Assembly (NCBI GenBank): GCA_022820365.1
Contig: JAJEFO010000059.1
Coordinates: forward strand, 1-48,644
DNA length: 48,644 nucleotides
Reading direction: 5' to 3'
Origin: Silicimonas sp.
Lineage (GTDB): Bacteria > Pseudomonadota > Alphaproteobacteria > Rhodobacterales > Rhodobacteraceae
The translations under genes and the position numbers were made by a program. The notes under the pieces are model-generated. The model had not been told where the DNA came from. It searched no databases and saw only the letters and a list, made by a program, of their open reading frames with translations. Positions within the stretch are counted from its first letter, which is position 1; each line of letters begins with the position of its first letter. This document shows positions 1-48,644 of the stretch, in pieces.

Positions 1-73
1 CCCGATGTCGAGGATCCACGAGCTGCTGCCCTGGAACTTCGACGCCGGCACAGGGAATCGCTGACCGCGGCCT

Positions 74-2095
74 TCAGCCCGGATCCAGGAACGAACCTGC
101 CGTCAACCCGAATCCCGGTATGGGATCAAAATGACGCTTACCCTGCAGAAGCTGCATCCCCTCGCGCGGCACGTCGAGGGCAACGATTGATTCTCCGGGC
201 GAGTACGTTCGCGGTTCCAGATACGCCTCGATGTCATGGATCAGCTGCTCGAACCTTGCCAGCCGCTCCAGGTGGCGCTCAAGATCGTCCACGACCCTGT
301 CCAGAAGCTGCTGCCGCCCGCTCCGCTCCTGTCCGAATTCGCGTCTCCAGTTCTCGATGATCATGTCCTCGCATTTCTCGAGCGCGCGGTCTTCGTCTGA
401 CTCCATGACCAGTTCCTGAAGGGCCTCTTTCGGGAGCTCGGACATGAGAGTGGACCTGAGACGATCCGATGCGCCGAAGATCACGACGGTGACGCCTTCC
501 GTGTTCGCGGCCCTGATGAATCGTGCCAGCGCATTGACTGCCGAAAAGTCGAATCCCGACACGTTTCGGAATCCGAGAAGCATGAATTGCGGGAAAGGAT
601 CATCTTTCAGGGAGAGCCTGAGTTCGTCAGCCATGCGGTACGCCGTGCCGAAGAACAGGTAGCCGCGAAGCTCGTGCGCCTGTGCGCGCTGTCCCTCGGC
701 AAGAAGTATGGCACGGTCCGGAATCGGGCGTGTCTTCCTGCTCTGGCGCTCCCTTAGCGTATACCGGTTCTCGATCATGTCCGTTCTGCTCAGGCTGATG
801 ACAAATATGGCCGACGTGAAAAGCATGCCGACCCCGACGCCTTCGAGAAATCCGAAAACCACGATCGTCAGGAAGACGACCGCTATGACCGCGAAATCGC
901 TGAAGACCAGCTTCCGCCGGCTCCTTACCAGCCATTCGTCGACCATTTGCATTCCGAGAAACAGGAGGACGCCGGCAATCAGGTGAACCGGAAACAGCTT
1001 CAGGAGCGCATCGCCTGTCAGCAGGGCAAAGCCCAGCGTGAGCGCCGTCACGAGTCCCGTGAGACGCGTCATGGCCCCGAACAGCGAGTTTCGTATGCTT
1101 GAAAGGGCGATCAGGCATCCCGGGGGTGCGCCGCCGAAGCCGGTGAGCGTGTTGGCCCAGCCTGCCGCCTTGAATTCATGGTTCCAGTCAAGATCGCAGT
1201 TGGCCGCAAGCTCAATCCCGCCGAGATTCATGACAACGCAAATCAGCGTCACCGCAACCAGTATCAGGATGTTGGGGATCTGCTGCGCCATCGCGTCCCA
1301 ATCGATGAACGCGAAATCCGAAATTCCGAAAGGAGGCCAAAGCCCACCGCCCGTCGCAACGGAAAACAGCAGCCCAGCTTCCCTGGCGTCGTCCGCCGAC
1401 ATTCCGAGCGCCGCGATCGTGACATGAAACAGGATTGAGGCCAGGACAAAGGCCGCAGGAAAGACATAGAACTTTCTCCAGATTCGCATCAGTGCAAAGA
1501 GACCCAGACCAAAGCCAACGCCGATGCCGGCGAACCGCAGGGCGTCAGCCTCCAGGCTGAAAAGGCCGTCAGGGTTCTTGATCGTGATACCCATCAACTC
1601 CAGCGCCAGGATGCATGCCAGGCCGCCGGTTCCCGCTATGAACCCGCCGGCCACCGGGTACGGAATGAAGCGAAAGAAGCTCGCGAGCCGGAAATGCCCG
1701 ATCGCCAGAAAGCAAATGCCGGTGACGGCGGTTCCGAGCAATGCCGCAGTGATGGCCGTCACGAATAGGGATTGGCCCTCCAGATCGATGGAGCCTGCAA
1801 TCACGACCATCATTACAACGGAAGGCATGGGCGCGCCTGCCATCGCGCCCGGCAAGCCGCTTGTCAGCGCGACCACCGTACCGATCACGCAGTAGCCGAA
1901 AAGCACGACTCCTGCTCCAACCGCGAAATGGTCCGAAAGCGGCCCGCTGAAAATCACGGCCGCCATGGAAACGCTGAAGACCAGGATCAGCACCGCCGAG
2001 ATCAACCCGCAGAACAAGGCGGGCACGGCCTTTTCCGACCGAACGTCGCGTGCGACCTCGGAAGCGAGTGAAGCTATTGCATTGGCTACTGCCAT
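74..2095 (-). CDS. SulP-type anion permease with STAS domain and short CNB-like tail
   Basis: An inner-membrane permease of the SulP/SLC26 family. The first ~430 residues are hydrophobic membrane spans. A STAS domain follows (about residues 470-575, with the GFDFSAVNAL segment matching the family's conserved STAS loop), then a charged linker. The last ~45 residues (YSPGESIV... GMQLL) resemble the opening strands of a cyclic-nucleotide-binding domain but stop at TGA, so that domain looks cut short. SulP proteins move inorganic anions such as sulfate or bicarbonate; the substrate here is unknown. I chose the ATG at 2095 (673 aa). An upstream ATG at 2176 is possible but would overlap the TRAP permease gene by 91 bp instead of 10. 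The gene is the third in the TAXI-TRAP operon. Family assignment is firm; substrate and the integrity of the C-terminus are not. Confidence 0.85.
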   Translation of the reverse strand: MAVANAIASLASEVARDVRSEKAVPALFCGLISAVLILVFSVSMAAVIFSGPLSDHFAVGAGVVLFGYCVIGTVVALTSGLPGAMAGAPMPSVVMMVVIAGSIDLEGQSLFVTAITAALLGTAVTGICFLAIGHFRLASFFRFIPYPVAGGFIAGTGGLACILALELMGITIKNPDGLFSLEADALRFAGIGVGFGLGLFALMRIWRKFYVFPAAFVLASILFHVTIAALGMSADDAREAGLLFSVATGGGLWPPFGISDFAFIDWDAMAQQIPNILILVAVTLICVVMNLGGIELAANCDLDWNHEFKAAGWANTLTGFGGAPPGCLIALSSIRNSLFGAMTRLTGLVTALTLGFALLTGDALLKLFPVHLIAGVLLFLGMQMVDEWLVRSRRKLVFSDFAVIAVVFLTIVVFGFLEGVGVGMLFTSAIFVISLSRTDMIENRYTLRERQSRKTRPIPDRAILLAEGQRAQAHELRGYLFFGTAYRMADELRLSLKDDPFPQFMLLGFRNVSGFDFSAVNALARFIRAANTEGVTVVIFGASDRLRSTLMSELPKEALQELVMESDEDRALEKCEDMIIENWRREFGQERSGRQQLLDRVVDDLERHLERLARFEQLIHDIEAYLEPRTYSPGESIVALDVPREGMQLLQGKRHFDPIPGFGLTAGSFLDPG

Positions 2096-4002
2096 CGGTC
2101 GGATTCGCTCGTTCCGTTTCGTGCCCGCACTTGCCACGGCATTCTCAGCAGCAGCGGGGCAATTCCGATCATGCACAGCGCTGCACCGATGGCGAGCGTG
2201 AAAGTTCCGTCAAGTGGCGGGACCGACAGCAGGATGCCGCCAACGACCAGGCAGGCCTTCGCGGCGAAGGCGGAAACGGTCGGGTTTCGCGTGCCGGTCA
2301 GCCCCAGCGACACTGCCGCAAGACCGATGAACGTCAGCGTCGATACGGCAAGAATCTCCAGGGCGCTCCCCCGCATCAAAAGCTGTGGGCGGAAAATGAA
2401 GGCGAACGGAACAAGGTATTTCGGCATGCCGAGCGCGGCTGCCAGCCAGCCGGTGGTCCAGTAGTTGCTCTTCGCGATGGATGCTGCGGCATAGGCGGCC
2501 AATGCGACGGGCGGAGTGATCATTGCCGCGAGCGCGGCATAGAAGACGAACAGGTGGGCATCCAGAAGCTCCACGCCGAGCTGCACGATCGCGTGGCTGA
2601 TCAACAGGGCCACCAACATGTATGCGAGGCTGGAAGGGATGCCGAGGCCTAGAACGATGCATGCCAGGAACGAGCAGATAAGCAGCAGCGGCAGGTTTCC
2701 GGTGGACCATTCTATCATGAGGGCAGGAAGCTTCGTTCCAAGTCCCGTCAGCAATACGGTGCCGGCAATGATTCCGAGCGCAAGGCAGGCAATGGCGACG
2801 TCGATCAATTCCCGCCCGCTGTCGACCAACGCCTGATACAGCTTTCGTGGCGTAATGCGCACGCGCCAGGGAAGACTGGCCGTCAGGCATGCAGCCATTG
2901 CGATCATCACGGACGTTTGCAGCGGATTTCGATTTGCCAGCAGGTACACCAGGACACCAAGCGCGCATAGGAACGTGACGAGACCGGGATGCAGCAAGGC
3001 GTCCCTGACGGAAGGTTGGTCCTGGTCGGTCCCTGCGACGTGCGGCTCGCTTGACGCCTCCATGTGGCGAATCCGCAGCCAGACAGCAAAGCCGAGGACC
3101 AGAAAGTAGAGCGTTGCAGGGATCAGCGCAGCCACGATGACGTCCACGTAGGCAACATCAAGAAGCACGATCATCAGGAACACGGCGAATCCCATCACCG
3201 GTGGCATGATCTGGCCGCCGCTCGATGCCGCCGCCTCGATCGCCGCGGCGAGTTCCCTGCGAATCCCGACGCGCCTCATGAGCGGGATGGTCATGTTGCC
3301 GGAGATGTAGACGTTGCCCATCGTGCTGCCCGACACCGTGCCGACAAGCGCGCTCGACATGACGGCCATCAAGGGCGGGCCGGTGCGCCCGGTTCCGAAC
3401 AGCGCACGGGACAGGCCCATCACAAAGTCCATCGCGCCAACCTGCTGAAGCACTTTCCCGAGAATGAGAAACAGTGCCATGTACTTGAGGCAGGCGCTCA
3501 TGGCGAAACCCATGATCCCGGCATCGTTCAGGTACAGGAACGAGATGATCCGCTCGAGGCTGAATCCCCTGTGGCCGCCCAGCCAGACAGGGAGATGCTG
3601 GCCGAAAAACAGGTACAGGAGGAAAATTGCCGTCACCGTCGCCAGACCGCTTCCGAGGCAAGCCTTCACAGCGACCAGGATCAGGTAAACACCTGCGATT
3701 CCGATCATGATGTCGGTGCTGTTCGGGATTCCCTCGCGATAGGGCAGTTCATGCGCATTGAGAATGACGTAGCCGAATACCACGAATCCAAGCAGCAAAT
3801 GGGCAATCTGGAAGGCGCCGCCCAATCGATTGCGCGGCTGCATCGAAACGAAGAACGCCGAAACCGCAAGCAATGCCAGCAATGCGCGCTCAAGCAGGGG
3901 AAAGCCGGGATACCAGTAGTTGTACAGGGCATAAAGCGGAACTGCCAGGAACAGAAGTGTCCGGGCCAGTTCCTGCGCTGTTTCCGAAACCCGGCCAAAC
4001 AT
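2086..4002 (-). CDS. TRAP transporter fused permease subunit (TAXI type, DctQM fusion)
   Basis: A 638-residue polytopic membrane protein. The N-terminal ~150 residues hold about four spans (the small DctQ-like part) and the remainder is the large DctM-like permease, the fused arrangement typical of TRAP-TAXI systems. Glycine-rich membrane stretches such as GTVSGSTMGNVYISG and MPPVMGFAVF are characteristic of the large subunit. The protein would import a carboxylate-type solute by sodium or proton symport with the TAXI binding protein encoded 35 bp upstream. The downstream SulP gene overlaps its stop by 10 bp, so the three genes form one transcription unit. No truncation is seen. The ligand cannot be read from sequence. 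Confidence 0.92.
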   Translation of the reverse strand: MFGRVSETAQELARTLLFLAVPLYALYNYWYPGFPLLERALLALLAVSAFFVSMQPRNRLGGAFQIAHLLLGFVVFGYVILNAHELPYREGIPNSTDIMIGIAGVYLILVAVKACLGSGLATVTAIFLLYLFFGQHLPVWLGGHRGFSLERIISFLYLNDAGIMGFAMSACLKYMALFLILGKVLQQVGAMDFVMGLSRALFGTGRTGPPLMAVMSSALVGTVSGSTMGNVYISGNMTIPLMRRVGIRRELAAAIEAAASSGGQIMPPVMGFAVFLMIVLLDVAYVDVIVAALIPATLYFLVLGFAVWLRIRHMEASSEPHVAGTDQDQPSVRDALLHPGLVTFLCALGVLVYLLANRNPLQTSVMIAMAACLTASLPWRVRITPRKLYQALVDSGRELIDVAIACLALGIIAGTVLLTGLGTKLPALMIEWSTGNLPLLLICSFLACIVLGLGIPSSLAYMLVALLISHAIVQLGVELLDAHLFVFYAALAAMITPPVALAAYAAASIAKSNYWTTGWLAAALGMPKYLVPFAFIFRPQLLMRGSALEILAVSTLTFIGLAAVSLGLTGTRNPTVSAFAAKACLVVGGILLSVPPLDGTFTLAIGAALCMIGIAPLLLRMPWQVRARNGTSESDRWQ

Positions 4003-4037
4003 GGCTGTTCGCGCCCGCTATCGCTGGAGGGGTCCCC

Positions 4038-5081
4038 CTATTCGGAATTCCAGAGGCCAACCTCCTTCCAGTACCTGATTGCACCAGGATGGTAGGGAAA
4101 CGGGTCGGACGATGACGTGAACACGGCCGGGTTCTCGACGGCTGCCTGAACGGCGGGCAGGAGAAGAACAACCTGTTCAATGTTCTCGTGCAAGGTCTTG
4201 ACGATTTCATAGGCCGTGTCGTCCGGAAGTTCGTCCGTCGTGGCCAGGGCGGACATGGTCAGGCTGGGGCCATAGTTCTCAAAGTCCAGTCCCGGCAGCG
4301 AACCCGGCGCAAAGGCGAACACCGTGAATCCGGCCTCTTCCAGCGCCGCCTTGTCAGTCTTGGCCCAGACCGCCTGGTTTGCGCTGGCATACTCCTCGAT
4401 GATGGCAGCCAGCTTGGTGCCGACCGTCCACGCGAGGGCTGCATCAATTCGCCCCTCAGCGAGAAACCTGTACCTGTCCTGCGACGAAAGCGGAACCTCC
4501 TCCACGTCGTCAATCCATGCGACCCCCTGGCTCCTCCAGAACGGTTCGTGCAGGGCTGAAGTCCTGATGCTCGAACCCAAGCCGACGCGCTTGCCCTTGA
4601 TGTCTTCGAAATTCTCGATTTCGGCCCCTGGCCGCGCGATCAGGTGCCCGATGATGTGAACAAATCCCATCAGGGTTCGGATCTCCTTGTAGGGCTCTTC
4701 ACCAGCCTCGAGATTGCGGCCATGCCATGCATTTCTCATGGCAGAACCCGTAACGCTGGCAAATCCGAGTTCTGCCTCGCCACGCCGCATCATCCGCGAG
4801 TTTTCGATACTGCCACCGGTTACCGCGACTTCGAACCGGCCCTCGGGAAACTTCTCGGAAAACACTTGCTGCATTGCAGTTCCGAGGATGTGGGGTGTCG
4901 ACCCGGCGGAAGCCGTTCCGACGGTGAACCCTTCGAGCGCATTTGCGGGTGACTGCGTCGCACCCACCACCAAGACGAGCAGTGCTGCCGCAATTTGCTT
5001 GGTCTTCGCATTGCGGCAAATTCGGGCGCAAATCCAGAGTGGTCCCGTCAAGCCGGCACGATTATCGCATGTTGAAGTCAT
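4038..5081 (-). CDS. TAXI family TRAP solute-binding protein
   Basis: A 347-residue periplasmic binding protein. After a long basic N-terminal region comes a hydrophobic segment (IAAALLVLVVGAT) and a likely signal cleavage near residue 48. The mature start, FTVGTASAGSTPHILG, and the following GGSIENSRMMRRGEAELGF are typical of the TAXI (TRAP-associated extracytoplasmic immunogenic) family. It should capture the ligand for the fused permease encoded just downstream. The start at 5081 has a good ribosome site (GGAGAGG, about 6 bases upstream). It is the first gene of the operon. Known TAXI ligands include glutamate- and dicarboxylate-like compounds; which applies here is unknown. Confidence 0.92.
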   Translation of the reverse strand: MTSTCDNRAGLTGPLWICARICRNAKTKQIAAALLVLVVGATQSPANALEGFTVGTASAGSTPHILGTAMQQVFSEKFPEGRFEVAVTGGSIENSRMMRRGEAELGFASVTGSAMRNAWHGRNLEAGEEPYKEIRTLMGFVHIIGHLIARPGAEIENFEDIKGKRVGLGSSIRTSALHEPFWRSQGVAWIDDVEEVPLSSQDRYRFLAEGRIDAALAWTVGTKLAAIIEEYASANQAVWAKTDKAALEEAGFTVFAFAPGSLPGLDFENYGPSLTMSALATTDELPDDTAYEIVKTLHENIEQVVLLLPAVQAAVENPAVFTSSSDPFPYHPGAIRYWKEVGLWNSE

Positions 5082-5209
5082 TCGTTTCCTCTCCTTCGAG
5101 TGTCCGACCCAGGAAAAGGCGCGCGCGCCGGGAGCATGTGGCTTGCGCCGAGGATACAGCTCCGGAAGTGCAGCTACTTTGCGCTAGTCTCCCGAATCTC
5201 AAGTTCGCA

Positions 5210-5636
5210 TCAATTCTCTTCGTTCATGCCGAACGCGTTCGCCGTGAGGCAAAACCTCCTGACGGACGCAAGGATCTCGTCGGCGGACTCGACCCACTTG
5301 TAGGGGTTCGGCTTCTCGTTCTTCGGCATCGTGGTCAACGTCCGTTCTACCGCCTCCTCCACCTTGTCGTCCGTCACGTTGCGGGGACGTCCGGACCGGT
5401 ACTCGTTCGAGAGGCTCTCGACGCGCATCTCGGCGAATCGCCTGCACCACTTGCCGACCGCGTGCTCGTGCACGCCGGTGTCCGACGATCTCCCTGCTTC
5501 GGAGACCCTCGGCGCAGAGAAGGATGATCCTGCAGCGGTCGGACAGCGACCTCGGCGCCCCGTGCTCTAGGGCAAGCGCATCTAGGAACTCGAGTTCCTT
5601 GTCGCTCAGCACCACTTCAACCGCCTTGCCTCTCAT
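5210..5636 (-). pseudogene. IS630-family transposase remnant, internally deleted and frameshifted
   Basis: The reading frame from 5636 (MRGKAVEVVLSDKE...) matches the N-terminal helix-turn-helix of IS630 transposases up to about 5483. The family pattern then continues in another frame (VHEHAVGKWCRRF, SGRPRNVTDD). A single extra G near 5482 would explain the shift. After TLTTMPK the sequence jumps directly to the family's C-terminal end (KPNPYKWVESADEILASV, stop at 5210). The whole DDE catalytic core, some 200 residues, is therefore missing. The product cannot be active. It lies just outside the TRAP operon promoter. Imperfect end repeats may exist near 5170 and 5680 but I could not define them. 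Confidence 0.75.
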
Positions 5637-5689
5637 CGAGCCGCTTCCCGCTGGTGTAATTTGCCGCTTTGGTAGCAACTATCGCTAAA

Positions 5690-7138
5690 GAAGACTAGAT
5701 TGAACAGTCAGTCAAGATACGACATAGCGCAAAGGCTAACGTTGACACGCGAAACGGTGAAATGTGGGGCTTTCGGGATAGACTTAACATTCATTCCAAA
5801 ACGATGATCCAGGATTCGCCAACGCGCAACCGAGAATCCGGCGGCTCCGGCTGCAGTGGTGCCGTGAGCCCGGCAAACAGGATCGACATGGACGACCAAT
5901 GGCATTTCCCTAAGGTGGGGCAGCATTTCCGGGAGGCTTCGCCCCTGTCGGGTGCGGATCGGATTGAGACTGCGCGGCTTGGTTTTGACGGGCGAAGACC
6001 GACCGGACGGTGATTTGGGCGTACAAGGACCCGGAGCCGCAGTACGGCTCCTCGACGGGAATGTTCTTCCGCGGACGGCAGCGGTCCCGGCCAGGCGAAA
6101 GCGACGGACCGTGACGACCTTCACGATCGTGGAGTCAGAAATTGGGGAGACGGGGGCGCCGGTCCGCACCGCCCGCGCGCGGCTTTCGCAGGGCGTCCCG
6201 CAAGCATCGAACCTGTCGCCAGACCCGGACCCGATGCGGAAGGATTCAAAGGGCTTCAGCACGGATCTGGCGTCATGCCTCTCAATTGCGACTGCAGCTG
6301 TGCTGCCGGCAGTGATCTCTTCACTTGTCTCGCTCACGTGCGCCAGGAAATCAGCAGGCTTTTGACCAACCCGATGGCAACTCCAACAAAGACCCCTGGC
6401 GGCGACAGGATCACGGACCATGCGGCATCCCTCAAATCGATTTTTTATTTGCCCGACGGTCGCATTTGCTGCCCCTGAGCGATCTCGTTCCAAGCCGTGC
6501 GGCCTCCCCCGTCTGATGTGGTGGTCAACCGGGAAGTGCCGCGACTGGGGAGACCACTCAACCTATTGGTCAAGCTCTGAGAGTGTCCGCGCGTGAAAAC
6601 GGTCATGACGTCCGCGTGCAATGGTTTAGTTGTCTTGGTCATCGAGGATCCAATTCAGGCGCTGTGCTGGTTTACCGGTCGCTGAGTTGACGATGCGACG
6701 CCCTGCTGAAAGCGATGTCGTGTTCCGTTGCATTGGCAGGTTCAGCACACTAAGCGGAGCGGTGACGCCTAAGTGACTGGCGACCTTGCAAGATCGATGC
6801 TCAAATCCTGGATCTTCTGCGATGGAATGGACTTTTCGTCGCTGCACTGGGTCGACGAAATTCTTGCGCATCTTCCCATTAGGAAAGGGCGTCGCTGAAT
6901 TCTGCAGTGCCTGTCATTGCCCCTTCAGCCATTGCGATGCAGGCGCTTCGGCACCGTTCGGGATGCGGGCGGTCGGCGAGCCGACAGTGAACCGAAGAAA
7001 GAACTCCGGCGGACGATGAGGCCTAAACCTTCCTCGGTACATCGCGGCAATGCCTTAAGCGCAACGTGAACTGCATGCGTGCCGCACCAACTGACGCCGG
7101 CGAGGCGCGGCCTTGTCAGGTCCTGGCGCCCTTGCTGG
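5690..7138. other. Long intergenic stretch without a supportable gene
   Basis: About 1.45 kb between the IS630 remnant and the TetR gene. Open frames exist on both strands, including a 261-codon minus frame at 5708-6493 that would start at TTG, but none shows a ribosome site, recognisable motif or natural amino-acid balance; all are rich in Arg, Ser and Pro as expected for shadow frames. Given the element remnants on both sides this is probably decayed insertion debris. I see no RNA gene or CRISPR-like repeat. Confidence 0.5.
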
Positions 7139-7777
7139 TCATGCATTGGTGTCAGTGCTTGAATTCGGGGGCCCAACTTTGACTGAGGGTGGAGACATCA
7201 GTGCGCCCGCCTGTGCGGCAACACTGCTCAGCAATTCTTCATCGGGACGCGAGCGCGCCAGCACACGCAGGCCAAGGAACAGGCTAAGCAAGGAACTGGC
7301 TGCCTCACGGGGAGAATGGATGGGGTCGATTTCGCCCGCCTGCTGACCTCGCACAACAAAGTCGAGCAGCAACTCCTCCAAACCGGTCAGGGAATTGTGG
7401 ATACGGGCCGCGACCTTCTCGTCGTGCGGAGCCACCTCAAGCGCGGTATTGACGGTCAGGCAGCCGTCGCGAATGCCATCTTCCGACACCTCGGATGCGA
7501 TCCTGCCGAATAGGTCCAGAACCGCCTTTCTCGGCGAAGGACCGGCCAGCATAGGCTCAAGAACGTCTTCTTGCATTTTTGCTTCGTAATGATCGAGGAC
7601 CTGCAGGAACAGCTGGCACTTGCTGCCGAAGCGGTTGTAGATGCTCTGCCGAGGCAGTTCCATTGCGGCTTCCAGATCGTGGATCGAAGTGGCAGCATAA
7701 CCGTGGCGCCAGAATTGTCGCATTGCAGCATCCAGCGCAGCTTCAACATTGATGCGATGGCTTCGCGGCTTGCTCAC
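7139..7777 (-). CDS. TetR/AcrR family transcriptional regulator
   Basis: The N-terminal region (AALDAAMRQFWRHGYAATSIHDLEAAMELPRQSIYNRFGSK, positions ~11-52) is the TetR DNA-binding helix-turn-helix with its usual YNRFGSK ending. The rest is a helical ligand domain of ordinary length, with DGCLTVNTALE as in the YxaF/AcrR-like C-terminal domain. I favour a GTG start at 7777, giving 212 residues just ahead of the HTH; the frame stays open upstream to 8062 and ATG codons at 7861 and 7882 are possible, so the start is uncertain. The gene stands alone between element remnants with no obvious target gene beside it. Whether it binds the palindrome at 48331-48350 cannot be judged from sequence. Confidence 0.85.
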   Translation of the reverse strand: MSKPRSHRINVEAALDAAMRQFWRHGYAATSIHDLEAAMELPRQSIYNRFGSKCQLFLQVLDHYEAKMQEDVLEPMLAGPSPRKAVLDLFGRIASEVSEDGIRDGCLTVNTALEVAPHDEKVAARIHNSLTGLEELLLDFVVRGQQAGEIDPIHSPREAASSLLSLFLGLRVLARSRPDEELLSSVAAQAGALMSPPSVKVGPPNSSTDTNA

Positions 7778-8297
7778 TTCTTGCCGTAACGGGGTTTTTG
7801 ACCCGACTATCGCTCCAGTCACAAGCGGGGAATTCGTTGTTCTTCTCAACTCAATAGGCATATTGTCAGGCTCTTCTGCCATGTAACCAAGGGCATCCGC
7901 AAAGTCTTGTCTCAAAGGAAAGTTCAGGCATCTGGCGACTCCTCGCATTGGTCCAAACGGGCCAGGAACGAAAGGATCCCTGCCGTCGGGCGCCGCTGTC
8001 ATCTCAACTGGTCCGGTCCCGGCCACGCTACTCTCGCGAACACTCGCCGGACGTGCCCCCACATTATTGCCGAATGCTACTTGACGTCCATTATGCGTGC
8101 GTGTGAACTGTGTGTGATTTCAAGCCAATTGCGTATGTATTGCGTGTCTCATTGGCACATACAGCGCGAACACTGTCCCACCTCGCCCGAACAGGCGGCC
8201 GTGAACCCACGGGCTGATTCGGCCAATCCGGAAACGGGGCGACCGGCGATATACGGTCCGGGCTACCCGCGACACAAGCACTGGGCATGTCCATTCT
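7778..8297. other. Region between TetR gene and Tn3 end, no gene recognised
   Basis: Holds the presumed promoter of the TetR gene, including a TG-rich stretch near 8090-8150. The TetR frame remains open to 8062 but the added residues resemble no TetR extension that I know. No other coding or RNA feature could be supported. Confidence 0.4.
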
Positions 8298-8335
8298 GGG
8301 ATCGGTTTCGGTAGGGAGCAGAATCCTACGCTAAG
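8298..8335 (+). repeat. Tn3-family terminal inverted repeat (one end)
   Basis: A 38-bp segment that begins GGGATCGG and ends TCCTACGCTAAG. Length, the G-rich outer end and the TAAG inner end are hallmarks of Tn3-family inverted repeats, and the sequence is close to what I remember of the Tn5393/Tn163 branch. It lies about 10 bp beyond the end of a Tn3 transposase C-terminal fragment, exactly where an intact Tn3 element has its repeat. The element body would extend to the right. No partner repeat was found in the window. Confidence 0.7.
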
Positions 8336-8344
8336 ACCGTGAGG

Positions 8345-8490
8345 CCATGACATTAGGCCATCTGTATTTTTCGGGTAAGGATAATATGTCCCCATCCGAG
8401 CAGCGAGACGTGACGGAGCAAGGCCTCCGGCGTCTCGAGGCCGGCGCGCTTGCGTTTTTGGACGGCACGTCCGAGCCGGTCCGTGTTCCA
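8345..8490 (-). pseudogene. Tn3-family transposase (TnpA) C-terminal remnant
   Basis: In the minus frame ending at 8353 the segment WNTDRLGRAVQ ... TPEALLRHVSLLGWGHIILT matches the conserved end of Tn3 transposases (family pattern WNTVYL-RAV ... LSPLGWEHINLTGDYxW). A frameshift near 8372 moves the last residues (YRWPN) to a neighbouring frame. Only about 48 of roughly 1000 residues remain. On its upstream side it joins directly an IS630 N-terminus. It is a dead fragment and marks one end of a lost transposon. Confidence 0.75.
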
Positions 8491-8573
8491 GCGGCGACTG
8501 CGCGGCAGGTTGCGCCGGCCTGCATGGCCGCAATGACGCGCATTCGAAGATCGGTGGAGTAGGCTCTGGGCAT
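8491..8573 (-). pseudogene. IS630-family transposase N-terminal remnant
   Basis: The 28 codons from the ATG at 8573 (MPRAYSTDLRMRVIAAMQ, then CRAVAA) are the standard opening of a second subgroup of IS630 transposases. Homology ends abruptly at 8490, where Tn3 transposase sequence begins in a different frame. This subgroup differs from the remnant at 5210-5636, so two separate IS630 insertions left traces here. Confidence 0.7.
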
Positions 8574-8910
8574 TTCGGGGGTCTCCTGATTGCGATACAC
8601 GCATCGGATCAGACCTCCGCCCGAACGGGAATCCCCAATGATTCCAACTAGGTCGGACAGGATCTAGTGCCGGCATGGTCGAGGCCGCTGCAGAGCCGGG
8701 CCCATGACCTTCAGGAATTGGACCGCACCATTTTCCCGCCGCGACGAGCCGGGACCGTTGCAATTCGAGTCCCTCCCGAAATCAGCCACCGTGCTGATGA
8801 CAAGGGATCTTGCGAGAAATTTGAAATGACGATCCGGCAAAGCAGGGAAAGTCTTGCCGTGTCCCGCAGGCAACAACGGGGACCGATACTGCCCATGCAG
8901 TTGCGCCGCC
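8574..8910. other. Intergenic region, no gene recognised
   Basis: About 340 bp between the chimeric transposon scar and the MoaD-like gene. Short frames on both strands show no known motif. It may contain further element debris and the terminator region of the molybdenum hydroxylase operon; no clear hairpin with a T-run was found. Confidence 0.4.
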
Positions 8911-9171
8911 TCACCCGCCCTTGATGCGCTGGAGCAGGTAGATCTCGTTGTCTTCCCTGACTGGCTGGGTCAGGCCCTGGGCATATATCTTGCCGTCGAT
9001 CGAGACGGACACACCGGCCTCAATGGGTTCCTCAAGGGCGGGAATCTCGGCAACCAGGGCATCGAGCATCTGCCCGACCGTCGCAGCCCGGACCTGGATG
9101 ACCTCCCGACCACCTGCAAGGCTGCGAAGCCCGGACCAGAGGTGGACCGTCACGAGTGGGCGATAGCTCAT
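8911..9171 (-). CDS. MoaD/ThiS-family ubiquitin-like sulfur carrier
   Basis: An 86-residue protein ending in Gly-Gly. The fold pattern (VTVHLWSGLRSLAGG, then TVGQMLDALVAEIP, then DNEIYLLQRIKGG) is that of MoaD-like beta-grasp sulfur carriers, whose C-terminal glycine is adenylated and thiocarboxylated. The start at 9171 gives the family's usual length. It is the last gene downstream of a molybdenum hydroxylase operon, about 157 bp after the large subunit, which suggests a role in making or sulfurating the cofactor of that enzyme. A housekeeping MoaD may exist elsewhere, so a dedicated role is inference. Confidence 0.8.
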   Translation of the reverse strand: MSYRPLVTVHLWSGLRSLAGGREVIQVRAATVGQMLDALVAEIPALEEPIEAGVSVSIDGKIYAQGLTQPVREDNEIYLLQRIKGG

Positions 9172-9328
9172 GACTCCGCCTGCGAGCGAAATGCCTGACC
9201 CTGCCCGGACGCGACAAAACGACACAAGCGAATCGGGCATACCTCTGGCCCCGTCGGCACGCTGTCGAGCGCGCGGACACTCAGCGTCGGGAACTCTCCG
9301 GTCCAGCCCCAGACGCGAGGTCGGCGGA

Positions 9329-11569
9329 TCACGATCCGGCCTTCAGGGCCTCGAGAATTCGCGACGGTCGCATCGGCAGATCCTGCATGCGGACGCCGGC
9401 GGCATTCGAGACCGCGTTGGCTATGGCCGCGAGCGGCGGGCAGATCGAGGTCTCACCGACGCCGCGCACACCGTAGGGATGGCCCGGGTTCGGAACCTCG
9501 ACGATCACGGTATCGATCATCGGCAGATCCGAAGCCACGGGAATGCGGTAGTCCAGGAACCCTGCATTCTGCAATCGGCCGTCATCGTCGTACACGTATT
9601 CTTCGTTCAGCGCCCAGCCGATCCCCTGCGCAGCGCCGCCCTGGTACTGCCCCTCGACATAGGAAGGGTGTATCGCCTTGCCGGCATCCTGGACCACGGT
9701 GTAGCGCGTGATCGTCGTGGCGCCAGTTTCCCGGTCGACTTCGGCATCAACGATATGCGTGGCGAAGGAGACTCCGGCACCTTCAGGTGTCGCCTCGAAA
9801 TGGCCGACAATCGGACCGCCGGTCTTGCCCATGTCACGGGCGATCTCCTTGATCGGCATCGGATCGAAGTCTCCTGCATTGGGCCCGGAGGGAATCGCGC
9901 AGCCGTCGCGCCATTCCACCGCCTCCGCATCGATGCCCCACTTGGCGGCGGCGCGCTTGCAGAGCTTCTTGACCGTGTCGCGTGCCGCTTCGATCGTCGC
10001 GAGGCCGCTCGCATAGGTCACGCGCGAGCCATGGCTGATCTCGTTGTAACCCAGAGTCGCGGTATCGGCGATGGTCGTGCGCACATCCTCGTAGGGAATG
10101 CCGAGTTCCTCAGCAGCCATCATGCACATGGACGCGCGCGAGCCGCCGATGTCCGGCGTGCCAACCGAAAGCTGCACCGTGCCGTCTTCGGACAATGCCA
10201 GCTGCACCGCGGTCTCGCCAGCGTGGTTGAACCAGAAGCCGCAGGAAATGCCTCGACCTGCACCTTCAGCCAGCGGTGCGGAGAAATGCGGATGTTCCTT
10301 TGCGGCCTCCAGCGTTTCCACCAGTCCGATCCGGTCCCACGAGGGCCCAAAGTTCGCCTTGGTCCCCTCCCGGGAGGCATTCTTGAGACGCACGTCGATC
10401 GGATCCAGGCCGAGCCTGTTGCACAGCTCGTCAATGACGCTTTCAACAGCGAATGCCGCCATTGGCGAGCCCGGCGCGCGGTAAGCCGCCTGCTTGGGAC
10501 GATTCGTCATCACGTCATAGCCGACCTGGTGGACGTGCTTCAGCGCGTAGGGAGCAAAGGCGCACATCGCGGTGAATTCCATGGGTGCGCCCGGGAAGGC
10601 GCCGCCCTGGCAGCGGAATTCGCCGGAAGCGCCGGTGATGGTGCCGTCCTTCTTCATGCCGATCTTCACGTCCATCGAGGTGGACGCGGTCGGTCCGGTG
10701 GCTCGGAACACGTCCGCGCGCGGCATCACCAGCTTGACTGGCCTGTTTGCCTTGCGACTGAGTGCCAGCGCGACCGGCTCGATGAAGACTGCCGTCTTGC
10801 CGCCGAAGCCGCCGCCGATTTCCGACGCTGTCACCCGCAGCTTCGATGTCTCGATATCCAAGAGCGCGGCGCAGACCTTTTGCACGTTCCAGTGACCCTG
10901 CGTGCAGCACCACAGTTCGCCCCGGCCATCTGGGCCGAGCGTGCCAAGACAGGCATGGGGCTCGATGTATCCCTGGTGCGTTGCTTCGGTCGTGAATCTC
11001 TCCTCTATCACCAGGTCTGCCTCGGCAAAGCCATCCTCGGGATCACCGTGTCCCGAGTCATGGCAGCGCACGACATTCGGGTGCATGCCCGCCGGGACCG
11101 AACCATCGGCAGCGCCTTCACGGATCACGGGCGCGCCCTCCTGCATTGCTTTGTCCACGTCGGTGACGTGGGGCAGCACCTCGTATTCCACTTCGAGCAT
11201 CCTGGCGGCATCGCGCGCAGCAAGCGAGGACGTGGCGGCAATGGCGGCTACGGCGTGGCCATCATAGAGCGCCCGCTCGCCCGCCATGAGATTCTCCAGG
11301 ATGTTCCAGTTCTCGCCATCAAGGCCTTCGGCAAAATCCGCGCGCGTGACAACCGCCTTCACGCCGTGTGCGGCCTCGGCCTTCGAAGTGTCGATCTTGA
11401 CAATGCGCGCGTGGGCGTGCGGACTGCGGATGATGACCGCATGCAGCATGCCGGGCGCTGTCGCGTCGGCACCGAACCGGGCGCGGCCGGTCACCTTGTC
11501 GATCCCGTCCGGGCGGTCCGGTCGCGTTCCGACAACCTTGAATTCATCTTTCTCTTGGTCGAATGCCAT
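9329..11569 (-). CDS. Xanthine-oxidase-family molybdopterin-binding large subunit
   Basis: A 746-residue catalytic subunit of a molybdenum hydroxylase. The molybdopterin motif GGGFGGK is at 252-258, QGIGWALNEE at 648-657, and the active-site Glu lies in GVGE at 703-706. The loop AYRAPG at 362-367 differs from the AYRCSFR loop of form I carbon monoxide dehydrogenase and from the form II loop, so this is not a CO dehydrogenase despite the similar operon order. Such enzymes hydroxylate aldehydes, purines, N-heterocycles or aromatic acyl-CoA. The substrate cannot be assigned. The ATG shares one base with the TGA of the iron-sulfur subunit gene (TGATG), indicating coupled translation. Confidence 0.9.
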   Translation of the reverse strand: MAFDQEKDEFKVVGTRPDRPDGIDKVTGRARFGADATAPGMLHAVIIRSPHAHARIVKIDTSKAEAAHGVKAVVTRADFAEGLDGENWNILENLMAGERALYDGHAVAAIAATSSLAARDAARMLEVEYEVLPHVTDVDKAMQEGAPVIREGAADGSVPAGMHPNVVRCHDSGHGDPEDGFAEADLVIEERFTTEATHQGYIEPHACLGTLGPDGRGELWCCTQGHWNVQKVCAALLDIETSKLRVTASEIGGGFGGKTAVFIEPVALALSRKANRPVKLVMPRADVFRATGPTASTSMDVKIGMKKDGTITGASGEFRCQGGAFPGAPMEFTAMCAFAPYALKHVHQVGYDVMTNRPKQAAYRAPGSPMAAFAVESVIDELCNRLGLDPIDVRLKNASREGTKANFGPSWDRIGLVETLEAAKEHPHFSAPLAEGAGRGISCGFWFNHAGETAVQLALSEDGTVQLSVGTPDIGGSRASMCMMAAEELGIPYEDVRTTIADTATLGYNEISHGSRVTYASGLATIEAARDTVKKLCKRAAAKWGIDAEAVEWRDGCAIPSGPNAGDFDPMPIKEIARDMGKTGGPIVGHFEATPEGAGVSFATHIVDAEVDRETGATTITRYTVVQDAGKAIHPSYVEGQYQGGAAQGIGWALNEEYVYDDDGRLQNAGFLDYRIPVASDLPMIDTVIVEVPNPGHPYGVRGVGETSICPPLAAIANAVSNAAGVRMQDLPMRPSRILEALKAGS

Positions 11570-12042
11570 CAGGTAGCCTCCCTCATCTCGCCGGCCGCGT
11601 CGAGAACCGCGCGAATGATCTTGTCATAGCCTGTGCAGCGGCAGAGATTGCCGGCGAGCCAGTAGCGCACTTCGGTTTCGTTCGGGTCTGGGTTCCGCTC
11701 GAGCAGCGCCTTGGCGGCCACGAGAATGCCAGGCGTGCAGATTCCGCATTGCAACGCCGCGTGCTCGATGAACTTTCTCTGCAGCGGGTGCAGGTCCTCG
11801 CCGTCGGCTATGCCTTCGACAGTGCCGACTTCACGTCCCTTCGCTTCCGCGGCAAGGACGAGGCAGGAACAGACCGGGCGGCCGTCGAGGAGCACGGTGC
11901 AGGCACCGCAGTCACCGGTGCCGCAGCCTTCCTTTGCGCCGGTGAGTTCGAGCCGGTCACGCAACGCATCAAGCAGCGTCTCGCGCGGGTCGCACAGAAA
12001 CTCATGGGCATCGCCGTTAACGGTGGTCGAAACATGGATCAT
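11569..12042 (-). CDS. Molybdenum hydroxylase 2Fe-2S small subunit
   Basis: A 157-residue electron-transfer subunit. The N-terminal plant-type cluster is formed by GCGTGDCGACTV followed by a Cys in PVCSC, and the C-terminal helical domain carries QCGICTPG and NLCRCTGY for the second cluster. It passes electrons from the Mo site of the large subunit to the FAD subunit. It lies between the FAD and Mo subunit genes with a 3-bp gap upstream and a TGATG overlap downstream, the standard three-gene order. Confidence 0.93.
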   Translation of the reverse strand: MIHVSTTVNGDAHEFLCDPRETLLDALRDRLELTGAKEGCGTGDCGACTVLLDGRPVCSCLVLAAEAKGREVGTVEGIADGEDLHPLQRKFIEHAALQCGICTPGILVAAKALLERNPDPNETEVRYWLAGNLCRCTGYDKIIRAVLDAAGEMREAT

Positions 12043-12045
12043 TTG

Positions 12046-12903
12046 TCAGGCTCCTGCACGGTCATAGGCGATTTTCGCGGCCCGTCTGGCAAGAACGCCA
12101 GCCACCTGGGTTCGGAATGCCACGGTGCCGCGCTTGTCAGAGATGGGTCGGCAGGCAGCTTCGGCTGCCTTGGCAAGCGCTGCAAGCGCGGTGTCGTCGA
12201 GCGTCGAACCGACCAGCGTGGCACCTGCTTCTTCCACCAGCAATACGGTAGGTGCAACTGCACCGAGTGCCACGCGGGCCGCAGTGATCGATTCGCCATC
12301 GCGGCTGAGGCTCACGCCGGCACCTACAACGGCGATGTCCATTTCAGTTCTGGGAATGAAACGCAGATAAGCATCCCCACCACCTTCGCCTCGCGGAGGC
12401 AAGTTAACGGCACTCACCACCTCTCCAGCGTCGAGCGATGTCATGCCCGGTCCGGTTGGCACATCCTCGACCGCGATCTCGCGTTCGCCGGCTGGGCCGA
12501 CGACACTCACCGATGCGCTAGCCGCGATCATCGCGGGCACGCTGTCTGCAGCGGGCGAACCGTTGCAGAGATTGCCGACTAGGGTGCAACGCGCCTGAAT
12601 CTGTGTCGAGCCGATCAGTTCGAGCGCTTCCACGACACCCGGCCATTCGGCAGTCAATGCCTTGTGCTCTGCAAGTTCCGCACCGGACACGGCGGCACCG
12701 ATACGCCAGCCGCCGTCGCCACGCCTGGTTATGTCCCGCACCCCGGCAATCTGCTTGATGTCGATCAGGTCATCGGGTGTTACGAAATCGGATCGCAGCT
12801 GCACCAGGACATCGGTGCCACCCGCGAGAAACCGCGTAACTCCAGTGGCGGCAGCCGCGATGGCCGAGGCGTCCTCGAAACTGGTCGGTGTATGGTATCG
12901 CAT
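12046..12903 (-). CDS. Molybdenum hydroxylase FAD-binding medium subunit
   Basis: A 285-residue flavoprotein of the CoxM/XdhB type. FLAGGTDVLVQLR near residue 30 and TLVGNLCNGSPAAD near residue 110 are the two FAD-binding segments, followed by the CO-dehydrogenase flavoprotein C-terminal domain. It oxidises the iron-sulfur subunit and passes electrons to an acceptor. The start at 12903 is fixed by a strong GAGGAGG ribosome site four bases upstream; an in-frame ATG at 12918 is less likely. It is the first gene of the operon, so the promoter should lie in 12904-13100. Confidence 0.92.
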   Translation of the reverse strand: MRYHTPTSFEDASAIAAAATGVTRFLAGGTDVLVQLRSDFVTPDDLIDIKQIAGVRDITRRGDGGWRIGAAVSGAELAEHKALTAEWPGVVEALELIGSTQIQARCTLVGNLCNGSPAADSVPAMIAASASVSVVGPAGEREIAVEDVPTGPGMTSLDAGEVVSAVNLPPRGEGGGDAYLRFIPRTEMDIAVVGAGVSLSRDGESITAARVALGAVAPTVLLVEEAGATLVGSTLDDTALAALAKAAEAACRPISDKRGTVAFRTQVAGVLARRAAKIAYDRAGA

Positions 12904-13550
12904 CTTTCCTCCTCGCATGCTCCGCCGACTCGATGCCGCTGCGGAGCGTCACGCACGCGGGATAGTTGGCAAATTCCGAATGGGCGCACAAGCGCGAATG
13001 GCATGCCGCGGAACTGTTGCCCTGCGGTGCACCCTGCTACCAGTTCGGGACACGAAGGCCAAGGGCGACTGGCGAGAGAACGGCGACAAATATGAATGCA
13101 CGCGGCGTCGAGACGGAGCACGCCGCACGCGGAGCTGGCATGCCCCGCGCGTGGGCATTTTCGGTGCCGCAAAGCGCTCAAGAACGACCTGAAGGGACCG
13201 TTGGATCTTGATGCCAAAGTTGACCGCGCGGCTTCGTTCGTGGATCGGCAGGAGCGCAGCACAGCGTCCCCAGATGATGGCATTTTCGTGACAAGCATGG
13301 CCGAACACTGGGCACGAGTGGCTACCACGGGGCGATCGATCCGATCCTGGCATCTAGATTTCCATGACGAGCATTCTCGGCAGCGGCACCATCCGACCTG
13401 TAGTCATCGGCCCGTGCCAACATCCGTGCAGATGAGGAAGGAGACACCCGCGCGCGGCCAATTGAGCATTTCGACGGCGATGTGGACCGCGGCCAGGACA
13501 AACGAGGCGGTCACGATGACTGACGGAACGGCTGTGACCAATTCCTCTGG
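12904..13550. other. Intergenic region between Mo-hydroxylase operon and rnc
   Basis: About 650 bp. It should contain the promoter of the molybdenum hydroxylase operon. Where many alphaproteobacteria carry era directly after rnc, no era frame is present. A short hydrophobic minus frame right after rnc (ELVTAVPSVIVTASFVLAAV...) has only a TTG candidate placed too close to a ribosome-site-like sequence to be convincing. No other gene could be supported. Confidence 0.45.
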
Positions 13551-14228
13551 CTAATGCAGCTGCTTCAGGAGAATCCGCGCCGCGCCCTGCTCGGCAGTGC
13601 GCTTCAGCGGGGCGGTTGCAGTGGCTGATTCTCCAGTTGTCAGCAGCACTTCCACCGTAAAAACCGGCGCGTGGGCCGGGCCTTCCTGCTTGACTACAGT
13701 GTAGGTCGGCGGCGGCTGTCCGCGTGCCTGCGCCCATTCCTGAAGGCTTGTCTTTGCATCCTTCGCGTCCTTCTCGACATTCTGGATGTGATCGTTCCAG
13801 AGTCGCAGCACCACGTCCCGCGCGACCACGAAGCCCGCATCAAGATGCACCGCTGCGATCACCGCTTCCATCGCGTCTCCAAGAAGCGTCTCTTTCCAGC
13901 GGCCGCCGGATCTCATTTCTGATCGCCCGAGCTTCAGAACTGCACCCAAATCGATCTCACGGGCCACTTCGGCACAGGTCTCATGACGAACGAGAGCATT
14001 CAGCCTGGGCGCAAGCTGGCCCTCGTTCGCACCTTCGTCGGCGGTCATGAGCGCTTCCGCAATCACCAATCCCAGGATCCTGTCTCCGAGAAACTCCAGC
14101 CGCTGGTTGTCAGGTCGCGTAGGTGACGATGTCGAAGCGTGCGTCACGGCGCGCACAAGCAGTTCAGGATCGTTGAACTCGTGGCCGAGCCGCTTGGCGA
14201 AACTGGCAAGCTCGGGACTGAGGGCCAT
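13551..14228 (-). CDS. rnc: Ribonuclease III
   Basis: A 225-residue double-strand-specific RNase that processes rRNA precursors and regulatory RNAs. The signature [10 protein letters not shown] (residues 41-50) carries the metal-binding acidic residues, and [16 protein letters not shown] holds the later catalytic Glu. The C-terminal ~70 residues ([17 protein letters not shown] ... AARILLKQL) are the dsRNA-binding domain. The ATG at 14228 overlaps the lepB stop (TGATG); a TTG one codon earlier is not needed. In many relatives era follows directly, but not here. Confidence 0.95.
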
Positions 14229-15016
14229 CAATCAATCCGCTTGAAGAACCGATCTGGACGCCACGTCCAGACAAAGAACAGGGATCGACCCGCCGAAGAG
14301 AACATCACTCGGTCAGCGCGGCCGATCAAATGATCGTATGGAACGAAACCAACGCCGCCGAATTCATGCCGAACCCGGCTGTCGGTCGAGTTGTCCCGGT
14401 TGTCGCCGACAAAGAAGTAATGCTCTTCGGGCACGGTGAAGACGCCAGTGTCGTCGAGCCGTCCGTCAAAAACGTTCAGGACCGAATGCTGCACGCCGTT
14501 GGGCAGCGTCGCGACTGCCTTCTCCTTTGAGCAGGTTCCGCCCAAGCCTACGGCACCCTCCTGGCACAGTGGGAATGAGCCGATCGGACCCTGCCGCTCA
14601 TAGGTTTCGGCGAAGGAGCCGTCTTCCTCCTGCGGCACGCGGGATCCGTTCAGAAAGAGGTGGCCATCCCGCATCTGGACTGTGTCGCCGGGCAATCCGA
14701 CAACCCGCTTGATGAAGTCCTGCCCGTTCACTGGATGCCGAAAGACCGCCACGTCTCCGCGCTCCGGTTCGCTTCCCAGGATCCTCCCGTCGAACGGGCA
14801 CATGGAGAAGGGACAGGAGTATTGCGAATACCCGTAGGCCATCTTGTTGACGAACAGGAAATCGCCGATGAGCAGCGTGTCCTTCATGGAACCGGACGGA
14901 ATCCAGAAAGGCTGGAAGAAGACCGTGCGAAACACTCCGGCAATGAGGAGTGCGTAGACGACCGTCTTGACCGTCTCAACAATGCCTTCCTTCAAGCCAC
15001 CTGTTCCTTTGCTCAT
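14228..15016 (-). CDS. lepB: Signal peptidase I
   Basis: A 262-residue inner-membrane protease that removes signal peptides from secreted proteins. One N-terminal membrane span ([16 protein letters not shown]) precedes the catalytic Ser43 in [11 protein letters not shown] and the general-base Lys103 in [25 protein letters not shown] is the conserved box E. A Cys-containing insert ([12 protein letters not shown]) is common in alphaproteobacterial LepB. It lies between acpS (95 bp upstream) and rnc (overlapping), the classical acpS-lepB-rnc order. Confidence 0.96.
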
Positions 15017-15111
15017 TTGACCTGCCTCAGTTGTTTCGGCGCTTTCTGGTTGTCTCGCAATGGCAAGTCAAGGCGAGAGCGTCGGCAGCCGTTGACCGTC
15101 GTGCAAGGCGA

Positions 15112-15525
15112 TCACGAGGGATCGTCCGACCGCGGCAATGCTTCGATCACAACAACGGCCTGTGCCCACGGATGATCGTCGGTGAGCGTTACGTGGATGA
15201 CGGCCTCGTGCCCTTCGGGCGTCAGTTCGGCAAGCCGGTCGGCCGCCCATCCGGTGACATGCATGACTGGCTGCCCGGACCTGCGGTTTGTCACTGACAT
15301 GTCCTTCCAGGCAATGCCCATCCTGAGCCCGGTTCCGAGCGCCTTGGAGCAGGCCTCCTTTGCGGCCCAGCGCTTTGCATAGGTGCCTGCCGTGTCCTTT
15401 CGTTGCTCAGCCTTGGCCTGCTCGATTTCGGTGAAGACCCGGTTGCGAAACCTGTCGCCGAACCGTTCCAGCGTACGTTCGATCCGTTCGATGTTGCAGA
15501 TGTCGGTGCCGATGCCAATGATCAT
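15112..15525 (-). CDS. acpS: Holo-[acyl-carrier-protein] synthase
   Basis: A 137-residue phosphopantetheinyl transferase that moves 4'-phosphopantetheine from CoA to the serine of apo-ACP in the cytoplasm. [15 protein letters not shown] provides the Mg-binding Asp8, and [16 protein letters not shown] (51-66) holds the conserved Glu57 and Lys. The length is typical. The ATG at 15525 fits the family start; the frame is open further upstream but that part resembles nothing. The usual upstream partner pdxJ is absent. Confidence 0.95.
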
Positions 15526-16275
15526 GGATCGCTCATGATCGCCTTGGGAAAGAACCTCGCCGCGACTCGCGCCGGCAAGGCTTTGACGAAGGATGATGGC
15601 GGCAGCAGGTACGACCGGCAAATCCAAGCCCGACCAAAGGAAACTTGCTTAATGCAATTCACTTGCAATCCGTTTTCAAAAGTGCCCATTCCTTCGCCAC
15701 CCGCCCCTGGAGAGCCTGATTTCAAACCTGCAGTTCTTGCTCCAACTTTCGCTGTGAATGGCGCATCACGCGCCCGTTCCGCCGGAGAGTAGCGAGCCCT
15801 CAAGACTACAACTCGAAGCGTGTTCGTTGACCAGTCGCAGGACGGGGAGACCACCTGTTTTTCGAAATCGCATCCACTTCAAGCATATCCTGATCCACCC
15901 CAATAACACCCTCAGATCAACATGCAGCAGGCATTCTAGGATCCCCTGGGAATGTCGAACACCCGAGATCCGGAATCCTGACTTCTTCGACAATCCCAAA
16001 CAATTTTCCTGGGGATTGAGTCCATGATTACCCAATGCGACGGCTTTGGACGCCCCCAATCCTGATGCCGTCTATTTTGCCGCGGTACCGCGTCCAAATG
16101 ACGTCCTCGACGGACTTGCCAACTTCTCCTGACACTTCGATGTGCATCTGTCCTCCAAGGCAAGGGCATGTGCATGCGAAACGCGCTACAAACAGACGCT
16201 ATCATTCATGCAGCAAGCGTCGCAACGTGGCTTACGGGAAACGGTGGCTTAGGGGAGATGTGGCCGACAAGTCAT
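15526..16275. other. Intergenic region upstream of acpS
   Basis: About 750 bp where relatives often have pdxJ; no pdxJ sequence is visible. It contains an inverted repeat of nine bases (TTTGGACGC at 16045-16053 with its complement at 16090-16098), a seven-base inverted repeat at 15991-15997/16012-16018, and the small frame annotated at 16028-16147. Otherwise nothing can be supported. Confidence 0.4.
16028..16147 (-). CDS. Possible small protein or gene remnant (39 aa)
   Basis: A minus frame starting at an ATG with a GGAGG site four bases upstream and encoding MHIEVSGEVGKSVEDV ... KIDGIRIGGVQSRRIG. The alternating beta-like pattern and the GIRIGG end look like real protein more than the shadow frames around it. 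The end loosely recalls the last strand of PhzF-type isomerases, which would make it a C-terminal remnant instead of a small gene. The frame continues open upstream with a Cys-rich stretch. Function unknown and existence uncertain. Confidence 0.3.
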   Translation of the reverse strand: MHIEVSGEVGKSVEDVIWTRYRGKIDGIRIGGVQSRRIG

Positions 16276-17394
16276 TCAATCGAGCGAGAAATACTCAGCC
16301 AATTCCCCCAGCATTCCGCTGTATGCGGTTTCCAGATGCCGGTTTGGCTGCCGCTTTGCGAAGATTTCCCCGAACGGATCGGGCGCAGTGATGGTGCTTC
16401 CCGAAAGTTCCTCAAGAACGGCATGGCCGCAAAAGGGCACGTAGACTTCCGAATAGCCGCCTTCGTGCACGAGCACGAGACGGTCGCCGCAGAGGCTCGC
16501 AGCCGCATCCATGACCTGCCGGGTCATGACCCGAAACGTCTCTACGGTCGCAAGCATGCGCGACAACGGATCAATGGCGGCTGCATCGAAGCCGCAGGCA
16601 ACTATGATTGCGTCTGGCCTGAATTGATCAAGTGCGGGCAGAACGATGCGTTCGACCGCCTCCACATAGGTGGCATGGCCCGCACCTGGCGGAAGCGGCA
16701 CGTTGATGTTGGCTCCTTCGCCGGCACCCTCGCCTCGTATTTCGGAGGCGCCTGTATCGACCGGATAGTTGCGTTCCTGGTGCAGCGAGATTGTGAATGT
16801 GTCCGGATCCTCGATGAATATCGCCTCTGTGCCGTTTCCGTGATGCACGTCCCAATCCAGCACCGCCACGCGGTCGACTTTGCCTTCGGCGCGGGCGGCG
16901 CGAACTGCAATGGCGATATTGTTGAGCAGGCAGAAGCCGTTCGGCCAGTCCGGAAGGCAATGATGCCCCGGCGGACGGGAAAGCGCGTATGCATTCGACG
17001 CGCGCCCGTCGAGCACCGCGAATAGCGCCGCCTTGGCGAGACCTGCGGAAAGAGTTGCAATTTCGAAACCACCCTTGGCGAAGGGCGTTCGCAATCCGAG
17101 CTCTCCGCCTCCCGCATCAGACATTTCCTTGAAATTCCGGAGGAACGCGTGCGGGTGGACACGAACAAGATCTTCATGAGTCGCGGGGTCGGCACCCTGT
17201 GCATCCAGTTCTTGAATCAGGCCGGTTACGTCGAGGAGGTTCTTGAGACGCCGCTTGGTTTCCGGGTGTTCCGGAAGCCCCCCGGCAACAAGCGGCTGGA
17301 CAAGGTCACCGACGGGGAGCGTGAAGGCATAGTTCCCGCCACCATGCCAGAAACACCGCTCGTCCCAAAAAAACGCCGTACGTGCCACCACCAT
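16276..17394 (-). CDS. Histone-deacetylase-like amidohydrolase (class II type)
   Basis: A 372-residue zinc amidohydrolase of the HDAC / acetylpolyamine amidohydrolase superfamily. RPPGHHCLPDWPNGFC holds the catalytic His pair (144, 145). LDWDVHHGNG gives zinc ligands Asp182 and His184, and CGFDAAAIDPL gives Asp270. EGGY ends in the transition-state Tyr314. All catalytic residues are present, so it should be active on an N-acetyl amine such as an acetylpolyamine or acetyl-lysine; the true substrate is unknown. A GAGAGGGG ribosome site supports the start. A MaoC-type gene lies 165 bp upstream in the same direction. Confidence 0.9.
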   Translation of the reverse strand: MVVARTAFFWDERCFWHGGGNYAFTLPVGDLVQPLVAGGLPEHPETKRRLKNLLDVTGLIQELDAQGADPATHEDLVRVHPHAFLRNFKEMSDAGGGELGLRTPFAKGGFEIATLSAGLAKAALFAVLDGRASNAYALSRPPGHHCLPDWPNGFCLLNNIAIAVRAARAEGKVDRVAVLDWDVHHGNGTEAIFIEDPDTFTISLHQERNYPVDTGASEIRGEGAGEGANINVPLPPGAGHATYVEAVERIVLPALDQFRPDAIIVACGFDAAAIDPLSRMLATVETFRVMTRQVMDAAASLCGDRLVLVHEGGYSEVYVPFCGHAVLEELSGSTITAPDPFGEIFAKRQPNRHLETAYSGMLGELAEYFSLD

Positions 17395-17559
17395 CCCCTC
17401 TCTTCTTCATCATATTGATCGGACGTCATGTCGGTGCTACGATAGGGCCGCCTGCATCGAATGGCCAATGCCAAGATCGATGTCATGGATCTTCATCAGC
17501 AACGAGTCTACCTGCAGCTCTGCAGGCCAGCGTCGGCAATGGCATTCACGAACTCGAAT

Positions 17560-18003
17560 TCAGTCGAATTTCCGGCTCGGCGCGAGCACGAGAGCCCCGC
17601 CCTTCAGGACGACCTTGTCATCCACTGCACATTGGCAGTCGAGGCTTACGCGGCGGCGGGAATAGTCGATTTCCCGGACCTCAACCTCCGTCACGACCGT
17701 ATCGCCGGGATGAACCGGGGCCATAAACTTGAGATCCTGTGCGAGATAGACGGTGCCGTGACCAGGCAACTGCTCACCGATGACGGCGGAAATCAACGAT
17801 GCAGTCAGCATGCCGTGCGCGATGCGGCCGCCAAAAATCGTCTCCTGCGCGTACTCCTCGTCTACATGCACGGGATTGTGGTCCGTCGAGACCTCGGCAA
17901 ACAGGTGGATGTCACGATCGGTCACCTGCTTCCGCAGTGACCGTCGCATGCCGATCTCCAGATCTTCGATGCAGATCGTGCCGCGTTGCAAGTTGTCGAG
18001 CAT
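17560..18003 (-). CDS. MaoC-family (R)-specific enoyl-CoA hydratase
   Basis: A 147-residue hot-dog-fold protein. The hydratase-2 motif is complete: STDHNPVHVDEEYA carries the catalytic Asp41 and His46, and FGGRIAHGMLTASLIS follows as in PhaJ-type enzymes. It should hydrate trans-2-enoyl-CoA to (R)-3-hydroxyacyl-CoA, feeding fatty-acid or polyhydroxyalkanoate pathways. The ATG at 18003 fits the family start; another ATG at 18039 would add twelve residues, and neither has a strong ribosome site. It shares an AT-rich divergent promoter region with pncB. Confidence 0.88.
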   Translation of the reverse strand: MLDNLQRGTICIEDLEIGMRRSLRKQVTDRDIHLFAEVSTDHNPVHVDEEYAQETIFGGRIAHGMLTASLISAVIGEQLPGHGTVYLAQDLKFMAPVHPGDTVVTEVEVREIDYSRRRVSLDCQCAVDDKVVLKGGALVLAPSRKFD

Positions 18004-18313
18004 GGAGCAAGCGTCCGAATTCTTGTTGCGGTGCAGCATACTGGTTCAGCCGACCGGCTGCAATCGCAATAGTAACTTTAGTTCATTTTCACGCACAAAT
18101 ATGAAATTAAATTGCGTTCCAGATTTCTCAACTCAGGAACTGATCCAACCTGGTTAAGCGAGAAACATGCAGACTTTCCGACACCGGCCGAAAATTTGAC
18201 CGATGCCGAAAATCCCACTCCAGACGGGGTCATCCCGACCAACATGGCCCGGACGACATGCTGGACAATTCTCGCAATTGCTTGGCAAAAGGCCATGTCT
18301 AAGGAGATCGCTC
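18004..18313. promoter_or_regulatory. Divergent promoter region of maoC-like gene and pncB
   Basis: About 310 bp between head-to-head genes, with the most AT-rich stretch at 18065-18130. It must carry promoters for both genes. Candidate boxes (a TTGACC at about 18196 for pncB) are weak. No operator-like palindrome or riboswitch fold was recognised. Confidence 0.4.
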
Positions 18314-19606
18314 ATGGTCGACATCGCGACCCGCGTCTGGAACCACAAGTGGAAGATCGACCCGATTGTCCGTTCCCTGATCGACACGGATTTCTACAAG
18401 CTGCTCATGTGCCAGTCGGTGCTCCGGAATCATCCCGACACGCGCGTGACCTTCAGCCTCATCAACCGCACGAATTCCGTTCGTCTTGCCGAAATCGTCG
18501 ACGAGGGCGAACTCCGGGAACAACTGGACCATATCCGGTCCCTCACCCTCAGCAGAGGCGAAAGCACTTGGCTCCGCGGCAACACCTTCTATGGCAAGCG
18601 GCAGATGTTCCGCCCGGACTTCATGGCATGGTTCGAGAACCTCTCGCTTCCACCCTACGACTTGAAACGGCGCGACGGTCAGTTCGAATTGACATTTGAA
18701 GGCGCCTGGCCGGAAGTCATGCTCTGGGAAATTCCCGCGCTGTCTGTCCTCATGGAACTGAGGTCACGAGCCGTCACCAGGAATTTCGGCAAGTTCGAGC
18801 TGGAAGTCCTTTATGCGCGCGCGATGACGCGCACCTGGGAGAAGGTCGAAACTCTCCGCGACCTCAAGGGCCTCGCCATCGCGGATTTCGGAACCAGGCG
18901 GCGCCATTCGTTCCTTTGGCAGGATTGGTGCGTGCAGGCGATGACCGAGGGTCTTGGCAATGCCTTTGTCGGAACGTCGAACTGCCTGATCGCGAAAGAC
19001 CGAGACCTGGAGGCCATCGGCACAAACGCCCACGAACTGCCGATGGTATACGCCGCACTCGCGGATTCGGACCAGGAACTGGCCAAGGCCCCGTACCAGG
19101 TTCTTGCCGACTGGCAGGAAGAACACGACGGCAATCTCAGGATCATTCTGCCCGACACCTATGGAACCGAGAATTTCCTCAAGAATGCGCCTGACTGGCT
19201 TGTCGGCTGGACCGGCATTCGGGTCGATTCAGGCGATCCGGTCCGCGGTGCGGAAGTTGCAATCGAGTGGTGGAAGAGCCGCGGGGAAGATCCATCGAAG
19301 AAACTCGTGATCTTCTCCGACGGGCTCGATGTGAACATGATTGCAGACTTGCATGCCCGATTTGCATCCGAAACTCGCGTCAGCTTCGGCTGGGGTACCA
19401 TGGTGACCAACGACTTTCGGGGCCTTGTGAAAGATGACAGGCTTGCGCCGTTCAGCCTTGTCTGCAAAGCCGTCAGCGCCAACGGGCGACCCACGGTCAA
19501 GTTGTCGGACAATCCCCGGAAGGCGATCGGACCGAAAAAGGAAGTCACGCGCTACAAGCGTGTATTCGGTGTAGGTGAGCAGGAAACGGTGGAAATTGTG
19601 GTCTGA
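18314..19606 (+). CDS. pncB: Nicotinate phosphoribosyltransferase
   Basis: A 430-residue NAD salvage enzyme that converts nicotinate and PRPP to nicotinate mononucleotide with ATP use. IDTDFYKLLMCQ near the N-terminus, DFGTRRRHSF, GTSNCLIAK, GTNAHELPM (with the phosphorylated His) and GIRVDSGDP are all characteristic and intact. The ATG at 18314 has an AAGGAG site nine bases upstream; longer frame starts are not supported. It is transcribed divergently from the MaoC gene and stands alone. Confidence 0.95.
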   Translation: MVDIATRVWNHKWKIDPIVRSLIDTDFYKLLMCQSVLRNHPDTRVTFSLINRTNSVRLAEIVDEGELREQLDHIRSLTLSRGESTWLRGNTFYGKRQMFRPDFMAWFENLSLPPYDLKRRDGQFELTFEGAWPEVMLWEIPALSVLMELRSRAVTRNFGKFELEVLYARAMTRTWEKVETLRDLKGLAIADFGTRRRHSFLWQDWCVQAMTEGLGNAFVGTSNCLIAKDRDLEAIGTNAHELPMVYAALADSDQELAKAPYQVLADWQEEHDGNLRIILPDTYGTENFLKNAPDWLVGWTGIRVDSGDPVRGAEVAIEWWKSRGEDPSKKLVIFSDGLDVNMIADLHARFASETRVSFGWGTMVTNDFRGLVKDDRLAPFSLVCKAVSANGRPTVKLSDNPRKAIGPKKEVTRYKRVFGVGEQETVEIVV

Positions 19607-19639
19607 TGTCAGGGCTGTCGCGCTCGAAATTTGCCGTGC

Positions 19640-19800
19640 AAGTCGGCGCGACGAAGGCGGCGGGACCGCCATAACCGTAAGGGCTGCTTGATTCCCGAGA
19701 GCCTGTGAATACAGGTGGGTGCCAGGTAACTGGACCACGGTCCAGACAGAGCCAGCCCCCTCGGAAGTCGTTAAGGCCACCGGAATCTGACCCCAGCACG
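19640..19800. ncRNA. Possible structured RNA (family not recognised)
   Basis: The 324-bp gap between pncB and the MmcB-like gene contains nested inverted repeats. An outer pair (TTCCCGAG at 19692-19699 with CTCGGAA at 19760-19766) encloses a hairpin at 19702-19715 (CCTGT/ACAGG, four-base loop) and a perfect seven-base one at 19730-19745 (CTGGACC/GGTCCAG). Such a multi-branched layout suggests a transcribed RNA, perhaps on the minus strand, but I cannot match it to a known family. It could be 6S-like or merely a terminator region. Confidence 0.28.
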
Positions 19801-19930
19801 AATTGGGCAGTACCCGCCTGCGCCAAAAATAATGCTGTGCGCTGGCAAGCACAAGGTCCAAACCTGTCCCGCAGAACGCGCAATCTATAGGTGACTTGCC
19901 TTTTGCGTCAATTTGTCCACCCTTCCGAAA

Positions 19931-20401
19931 ATGCCTGACGATCAAACCCAACCAAGGCCCGGACAGCTTTTGGCTCGCGGTGTCTGCAGGCACTTTGCCA
20001 GCCTTGACTTCGTCACCGTCGTTGAGCTGGTGCCAAGGACCGGCCTGCGGGTCGATGTCATGGGGCTTGGTCCCAAAGGGGAAATATGGATCGTCGAATG
20101 CAAGTCCAGCCGCGAAGACTTCACGAGCGACCGGAAGTGGCAGGGCTATCTTGAATGGTGTGATCGCTACTTCTGGGCAGTGGACGAGAACTTCCCGACC
20201 GACCTGTTGCCCGACGCGACCGGGCTCATCATCGCGGACGCATATGAGGCCGAAATTGTCCGCATGGGCGCTGAACACAAGGTCGCACCCGCCCGTCGCA
20301 AGGCGCTGATTCACAAGTTCGCCCGTCACGCCGCGGCTCGCTGGCACGCGGCCCGGGATCCCGGTCACTACGGCGCAGCGAGGCCTAAGAGCGCCTCATA
20401 G
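19931..20401 (+). CDS. mmcB: MmcB-family DNA repair-associated protein
   Basis: A 156-residue protein with RVDVMGLGPKGEIWIVECKSSREDF, then KWQGYLEWCDRYFWAVDE, then FPTDLLPDATGLIIAD. This is the restriction-endonuclease-like (E-V-K type) core seen in MmcB, a conserved alphaproteobacterial protein linked to the DNA damage response in Caulobacter. The ATG at 19931 is preferred over an upstream TTG, though no strong ribosome site is seen. Its 3' end overlaps the convergent DUF6324-type gene by 17 bp. Biochemical role remains open. Confidence 0.8.
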   Translation: MPDDQTQPRPGQLLARGVCRHFASLDFVTVVELVPRTGLRVDVMGLGPKGEIWIVECKSSREDFTSDRKWQGYLEWCDRYFWAVDENFPTDLLPDATGLIIADAYEAEIVRMGAEHKVAPARRKALIHKFARHAAARWHAARDPGHYGAARPKSAS

Positions 20402-20582
20402 CCGTGGCGCGCGCGCGATCCGCTGCAGCCTTGATCTCGTCTGCAATCTCGTCCGCTTCATCAGGATCGAAATCCATCGGCACTTCCAGGCCATCGCCCT
20501 CAACAAAGATGCGCACCATGCCCAACGAGGTCGGGCCAACTTGCAGGTTGGCCTCGAATTCGCTTTCCTTGTCGATCCCCAT
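20385..20582 (-). CDS. Small conserved protein (DUF6324-type)
   Basis: A 65-residue acidic protein (MGIDKESEFEANLQVGPTS ... DFDPDEADEIADEIKAAAD) recalling the DUF6324 family found in Rhodobacterales. No catalytic motif, membrane span or signal is visible; a two-strand plus helix fold is likely. A GAGAGG site precedes the ATG. It converges on and overlaps the MmcB-like gene. Function unknown. Confidence 0.75.
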   Translation of the reverse strand: MGIDKESEFEANLQVGPTSLGMVRIFVEGDGLEVPMDFDPDEADEIADEIKAAADRARATAMRRS

Positions 20583-21205
20583 TGCGGTGCCTCTCGTCCT
20601 GAATCTCCGGGTAGCTTGGCCAGGATGAATTGACAAGAGTGAGGCCCGCCGTTCTCTTGAGGCGGACAACTGCCGGCATCGATGGTACCGATTTTCGCGA
20701 CCTTGCCCTTAGCGGGAGCGAATGGCCGGTGCCGCGACATGCCGAACGCTGCGTCGCATGTGGGGGCCCTGTTGCAACGCCCGAGCAGCCTGTCATCAGG
20801 ATCTTCTTCAATTTCTAGCGGAATCACCAAGTGTCAACTGACCAGGCCTGGACGGCAACGGCGAGCGGACGACGTCTTGAAGGCATGTTCTGCATCAGCT
20901 TCGACACGCCCTGGCACCGCGCAACCGCGCCTGCTCCTGGCAGAACCGTGCATGCGTGGCAAGGTTCCGGGCCAGCACCTGATCGAGGTCCGCACGACCA
21001 AGCTCGCACGTCCGGAATTCGCCAAATTCAGTTCTGGCCCACGAAGGCCGCAAACGGTCTGTGTGCATTGCATGAGGAGCAGATTTCGCCGTGTTTCTTC
21101 TGATCACTTCCGCCTATTCGGCGTTGACCTCGTCAAGCAGACCCCGGTGCGAGACTTGCGCTGACCCTTGCATTCGTGGAGGCTCGGCACTAGGAACGCT
21201 CGCGT
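20583..21205. other. Intergenic region before tRNA-His
   Basis: About 620 bp. It carries the promoters of the DUF6324-type gene (minus) and of tRNA-His (plus). A plus frame ending at 20818 (RCVACGGPVATPEQPVIRIFFNF) has a CxxCGGP motif and a protein-like tail but no good start or known family, so it is not called as a gene. Nothing else is supported. Confidence 0.35.
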
Positions 21206-21282
21206 GCCGCCTTAGCTCAGTTGGTTAGAGCGCTTGATTGTGGATCAAGAGGTCCCCCGTTCGAGCCGGGGAGGCGGTACCA
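21206..21282 (+). tRNA. tRNA-His (GTG)
   Basis: A 77-base cloverleaf with encoded CCA. The anticodon loop TTGTGGA sits between CTTGA and TCAAG, giving anticodon GTG. The acceptor stem GCCGCCT pairs with AGGCGGT, so pair 1:72 is G:U. The discriminator is A73, and the base before position 1 is T, so G-1 is not encoded. This set is the known divergent histidine tRNA type of many Alphaproteobacteria. Confidence 0.95.
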
Positions 21283-21412
21283 GATCACTTGCTGACATCC
21301 GCTCCGTCGGTCCTTCTGAGGCAGCCGTGCATGTCAGTATCCAGCACGCCGCTCCAGCTTCACCAACGAGCACAGGAAAACGGCCGCGAAGGTGCAGTTT
21401 TCCCTTCACCCG

Positions 21413-21712
21413 CTACTCTGATGAAATCGCAACGCGCTGGCGGAGATTTCCTGTGACCCGGCTGTAGATCAAGATCTCGTCCGTATCCGTGACCACCGCA
21501 AACCAGTCGTCACCTCGCGTGAACGCCGTGGTCCGAACCCCCTCGGGCAGCACGATCTCGTCGGGCAGCTCAATGCGCGCCATCTCGCCAAAGCGCATGA
21601 CAAAGAGCACGACGATTGTTAGAAACCCTAGGATCATGGTGACGGTCAGGATCGTCACCAATGCCTTCAGGTATTTCAGCGTCCTCGTGTCCAGAGCCTG
21701 CCCGCCTTCCAT
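21413..21712 (-). CDS. Small single-span membrane protein (DUF6476-type)
   Basis: A 99-residue protein with one membrane span (LVTILTVTMILGFLTIVVLFVM, residues ~15-36) and a C-terminal soluble part (RIELPDEIVLPEGVRTTAFT ... DEILIYSRVTGNLRQRV). The layout matches the DUF6476 family seen next to rluD in Rhodobacterales. Its ATG at 21712 lies on the opposite strand of the rluD ATG at 21711, both inside one CATG, so the genes start head to head and overlap by two bases. An in-frame GTG/ATG farther upstream (21736) would increase the overlap. Function unknown. Confidence 0.8.
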   Translation of the reverse strand: MEGGQALDTRTLKYLKALVTILTVTMILGFLTIVVLFVMRFGEMARIELPDEIVLPEGVRTTAFTRGDDWFAVVTDTDEILIYSRVTGNLRQRVAISSE

Positions 21713-22721
21713 GTCCCGCAAAGTCCTTGTCACCATCGGTCATGATCCGCCGTCTCGCCTTGATAAGGCGCTTGCCCGCGATGTGCCAGAGGAGGCGCAT
21801 CTGTCGCGCACTCGGCTGGCGAGGCTCCTGGCCAATGGCGCCGTCACCCGGGACGGAACCGTGATCCGCGATCCCAATGGCCGTGCCGCCTACGGAGAAG
21901 TCTACGAGATCACGGTCAAGGACGCCGCTGATACGCATATGCGGGCCGAGAACATTTCTCTCACGATACTCTACGAAGACACCGACGTTGCCGTCATCGA
22001 CAAGCCCGCGGGAATGGTCGTCCACCCTGCCCCCGGGGCACCGTCTGGCACGTTGGTCAATGCACTCCTGCATCATTTTAGAGGCGACCTGTCCGGCGTC
22101 GGCGGAGAAAGACGCCCCGGAATCGTCCATAGAATCGACAAGGATACGTCTGGACTGCTTGTCGTCGCCAAGTCCGACGCCGCCCACCACGGACTCGCGG
22201 CCCAGTTTGCGGCCCATTCCGTCGAGCGCAGTTACCTGGCGCTATGCCACGGCGCTCCGGATCCCGGAAACCCGCGATTGCGGGGAATCACGGGCGTCAG
22301 CATCGAATCCGGCGGCGTCTTGAAGCTGGATACCCGAATCGGGCGCCACAGGACCAACCGCAAGAAACAGGCCGTGCTCCGGCATGACGGACGACGGGCT
22401 GTAACCCACATCCAGGCAATTGAAACATTCGGTGATCACGCCGCCCTCGTTCGCTGCCACCTGGAAACAGGCCGTACGCACCAGATATGAGTCCACATGG
22501 CCTACATTGGACACGCCCTGATCGGCGATCAGGACTATGGCACACGTCGCCGACTGTCGGGGGCCGTTCCTGGCGCTGAAGTCGCCAATTCCTTCGTCCG
22601 CCAAGCGCTTCATGCCGCGACCCTGGGGTTTGCCCACCCTGTTTCCAGTCAGATCATGCGCTTTGACAGCCCGCTCCCAAGCGACATCGCACAATTGCTT
22701 GACGCGCTCCGCTTCACCTGA
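21711..22721 (+). pseudogene. rluD: rRNA pseudouridine synthase (RluD-like) interrupted by an in-frame TGA
   Basis: The frame encodes an N-terminal S4-like region (RLDKALARDVPEEAHLSRTRLARLL), then the catalytic domain with RIDKDTSGLLV holding the nucleophilic Asp, and GRTHQI near residue 259. The next codon, where RluA/RluD proteins have Arg (GRTHQIRVH), is TGA at 22488-22490. The same frame then continues without another stop to 22721 with the expected ending (VHMAYIGHALIGDQDYGT ...). One C-to-T change in a CGA codon explains it. The truncated 259-residue product lacks the last quarter of the domain. It may be a young pseudogene, a sequencing error or a read-through case. It is upstream of rpoH. 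Confidence 0.85.
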
Positions 22722-22960
22722 TTATTCTCTCTGTCCCGCAAACGGCGGCGCGGGTCGGCAAAGAGAGCCGCGTCGCTCAATTTCGCGGAATGAATCGGCT
22801 CGGAAACAGGAGTTCATGTTCAAAATGACGTGCTTCGCAACCCGCAATGCGCAAGATGAGCACGAATCCGTGAACGCACGGAGCTGTGAATGGCGCCTGT
22901 TGCCGGCTTCGTCCATTCTGTGGTCACGGCATCACGGAAATGTGGACTCTCTATTCGGGC
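22722..22960 (+). other. rluD-rpoH intergenic leader
   Basis: About 240 bp between the rluD-like frame and the sigma-32-like promoter. Short open frames have no recognisable content. It may include the rluD terminator and further rpoH promoters, but no box could be defined with confidence. Confidence 0.4.
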
Positions 22961-22989
22961 CTTGAACTGAACAAAGCGGTTCACCATAT
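22961..22989 (+). promoter_or_regulatory. Sigma-32-type (heat shock) promoter of rpoH
   Basis: CTTGAAC at 22961-22967, a 14-base spacer and CACCATAT at 22982-22989 closely follow the heat-shock consensus (CTTGAAA, 13-17 bases, CCCCATnT). The rpoH start codon is 42 bases further on. This implies that rpoH can be transcribed by RpoH itself or by a paralogue. It is prediction by pattern only. Confidence 0.6.
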
Positions 22990-23030
22990 GTTAAACGTCG
23001 CAACATTGCGCGGACAGGGGACAGCAGGAC

Positions 23031-23927
23031 ATGGCAAATTACTCGAATCTTCCGGCGCCAACCCCAGAGGGTGGGCTCAACCGCTATCTTCAGGAGATCC
23101 GGAAGTTTCCCATGCTCGAGCAGGAAGAGGAATACATGCTCGCGAAGCGGTGGGTCGAAGACCAGGACACCGAAGCGGCCCACGCGCTCGTGACCTCCCA
23201 TCTCCGGCTCGCGGCAAAGATTGCAATGGGCTATCGCGGCTATGGCCTGCCTCAGGCTGAAGTGATTTCCGAAGCCAACGTGGGCCTGATGCAGGCCGTG
23301 AAGCGGTTTGACCCTGAGAAGGGATTTCGGCTCGCCACCTACGCCATGTGGTGGATCCGTGCGTCGATCCAGGAATACATCCTCCGCTCTTGGAGCCTCG
23401 TGAAGCTCGGCACGACCAGTGCGCAGAAGAAGCTCTTCTTCAATCTCCGCAAGGCGAAGGCGCGAATCGGTGCCCTGGAAGACGGAGACCTTCGACCTGA
23501 GCACGTGGATCGCATCGCACATGATCTCAATGTCACCAAGGAAGAGGTCATCTCGATGAACCGGCGCCTGTCCGGAGGCGACGCATCTCTCAACGCCACG
23601 ATTTCAGCGGATGGTGAAGGCGCCGCGGAATGGCAGGACTGGCTGGAAGACGAGACGGCGGACCAGGCCGGCGATTACGCCGAACATGACGAACTGGAAA
23701 TCCGGCGTGAACTCATGGCCGAAGCCATGGCCGTGCTGAACGAGCGTGAACAGGACATCCTTACGCAGCGGCGCTTGATGGACGCGCCTGTAACGCTGGA
23801 TGAACTCTCTCGCCAATACAGGGTGAGCCGCGAACGCATCCGCCAGATCGAGGTTCGCGCATTCGAAAAGCTCCAGACCAAGATGCAGGAGCTTGCGCGC
23901 GAGAGAGGCATCCTGGAAGACGCCTGA
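23031..23927 (+). CDS. rpoH: RNA polymerase sigma-32 factor
   Basis: A 298-residue sigma factor that directs heat-shock transcription. Region 2 spans about 50-128 (EVISEANVGLMQAVKRFDPEKGFRLATYAMWWIR), directly followed by the RpoH box QKKLFFNLR at 132-140, which separates RpoH from the housekeeping sigma-70. Region 4 (239-290) ends in the helix-turn-helix VSRERIRQIEVRAFEKL. The ATG at 23031 has an AGCAGGA site. A sigma-32-like promoter precedes it. Several Rhodobacterales have two RpoH paralogues and I cannot say which this is. Confidence 0.95.
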   Translation: MANYSNLPAPTPEGGLNRYLQEIRKFPMLEQEEEYMLAKRWVEDQDTEAAHALVTSHLRLAAKIAMGYRGYGLPQAEVISEANVGLMQAVKRFDPEKGFRLATYAMWWIRASIQEYILRSWSLVKLGTTSAQKKLFFNLRKAKARIGALEDGDLRPEHVDRIAHDLNVTKEEVISMNRRLSGGDASLNATISADGEGAAEWQDWLEDETADQAGDYAEHDELEIRRELMAEAMAVLNEREQDILTQRRLMDAPVTLDELSRQYRVSRERIRQIEVRAFEKLQTKMQELARERGILEDA

Positions 23928-24243
23928 TCACCGCAACCGACGCTGCGGATCGCCAATCTTGGAGCATCGACCCAAACTGCCTGCAGAGTGACGCCTCAAA
24001 GGCTTGGGCGTCGCCCTGCGAACGAAACATACTATGCTGCGGCGCTCCAGCCATCTCGGCGCAATGATGCAAAGCGTTTTGATCAGGCAGATGCGGTGCC
24101 GCGATGCCGGATCGTTGCGCGCCGGACTTTCGGACTGTGAAGCAACGAGAGGTCCGTTCGATTCCCGCATCCACCTTTGAAATCGCCAGAGCTTGGAACG
24201 ATGCCGCCTTGCGACGGAACCGACGCCTCGCAGCACTCGCGTT
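23928..24243. other. Convergent intergenic region rpoH / ybdK-like
   Basis: 316 bp between two convergent stops. A short CCGCA/TGCGG inverted repeat lies just after rpoH (23937-23955) but lacks a T-run. A stretch at 24150-24172 recalls a tRNA 3' end but does not fold. No gene is supported. Confidence 0.4.
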
Positions 24244-25371
24244 TCAGAGATCGGCGTGGAACTCTTCGACAAGAGAACCAAGGACAGCTCTCATGGCCTC
24301 GCCTTCATCACCGTCGACGTCAAGCACGGCTTGACGGACACGACGCTGCCGGTCCGCGCCGTTGCCCGCAGCAAGTATGTTGCGCGCGGCATCGACTTCA
24401 TCCCGGCATTCCAGCACGTCGGCGTCCTCCGCAACCATCTCGATCAACTCTTCCAGCAGGTCCACAAACGGCACCAGTTCCCTGCGACCGAAGTCCATCA
24501 ACCCCTCGCCCATGCCGTAGCGCTGCGCCCGCCAGCGATTCTCGCCGACAAGGAAATGATCATAGATGCGCCAGCGCTGGTTCATCAGCTTGAGGCGCCA
24601 CAGCATCCGCATCAAGCTTTGGGTCAACGCCGCAATGGTCAGCGTGTGTTCCAGCCTGGGGCACATGTCACAGATCCGCGACTCCAGCGTCGGAAACTTG
24701 TGCGACGGACGAAGGTCCCACCAGATTTTCGTCGCATCCTCGATTGCACCCGTCTTGACAATGGCATCCACGGCGCGCTCGTAGCTCAAGAAGCTCTCGA
24801 GCCGGGGCGGCAGACCCGTGCGCGGCAGGTTGTCGAAGACCGTCAGGCGATAACTGGCCAGACCGGTGTCCTCGCCCTGCCAGAATGGCGACGAGCATGA
24901 AAGGGCCAGAAGGTGCGGCAGGAAGTAGCCTGCCTGGTTCATCAGGTCGATGCGCGTTTCATCGTCCTCGATGCCGACGTGAACGTGGCACCCAGAAATG
25001 AGCATCCTTCGCGCAACGCCCGCCAGATCGCTCTCAAGCGCATTGTAGCGATCCTTGTCCGTGTGATGCTGATCCTTCCAAGAAGCGGTCGGGTGACACG
25101 AAACCGCGATCGGCGTCAGCCCGTAGCGACCAGCGGTCTCGGCGACGATCGTGCGCAGTCGCTTCAGGTCCTCGCGCGCCTCGCCGATGTTCTTGCAGAC
25201 CCGCGTGCCCACCTCGATCTGGCAGCGCAGGAACTCCGGCGCGACCTGCTTGCCAAGAACCGCGGTGCACTCCTCCATGAGAGCGTCCGGCGCCTCGGCC
25301 AGTTCAAGCGATTCGCTGTCAATGAGGAGGAATTCCTCCTCGATCCCAAGTGTGAAGCTCGGATCGGACAT
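24244..25371 (-). CDS. YbdK-family carboxylate-amine ligase (GCS2 type)
   Basis: A 375-residue member of the glutamate-cysteine ligase 2 family. [10 protein letters not shown] at 9-18 carries the metal-binding Glu cluster, [11 protein letters not shown] and the [22 protein letters not shown] stretch are the family's conserved core. E. coli YbdK has weak gamma-glutamyl-cysteine ligase activity, but the physiological reaction of these proteins is largely unknown. Length is typical and all conserved motifs are present. It lies 148 bp downstream of petC in the same direction and could be transcribed with it. Confidence 0.88.
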
Positions 25372-25519
25372 GGCTCTTCACCTCACGCATCTCGCAAGGA
25401 TGGCCGGATTGAATTGCATGCAGGCACTCCGTATCGCAACAGGCCGGCTTTCACGACATCGTACCAGATTGAATCGCTGCCCAACCTGGCAGCGGCACAT
25501 CGAATCCGCGCCAACGCAG

Positions 25520-26311
25520 TCAAACGTCGTCCGTGCCGCGGCGCTTGATGGGCGACCAGAGGCGCTTGTTGGAAAGATACAGCAGCACGCTCAGGATGAT
25601 CAGGAAGAGCACGGCAACGAAACCGTCTTCCTTGCGCGAATTCAGCTTCGGCTCCGCGGCCCACATCAGGAACGCTGCAACGTCCTGTGACATCGCCCGC
25701 ACGTCATTTGGGGATTCGTCGTCGAACTCGACCAGCCCGTCCTCGAGCGGCGGCGCCATCGAGATCCAGCCACCCGAGAAAGCCGTGTTCTCGTAGAAAA
25801 TCGACCCTGCTTCCTCCTTCTCCTTGCCGGTGTAGCCGGCAATAAGCGAAGCGATGTACTCCGGCCCTCCCATGCCCCGGAAGAACTGGCTGAGTCCCGA
25901 GCCGTACGGCCCGTGGAAGCCCGCACGCGCTTTCGCCATCAGGCTGAGATCAGGCGCGTTCTCGTCCGCGGAGCCAGGAAAATGATCCTGGGGCTTTGCC
26001 GCGCGGAAATCGTCCAGTTCCTCGTCAAAAACCTCCCAGAACTGCGCGTACGCGCGAACCTGCTCCTTGGGAAGACGCGGCCCTCCCTCGTCGCCAATCG
26101 TGCGGAGCGGCACGTATTGCAGGCCATGGCAGGCGGAACAGACCTCTGTATAGATCTTCAGTCCTCGCTGAAGCTGCATCTCGTCGTACGTTCCAAAGGG
26201 ACCTTCGAACGAAAACTCGAAGTCCTCCACATGGCCTGCCCCTCCAGCGGCAATGGCAGGGGCGGCGAGCCCGAGGGCTGCAATCGCGGAAAGCGTGAAC
26301 TTGCCGATCAT
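25520..26311 (-). CDS. petC: Cytochrome c1 of the bc1 complex
   Basis: A 263-residue c-type cytochrome. A signal peptide ([22 protein letters not shown]) leads to the periplasm, CSACH at 58-62 binds heme c, and a C-terminal membrane anchor ([14 protein letters not shown]) is followed by a basic tail. It passes electrons from the Rieske protein to soluble cytochrome c. The ATG at 26311 has an AAAGGA site nine bases upstream; an ATG at 26329 overlapping the petB stop (ATGA) lacks one, so I prefer 26311. Last gene of petABC. Confidence 0.95.
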
Positions 26312-26325
26312 GTGCGTCAGTCCTT

Positions 26326-27666
26326 TCATTCCGCAGCGACACTCTTGGTCGATGCGCCACCATCGGGCGGATAGTGATCATCAAAGTCCTTCTCGATCGT
26401 GTCAGGCCTCGGCAAAGGCTTCTCGATCACGCCAAGCAGCGGCAGAATGATCAGGAAGTAGAAGAACCAGTACGCCGAGGCGATCAGGGCAAACGTGGCG
26501 TAGGGCTCCTCGGCAGGCTGAGCACCAAGCCACATCAACACGAGGAAATCGATGACAAGCAGCCAGAACCACCACTTGAGCATTGGGCGATAGCGGCCTG
26601 AACGCACGCTGGAGGTATCAAGCCAGGGAGCAAGCGCCAAGACCACGATGGAGCCGAACATGGCGATCACGCCAAAGAACTTGGCGTCAATGATGCCGCC
26701 GGTCAGGAAGCTCGCAAGCTGAACCACCCACACCTCGCCGGTGAACGCGCGGAGAATGGCGTAGAACGGCAGGAAGTACCATTCGGGCACGATATGGGCC
26801 GGCGTGACCAGCGGGTTCGCTTCGATATAGTTGTCCGGATGCCCCAGATAGTTGGGCATGAAACCCACGACCGCGAAGAACGCCGCCAGAATGACGGCAA
26901 GGGCAAACAGGTCCTTGACGATGTAGTACGGCCAGAAGGAGACCGTATCCTTCTTTGCCTCTTCACGGGTGCCCCTGCGCACCTCCACGCCGGTCGGGTT
27001 GCTGTTGCCGGTGGTGTGGAAAGCCCAGATATGCACCACGACCAGGCCGGCGATGATGAACGGCAGAAGGTAGTGCAGCGAGAAGAACCGGTTGAGCGTT
27101 GCGTTCTCGACGGCGGGGCCTCCCAGCAGCCAGGTCTGGATCGGCTCGCCAATGAAAGGGATCGCGCCGAAGAGGCCGGTGATCACGGTTGCGCCCCAGA
27201 AGCTCATCTGGCCCCATGGCAGGACATAGCCCATGAATGCCGTGCCCATCATCAGCACGAAGATCAGGATGCCGATGATCCAGGTGACCTCTCGCGGCTC
27301 TTTGTAGGATCCATAATAGAGCCCCCGGAAGATGTGCGCGTATACCGCGATGAAGAACAGTGCCGCGCCGTTCATGTGCACGTAGCGGATCATGTGCCCC
27401 GCATTCACGTTCCGCATGATGTGCTCGATCGAGGCAAAGGCCAAGTCAACATGCGGCGTGTAGTGCATCGCCAGGACAATGCCGGTCACGATCTGCAGGC
27501 CGAGGCAGAACGACAGCACAATGCCCCAGATCCACATCCAGTTCAGGTTCTTCGGCGTCGGAATCATCAGCGTGTCGTACACGAGGCTGAGGACAGGAAG
27601 ACGGCGATGCAGCCAGGATTCGGCCCGGGTGCTCGGTTCGTAGCTATCGTGGGGAATGCCAGCCAT
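26326..27666 (-). CDS. petB: Cytochrome b of the bc1 complex
   Basis: A 446-residue, eight-span membrane protein that oxidises ubiquinol and holds two b hemes. The ligands are visible as His97/His198 and His111/His212, each pair with the canonical spacing, and the quinol-oxidation-site motif PEWY is at 294-297. An AAGGAG site supports the start, 11 bp after the petA stop. It is the full-length bacterial form, not the split b6/subunit IV type. No resistance-type oddity at the PEWY loop is evident. Confidence 0.97.
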
Positions 27667-27677
27667 CTAACTGCTCC

Positions 27678-28241
27678 TTATCCGAGAACAAGCGTGCCGT
27701 CGCCCTCGAACCGGGCGGGCGGGACAGGAAGGTTCTCCGGCGCAGGTCCCTTCCGAATTCGACCGGCCGTGTCGTAGTGCGAACCGTGGCAGGGGCAGAA
27801 CCAGCCGCCGAAATCACCGGCATCGCCGATGGGAACACAGCCAAGATGCGTGCAAACGCCCATCTGCACCAGCCACTCGCCGCTTTCGTCCAGGGCCCGG
27901 TTGGCATCGATTGCCTCGGCGCCTTCGATGACGTTTGCGTTTCTCGCCAGCGGATCAGGCAGGGAGGCGACATCAACATCCCTGGCGGCGGCGATCTCCT
28001 CCTCCGTCCTGCGGCGGATCAGGACCGGTCGGCCAAGCCATTTCACGGTGAGCTGGGTGCCCGGCTCGACGCCCGACACGTCGACCCGGATCGAGGACAG
28101 GGCATGAACGTCCGCCGAAGGATTCATCTGGTCGGCAAGCGGCCAGATGGCGGCGCCGGCTGCAACAACTCCGGCACCTCCCGTCGCGTAGTATAGGAAA
28201 TCCCGGCGCGTGCCCTCGTGGCTTTCGTCTGCGTGCGACAC
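27678..28241 (-). CDS. petA: Rieske iron-sulfur subunit of the bc1 complex
   Basis: A 187-residue 2Fe-2S protein with a Tat-type N-terminus ([14 protein letters not shown] at 11-24) that also serves as membrane anchor. Cluster ligands are Cys130 and His132 in CTHLGC and Cys149 and His152 in CPCHGSH. I chose the GTG at 28241: an AGGAG site lies six bases before it, and the resulting start [15 protein letters not shown] fits relatives. The ATG two codons earlier (28247) sits only one base from that site. First gene of petABC. Confidence 0.95.
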
Positions 28242-28510
28242 AAGCATCTCCTGTTCTCCGCGGGCGTTCCGCCCATGTGGACAGACCGGCGTGACTCCGG
28301 TCGATTCCGCAGGTTCTTAACGCCCGAATTCGGAGGCGTCCAGCGGACAAACGCGCGCACCTCGAAACGCGATTGATGCGGAAACCCGGCCTGCGCCACG
28401 GTATTCCCATGTCCTTGTCCGCATCGCAGCCAGTCGACATGGCCCGGAGTGGTCCGAGTCCCGGCCCTGCACTGCCGCCCGGTGGTCCGTTCCGTTCGCG
28501 GCCTCGGGCA

Positions 28511-29869
28511 TCATGCTTCGCTTTCGGCAAATGCAATTCGCGCCTCGGAACAATCCTTGCGCTCTTTGGATCGATCCTTGCCTGACGGCCTCTTGACGGC
28601 TGCCCGAACGCGATTCACCGGGTCACCTGCAAGCTCCCGGCTGTCATGTCCCGTGATCCTTGCGTTGATCAGCGCCCCTTCGGGCTGCGGCGAGGACAGG
28701 CGAACCACGGCGAACTGCTCGGTGCGGCCCATGGTCGGCGCCTCGGTCAACACCGTACGGGTCTTTCCGATCTGCGCATCAAGATGCCGCATTACCGCAC
28801 AGGCTCCAGCAGCACGAAGGCGCGCAGCACGGGCGCGGACGGTCCGCCCGTCAACCTGAGGCATGCGCGCTGCAGGCGTGCCCGGACGCGGGCTGTAGGG
28901 GAACACATGCAGCCACGTGAGATCGCATTCGTCGACCAGCTTGAGCGAGTTCTCGAACATTTCCTCCGTTTCCGTCGGAAATCCAGCAATGATGTCTGCA
29001 CCAAAGACAATGTCTGGGCGCAGGACCCGCACTTCCTGGCAGAACCGGATCGCGTCGTCTCGGAGATGACGGCGCTTCATGCGCTTGAGGATCATGTCGT
29101 CTCCGGACTGCAGGCTCAGATGGAGATGCGGCATGAACCGGGATTCGGTCGCGATCGCCTCCAGGAGATCGGGGTCCGCCTCGATCGAATCGATCGAAGA
29201 CAGGCGCAGTCGCGGCAGATCGGGCGCGAGCTTGAGGATGCGTCGGACAAGATTGCCGAGACGCGGCGCACCGGGAAGGTCGGCACCCCAACTCGTCAGA
29301 TCGACCCCGGTCAGCACCACCTCGTTGCAGTCCCGGTCGCACAGGCGCTTGATCTGCTCAACCACCGCCCCTGCGGGCACCGAACGCGAATTGCCGCGCC
29401 CGTAGGGGATGATGCAGAACGTGCAACGGTGGTCGCACCCGTTCTGGACCTGAACGTACGCCCGATGCCGCCCGAATCCGTCAATGAGATGACTTGCTGT
29501 TTCGGTGACGCCCATGATGTCATCCACTATGACCGGTGGGGCACCACCGGACACGACACGCGCCCAGGTCGTCGGTGACATTTTTTCTGCGTTTCCGATG
29601 ACGACATCCACACCGTCCATGTCCGCAAAGCGCTGAGTCTCGGTCTGGACGGCGCAGCCAGTCGCGATGATCCGGGCACCCGGGTTTTCGCGGGCAAGAC
29701 GCCGAATCTCCTTTTGGCTCTTCCGAACGGCCTCAGAAGTCACGGCGCACGTGTTGACGATGACCGCGTCATGGAGCCCGGCAGCATCCGCCATCTCGCG
29801 CATCGCCTCGGATTCGAACGCATTCAACCGACAGCCAAGCGTGGAAATGACGGGTCCGCCTCCCTGCAT
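28511..29869 (-). CDS. mtaB: tRNA ct6A/t6A37 methylthiotransferase MtaB
   Basis: A 452-residue radical-SAM methylthiotransferase that converts t6A37 to ms2t6A37 in ANN-decoding tRNAs. The N-terminal cluster Cys are 13, 41 and 72, the radical-SAM motif is C145-x3-C149-x2-C152 (GCDHRCTFC), and a TRAM-like C-terminal part follows. The last ~35 residues are a highly charged tail (PSGKDRSKERKDCSEAR) that may be a local extension. Its ATG overlaps the dapF stop (TGATG), so the two are translationally coupled. Confidence 0.92.
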   Translation of the reverse strand: MQGGGPVISTLGCRLNAFESEAMREMADAAGLHDAVIVNTCAVTSEAVRKSQKEIRRLARENPGARIIATGCAVQTETQRFADMDGVDVVIGNAEKMSPTTWARVVSGGAPPVIVDDIMGVTETASHLIDGFGRHRAYVQVQNGCDHRCTFCIIPYGRGNSRSVPAGAVVEQIKRLCDRDCNEVVLTGVDLTSWGADLPGAPRLGNLVRRILKLAPDLPRLRLSSIDSIEADPDLLEAIATESRFMPHLHLSLQSGDDMILKRMKRRHLRDDAIRFCQEVRVLRPDIVFGADIIAGFPTETEEMFENSLKLVDECDLTWLHVFPYSPRPGTPAARMPQVDGRTVRARAARLRAAGACAVMRHLDAQIGKTRTVLTEAPTMGRTEQFAVVRLSSPQPEGALINARITGHDSRELAGDPVNRVRAAVKRPSGKDRSKERKDCSEARIAFAESEA

Positions 29870-30693
29870 CAGTTTCCCTCCAACCGAATCCGGCCGTCAT
29901 AGACGTGGGTCGTGGGTCCGGTCATCCAGACACCGTCCTCTCGCCAATCCACCCAGATTCGGCCCCCGTCCAGATCCAGCGTGACGTTGCGGCCTGTCAG
30001 CCCCCGGCGCACCGCTGCCACGGCAACGGCGCAGGACGAGGATCCCGAGGCGGGCGTGATGCCCGTTCCCCTTTCCCAGACCCGCATCCGAAGATGGTCC
30101 TTTCCGAGGACGCTGGCGAACTGGACATTCGTTCTTTCCGGAAAGAGCGGATGGTGTTCGATCTCGGGCCCGCGCGCCGCGAGGTTGATCGCCTCGGCAT
30201 CCTCCATGAAAAAGCTGCAATGCGGGTTCCCCATGGAGGTCGCGACCGGATCTCCGTCGAGCGGAAGATGCAAGGTGTCCACATCCTGTGCGAGGGGAAT
30301 TTCCCGCCATCCCGTCAGCGGTGCGCCCATGTTGACCCGCGTCATGCCGTCGCCGGCATCCTCACACGCCAGCATTCCCCGTTCCGTGCGCAGCGTCAGG
30401 GCTGCCTGGCCATTCTCTTCCATCAGGTGCCGCGCGATGCAACGGGTTGCATTCCCGCACGCGGCGGACACCGACCCGTCCGGATTGAAGAACGTCAGTC
30501 TTGCCGCCGCCTCTTGATCCGATTCGATTACCGCCAGCTGGTCAAAGCCGATTCCACGACGTCGGTCGCCAACGACCCGTGCAATCTCGGGAGTGATCTC
30601 GGCCCCGCCCCTGCGACGGTCGATCACGACGAAGTCGTTGCCAAGTCCGTGCATTTTCATGAACGGAATGCCTTTGATGTCGGTTGCATCCAT
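29869..30693 (-). CDS. dapF: Diaminopimelate epimerase, Ser at second catalytic position
   Basis: A 274-residue enzyme that interconverts LL- and meso-diaminopimelate for lysine and peptidoglycan. FMKMHGLGNDFVVID opens the family fold and SAACGNATR supplies the first catalytic Cys79. In the second catalytic motif, where most DapF have ACGTGAC or ACGSGAC, this protein reads ASGSSSC, so the aligned nucleophile is Ser216, with Cys221 at the motif end. This may be a lineage variant. The ATG at 30693 is preferred; 30723 and 30660 are possible. mtaB follows with overlapping codons. Confidence 0.9.
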   Translation of the reverse strand: MDATDIKGIPFMKMHGLGNDFVVIDRRRGGAEITPEIARVVGDRRRGIGFDQLAVIESDQEAAARLTFFNPDGSVSAACGNATRCIARHLMEENGQAALTLRTERGMLACEDAGDGMTRVNMGAPLTGWREIPLAQDVDTLHLPLDGDPVATSMGNPHCSFFMEDAEAINLAARGPEIEHHPLFPERTNVQFASVLGKDHLRMRVWERGTGITPASGSSSCAVAVAAVRRGLTGRNVTLDLDGGRIWVDWREDGVWMTGPTTHVYDGRIRLEGN

Positions 30694-30838
30694 GTCCGCG
30701 CATATACAGCGATGCCCCGCCATGCGAAAGTCGCGTTGCCGCCTGCGCTGAAAGGGCTGAGCTACAAGTTTCTAGGAGTGACGGACCCGTTTTGCGCTTG
30801 ACTGGTCATGATGGGCACATTACGTCGGGCCACCTAGT

Positions 30839-30914
30839 GGGCCGTTAGCTCAGTTGGTAGAGCAACTGACTTTTAATCAGTAGGTCGCAGGTTCGATCCC
30901 TGCACGGCTCACCA
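30839..30914 (+). tRNA. tRNA-Lys (TTT)
   Basis: A 76-base cloverleaf with encoded CCA. The anticodon loop CTTTTAA lies between ACTGA and TCAGT, giving anticodon TTT. The acceptor GGGCCGT pairs with ACGGCTC, discriminator A. Its 3' portion from 30886 is repeated at 38625-38654, marking it as the likely target of an inserted element. Confidence 0.96.
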
Positions 30915-30915
30915 C
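30886..30915 (+). repeat. Direct repeat, left copy (tRNA-Lys 3' end, putative attL)
   Basis: The T arm, 3' acceptor strand and CCA of tRNA-Lys plus one base. The 30 bases match 38625-38654 at 28 positions in the same orientation. A repeated tRNA 3' end is the classical footprint of site-specific integration, with this copy inside the intact tRNA. Confidence 0.7.
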
Positions 30916-31315
30916 AAAAAGTATTTTATTGCAATACATTGTAGCACAATGATCTCTCGGACATGACACCAGGTCAGTCCACTGGCAACCTATTGACAAA
31001 CAATTCAAACCGACTTGCTGACGCCAAACGGCACATAGCGTCCCCGACTCGCAGCAGCGACAGTTCCGCACTGAGAAATTGGCAGGTATCGACGGGATAC
31101 GCTGCGGGTCACCAGTAGTGCGGCGAAATTTGCTGCCAAAGAAGGCGCCAAGCGGTCTTGAGCATGATGCATCGAAACACGATTGGCCGGTCGTTCCCGT
31201 ACCCCGAATTGCTGCCGCCCGGGCATCGGTCCCCGCGTCCACGGCCGAAAGCCCGGAAACGCCGCCTCGAATCAACGAGCGGCACTGCAACTTTGGACTC
31301 GGTGAGCGATTCTGG
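30916..31315. other. AT-rich junction next to tRNA-Lys, no gene recognised
   Basis: 400 bp between tRNA-Lys and the SDR end. The first ~100 bp are AT-rich with small inverted repeats (GTATT/AATAC at 30920-30936, ATTGT/ACAAT at 30939-30951). Minus frames of 73 and 137 codons exist but show no integrase or other known motif, and the longer one runs into the tRNA, giving the common false peptide SRAGIEPATY. Confidence 0.4.
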
Positions 31316-32890
31316 TCAAGGCAGGTAGCTTGCCAACTCTGCCTCTACCTCTTTTGGGTCGTGTTCCAGCCCCGCACGCAGCCCTTGCGCCATGTCACCG
31401 GGATAAATGTCGTCCTCGTCGCCCGTCTCCAGCCCGTTGAGCGCAGCGCGTACCACATCCGCCGGATCGAGCTTGGGCGGCGGGAAGTCTTTGCTCATGT
31501 CGGTGTCCACCGCCCCGGGCATGATCGCGAACACTTTTGTTCCTTGCGCCTTTAGCTCTGCCCGAACTGCCTGGGTCATGCTCAGGCTCGCTGCCTTCGA
31601 CGCACAGAGCGTGCCCATCATCGGAAGCGCAACCCGGCTGAGAATCGACAGCATGTTGACAATCGCGCCACCGCCGTTGGCCTTGAGCACTGGCGCGAAA
31701 GCGCGGATCATGGAAAGCGTGCCGAAGTAGTTCACCTCCATTTCGCGTCGGGCGTCTTCCATGGAGGGGTTCTTCAGTGCGCCGGTATTGCTGTTGAAAC
31801 CGGCGTTGTTGATCAAGAGCGTCACATCACTGGCTTCAGTCGCGGCCTTGGCCACCGCTTCGGCGTCGGTGATGTCCAGCGCAATCTTGACCACGCGGGG
31901 GTCGTCAGGCAGCGCCGCCACATCGCGCGCAGCGGCATAGACCTTTGCCGCGCCGCGCAGCAAGAGCGCCTCGACGAAACGAGCACCGATGCCGCGATTG
32001 GCCCCGGTAACAAAGACGGTGGCGTTCTCAATTTCCATGGCAAAAGGTCCTTTCACGGTATCGGCGAGCCAATCCGGGTCGTATTCCGGCGACGGCGCTG
32101 CTCGCAGCAGTTTCTTAGTGTAGCTGTGGCTCGGAGATTCGAACACCCGCCTGACGGTACCGTCCTCGCAGATCTTGCCGCGCTGCATGACCAGCACCCG
32201 GTCGGCGAGTGAGCGTACCACGGCCAGATCATGGGTAATAAAGAGGACCGACAGGCCCCGCTGGTCGCGCAGGTCCAGCAGCAACCGAAGGATGCGTGCC
32301 TGATTGGAGACATCTAGCCCCGAAACAACCTCGTCGGCGATGATGAGTTTCGGCGCGCCGGCCAGCGCCCGCGCGATGCCCACCCGCTGGCGTTGTCCGC
32401 CCGAGATGCGATGGGGGTAGAGACCCTTGAACTCTGACGCAAGTCCCACCTGATCGAGCAGTTCATCCACGGTGGTCGCCGCGCCAAAATTCCGCAGCGG
32501 CACATCAAGCGACTGCCCGATCGAGCGGCGCGGGTTCAGCGACGACAGCGGATCCTGAAAGATCATCTGGATGTCTCTGCGGCACGCCCGCCAGCGCGGG
32601 TACCAGGCACGGTCCCTGGTGCGGGTCGAGGCAATGTTGCTCGGGTCGACGATTGGTCGACCCTGGAACAGAAGGCTTCCGGCCTGGATCTGGGTCAAAC
32701 CTGCGATGGCCCGGCCCAATGTGGTCTTGCCTGAGCCGCTCTCGCCCACCAGCGCCAGTATCTCACCCGGCTGCAAAGCGAAATTGATGTTCGACAAGAT
32801 GGGAAAGCCCTTGTCATCCTTGCGCAGGAAGCGGCGGCGCATGCCCAGGCGGACCCCGAGCCCTCGTGCCTCCAAGAGTGGCTCAACCAT
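31316..32890 (-). CDS. Peptide-type ABC ATPase fused in frame to a short-chain dehydrogenase
   Basis: One 524-residue frame. Residues 1-284 are a DppF/OppF-type ATPase: Walker A GESGSGKT, signature ISGGQRQR, Walker B LIIADEVVSGLD, ending like other DppF proteins (SPEYDPDWL). From 32038 (MEIENATVFVTGANRGIG) the frame continues as an SDR of 240 residues with the NAD(P) motif TGANRGIG, NNAG and a catalytic Ser region, but the usual YxxxK is LCASK, so the catalytic Tyr is Leu. AAAGGA lies nine bases before the internal ATG, so the SDR may also be made separately. Whether the fusion is real or both forms coexist is open. Last gene of the cassette operon. Confidence 0.85.
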   Translation of the reverse strand: MVEPLLEARGLGVRLGMRRRFLRKDDKGFPILSNINFALQPGEILALVGESGSGKTTLGRAIAGLTQIQAGSLLFQGRPIVDPSNIASTRTRDRAWYPRWRACRRDIQMIFQDPLSSLNPRRSIGQSLDVPLRNFGAATTVDELLDQVGLASEFKGLYPHRISGGQRQRVGIARALAGAPKLIIADEVVSGLDVSNQARILRLLLDLRDQRGLSVLFITHDLAVVRSLADRVLVMQRGKICEDGTVRRVFESPSHSYTKKLLRAAPSPEYDPDWLADTVKGPFAMEIENATVFVTGANRGIGARFVEALLLRGAAKVYAAARDVAALPDDPRVVKIALDITDAEAVAKAATEASDVTLLINNAGFNSNTGALKNPSMEDARREMEVNYFGTLSMIRAFAPVLKANGGGAIVNMLSILSRVALPMMGTLCASKAASLSMTQAVRAELKAQGTKVFAIMPGAVDTDMSKDFPPPKLDPADVVRAALNGLETGDEDDIYPGDMAQGLRAGLEHDPKEVEAELASYLP

Positions 32891-33716
32891 CGCCGGCCTC
32901 CGCGATCATGCGCTCGATCAAGGCAGTCGGCACCGGTTCGAGCCCTTGCCCCGCATGATCGGGGCGCGGGGTGGCCGCCAAGAGCGCTTGCGAATAGGCG
33001 TGGGCGGGCCGGTTGATGAGATCGGTGCAGGCGGCCTGTTCGATCACCCGCCCGCCATGCATCACGGTCACGGAATGGCAGATCTTGGCCACCACGCAGA
33101 GGTCATGAGTGACAAACATCAGCCCCACGCCGGTTTCGCGCTGCAATTCCCGGATCAGGTGCAGAACGTCCTTCTGCACGGTGACATCCAGCGCGGTCGT
33201 GGGTTCGTCGGCGATCACGAGCTTGGGACGCGAGGCGAAAGCTGCCGCGATGAGCGCACGCTGGCGCATGCCGCCGGAGAGCACGTGCGGGAAGGACTTG
33301 GCAACCTTGGTCGCGGAAGGAATGCGCACCGCGTCAAGCCAGCGGATGACTTCCATCTTGGCGTCGGCCGTGCCTTTGGGCAGCACTTCTGCAAGCTGCG
33401 CAGAGATCGTCCGGCAGGGGTTCAGCGCGCTCAACGGGTCCTGCGGGATCAGCGCCATGTCGCGTTTCAGAAATGCACGGCGGGCGCGCGGATGCAGTGC
33501 CAGAAGGTCCGTTCCATTAAGCCTGATCGCACCAGCCGTTACAGTGACATCACGAGGCAAGACTCCCAAGATCGCCTTGCCCAGCATCGACTTGCCGGCA
33601 CCGCTCTCGCCCACGACGCCCGCGATCTCGGAAGCCTCAATTATCAGGTTGACCTCGCGCAGCACGGGGGTACCGCGCAGGCCGAGCGACAGGCTATCGA
33701 CCTGCAGCAAGCTCAT
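32883..33716 (-). CDS. Peptide-type ABC transporter ATPase (DppD-like)
   Basis: A 277-residue nucleotide-binding subunit with Walker A GESGAGKS, signature LSGGMRQR and Walker B LVIADEPTTALD, plus the C-terminal oligopeptide extension (RPAHAYSQALLAATPRPD). It energises import together with the fused ATPase encoded downstream. The ATG overlaps the permease stop as ATGA, and its own stop overlaps the next start by eight bases, so the genes are tightly coupled. The Nickel/peptide family covers diverse ligands. Confidence 0.92.
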   Translation of the reverse strand: MSLLQVDSLSLGLRGTPVLREVNLIIEASEIAGVVGESGAGKSMLGKAILGVLPRDVTVTAGAIRLNGTDLLALHPRARRAFLKRDMALIPQDPLSALNPCRTISAQLAEVLPKGTADAKMEVIRWLDAVRIPSATKVAKSFPHVLSGGMRQRALIAAAFASRPKLVIADEPTTALDVTVQKDVLHLIRELQRETGVGLMFVTHDLCVVAKICHSVTVMHGGRVIEQAACTDLINRPAHAYSQALLAATPRPDHAGQGLEPVPTALIERMIAEAGDG

Positions 33717-34639
33717 TTGCGCAGCACCGGGTCGAGGTAGAACCGCAGCGCATCGCCCATAGCGTTCAGCCCGAGGATCGTGATTACCAGGGCACCCACG
33801 GGGAACGCCATGACCCACCAGGCCTCGTTGATGACGCGGCGACCCTCGGCAATCATGTCGCCCCAAGTCGCTGCGCCTGAGGACACCGAGAGCGAGACGA
33901 AGCTGAGGATTGTCTCAACCGTGATCGCGATGCCGATCTCGAAGAAGAAGAGCGTGACCAAGAGCGGCTGCACGTTGGGCAGCACCTCTCGGATCAGGAT
34001 CGACAGGTCGCTGCCACCGGTGATGCGAGCGGCGTCGATATAGTCTCGGCTGCGTTGCTGCAGCACGTCGGCGCGCACAACGCGGGCAAACCGCGTCCAG
34101 TCGATCACCGCCACCACGATGATCACCGATGTCAGCGTCGTGCCCAGCATCGCCACCAGGATGATCGACAGCAAAACAGGCGGGAAAGACAACCACACAT
34201 CCACGATCCGGCTGATTGCGTTGTCGATCCAGCCGCCATAGAACCCCGCCAACGCGCCCAGGATCACCCCTGCCAGCGCTGCGAGGCAAGCCACCGACAC
34301 GCCCACGATCACCGCCAGTCGTGCGCCGTAGATCAGCCGCGACGCCACATCACGCCCCAAGCTATCGGTGCCCAGCGGATAGGCCCAGGCGTTCTCGATG
34401 CCGAAATAGGCCAGATCATCGTTTAGCCAGGCGGGTGGCATGTTGATCAGAAAGAGGTCGTCCAGCGTGGGGTCATGCGGCGCGATCCAAGGCGCAAAAA
34501 GCGCCGCGATCAGCAGCGCTCCGATTGCCGCGCAGCCAAAGACCATCCGCAGACGGGAAATACTCTCGGTCGAGCGCTCTAACCCGGTACCGCCGCCTCC
34601 ACGACCTTTCTCCAGGGAAAAACTCTCAACACTGCTCAT
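33713..34639 (-). CDS. Peptide-type ABC transporter permease (DppC-like)
   Basis: A 308-residue membrane permease with an N-terminal extension, one early span and the conserved C-terminal five-span core. The opening signature HPLGTDSLGRDV-like segment appears here as YPLGTDSLGRDVASRLIYGAR, typical of DppC/OppC, and the EAA loop follows around DAARITGGSDLSILIREVLPN. It pairs with the DppB-like permease, whose stop its start overlaps by four bases (ATGA). Confidence 0.92.
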   Translation of the reverse strand: MSSVESFSLEKGRGGGGTGLERSTESISRLRMVFGCAAIGALLIAALFAPWIAPHDPTLDDLFLINMPPAWLNDDLAYFGIENAWAYPLGTDSLGRDVASRLIYGARLAVIVGVSVACLAALAGVILGALAGFYGGWIDNAISRIVDVWLSFPPVLLSIILVAMLGTTLTSVIIVVAVIDWTRFARVVRADVLQQRSRDYIDAARITGGSDLSILIREVLPNVQPLLVTLFFFEIGIAITVETILSFVSLSVSSGAATWGDMIAEGRRVINEAWWVMAFPVGALVITILGLNAMGDALRFYLDPVLRK

Positions 34640-35640
34640 CGCGACGTCCTCAGACGGGGATCGGCGGCGCGGTAAAGTTCATTGCTGGCCAGGTTGATCA
34701 GGATGAAGATCAGCGCAAAGACCAGCACGATCCCCTGAATCAGCGGAAGGTCGCGATTGATGACCGCGGAGATCGCGGTGGAGCCGATGCCGGGCCATGA
34801 AAACTGACGTTCGATAAGCACGGTGCCGCCGATGAGGAATGTCAGTTGCACCGAGGTGAGCGCGATGGTCGGGATCATGGCGTTGCGCAGGGCTTCGCCC
34901 AGGACAATGGCAAGCCTGCTCTTGCCCTTGGTTTGGGCGAGCATGACATAGTCCTGCGCCATCGCCTCTTCCAGCGCGCCTTTCAGCACCCGCGTGATGC
35001 CCGCCGCCAAAGGCAAACCGAGGGCCAGCGCAGGCAGGACTGCGTAGCGTATGAGCTCCGCGAAGGCTTCAAATCGGAGCGTGACCAGCGACTCCAACAG
35101 GTAGAAATTCGTGGCGAAGTCCTGCGCCGTTCGTGGGTCGAACCGGCCTGAGACGGGCATCATCGGCGCAAAGAGCGTCACCGCCAGGATGAAGATCAGC
35201 GCCCAGAGAAAGTCGGGGATCGCTTGCGCCAGCCCCGCCAGCCCGTCGATGGCCAGCGTCGCGCTGTCCACTTGCAACCAGACCGCCAGGATGGAGAAGG
35301 CGAAGGACAGCACCAAGGCGATGAGGCTTGCCAGCAGCACCAGTTCCAGCGTGGCGGGCAGGCGGTCGAGGATGATCTCCATCACCGGCAAGCGGAACTG
35401 CGTCGACATCCCGAAATCAAGCCACGCGACGTTGCGCAGCCAGATCACGTATTGCGCGGGAATTGACTTGTCGAGCCCGTAAAGCCGCTCAAGATTGGCG
35501 CGCACCTCGTCCGTCGCGCCCGGCGGCAGCATCATCGAGATCGGGTCTCCGGGCACCAGCCGCAAGATCACGAAGATCACCACCGACACCCCCAGAAGCG
35601 TCAGGAAAATCGAACCGATCGTGACGAGCAGGCGGGCCAT
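34636..35640 (-). CDS. Peptide-type ABC transporter permease (DppB-like)
   Basis: A 334-residue membrane permease. The N-terminal span followed by VSVVIFVILRLVPGDPISMM is the DppB/OppB hallmark, and the C-terminal region contains AMAQDYVMLAQTKGKSRLAIVLGEALRNAMIPT, the EAA coupling loop. The ATG at 35640 is favoured over a GTG at 35658; neither has a strong ribosome site. It follows the binding-protein gene after a strong intergenic hairpin, which could reduce its expression relative to that gene. Confidence 0.9.
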   Translation of the reverse strand: MARLLVTIGSIFLTLLGVSVVIFVILRLVPGDPISMMLPPGATDEVRANLERLYGLDKSIPAQYVIWLRNVAWLDFGMSTQFRLPVMEIILDRLPATLELVLLASLIALVLSFAFSILAVWLQVDSATLAIDGLAGLAQAIPDFLWALIFILAVTLFAPMMPVSGRFDPRTAQDFATNFYLLESLVTLRFEAFAELIRYAVLPALALGLPLAAGITRVLKGALEEAMAQDYVMLAQTKGKSRLAIVLGEALRNAMIPTIALTSVQLTFLIGGTVLIERQFSWPGIGSTAISAVINRDLPLIQGIVLVFALIFILINLASNELYRAADPRLRTSR

Positions 35641-35657
35641 TTCAGAGTGCAGAGTCA

Positions 35658-35724
35658 CCTGTCCCGGGCTTGATCCCGGACCCCAACCTTTGGTCTGGCG
35701 AGGTCCCGGATCGGGCCCGGGACG
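35658..35724. repeat. Intergenic stem-loop (REP-like palindrome)
   Basis: Arms of 22 bases at 35661-35682 and 35703-35724 (starting GTCCCGGGC) pair at 19 positions around a 20-base loop. It fills the gap between the binding-protein stop and the permease start. Such GTCCCGGG-rich palindromes are common intergenic repeats in Alphaproteobacteria. Here it may stabilise upstream mRNA or attenuate downstream transcription. Confidence 0.75.
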
Positions 35725-35733
35725 AAGTCGAGC

Positions 35734-37236
35734 CTAGTTGCTGCTGACGTTCTGCGGCAACAGGAAGTTCGCCACATGCGGCGTGACAGACAGCCCGTCG
35801 CGATAGATGATCGGCTGAACGAACTGCAGTAGCGGGATCACCATCGCGTTCTCGGCGATATAGGCGTCTACCCTTTGATAGCCTGCGATACGGACGTCCT
35901 CGTCTTCCTCGCCCCAGAGCGGCCCGATCATCGCGTCCACGTCATCGGTGTCCCAGGTCGAATGCGGCGAGGGGCCGAACATCGAGAACCCGGTCGAGGT
36001 CGAAGGGTCACCGATGGAGTTGCCCCAGTTGTAGAAGGCCGCCGGCGCCAGGGCGTCGCGGGCCCGCAGATCGAAATGCTTGGCGATTTCATAGACCTCG
36101 ATTTCGGCCTCGATGCCTACACGTTTCCACATTCCCGTGACCGCCTGGATCATCTCGTAATCCTTGGGCTTGAAGCCACGGGTGGTCTGGATCTTGAACT
36201 TCACCGGATTGTCAGTGGAATAACCAGACGCCGCCAGCAGTTCCTTGGATTTGTCGGGGTCATAGGCCACGGTCGTCTCCGCCGTGAAGGCCGCGTATTC
36301 TGGTGCCTGCAAAGTGTCGATGGGCACGCCATAGCCGCGCAAGAGCCGGTCCACGATCAGGTCCTTGTTGATCGCATGGGCGGCGGCCTTGCGGACATTC
36401 GCGTCCTCCATCACGCCCACATCGTTGATGAAGATCATGCCGATGTCAGAGACCGGCGTGGTTACCCCATTGAGCCCGTCCTTGGCGGCGAGGCGGTCGT
36501 ACTCCTCGTACGGAATCTCCAGCGTGATGTCAGACGCGCCGGTCTCGACCTCGGCCACGCGGGCAGAGGCGTCGGGGAGGAACTTGAAGATCACCATCTC
36601 GAACTCGGGTGCGCCGCCCCAGTATTCGTCATAGCGCTTGAGCCGCACGAAAGAGTTCGCCACGTACTCGTCGACCATGTAGGGACCAGAGCCGATGGGG
36701 GACTTCTCAAAGCCCTCCGCGCCGACCTCGGTGTAGTAGTCCTTGGGCAGCACATAAGCGGTCAGGAACGCCATCCACTTGAAAATCGTGGGATCAAAAC
36801 GCAGCACATCCGCCTCGACCCGGTTGCCGTCCACAGTGAAGTTCCCAAGCGTCGACCACAGGAACTGGATCGGATTGCCGGTCTCTTCCTTGCCTGCGCG
36901 TTCCAGCGACCATACGACGTCCGCAGGCGTCACCGGATCGCCGTTATGCCAGAACGCACCTTCGCGCACCTCCATGAAGACCTTCGTGCGGTCCTCGTTC
37001 CAGCCCCACTCGGTCAAGAGCCCAGGGCGGAAGGACAGATCCGGGTTCTGGTCGATGTACTGGTCATAGACCGACTTGTAGATCGACTGGATCGTGGGGT
37101 TCACCGCCGAGACGCCCACGGTCGCGTCCCAAGATGGCAGCGACACGTTATAGGCAATCGTCAGCGTAGAGTCGTCGGCAAAGGCGACATTCGCCGCCAG
37201 CGCCGCACCGGCCAATGGGCCCAACAGCTTCTTCAT
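35734..37236 (-). CDS. Peptide/nickel-type ABC substrate-binding protein
   Basis: A 500-residue periplasmic protein of the SBP family 5. The signal peptide MKKLLGPLAGAALAANVAFA is followed by DDSTLTIAYNVSLPSWD, and the body contains the family signature region (NPDLSFRPGLLTEWGWNEDRTKVFMEVREGAFWHNGDPVTPADVVWSLER). It captures the ligand for the two permeases and two ATPases encoded downstream. It sits 27 bp after the dienelactone hydrolase gene in the same operon. Family 5 proteins bind peptides, but also sugars, opines or aromatics, so the ligand is open. Confidence 0.92.
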   Translation of the reverse strand: MKKLLGPLAGAALAANVAFADDSTLTIAYNVSLPSWDATVGVSAVNPTIQSIYKSVYDQYIDQNPDLSFRPGLLTEWGWNEDRTKVFMEVREGAFWHNGDPVTPADVVWSLERAGKEETGNPIQFLWSTLGNFTVDGNRVEADVLRFDPTIFKWMAFLTAYVLPKDYYTEVGAEGFEKSPIGSGPYMVDEYVANSFVRLKRYDEYWGGAPEFEMVIFKFLPDASARVAEVETGASDITLEIPYEEYDRLAAKDGLNGVTTPVSDIGMIFINDVGVMEDANVRKAAAHAINKDLIVDRLLRGYGVPIDTLQAPEYAAFTAETTVAYDPDKSKELLAASGYSTDNPVKFKIQTTRGFKPKDYEMIQAVTGMWKRVGIEAEIEVYEIAKHFDLRARDALAPAAFYNWGNSIGDPSTSTGFSMFGPSPHSTWDTDDVDAMIGPLWGEEDEDVRIAGYQRVDAYIAENAMVIPLLQFVQPIIYRDGLSVTPHVANFLLPQNVSSN

Positions 37237-37263
37237 GTTTATCTCCCTGATGTTCTTTGTTGT

Positions 37264-38505
37264 TCAGATTGGCTTGCCTTCGCTTGAGGCCCAATTGGCC
37301 ATCAGTTCGTTTGAAGGCAGGGTCTCGTCCACCAGCTTTTTCGCGGTCTCCTGGCCCGCCACTGGCAGGCCCGCTGGATCAAGCACGCCGATCTGCACCA
37401 GCACCGAGGCCTGATCCCAGTAGATGTGCTCGTGATAGAGCTTGTCGCCGCGGAAGTTCACGATCGCCACAAGCGGGATCTCGACATATTTTCCGGTCGG
37501 CGCGACGCCGGGCAGCATCCAGTCGATCTCACGGTCATGCGTAAAGCAAAAGAGCATCTCATCAACCAGCCGGTCGGTGCCGATGGTGCGCGAAATCGGG
37601 ATCAGCTTGGTGTCGTCGGGGTTGGCGTCGACGAAGTGGTGCTTGTAAAAGCGCGACAGGTGCTTGTAGCCCACCCCGCCCGTCATGGTCGGGATGTGGT
37701 TGACGTAAGGCTCGGCCACCATTGTCTTCATGGTCTCATGAACGTCGCGGGTGGCGAACTCGTGATAGCAGTGCATGTCCCACAGGTGGCTGAGGTCATG
37801 GATCGGCCCCAGCACCTTGCGCAGCAGAGTCAGCGAGCGCGAATAGGCCATCATGGTCGAAGGCTTGTCGAAGCTGTCGCGGCCATGGGTGGCAAAGGCG
37901 TGGTCGACGCCCGCGTAGTCGTAGAACTCGAAATCGGGGCGGCTGGCAAAGGCTTCCTTGATCTTTGCGACGGCTTCGGGCGGAGCGAACTTGTCGAGTT
38001 CGGCGGTATGGAAGACCATCGGGCAGGTGATGTTCTTGCCCTCGTCGAGGCTCTCCTCGATGGCAACGCCGTAGTAGGACACTGCGCAGTCCACATCCGT
38101 CCGCGCTGCCGTCAGATAGGCGAGCTTGCCGCCCAAGCAGTAGCCCAGCGCGCCGACCTTGCCTGCGACCTCGTCCATCTCGCGCATATGGGCAATCGTG
38201 TCCCCGACATCCTTGATGCCCTGGTCCACGTCGAATTTCCGGTAAAAGCCGAATGCCTTGCCGAAATCCTCCTCGGAGTAGCCAAGGTTCACATCCGGCT
38301 CCATCCGCCAGAAGAGGTCCGGCACCAGCACGACATAACCCTCTTCGGCGAAGTGATCCGCCATCGACCGCATGTAGGCGTTGATTCCGAAGATCTCTTG
38401 CAGAAGCACCAGTCCTGGGCCCGAGCCCTTTTCTGGCTTTGTCATGTAAGCTTTGAACGTGCCGCCATCCGCTGCTGTCACGTCAATGAACGAACCTTCT
38501 GCCAT
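37264..38505 (-). CDS. Dienelactone hydrolase with C-terminal NTF2-like domain
   Basis: A 413-residue two-domain protein. Residues 1-230 are a dienelactone hydrolase: the nucleophile Cys sits in GYCLGG, the acid Asp in AELDKFAPP and the base His in GVDHAFATHG. Residues ~240-410 (LSHLWDMHCYHEFATRDV ... VEIPLVAIVNFRGDKLYHEHIYWDQASVLVQIGVLDP) form an NTF2/SnoaL-like fold as in ester cyclases. DLH enzymes open lactones from aromatic degradation. The tail may bind substrate or add a second reaction. It heads the cassette operon, 120 bp from the right repeat. The true substrate is unknown. Confidence 0.88.
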   Translation of the reverse strand: MAEGSFIDVTAADGGTFKAYMTKPEKGSGPGLVLLQEIFGINAYMRSMADHFAEEGYVVLVPDLFWRMEPDVNLGYSEEDFGKAFGFYRKFDVDQGIKDVGDTIAHMREMDEVAGKVGALGYCLGGKLAYLTAARTDVDCAVSYYGVAIEESLDEGKNITCPMVFHTAELDKFAPPEAVAKIKEAFASRPDFEFYDYAGVDHAFATHGRDSFDKPSTMMAYSRSLTLLRKVLGPIHDLSHLWDMHCYHEFATRDVHETMKTMVAEPYVNHIPTMTGGVGYKHLSRFYKHHFVDANPDDTKLIPISRTIGTDRLVDEMLFCFTHDREIDWMLPGVAPTGKYVEIPLVAIVNFRGDKLYHEHIYWDQASVLVQIGVLDPAGLPVAGQETAKKLVDETLPSNELMANWASSEGKPI

Positions 38506-38624
38506 GCAAGTCTCTCCTGTCCCAATGAAGGCCTTGGCCTCCGATCTTCTTGCATAGCAGATAGTAAGAAGTCACGAAAGACGTGTATATGTTGCTGCCA
38601 AGGCTGAATTTTTTGATCAACATG

Positions 38625-38654
38625 CGCAGGTTCGATCACTGCGCGGCTCACCAC
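38625..38654 (+). repeat. Direct repeat, right copy (tRNA-Lys 3' end fragment, putative attR)
   Basis: CGCAGGTTCGATCACTGCGC and the following GGCTCACCAC copy the tRNA-Lys 3' end (30886-30915) with two mismatches, one in the T stem and one in the acceptor strand. No tRNA body precedes it, so it is not a functional gene. Same orientation as the left copy. Confidence 0.7.
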
Positions 38655-38727
38655 TTTCTACGAAGCACTTCCTCCGCGCCTGGCACCCCGCGGTCAGCCT
38701 TCGCCTGTCGGGCACCTCGCCGGGCCT

Positions 38728-38748
38728 CGGCGCGTCGCCGACGCGCCG
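38728..38748. repeat. GC-rich palindrome after the nucleotidase gene
   Basis: CGGCGCGTCG, one base, then CGACGCGCCG: a perfect ten-base stem, 18 bases after the nucleotidase stop. No T-run follows on either strand, so it is not a standard intrinsic terminator, but it may stop transcription or protect the mRNA end. Confidence 0.5.
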
Positions 38749-38765
38749 ATCGGGCAACGGGTTGA

Positions 38766-40724
38766 TTACAGGCTGATACGGTACCGGACGAATCCGTCGT
38801 CGCCGTCACCTGCGGGCTCGATTGAGACACCCTCGACGTCCGAGATGACATCGACGCTTTTCGGTCCCGTATCGAACAGAACGGAAGTGCCGGGCAGCTC
38901 CATGAACGACCAATTTGCATCAGCCGCCGGGTCGATGGTGCCCTGCTCCACGATGTAGCGCACGATGACGTCCCGGTTCGTGTCGGGCCCCTCGAAGACG
39001 ATGGTCGAGCCATCGGCGCCCGGAAAGTTGCCGCCGCCGCTCGCGCGATAGTTGTTGGTGGCAATCACGAACTCCGCCTCCAGATCCAGCGGCTCGCCAT
39101 TGAAGGTCAAGTCCACGATCCTGTTGGCGTCGGGGTCAATCAATGCGCCGCGCGAGCCGAACCGCGACGGTTGGCTCAAGTCGATCTTGTACTGAACACC
39201 GTCGATCACGTCGAAGTTGTAGGACGGGAATTGTGGGTTCAGAAGAATTTGATCGTCCTCTCCCGGAACTACCTGATTGAAGATGCCCGCAGACCGTTCC
39301 AGCCAGTCCTTGACCTGCTGGCCCGTGACTTTCACTGCCCGCACAGTATTCGGATACAGGTATAGATCGGCCACGTTCTTTATGGCCACATTACCGACCG
39401 GAACGTCGGTGTAATACTCTGGGCCACCACGCCCGCCCGCCTTGAAGGGCGCGGCGGCAGAAAGCAGCGGCAATCTTTCGTACTTTGTGCCCTTCAGCAT
39501 CTCGGTCAGGTACCAGCTTTGCGCCTTTGACACGATCTGGACCGATGGATCATCGGCAACGAGAGCGAAGTAGGAATGAAGTGGCGCCGAGGTCTTGCCG
39601 ACGGCACGGCGCACATAGGCGAGTGTCGCGTGATGCATGTCGGCCACGCTGTCCAGCACGACCTGATCGCTTTCTACAAGGGCCGTGACTGAGCGATCCT
39701 CGTTGCGTTGCGAGATCGGACGTGCCGCGGCGCTGTGGCCAACTACGCGCCATTCGCCTCCGGATGTCTCCAGCATCAGGTCGATGAGCCCGAGATGGGA
39801 GCCCCAGAACCCGGCCATGACGGCGGGCGTGCCGTGGATCGTGCCGTTGACCACGTCGACGGCCTGCTGACCTTCATAGGTCGCAGAGGGGAACACGTTG
39901 TGGTGGTGGCCCGAGAGTACTGCGTCAATTCCCTCGACCGCGGCAAGCGGCACCGCTGCGTTGCCCATGAATTCGGTATGCTCTGCAGCGCCAATGCCGG
40001 AATGCGACAGCGCAATGATGATGTCGGCACCCTGCTCTTTCATCACCGGCACATAAGCCTTGGCGGAATCCACGATGTCGCGGGCATGTACGTTGCCTTC
40101 CAAATGGCGACGGTCCCAAGTCATGATCTGCGGCGGAACAAAGCCGATCAGGCCAATCCTGATCTGGTGCATGTGCCCGATGCCGTCGACGATCTCCTTG
40201 TCCATCACGACGTATGGCGGAACCAAGGTGACGTCCCTGGTCGGGTCCGCGCCCAGCTCCTTGGCGACATTGGCAGAAATCACCGGAAAATTGGCGCCGA
40301 CGAGCGACTTCATCAGGAAATCGAGCCCATAGTTGAACTCGTGATTTCCGAGCGTCGATGCGTCAAACTCCAGCGTGTTCAGCGCGGTGATGATCGGGTG
40401 CATGTCCCCGTCCTTCATGCCCCGCTCATAGGCCATGTAATCGCCCATCGGGTTCCCCTGCAAGAAGTCGCCGTTGTCGTAGACGACCGAGTTCGCGGCT
40501 TCGCTCCGGATCTCGCGCACGATCGAGGCCACGCGCGCCAGACCCATCGTGTCGCGTTCACGGTCGGCATAGTAGTCGTAGGGCCATATATGCATATGAA
40601 GATCGGTGGTCTCCATGATGCGCAGGTGGGCCTGATTGGCAGCGGCACTTGCGGAGAACGGGTGCAACGCCGCGAAGCTGGCTGTTGCTGCAAGAAACCC
40701 GCGACGACTGAAATCATAAGACAT
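38766..40724 (-). CDS. CpdB-type 2',3'-cyclic nucleotide phosphodiesterase / 3'-nucleotidase
   Basis: A 652-residue exported metallophosphatase. The N-terminus SRRGFLAATASFAALHPFSASA is a Tat signal. Metal-binding motifs run in order: TTDLHMHIW, YDNGDFLQGNP, LGNHEFNYG, LSHSGIG and SGHHHN. The C-terminal 5'-nucleotidase domain carries AGGRGGPEYY and NNYRASGGGNFPG. The WPYDYY segment and the length favour the CpdB branch over 5'-nucleotidase UshA. It would scavenge nucleotides and phosphate in the periplasm. GAGG six bases upstream fixes the ATG at 40724. It lies 68 bp downstream of the MttB-like gene; a functional link is not evident. Confidence 0.88.
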   Translation of the reverse strand: MSYDFSRRGFLAATASFAALHPFSASAAANQAHLRIMETTDLHMHIWPYDYYADRERDTMGLARVASIVREIRSEAANSVVYDNGDFLQGNPMGDYMAYERGMKDGDMHPIITALNTLEFDASTLGNHEFNYGLDFLMKSLVGANFPVISANVAKELGADPTRDVTLVPPYVVMDKEIVDGIGHMHQIRIGLIGFVPPQIMTWDRRHLEGNVHARDIVDSAKAYVPVMKEQGADIIIALSHSGIGAAEHTEFMGNAAVPLAAVEGIDAVLSGHHHNVFPSATYEGQQAVDVVNGTIHGTPAVMAGFWGSHLGLIDLMLETSGGEWRVVGHSAAARPISQRNEDRSVTALVESDQVVLDSVADMHHATLAYVRRAVGKTSAPLHSYFALVADDPSVQIVSKAQSWYLTEMLKGTKYERLPLLSAAAPFKAGGRGGPEYYTDVPVGNVAIKNVADLYLYPNTVRAVKVTGQQVKDWLERSAGIFNQVVPGEDDQILLNPQFPSYNFDVIDGVQYKIDLSQPSRFGSRGALIDPDANRIVDLTFNGEPLDLEAEFVIATNNYRASGGGNFPGADGSTIVFEGPDTNRDVIVRYIVEQGTIDPAADANWSFMELPGTSVLFDTGPKSVDVISDVEGVSIEPAGDGDDGFVRYRISL

Positions 40725-40792
40725 TTCGCACCTCATGCTTGCTTGATCGGTGTTGTCCCGATCCGTTGTCCCAATCCGAAAGTTCGGTCATC

Positions 40793-42346
40793 TCAGGCTT
40801 GCATTTCCATGGCGGCGATGTCCAGCAGGATCGGAAACTCAGCAAGCACCTGCGCATCTGCGGCACCGAAATAATTCGGGAAATGGCTGTCGAGCAGCCG
40901 GTCGGATTTCGCCTTGGCGCGGCGCATCAGGTCCGGCCTGCCGTCGCCTTCCCAGGTGTCCGTGCGGTCGCGGTTCATCAGGTCGGGATACACGAATTCG
41001 GTGTTCATGTAGCCTAATGTGTGGGCGTTCCCCAGGAAATGGCCCGGGTCAATGGTGCAATCGTGGATCACGTCCACGGCGAGCGTCTCGTCGGTGACCT
41101 CGATGCCGCGCAGGGTACGCAGGATCATCCCCACCGCCTCGTCATCAATCACCATGCTTTCAAAGGAACAGCCCATCAGGCTGCCCATCATGCCGCCCAC
41201 CTCGCACAGCCGGTTGCCGCCGGCATGTGCCGCCAACGCGATGGTCAGCGCCTTTTCCAGCCCGTATTGCGCGTCGGGCAGCTTGGCGTCGGTCATGCCG
41301 CAGCCGACCGAGGTGGGCAGGCTGTAGAACTGCCCCATCTGGATGGCGGCGGCAGAGATCAGCGCCTGCTCGCCCGACCCGCCGGTGAACGATCCCGTGC
41401 GCAGATCGGTGATGAAGGGCCAGGCGGCAAAACTGATCGGCGTGCCGGGATTGATCAGGTTGACGATCACTACGCAGGCCAGCGTTTCGGCCACGCTCTG
41501 GGCCAGCGTTCCGGCAAGCGTCGCCGGCGCGGTGGCACCCGCCTGCGGCGGGATTGCCAGATCGGCGCAAAGCCCCAGCTTGGCCGTGTCGATCAGGATT
41601 TCGAGGTTTTCCTTGCCGAAGCGCAGCGGCGAGACCACCGGGCAACCGCCAAAGATGACCGACGGTCTTTCCAGGAACGCGCCTTCGCCGCCCGAGGCAA
41701 GGTCGAACATGCGGATGGCGTGAGGGATATGGCTGCGATCCCGGAAGCTGAGACAGGCGGGTTTCTGGCTGCCCGCGAGAATCGCATAGAGCATGTTCAT
41801 GTCATGCTGAAAGTCGTCGGGCACATCGGTGGCCAGCACCGTGTCTCCCAGCATGTGAATATTGTCGAGCCGGTCGACCAGCCGGGTGAAATTGTAGATG
41901 TCGCGCAGGGTGGACGGCCGGTAGCTTTGGGTCTCGGCCTCGTAAGTCGTGACGGCGGTGCCGGAGTTGACGAAATAGACGGACTTGCCGGTCACATGCA
42001 TGTCGTCCCGGCCGGCGCGCTCGCCCCTTGCATAGACCATGAACTCGCTGGCGGTTTGGGTCAGCACATCCTCGACCAGTGCGGCGGGAAAGCAGAGCCG
42101 CCCAAATTCGTTAAGCACCGCGCCTTTGGGCAGCATCAAGGCGTTCAGTTCCTCGGTACTGTCGCCAAGCCCGGTGCGTTCGAGAATGCGCAGCGCGGCG
42201 CGGTGGATCGCCTGCATGTCCGCGTCCGAGAGCGGCTGATAGCGGCCACCCGGGATCCCGGCGCGGACCGCCTCGTTCCCGGTGCTGGCCTCGCGGGCCG
42301 CCCGCCGCGCGGCGCGCCCGCCGGCGCGCTTGTTTTCGGCGTTCAT
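40793..42346 (-). CDS. MttB-family methyltransferase (non-pyrrolysine)
   Basis: A 517-residue TIM-barrel protein of the trimethylamine methyltransferase (MttB) superfamily. After a basic, Ala/Arg-rich N-terminus come LSDADMQAIHRAALRILERTG and the family core (SGTAVTTYEAETQSYRPST, GGCPVVSPLRFGKENLEILID). The reading frame contains no in-frame amber codon, so it is the non-pyrrolysine type, whose characterised members demethylate quaternary amines such as glycine betaine, proline betaine or carnitine onto a corrinoid protein. No corrinoid protein gene lies in the window. Its ATG is one base from the stop of the flavoprotein gene, so the two are coupled. Confidence 0.88.
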   Translation of the reverse strand: MNAENKRAGGRAARRAAREASTGNEAVRAGIPGGRYQPLSDADMQAIHRAALRILERTGLGDSTEELNALMLPKGAVLNEFGRLCFPAALVEDVLTQTASEFMVYARGERAGRDDMHVTGKSVYFVNSGTAVTTYEAETQSYRPSTLRDIYNFTRLVDRLDNIHMLGDTVLATDVPDDFQHDMNMLYAILAGSQKPACLSFRDRSHIPHAIRMFDLASGGEGAFLERPSVIFGGCPVVSPLRFGKENLEILIDTAKLGLCADLAIPPQAGATAPATLAGTLAQSVAETLACVVIVNLINPGTPISFAAWPFITDLRTGSFTGGSGEQALISAAAIQMGQFYSLPTSVGCGMTDAKLPDAQYGLEKALTIALAAHAGGNRLCEVGGMMGSLMGCSFESMVIDDEAVGMILRTLRGIEVTDETLAVDVIHDCTIDPGHFLGNAHTLGYMNTEFVYPDLMNRDRTDTWEGDGRPDLMRRAKAKSDRLLDSHFPNYFGAADAQVLAEFPILLDIAAMEMQA

Positions 42347-42347
42347 C

Positions 42348-44417
42348 TTATTCCTTCTCCCATGGGGACAGGGACACAAGCTCTCGGATGTACTGGTCCG
42401 CGTAGGTCTCTTCGGCGGGGCGTTCGAAATTGCGCGCGGCATTGTGGCCCGACCAGACCGCATCGGCGATCAGACCGGGCGATGCCGCGTCGCCGATCAG
42501 CTGCAGCGTGCCGGTGAGCTTGCCAAGCAGCGCATCGTAGAGCTCCGTTCGCCGCATGCGTTCGGTGACCATGACGATACAGGCCGCCTCGACCCGGGTC
42601 TCTTGCCCGGAAAAAACACAGTTCAGCACGGCCGCACCCGCTGTGGCGGCACCAAGTGTCCGATTGCATCGGATATCCACGCCAAGTTCGATCAGGCGGC
42701 GCTGCACGCGGGGCTGCTCCAAAGTCAGAGAGGTGAAGGGCGACACGATGCTGGCCGGTGTGACGAAGCAAGTGGCCAGGCCGGCGGCGGCGATCTTTTC
42801 GGCCAGGACCCCGGCAAGATAGCCCTGATCGTCGTCATAGATCATCACCGGGCCCGACTGTGGCAAGCGACCCGCCATGATGTCGTCGGGCGTAAGCACC
42901 TGGGCATCGGCGGCAATCCGCGGTGGAGTGCGGCGGGTCGAGCGGCCAATTCCGGTGGTGATCCACCATGCTCCGGTCGCGACAAATACGTTGGGAATAC
43001 CCAACTCCAGCACCTCTTCCGCTTGCAACGTGCTTTGCAGGAAAAGGCGCGCATTCGTTATCTGGCTCAGTCGATAGGCGCGGTGGTCGGCCACGCGCGC
43101 CCACGCGGCAAGGCCCGGCAGCGCGGCCTCTTTCTTCACACGCCCGCCGACCGCGTCAGAGGCTTCGGCCAGCGTCACCTCATAGCCCCGCCGCGCCAGC
43201 GACAGGGCGCATTCCAGCCCGGCAGGCCCCGCGCCGATCACCAGCGCCTCGGTTTCGCTGCCCTTGGGCGGAATGATCTCAGGGTGCCAACCCCTGCGCC
43301 ATTCCTCGCCCATCGTCGGATTCTGGGTGCAGCGGATGGGGATGGCGATCGAGTCTGACGACACGCAGATATTGCAGCCGATGCACTCGCGGATATCGTC
43401 GATCCGGCCTTCTTCGATCTTGCGGGGCAGAAACGGGTCGGCGATCGAGGGCCGCGCAGCGCCGATGAAATCGACGATGCCCTTGCGGACCATCGAGGCC
43501 ATCATGTCGGGCGAGGTCAGCCGCCCGACACCGACCACGGGTTTCGACGTCACCTGTTTGACGAAGTCGATATAGTCGTTCTGATGGCCTTCTTCGGGCT
43601 GAAACCGCGTGGTGATGCTGTCATTGGACCAGTCGCTGACATTGACGTCCCAAAGATCGGGCAGATTCGCCAGCATCTCGACCACGGCGCGGCCCTCCTC
43701 CGCGGCCTGCATGCCGTCCTTGCCCAGCATCTCGTCCACCGCAAAGCGGAAGGCCACGGCGCACGTATCGCCCACGGCTTCGCGCGTGTCTTCCAGCAGT
43801 TCCCGGGTCAGGCGCACGCGGTTTTCCAGGCTGCCACCGTATTCGTCGCTGCGCGTGTTCAGATGCGGCTGCATGAATTGCTGTGTGATCGACAGCCCGT
43901 GGCCGGCATAGACATAGACGATGTCGAATCCCGCGTCGCGGGCGCGCAGCGCGGCATCGCGGTGCCAGCGGCGCAAGTCGCGGATGTCGGACTTGTCCAT
44001 CGCGCGGGCGTGGCGGGGAAAGACGTCTGCCACCGACATCTCGGATGGTGCCAGCACCGGCACGCGGGACAGGTGGTTGAGCGCGAATGGGCCGTTGTGA
44101 ACCAGTTCGACGGCGGCGAGTGCCCCCTTGTCATGCACCGCCTCGGTCATCAATTGCAGCGCCGGAATGTCGCGTTCGTCCCAAAGCCGCCCCTCTGTAT
44201 AGGGCGACAGATCCGAAGTGGGGTGAATCTCGGTCTCCTGGTTCGAGACCACGGCCCAGCCGCCCTCTGCCTTCATCGCGCGCATGGCGGCCTCGGCCCG
44301 GGGGCGGAGATGGCCCAATCCGCTGCAGTGGGGCACCTGATAGAACCGATTGCGGGCCATCACCGGCCCGATCCTCACCGGCTCGAACAGGACAGAATAT
44401 CTGGTCGCATCCTGCAT
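42348..44417 (-). CDS. Trimethylamine-dehydrogenase-like iron-sulfur flavoprotein
   Basis: A 689-residue amine dehydrogenase of the TMADH/Old Yellow Enzyme-type family: FMN barrel (1-345), 4Fe-4S site (CIGCNIC then CTQN ~12 residues later) and FAD/ADP-binding part (ALVIGAGPAGLEC). VPHC ends in Cys31, matching the Cys that links FMN covalently in TMADH. Of the three aromatic residues caging trimethylamine, the second is kept (Trp in VSDW), but the first (Tyr60) aligns with Glu61 and the third (Trp355) with Asp in CVSSD. It likely acts on another N-methyl amine. DgcA-type dimethylglycine enzymes are an alternative. Operon with the MttB-like gene and an ABC importer. Confidence 0.88.
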   Translation of the reverse strand: MQDATRYSVLFEPVRIGPVMARNRFYQVPHCSGLGHLRPRAEAAMRAMKAEGGWAVVSNQETEIHPTSDLSPYTEGRLWDERDIPALQLMTEAVHDKGALAAVELVHNGPFALNHLSRVPVLAPSEMSVADVFPRHARAMDKSDIRDLRRWHRDAALRARDAGFDIVYVYAGHGLSITQQFMQPHLNTRSDEYGGSLENRVRLTRELLEDTREAVGDTCAVAFRFAVDEMLGKDGMQAAEEGRAVVEMLANLPDLWDVNVSDWSNDSITTRFQPEEGHQNDYIDFVKQVTSKPVVGVGRLTSPDMMASMVRKGIVDFIGAARPSIADPFLPRKIEEGRIDDIRECIGCNICVSSDSIAIPIRCTQNPTMGEEWRRGWHPEIIPPKGSETEALVIGAGPAGLECALSLARRGYEVTLAEASDAVGGRVKKEAALPGLAAWARVADHRAYRLSQITNARLFLQSTLQAEEVLELGIPNVFVATGAWWITTGIGRSTRRTPPRIAADAQVLTPDDIMAGRLPQSGPVMIYDDDQGYLAGVLAEKIAAAGLATCFVTPASIVSPFTSLTLEQPRVQRRLIELGVDIRCNRTLGAATAGAAVLNCVFSGQETRVEAACIVMVTERMRRTELYDALLGKLTGTLQLIGDAASPGLIADAVWSGHNAARNFERPAEETYADQYIRELVSLSPWEKE

Positions 44418-44478
44418 GGTTGCGTGTCTTTCCGTGCGAAGGCCGGGGCGCATGGACGCCCCGGGAATGATTTTGCGC

Positions 44479-45537
44479 CTAGAAGCCAGCTTTGATGCGT
44501 TCGAATTCCTTCAGCATCTTTGCCTCAAGTTCAGGGTTGACCGCATCGAAGAACAGCGAACCCTCGAAGAACGCGTTGGGATCGTCGAACCCGTAGGCTT
44601 TGATGGTTTCCTGATCGGAAATCGGGTAGGCATCGGCATTGGCATGCGGGTAGCCCCAGCTTTCGATGATATATTTTCCCGAGGCTGGCTCGCTGAGCGC
44701 GTTCAACAGGTCATAGACCTGATCCACCGACGTGGTCGAGGATTTCATGTGCACGTAGCCGCAGACCCAGGTTGCGATGCCCTTTGTCACGTCGCGCATC
44801 ATCTTGGCCGGGGTTTCGTTCCAGATCAGGTTCAGTTCCGACTGGTTCCAGGCCCAGCCCATGACCAGCTCTCCCGAGGCCATGGCCTGATCGAGCTGCC
44901 CGGCATCGGTCCAGTAAAAGCGCACATTGGGGTGCACCTTGCGCAGGAAATCCGACGCTTCCTTGAACTGCTCATCCGTCATGTCGGTGTAGTTCGCTGC
45001 ATTCCCGGTCGCCAGCGCGGCCAGCGCATAGGCGTTCGAGGCGGCATCGGCCAGCGACACCTTGCCGGCATAGGCCGGGTCGGCCATCAGCTGCAGCGAG
45101 ATATCCTCGTCGCTGATCATGTCTGTGCGGTAGATCAGCCCAGTATTGCCCCATTCAAAGGGCATCATCCAGACCTGGCCGTCAATCTCGATCCCATCAA
45201 CATTCTTGATCTGAGGCAGCAGCGCGTCCCAGTGTTTCAGCTTTGACGTGTCCAGCGGCTGCAACAGCCCCGCCGCGCGCCACTTGCGCACCGCGTCAGA
45301 GCAGGGATGCGCCAGATCTACGCTAAAGCCCGAATGCAGCTTGGTGAACGCCTCTTCCTGGCTACCAAAGAACGTGTAGCTGGGAGAGCCGCCATGGGCT
45401 TCCACATAGGTGCCGAAAAAGCCCGGGTCCTCGTACCCGGACCAGTCGAAGACAGTCAGCGTATCGGCATCGGCCACCGCCATGCCGGCGGCAAGCGTGG
45501 TCGAAAGGGCCCAAGCCCCGAAGGTTCCAAATCTCAT
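44479..45537 (-). CDS. Polyamine-type ABC substrate-binding protein (PotD/PotF-like)
   Basis: A 352-residue periplasmic binding protein. The signal peptide (FGAWALSTTLAAGMAVADA) precedes DTLTVFDWSGYEDPGFF, the typical start of spermidine/putrescine-type proteins, followed by FGSQEEAFTKLHSG and MPFEWGNTGLIYRTD. It should deliver an organic cation to the PotABC-like transporter encoded directly upstream. GGGAGG before the ATG at 45537 supports this start. Link to the downstream demethylase genes suggests an N-methylated amine ligand, which is inference. Confidence 0.9.
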   Translation of the reverse strand: MRFGTFGAWALSTTLAAGMAVADADTLTVFDWSGYEDPGFFGTYVEAHGGSPSYTFFGSQEEAFTKLHSGFSVDLAHPCSDAVRKWRAAGLLQPLDTSKLKHWDALLPQIKNVDGIEIDGQVWMMPFEWGNTGLIYRTDMISDEDISLQLMADPAYAGKVSLADAASNAYALAALATGNAANYTDMTDEQFKEASDFLRKVHPNVRFYWTDAGQLDQAMASGELVMGWAWNQSELNLIWNETPAKMMRDVTKGIATWVCGYVHMKSSTTSVDQVYDLLNALSEPASGKYIIESWGYPHANADAYPISDQETIKAYGFDDPNAFFEGSLFFDAVNPELEAKMLKEFERIKAGF

Positions 45538-45559
45538 GTTTTTCCTCCCTGATTTGAAC

Positions 45560-46660
45560 TCATTGATCCTGTTGTCCAAGATCGATCACCGAGTCCCCCA
45601 AGAGCCCCAGCCAGACCTGGTCCCCTTGCCGGTAATCGACAGTGTGAAAATAGTTCGGCACCGACACCGCGACCGGGCGGTCGATGCCGTCGACCTGCAC
45701 GTGGTAGTGGACGTTTTCGCCGTAAAAGGCAACGTCGCTGACCGTGCCCCGAACCGTGGCGTCATAGTCGGCCGGCTGCGCCTTGGCGATTTCAAGCTGT
45801 TCGGGGCGGATGCCGAGCATCGCCGATTTGCCCGGGGTTTCGACATTGGGATTTGCCGGGATCGCAAGCGCGCCGAACCCGGCGGCGGTGACAGAGAGTT
45901 TTCCGGAGCTTTCCGCCGTCACCTCGCCAGGGATGAAATTCATCTCGCCAATGAATGAGGCCACCTTGCTGTTGCAGGGCCGGGCATAGAGCGTTGCAGG
46001 GTCATCCACCTGCACCAGCCGCCCGTCGAACATCACGCCGATCCGGTCGGACATGGTCATCGCCTCGTACTGGTCATGGGTTACCATGACAAAGGTGATG
46101 CCCAGGCTGCGCTGAAGATGGCGCATCTCGAACTGCATCTGTTCCCGCAGTTTCTTGTCGAGCGCCGACAGCGGTTCATCCAGCAGCAGCACCCGCGGCC
46201 GCATGACCAGGGCGCGGGCCAAGGCCACGCGCTGCCGCTGACCGCCCGAAAGCTCTGTCGCGCCACGCCTTTCCAGCCCGCCCAGCTCAACCATTTCCAG
46301 CGCTTCGGCCACGCGGGCGGCGATCTCTGGCTTGGGCACCTTCTGGCTGCGCAGCCCGTAAGCCACGTTGTCGCCCACATTCCGATGCGGAAAGATCGCG
46401 TAGCTCTGAAACACCATGTTCGTGGGGCGGCGGTTGGCCGGGATGCCGGCCATGTCGCGCCCGTCGATCTCGACCCGGCCTTGGGTAGGCTCTTGAAACC
46501 CCGCAATCATCCTGAGCGCCGTGGTCTTGCCGCAACCCGACGGCCCGAGCAGGGAAAAGAACTCTCCCTCTTTCAGCTCCAACGACATGGCCGACACGGC
46601 CTGAAAGCTGCCAAAGGACTTGCCGACATTGGAAAGCGAGATGATGGGGGTGTCGGTCAT
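45560..46660 (-). CDS. Polyamine-type ABC transporter ATPase (PotA-like)
   Basis: A 366-residue ATPase with Walker A GPSGCGKTT at 39-47, signature LSGGQRQR, Walker B LLLDEPLSALD and a C-terminal TOBE domain, as in PotA. It energises the two permeases encoded upstream and shares an operon with the binding protein 22 bp downstream. All nucleotide-binding motifs are intact. Confidence 0.93.
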   Translation of the reverse strand: MTDTPIISLSNVGKSFGSFQAVSAMSLELKEGEFFSLLGPSGCGKTTALRMIAGFQEPTQGRVEIDGRDMAGIPANRRPTNMVFQSYAIFPHRNVGDNVAYGLRSQKVPKPEIAARVAEALEMVELGGLERRGATELSGGQRQRVALARALVMRPRVLLLDEPLSALDKKLREQMQFEMRHLQRSLGITFVMVTHDQYEAMTMSDRIGVMFDGRLVQVDDPATLYARPCNSKVASFIGEMNFIPGEVTAESSGKLSVTAAGFGALAIPANPNVETPGKSAMLGIRPEQLEIAKAQPADYDATVRGTVSDVAFYGENVHYHVQVDGIDRPVAVSVPNYFHTVDYRQGDQVWLGLLGDSVIDLGQQDQ

Positions 46661-46668
46661 GTTCGGCC

Positions 46669-47454
46669 TCAGACACGCGATTTGGTCGCACGGCGGCGGA
46701 AATACTCGGCGACCACCAGCAGCAGAATTGACGCAAGCAGCAGGAGTGAGCCGAGCGCCAGCGTGTTGGGCAACTTGGCCGGGAAGCGGATCTGGCTCCA
46801 GATGTAGACCGGCAGGGTCGGCCGGTTGCCCGAAAGGAAGAAGGCCAGCACGAATTCGTCGAAGCTGACGGTGAAGGTGACGAGGATGCTAGCGACGATT
46901 CCTGGCGCGATCACCGGCAATGTCACGCGCCAAAAGGTCTCGATGACGCCCGAGCCCAGATCACGGGCCGCCTCTTCCAGCGAGACATCGAAGTCGTCAA
47001 AGGCGGATTTCAGGATCGATACCGCAAAGGGAAGTGCAAGGAAGGTATGGCCCAGGATCACCGCCGTCAGCGACGGTTTCAGCCCCAGCGAGATGAAGAG
47101 CACCAGCATCGAAGACGCCACGATGATCCCCGGCACCACCAGCGGCAGCATCACCAACCCCTCGGAGGCGGCGCTGCCCTGGAATCGGTAGCGGGTATAG
47201 GCCCGCGCCGCGAATAGCCCCATCGCGGTTGACATGAGCGCCGAGACCATCCCCACCATCAGGCTGTTTGCCAGCGCCTGGATCAGCGTGTCCTGTGCGC
47301 CCAACTGCCGGTACCAGTCAAGCGTCCAGCCCTTGATCGGAAAGGCCACGATGGTGCCCGAGTTGAAGGAAAAGAGCGGCAGGAACAAAACCGGCAGGTA
47401 GAGGAATGCCAGGTACAGAAAAGCATACGCCGTCAGGCCCGAGGGTCGCCTCAT
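46669..47454 (-). CDS. Polyamine-type ABC transporter permease (PotC-like)
   Basis: A 261-residue six-span permease. The region EEAARDLGSGVIETFWRVTLPVIAPGI is the EAA loop that contacts the ATPase. AYLYLPVLFLPLFSFNSG-like residues near the N-terminus match PotC. Eight bases separate its stop from the ATPase start, and its start overlaps the PotB-like stop by four bases. Confidence 0.92.
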   Translation of the reverse strand: MRRPSGLTAYAFLYLAFLYLPVLFLPLFSFNSGTIVAFPIKGWTLDWYRQLGAQDTLIQALANSLMVGMVSALMSTAMGLFAARAYTRYRFQGSAASEGLVMLPLVVPGIIVASSMLVLFISLGLKPSLTAVILGHTFLALPFAVSILKSAFDDFDVSLEEAARDLGSGVIETFWRVTLPVIAPGIVASILVTFTVSFDEFVLAFFLSGNRPTLPVYIWSQIRFPAKLPNTLALGSLLLLASILLLVVAEYFRRRATKSRV

Positions 47455-48311
47455 CTGATCCGTCTCCCCAACCCGTTGGCCGTCAGGACAAAGACAATGG
47501 CGACAAAGCCCACCACCAGCATGGACAGCAGCGACAGCGTGGCCCCCAGCGGCCAGTCATTCGCAGCGCCGAACTGCACCTGGATCAGATTTGCAATCAT
47601 CTTGCCGTCCGAACCGCCAACCAGCGACGGGGTCACATAGTCGCCCACCGTGGGGATGAAGATGATCAGGCAGGCCGCGATGATGCCCGGGGTCGTCAGC
47701 GGCAGAGTCACGCGGCAAAACGCCTCCCACGGGCCAGAGCCCAGATCGGTGGCAGCCTCCAGCAGGCTGGGGTCGATCTTTTGCAGCGACACGAAGATCG
47801 GCAGGATGGCGAAGGGCGCCCAGGCATGGGCGAGCGTCAGCACCACCGCGAATTCGTTATAAAGCAGAAAGGTCAGCGGTTCCTCGATCACCCCAAGCGC
47901 CAGAAAGGCAGAGTTCATCACGCCGTTAAATCCAAGTATCAGCTTCCACGCAAAGACCCGCAGCAGGTAGCTGGACCAGAAAGGAATGGTGATCAGCAAG
48001 AGCCATAAGGTCTTCCTGCGCGCCTTCACCGCGATGAAGTAAGCGATCGGATAGGCCAGCGCGACGGTGGCCAGCGTGACAGCCGCGGCGATCAGGACCG
48101 AGCGGAGCAACAGGTGCCGAACCAGCGGGTCGGTGAACGCCTCGGCATAGTTGGCGAATGTCAGGGTCCGGTCGATGGACACATAGGTCTGTGTCCAAAG
48201 CGAATAGGCCACAAGAATGACCAGCGGTGCCGCGACGAGAAAGCCGACATAGGCCGTCGCCGGTGCGGCCTGGATCCATCCCGTTGCCGTCTCGCTTCTT
48301 GGCCGCGCCAC
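47451..48311 (-). CDS. Polyamine-type ABC transporter permease (PotB-like)
   Basis: A 286-residue six-span permease, with the EAA loop LLEAATDLGSGPWEAFCRVTLPLTTPGI. It is the first gene of the operon. The start is a GTG at 48311 with GGGGGA four bases upstream. A perfect palindrome and a consensus -35 box lie just upstream, so the entire seven-gene operon is likely controlled here. Confidence 0.92.
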   Translation of the reverse strand: MARPRSETATGWIQAAPATAYVGFLVAAPLVILVAYSLWTQTYVSIDRTLTFANYAEAFTDPLVRHLLLRSVLIAAAVTLATVALAYPIAYFIAVKARRKTLWLLLITIPFWSSYLLRVFAWKLILGFNGVMNSAFLALGVIEEPLTFLLYNEFAVVLTLAHAWAPFAILPIFVSLQKIDPSLLEAATDLGSGPWEAFCRVTLPLTTPGIIAACLIIFIPTVGDYVTPSLVGGSDGKMIANLIQVQFGAANDWPLGATLSLLSMLVVGFVAIVFVLTANGLGRRIR

Positions 48312-48330
48312 GTGTCCCCCGATGCCGCCC

Positions 48331-48350
48331 TAATGGACAATCGTCCATTA
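48331..48350. promoter_or_regulatory. Operator-like perfect palindrome upstream of the pot-like operon
   Basis: TAATGGAC, four bases, GTCCATTA: an 8-4-8 perfect inverted repeat ending 20 bases before the PotB-like start codon. On the minus strand a consensus TTGACA (48374-48379) lies 23 bases upstream of it, so the palindrome occupies the -10 region. The form is typical of TetR-family operators. The regulator is not encoded next to it within the window. Confidence 0.65.
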
Positions 48351-48532
48351 AGGTTGCGCGGGATTCGCTTCTGTGTCAATCATGAGAGCCCGGCGAGGAG
48401 GTTCAGTTTCGGGCCTTGGCAGAACAGAAAGAAATGGGGATTACATACTTTACTGAAAGGCATGAAGGAAAAGTGTTGCGCTTTCGTTCTGCCCGTGCAT
48501 TATGCGCGGGAGAGGGTCAGGTGCATTCAACA

Positions 48533-48644
48533 ACTGAACCGCAAGGCTGCGAGTGCCGGCGGGAATGTAGCGCACAAGGTCCGCAAAGTTGCCGCGATGT
48601 CAACGCGGCACGGAACATTCTCCATCGCCTTGTGGCGGTGGCCG
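48533..48644 (+). pseudogene. TnpB-like C-terminal fragment at the window edge
   Basis: The plus frame reads ...CECRREC ... SCRDVNAARNILHRLVAVA to the window end. RDVNAARNIL after closely spaced Cys is the hallmark ending of IS200/IS605-type TnpB zinc-finger domains. The preceding ~25 codons do not match TnpB, so this is probably a fused or decayed remnant. Whether more lies beyond the window is unknown. Confidence 0.5.

Follow-up and report, generated by a model that had tools for sequence, protein, structure and literature searches.

The window analysed here, 48,644 nucleotides of contig JAJEFO010000059.1 from Silicimonas sp., contains an intact tRNA-Lys gene whose 3' end recurs in direct orientation next to cpdB. 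To place this locus in context, we compared it with its own genome assembly (G000, 135 contigs) and with those of seven congeners (G001–G007). Between the two repeat copies lies a single operon of six genes, as the sequence-only reading had described it, together with ~400 bp next to the tRNA to which no gene is assigned (Table 1). Within this stretch, no match was confined to 31034–31204; one match to G004, at 31184–31256, extends into it.

Table 1 Features of the tRNA-Lys locus, in window coordinates
Feature	Position	Strand	Basis or remark
tRNA-Lys (UUU), anticodon TTT, intact; integration target	30839..30914	+	ARAGORN; Rfam RF00005
Left repeat copy (30 bp), attL core, within the tRNA 3' end	30886..30915	+	Repeat comparison; copies in G001 and G002 extend as far as the anticodon loop
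Arm-type direct repeat, 67 bp beyond the tRNA	30982..31007	+	3 mismatches to the 26-base motif
Dispersed intergenic repeat, ending at the operon's left boundary	31205..31315	.	71–86% similar to five further sites in the genus
Fusion of an N-terminal ABC ATPase with a C-terminal SDR of PRK08264 type, Leu in place of the usual catalytic Tyr	31316..32890	-	
ABC ATPase, OppD/NikD type; ATG overlaps the preceding stop	32883..33716	-	
ABC permease, OppC/NikC type	33713..34639	-	
ABC permease, OppB/NikB type	34636..35658	-	
Solute-binding protein, SBP_bac_5	35734..37236	-	
DLH-SnoaL two-domain protein, IifA family, Cys123/Asp171/His202 kept	37264..38505	-	
Conserved operon leader; right limit of homology with congener loci	38506..38613	-	
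Right repeat copy, a degenerate and truncated core lacking an arm site; same junction as the G002 cpdB-side copy	38625..38654	+	
cpdB (2',3'-cyclic-nucleotide 2'-phosphodiesterase), right flank	38766..40736	-	

The operon genes, all on the minus strand, encode a peptide/nickel-type ABC importer: a binding protein, two permeases, and two ATPases. All NCBIfam transporter equivalogs shown fell below cut-off, and the importer therefore carries no substrate assignment. Base composition and codon use, which the sequence-only reading proposed comparing inside and outside the repeats, do not mark the interval as foreign. GC is ~0.60–0.65 inside versus 0.59–0.66 in the flanks, falling to 0.58 directly beyond the tRNA, and GC3 is 0.76–0.83 in the operon genes (that of the first ATPase measured from an in-frame position upstream of its start) versus 0.72–0.76 in petA, mtaB, dapF, and cpdB.

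The first gene of the operon encodes a protein homologous over its full length to IifA (DhoA), from the iif indole operon, with the same DLH and SnoaL domains, although the SnoaL match of the window protein lies below the Pfam cut-off. The protein shares 57% identity over 99% with one from Acinetobacter baumannii that lies in an iif-type cluster; queries with IifB, StyA/IifC, flavin reductase, and IifE match the neighbours of the latter. The DLH Cys-Asp-His triad is kept in 83/83 homologues. IifA, the studied member of this family, is reported to be a cofactor-independent oxygenase acting on 3-hydroxyindolin-2-one (PMC4577076, PMC7225977, PMC6221969, PMC12538310, PMC10974035); conversion of this compound to anthranilate would be the activity to expect of the family. 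Judged by its sequence, the window's "hydrolase" is an IifA-family member with a putative activity of this kind. Given this homology to a reported oxygenase, an esterase or lactonase reading is not supported, though with the triad intact it is conceivable; nor is there support for the unit for importing and hydrolysing an ester or lactone that the sequence-only reading had proposed.

Several features set the window locus apart from the iif operon: it has no StyA/IifC-type neighbour, it is tied to an ABC importer, and its SDR belongs to another subfamily. The window protein is also not on the branch closest to IifA; after the ABC-linked proteins, its nearest relatives are Burkholderiaceae proteins and not those of iif-type clusters. 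Labelling the neighbourhoods of 83 loci (the best 80 of 172 relatives and three added from separate searches) gave 13 StyA, 12 peptide-type ABC, 12 Rieske, 7 Liv ABC, and 39 other, with most Rieske and several Liv labels based on matches of ~28–40%. The ABC-linked IifA-family proteins do not form one clade, 13 of them lying within a clade of 60/84 (support 0.665, midpoint-rooted tree). A complete indole pathway found no support: an IifC-type oxygenase was matched in 0/9 genomes, in a search without a positive control, and no anthranilate dioxygenase exceeded the cut-off in seven genomes, all of which gave sub-threshold Rieske-type matches.

Classical SDR dehydrogenases have their catalytic Tyr within a YxxxK motif. 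At this site the window protein and 39/43 homologues carry Leu, and the window SDR domain lacks the Tyr by which the classical group is defined. Its closest solved relative, the putative short-chain dehydrogenase PDB 5U4S (E 1.2e-67), likewise has Leu at this position; unlike the window protein, it is a 245-residue chain without an ABC ATPase fusion, and the hit names no function. In two distant relatives, the ATPase-SDR is also fused in frame to an IifA-type protein.

We next turn to the repeat. Three families of direct repeats of at least 20 bp occur in 30800–38800; two lie inside coding regions (spacing 865 and 486 bp), and the third is the tRNA-Lys end, whose copies, already noticed in the sequence-only reading, are identical at 28/30 positions and spaced 7739 bp apart. 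Probing the window's own assembly with 121 bases of the tRNA end gave these two sites only. The right copy is shorter than the core by ~16 bases, and since its T-stem is broken (C to A), it is not under tRNA selection. A decayed second tRNA-Lys gene shared by all relatives, the counter-explanation named in the sequence-only reading, was rejected as the source of the extra copies because those seen start at or after the anticodon loop, like att cores, and the 5' half is present in none of them.

DNA common to 7/7 congeners runs through dapF and tRNA-Lys and then ends at window positions 30914–31033, that is, within ~120 bp. An unoccupied tRNA-Lys site was found in 0/7 congeners, the contigs of five of which end 0.4–4.2 kb beyond the tRNA. 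The arm motif recurs 65–69 bp beyond the tRNA in the window and 5/7 congeners, with no match adjoining the tRNA in G003 and G007; in G001 and G002, it is also found on the side of the integrase, at a distance of 123–124 bp from the core. A scan with this motif, which was built from the same loci on which it was run, returned 10 matches in 46 sequences (590,952 bases), nine of them adjoining a tRNA-Lys core, and none in Markov replicates (n=5). Two congeners carry tRNA-Lys 3'-end copies with an adjoining integrase gene that starts ~200 bp from the core (G002 contig C73, G001 contig C176), and the tyrosine recombinase of these elements has an Arm-DNA-bind_3 domain.

Overall, the core copies, the arm-type sites, and the integrases adjoining the same core in two congeners bear out the footprint of site-specific integration that had been read from the repeat. 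Of the features of a tRNA-targeting element, the window has the duplicated 3'-end core and an arm site at the left end, with none at the right. As also seen earlier, no integrase occurs in the interval among listed ORFs of at least 90 aa, and a genome-wide search gave no place on this contig among the matches listed. The "stripped island" class was the right one. As described in PMC6379469, tRNA-integrated islands or "grounded" elements resemble this locus in the duplicated tRNA 3'-end core, the arm-type site, the tyrosine recombinase (here in relatives), and the loss of excision parts; the difference is that here the site holds a resident genus operon kept elsewhere by relatives, not element genes.

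Indeed, the operon is found whole at another locus in four congeners (G001, G002, G004, and G005), at 93–95% identity and with a left flank common to all four. The homology block runs from 31315/31320 to 38612/38614, and its left limit is the stop codon of the ATPase-SDR gene; the right side of the locus is common to the other congeners for some 100–350 bp only. In the window's own genome, contig C114 carries this left flank and the right flank of G002 2.8 kb apart with the operon absent, a call that depends on the G002 flank and on a 4.4-kb contig with open ends. No tRNA-Lys core was found within the stretches examined at six congener operon loci (L099–L104, of which L103 and L104 are partial), nor was the operon found there between such repeats with an integrase, an arrangement the sequence-only reading had suggested seeking in relatives. 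A tRNA-Asp prediction in L102 sits within the DLH gene and was taken as a false call. In the nearest congener, G007, neither cpdB nor the first gene of the operon has a close match.

We therefore asked which came first, the borders or their contents. Both the right copy and the DNA flanking it on the outside align with G002 at its cpdB-side copy, where the contents differ; since the two share the same junction, the right copy is probably older than the operon. On balance, we favour the explanation that a resident genus operon moved into a tRNA-Lys island that had already decayed. Downstream of tRNA-Lys would lie a genus hotspot for elements with an Arm-DNA-bind_3 tyrosine recombinase, one of which would have left attL (tRNA-side core and arm) and an attR remnant (truncated core, cpdB side), its integrase and right arm having since been lost. 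In the order of events that we infer, the operon would then have moved in as one block, extending from the stop codon of the last gene to a point ~110 bp upstream of the first. If so, the mobile-looking borders belong to the site and not to the operon. At the left breakpoint of this proposed move stands the dispersed repeat.

The main alternative, which we consider possible but distinctly less likely, is that a tRNA-Lys integrative element, which may have originated in a congener, brought in the operon as cargo and later lost its integrase and right arm by deletion; the repeats would then be the operon's own borders. The core at both sides, the left arm site, and the empty usual locus in the window's own genome fit this scenario. 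So does the flat four-fold divergence of the operon (13.0–16.9% in 20/21 pairs, versus 11–33% for housekeeping genes), which is also compatible with exchange within the genus. Against it stand the congener operon loci without an adjacent core and the right junction shared with G002 around other contents. The operon and petA-mtaB-dapF trees, moreover, have the same unrooted topology for the seven genomes common to both, with support of 51 for the operon-tree split that pairs G000 with G001; this topology tracks the species, weakly, and does not show a recent acquisition.

An assembly artefact joining another strain's operon to this contig seems improbable. Five congeners match MAG records, so chimeric joins are possible, and the window's own genome is fragmented into its many contigs; however, the only close copy of the first gene in the assembly is the one here, the expected locus is operon-free, and 31034–31316, left of the join, matched nothing in the congener operon loci examined. 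Mobilisation of a minimal cassette in trans, with the integrase supplied from another place in the genome, is very unlikely: the genome does have 33 tyrosine-recombinase matches, one of which, located on C71, shares 77% identity with the G002 integrase adjoining the core, but the right side has neither the ~16 core bases nor an arm site, and tRNA-Lys cores border none of the operon loci examined in six congeners. Of the earlier interpretation, integration at the tRNA and the stripped island thus stand, while the trans-mobilised cassette and the ester or lactone unit are not supported.

Returning to relocation of the resident operon, what was moved would be an uptake and processing unit: the peptide/nickel-family importer would bring in an organic substrate, which the atypical SDR and the IifA-type ring-opening protein would process. 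This substrate is possibly an oxidised indole-like (oxindole) compound. The iad auxin operon of Variovorax, as described in PMC10374108, offers a partial parallel, since it oxidises an indole compound and includes an ABC-linked protein that binds it; the binding proteins of that operon belong to the B-III class, which is specific to aromatic compounds, whereas the operon here has an SBP_bac_5 protein and no oxygenase gene. More speculatively, the operon may be a membrane-tethered unit that takes up oxidised indole-like compounds and opens their ring. Fusion of the importer ATPase to an SDR without the Tyr, extended in two distant relatives to an IifA-type protein, would hand the substrate straight from import to catalysis, with selection keeping the block able to relocate into decayed integration sites.

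The locus is a warning case: repeats of a tRNA end around an operon need not make the operon the mobile unit. What had been an ill-defined "dienelactone hydrolase" importer, moreover, becomes open to testing: its IifA-type enzyme is widespread, an ABC ATPase is fused to an SDR, and the SDR lineage carries Leu where the catalytic Tyr is expected.

The 3' end of tRNA-Lys(UUU) is duplicated on the far side of a single operon, as the sequence-only reading had described: 28 of 30 bp match between the copies, the gene content between them is as given there, including two two-domain genes (DLH-SnoaL and ABC ATPase-SDR), and no integrase was seen in the interval. A probe of the tRNA end found no third place in the window's assembly. 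That reading had taken the arrangement for the footprint of an integrated operon cassette. The att footprint at tRNA-Lys is real and the site is of an ordinary kind, but the operon is probably the wrong mobile unit.

Coordinates of the features discussed
Feature	Sequence	Positions	Strand
Assembly branch point	window	1-141	
tRNA-Lys(UUU)	window	30839-30914	
tRNA-Lys 3' end	window	30886-30915	
Dispersed intergenic repeat	window	31205-31315	
Operon block	window	31315/31320 to 38612/38614	
SDR domain	window	31316-32038	minus
Right tRNA-Lys copy	window	38625-38654	
MttB-family run	window	40793-48311	
Triple fusion	L154	7773-10637	
Triple fusion	L155	8369-11239	
IifA homologue region, pCAR1	L225	4698-9233	

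We compared the site with seven congeners (G001-G007). The stretch common to the window and all seven comprises petA (covered only in part where the fetched congener stretch starts inside it), mtaB, dapF and tRNA-Lys, and in every case the shared DNA ends at window position 30914-31033. dapF was present in 57 of 61 genomes and in all seven congeners. Additional copies of the tRNA-Lys 3' end, all lacking the 5' half of the tRNA, were detected in G002 (two on contig C73), G001 (C176) and G006 (C242), with smaller scraps in G001 (C178) and G005 (C157). A tyrosine recombinase adjoins the copies on C73 and C176, and that of G002 carries Phage_integrase and Arm-DNA-bind_3 domains. No empty tRNA-Lys site was found among the seven congeners, in five of which the contig stops 0.4-4.2 kb beyond the tRNA.

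The window and five congeners (G001, G002, G004, G005 and G006) carry, 65-69 bp beyond the tRNA, a direct repeat with the pattern TTGGCAAACWATTGGCAAACAATYCA that resembles an arm site; in G001 and G002 it recurs on the integrase side, 123-124 bp from the core. Scanning 46 sequences (590,952 bases) returned ten matches, nine adjoining a tRNA-Lys core and the tenth on a G007 contig bearing an integrase of the same family; G003 and G007 had no match beside their tRNA. Five Markov replicates gave no matches, a control that is partly circular because the motif was derived from the scanned loci; the constancy of the spacing carries more weight. On the cpdB side, the G002 sequence starts with a tRNA-Lys 3' copy that is longer than the window's and runs on into CACCACTTTCCACGATGC, where the window reads CACCACTTTCTACGAAGC; the two copies therefore occupy the same junction. 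Relative to the G002 copy, the window's lacks ~16 core bases and has no arm site, and looks like an old attR remnant. Elsewhere in the window, one run encodes an MttB-family methyltransferase without an in-frame stop, an OYE-like FAD protein and a Pot-type ABC importer, perhaps for quaternary-amine catabolism.

The operon block was found complete in G001, G002, G004 and G005, where nucleotide identity is 92.9-94.5%. G003 and G006 hold it in pieces, and in G007 neither the first gene of the operon nor cpdB had a close match. The left flank of the operon locus is common to G002, G004, G005 and G001 (contigs C39 and C145), and no tRNA-Lys core turned up in the operon-locus stretches fetched from these genomes. 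In the window's own genome (G000), the 4.4-kb contig C114 carries both flanks of the G002 operon locus 2.8 kb apart (12.6 kb in G002). The right flank compared is that of G002; other congeners share only ~100-350 bp beyond the operon. Where the operon would stand, C114 encodes a periplasmic binding protein along with a fragment of TnpB type (Cas12f1-like_TNB); a further gene there matches TbpB weakly. The start of the window is also common to contigs C49 and C114 of G000, an assembly branch point.

The operon's left breakpoint falls at the end of a dispersed intergenic repeat of ~100 bp, also present in G002 (two places), G000 (C112), G006 and G004 (71-86% identity over 49-106 bp; L231-L235). 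Four-fold-site divergence of the operon among seven genomes was 13.0-16.9% in 20 of 21 pairs and 4.5% for G003-G006; for petA, mtaB and dapF together it was 11 to 33%. For the genomes common to both, the unrooted topology of the operon tree is the same as that of petA-mtaB-dapF, but support is weak (51 at the split pairing G000 with G001). Either vertical descent, with synonymous sites changing slowly, or within-genus exchange may account for this.

Apart from the window, 12 operon loci were examined for the fusion, and in 11 of them ATPase and SDR form a single open reading frame. In two distant relatives (L154 and L155), a single reading frame encodes a triple fusion, ABC ATPase-SDR-DLH-SnoaL (956 residues in L155). 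The Rhodobacteraceae order, DLH-SBP-permeases-ATPases-SDR, is a permutation of the SBP-permeases-ATPases-SDR-DLH set in L150, L153, L154 and L155. At the position of the usual catalytic Tyr the SDR domain has Leu, a residue shared by 39 of 43 homologues (the other four have Tyr) and by the closest solved structure, PDB 5U4S, a putative short-chain dehydrogenase. An exact-term search of open PMC literature found nothing joining these features.

An A. baumannii protein shares 57% identity over 99% with the DLH-SnoaL protein, and the neighbours of this A. baumannii protein, in a stretch that is itself unannotated, match IifB, StyA/IifC, flavin reductase and IifE homologues from a Marinobacterium cluster. 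IifA of A. baumannii is described in PMC4577076 as a 416-residue DLH-family protein of the iifABCDE operon. In PMC6221969 and PMC7225977, IifA is presented as a (putative) cofactor-independent oxygenase that acts on 3-hydroxyindolin-2-one and has two domains, the C-terminal one with a SnoaL fold. All 83 homologues retain the Cys-Asp-His triad. On plasmid pCAR1, an IifA homologue, accompanied by an SDR and Rieske oxygenase genes, lies near antABC. Several points count against a simple transfer of IifA function. Beyond the ABC-linked proteins, the closest relatives of the window protein are Burkholderiaceae proteins rather than the iif-type ones; the operon encodes no oxygenase; a search of nine genomes for IifC-type proteins, run without a positive control, found none; and no anthranilate dioxygenase exceeded the cut-off in seven genomes. 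For these reasons the substrate is probably other than indole itself. The operon merits biochemical attention more than work on its mobility.
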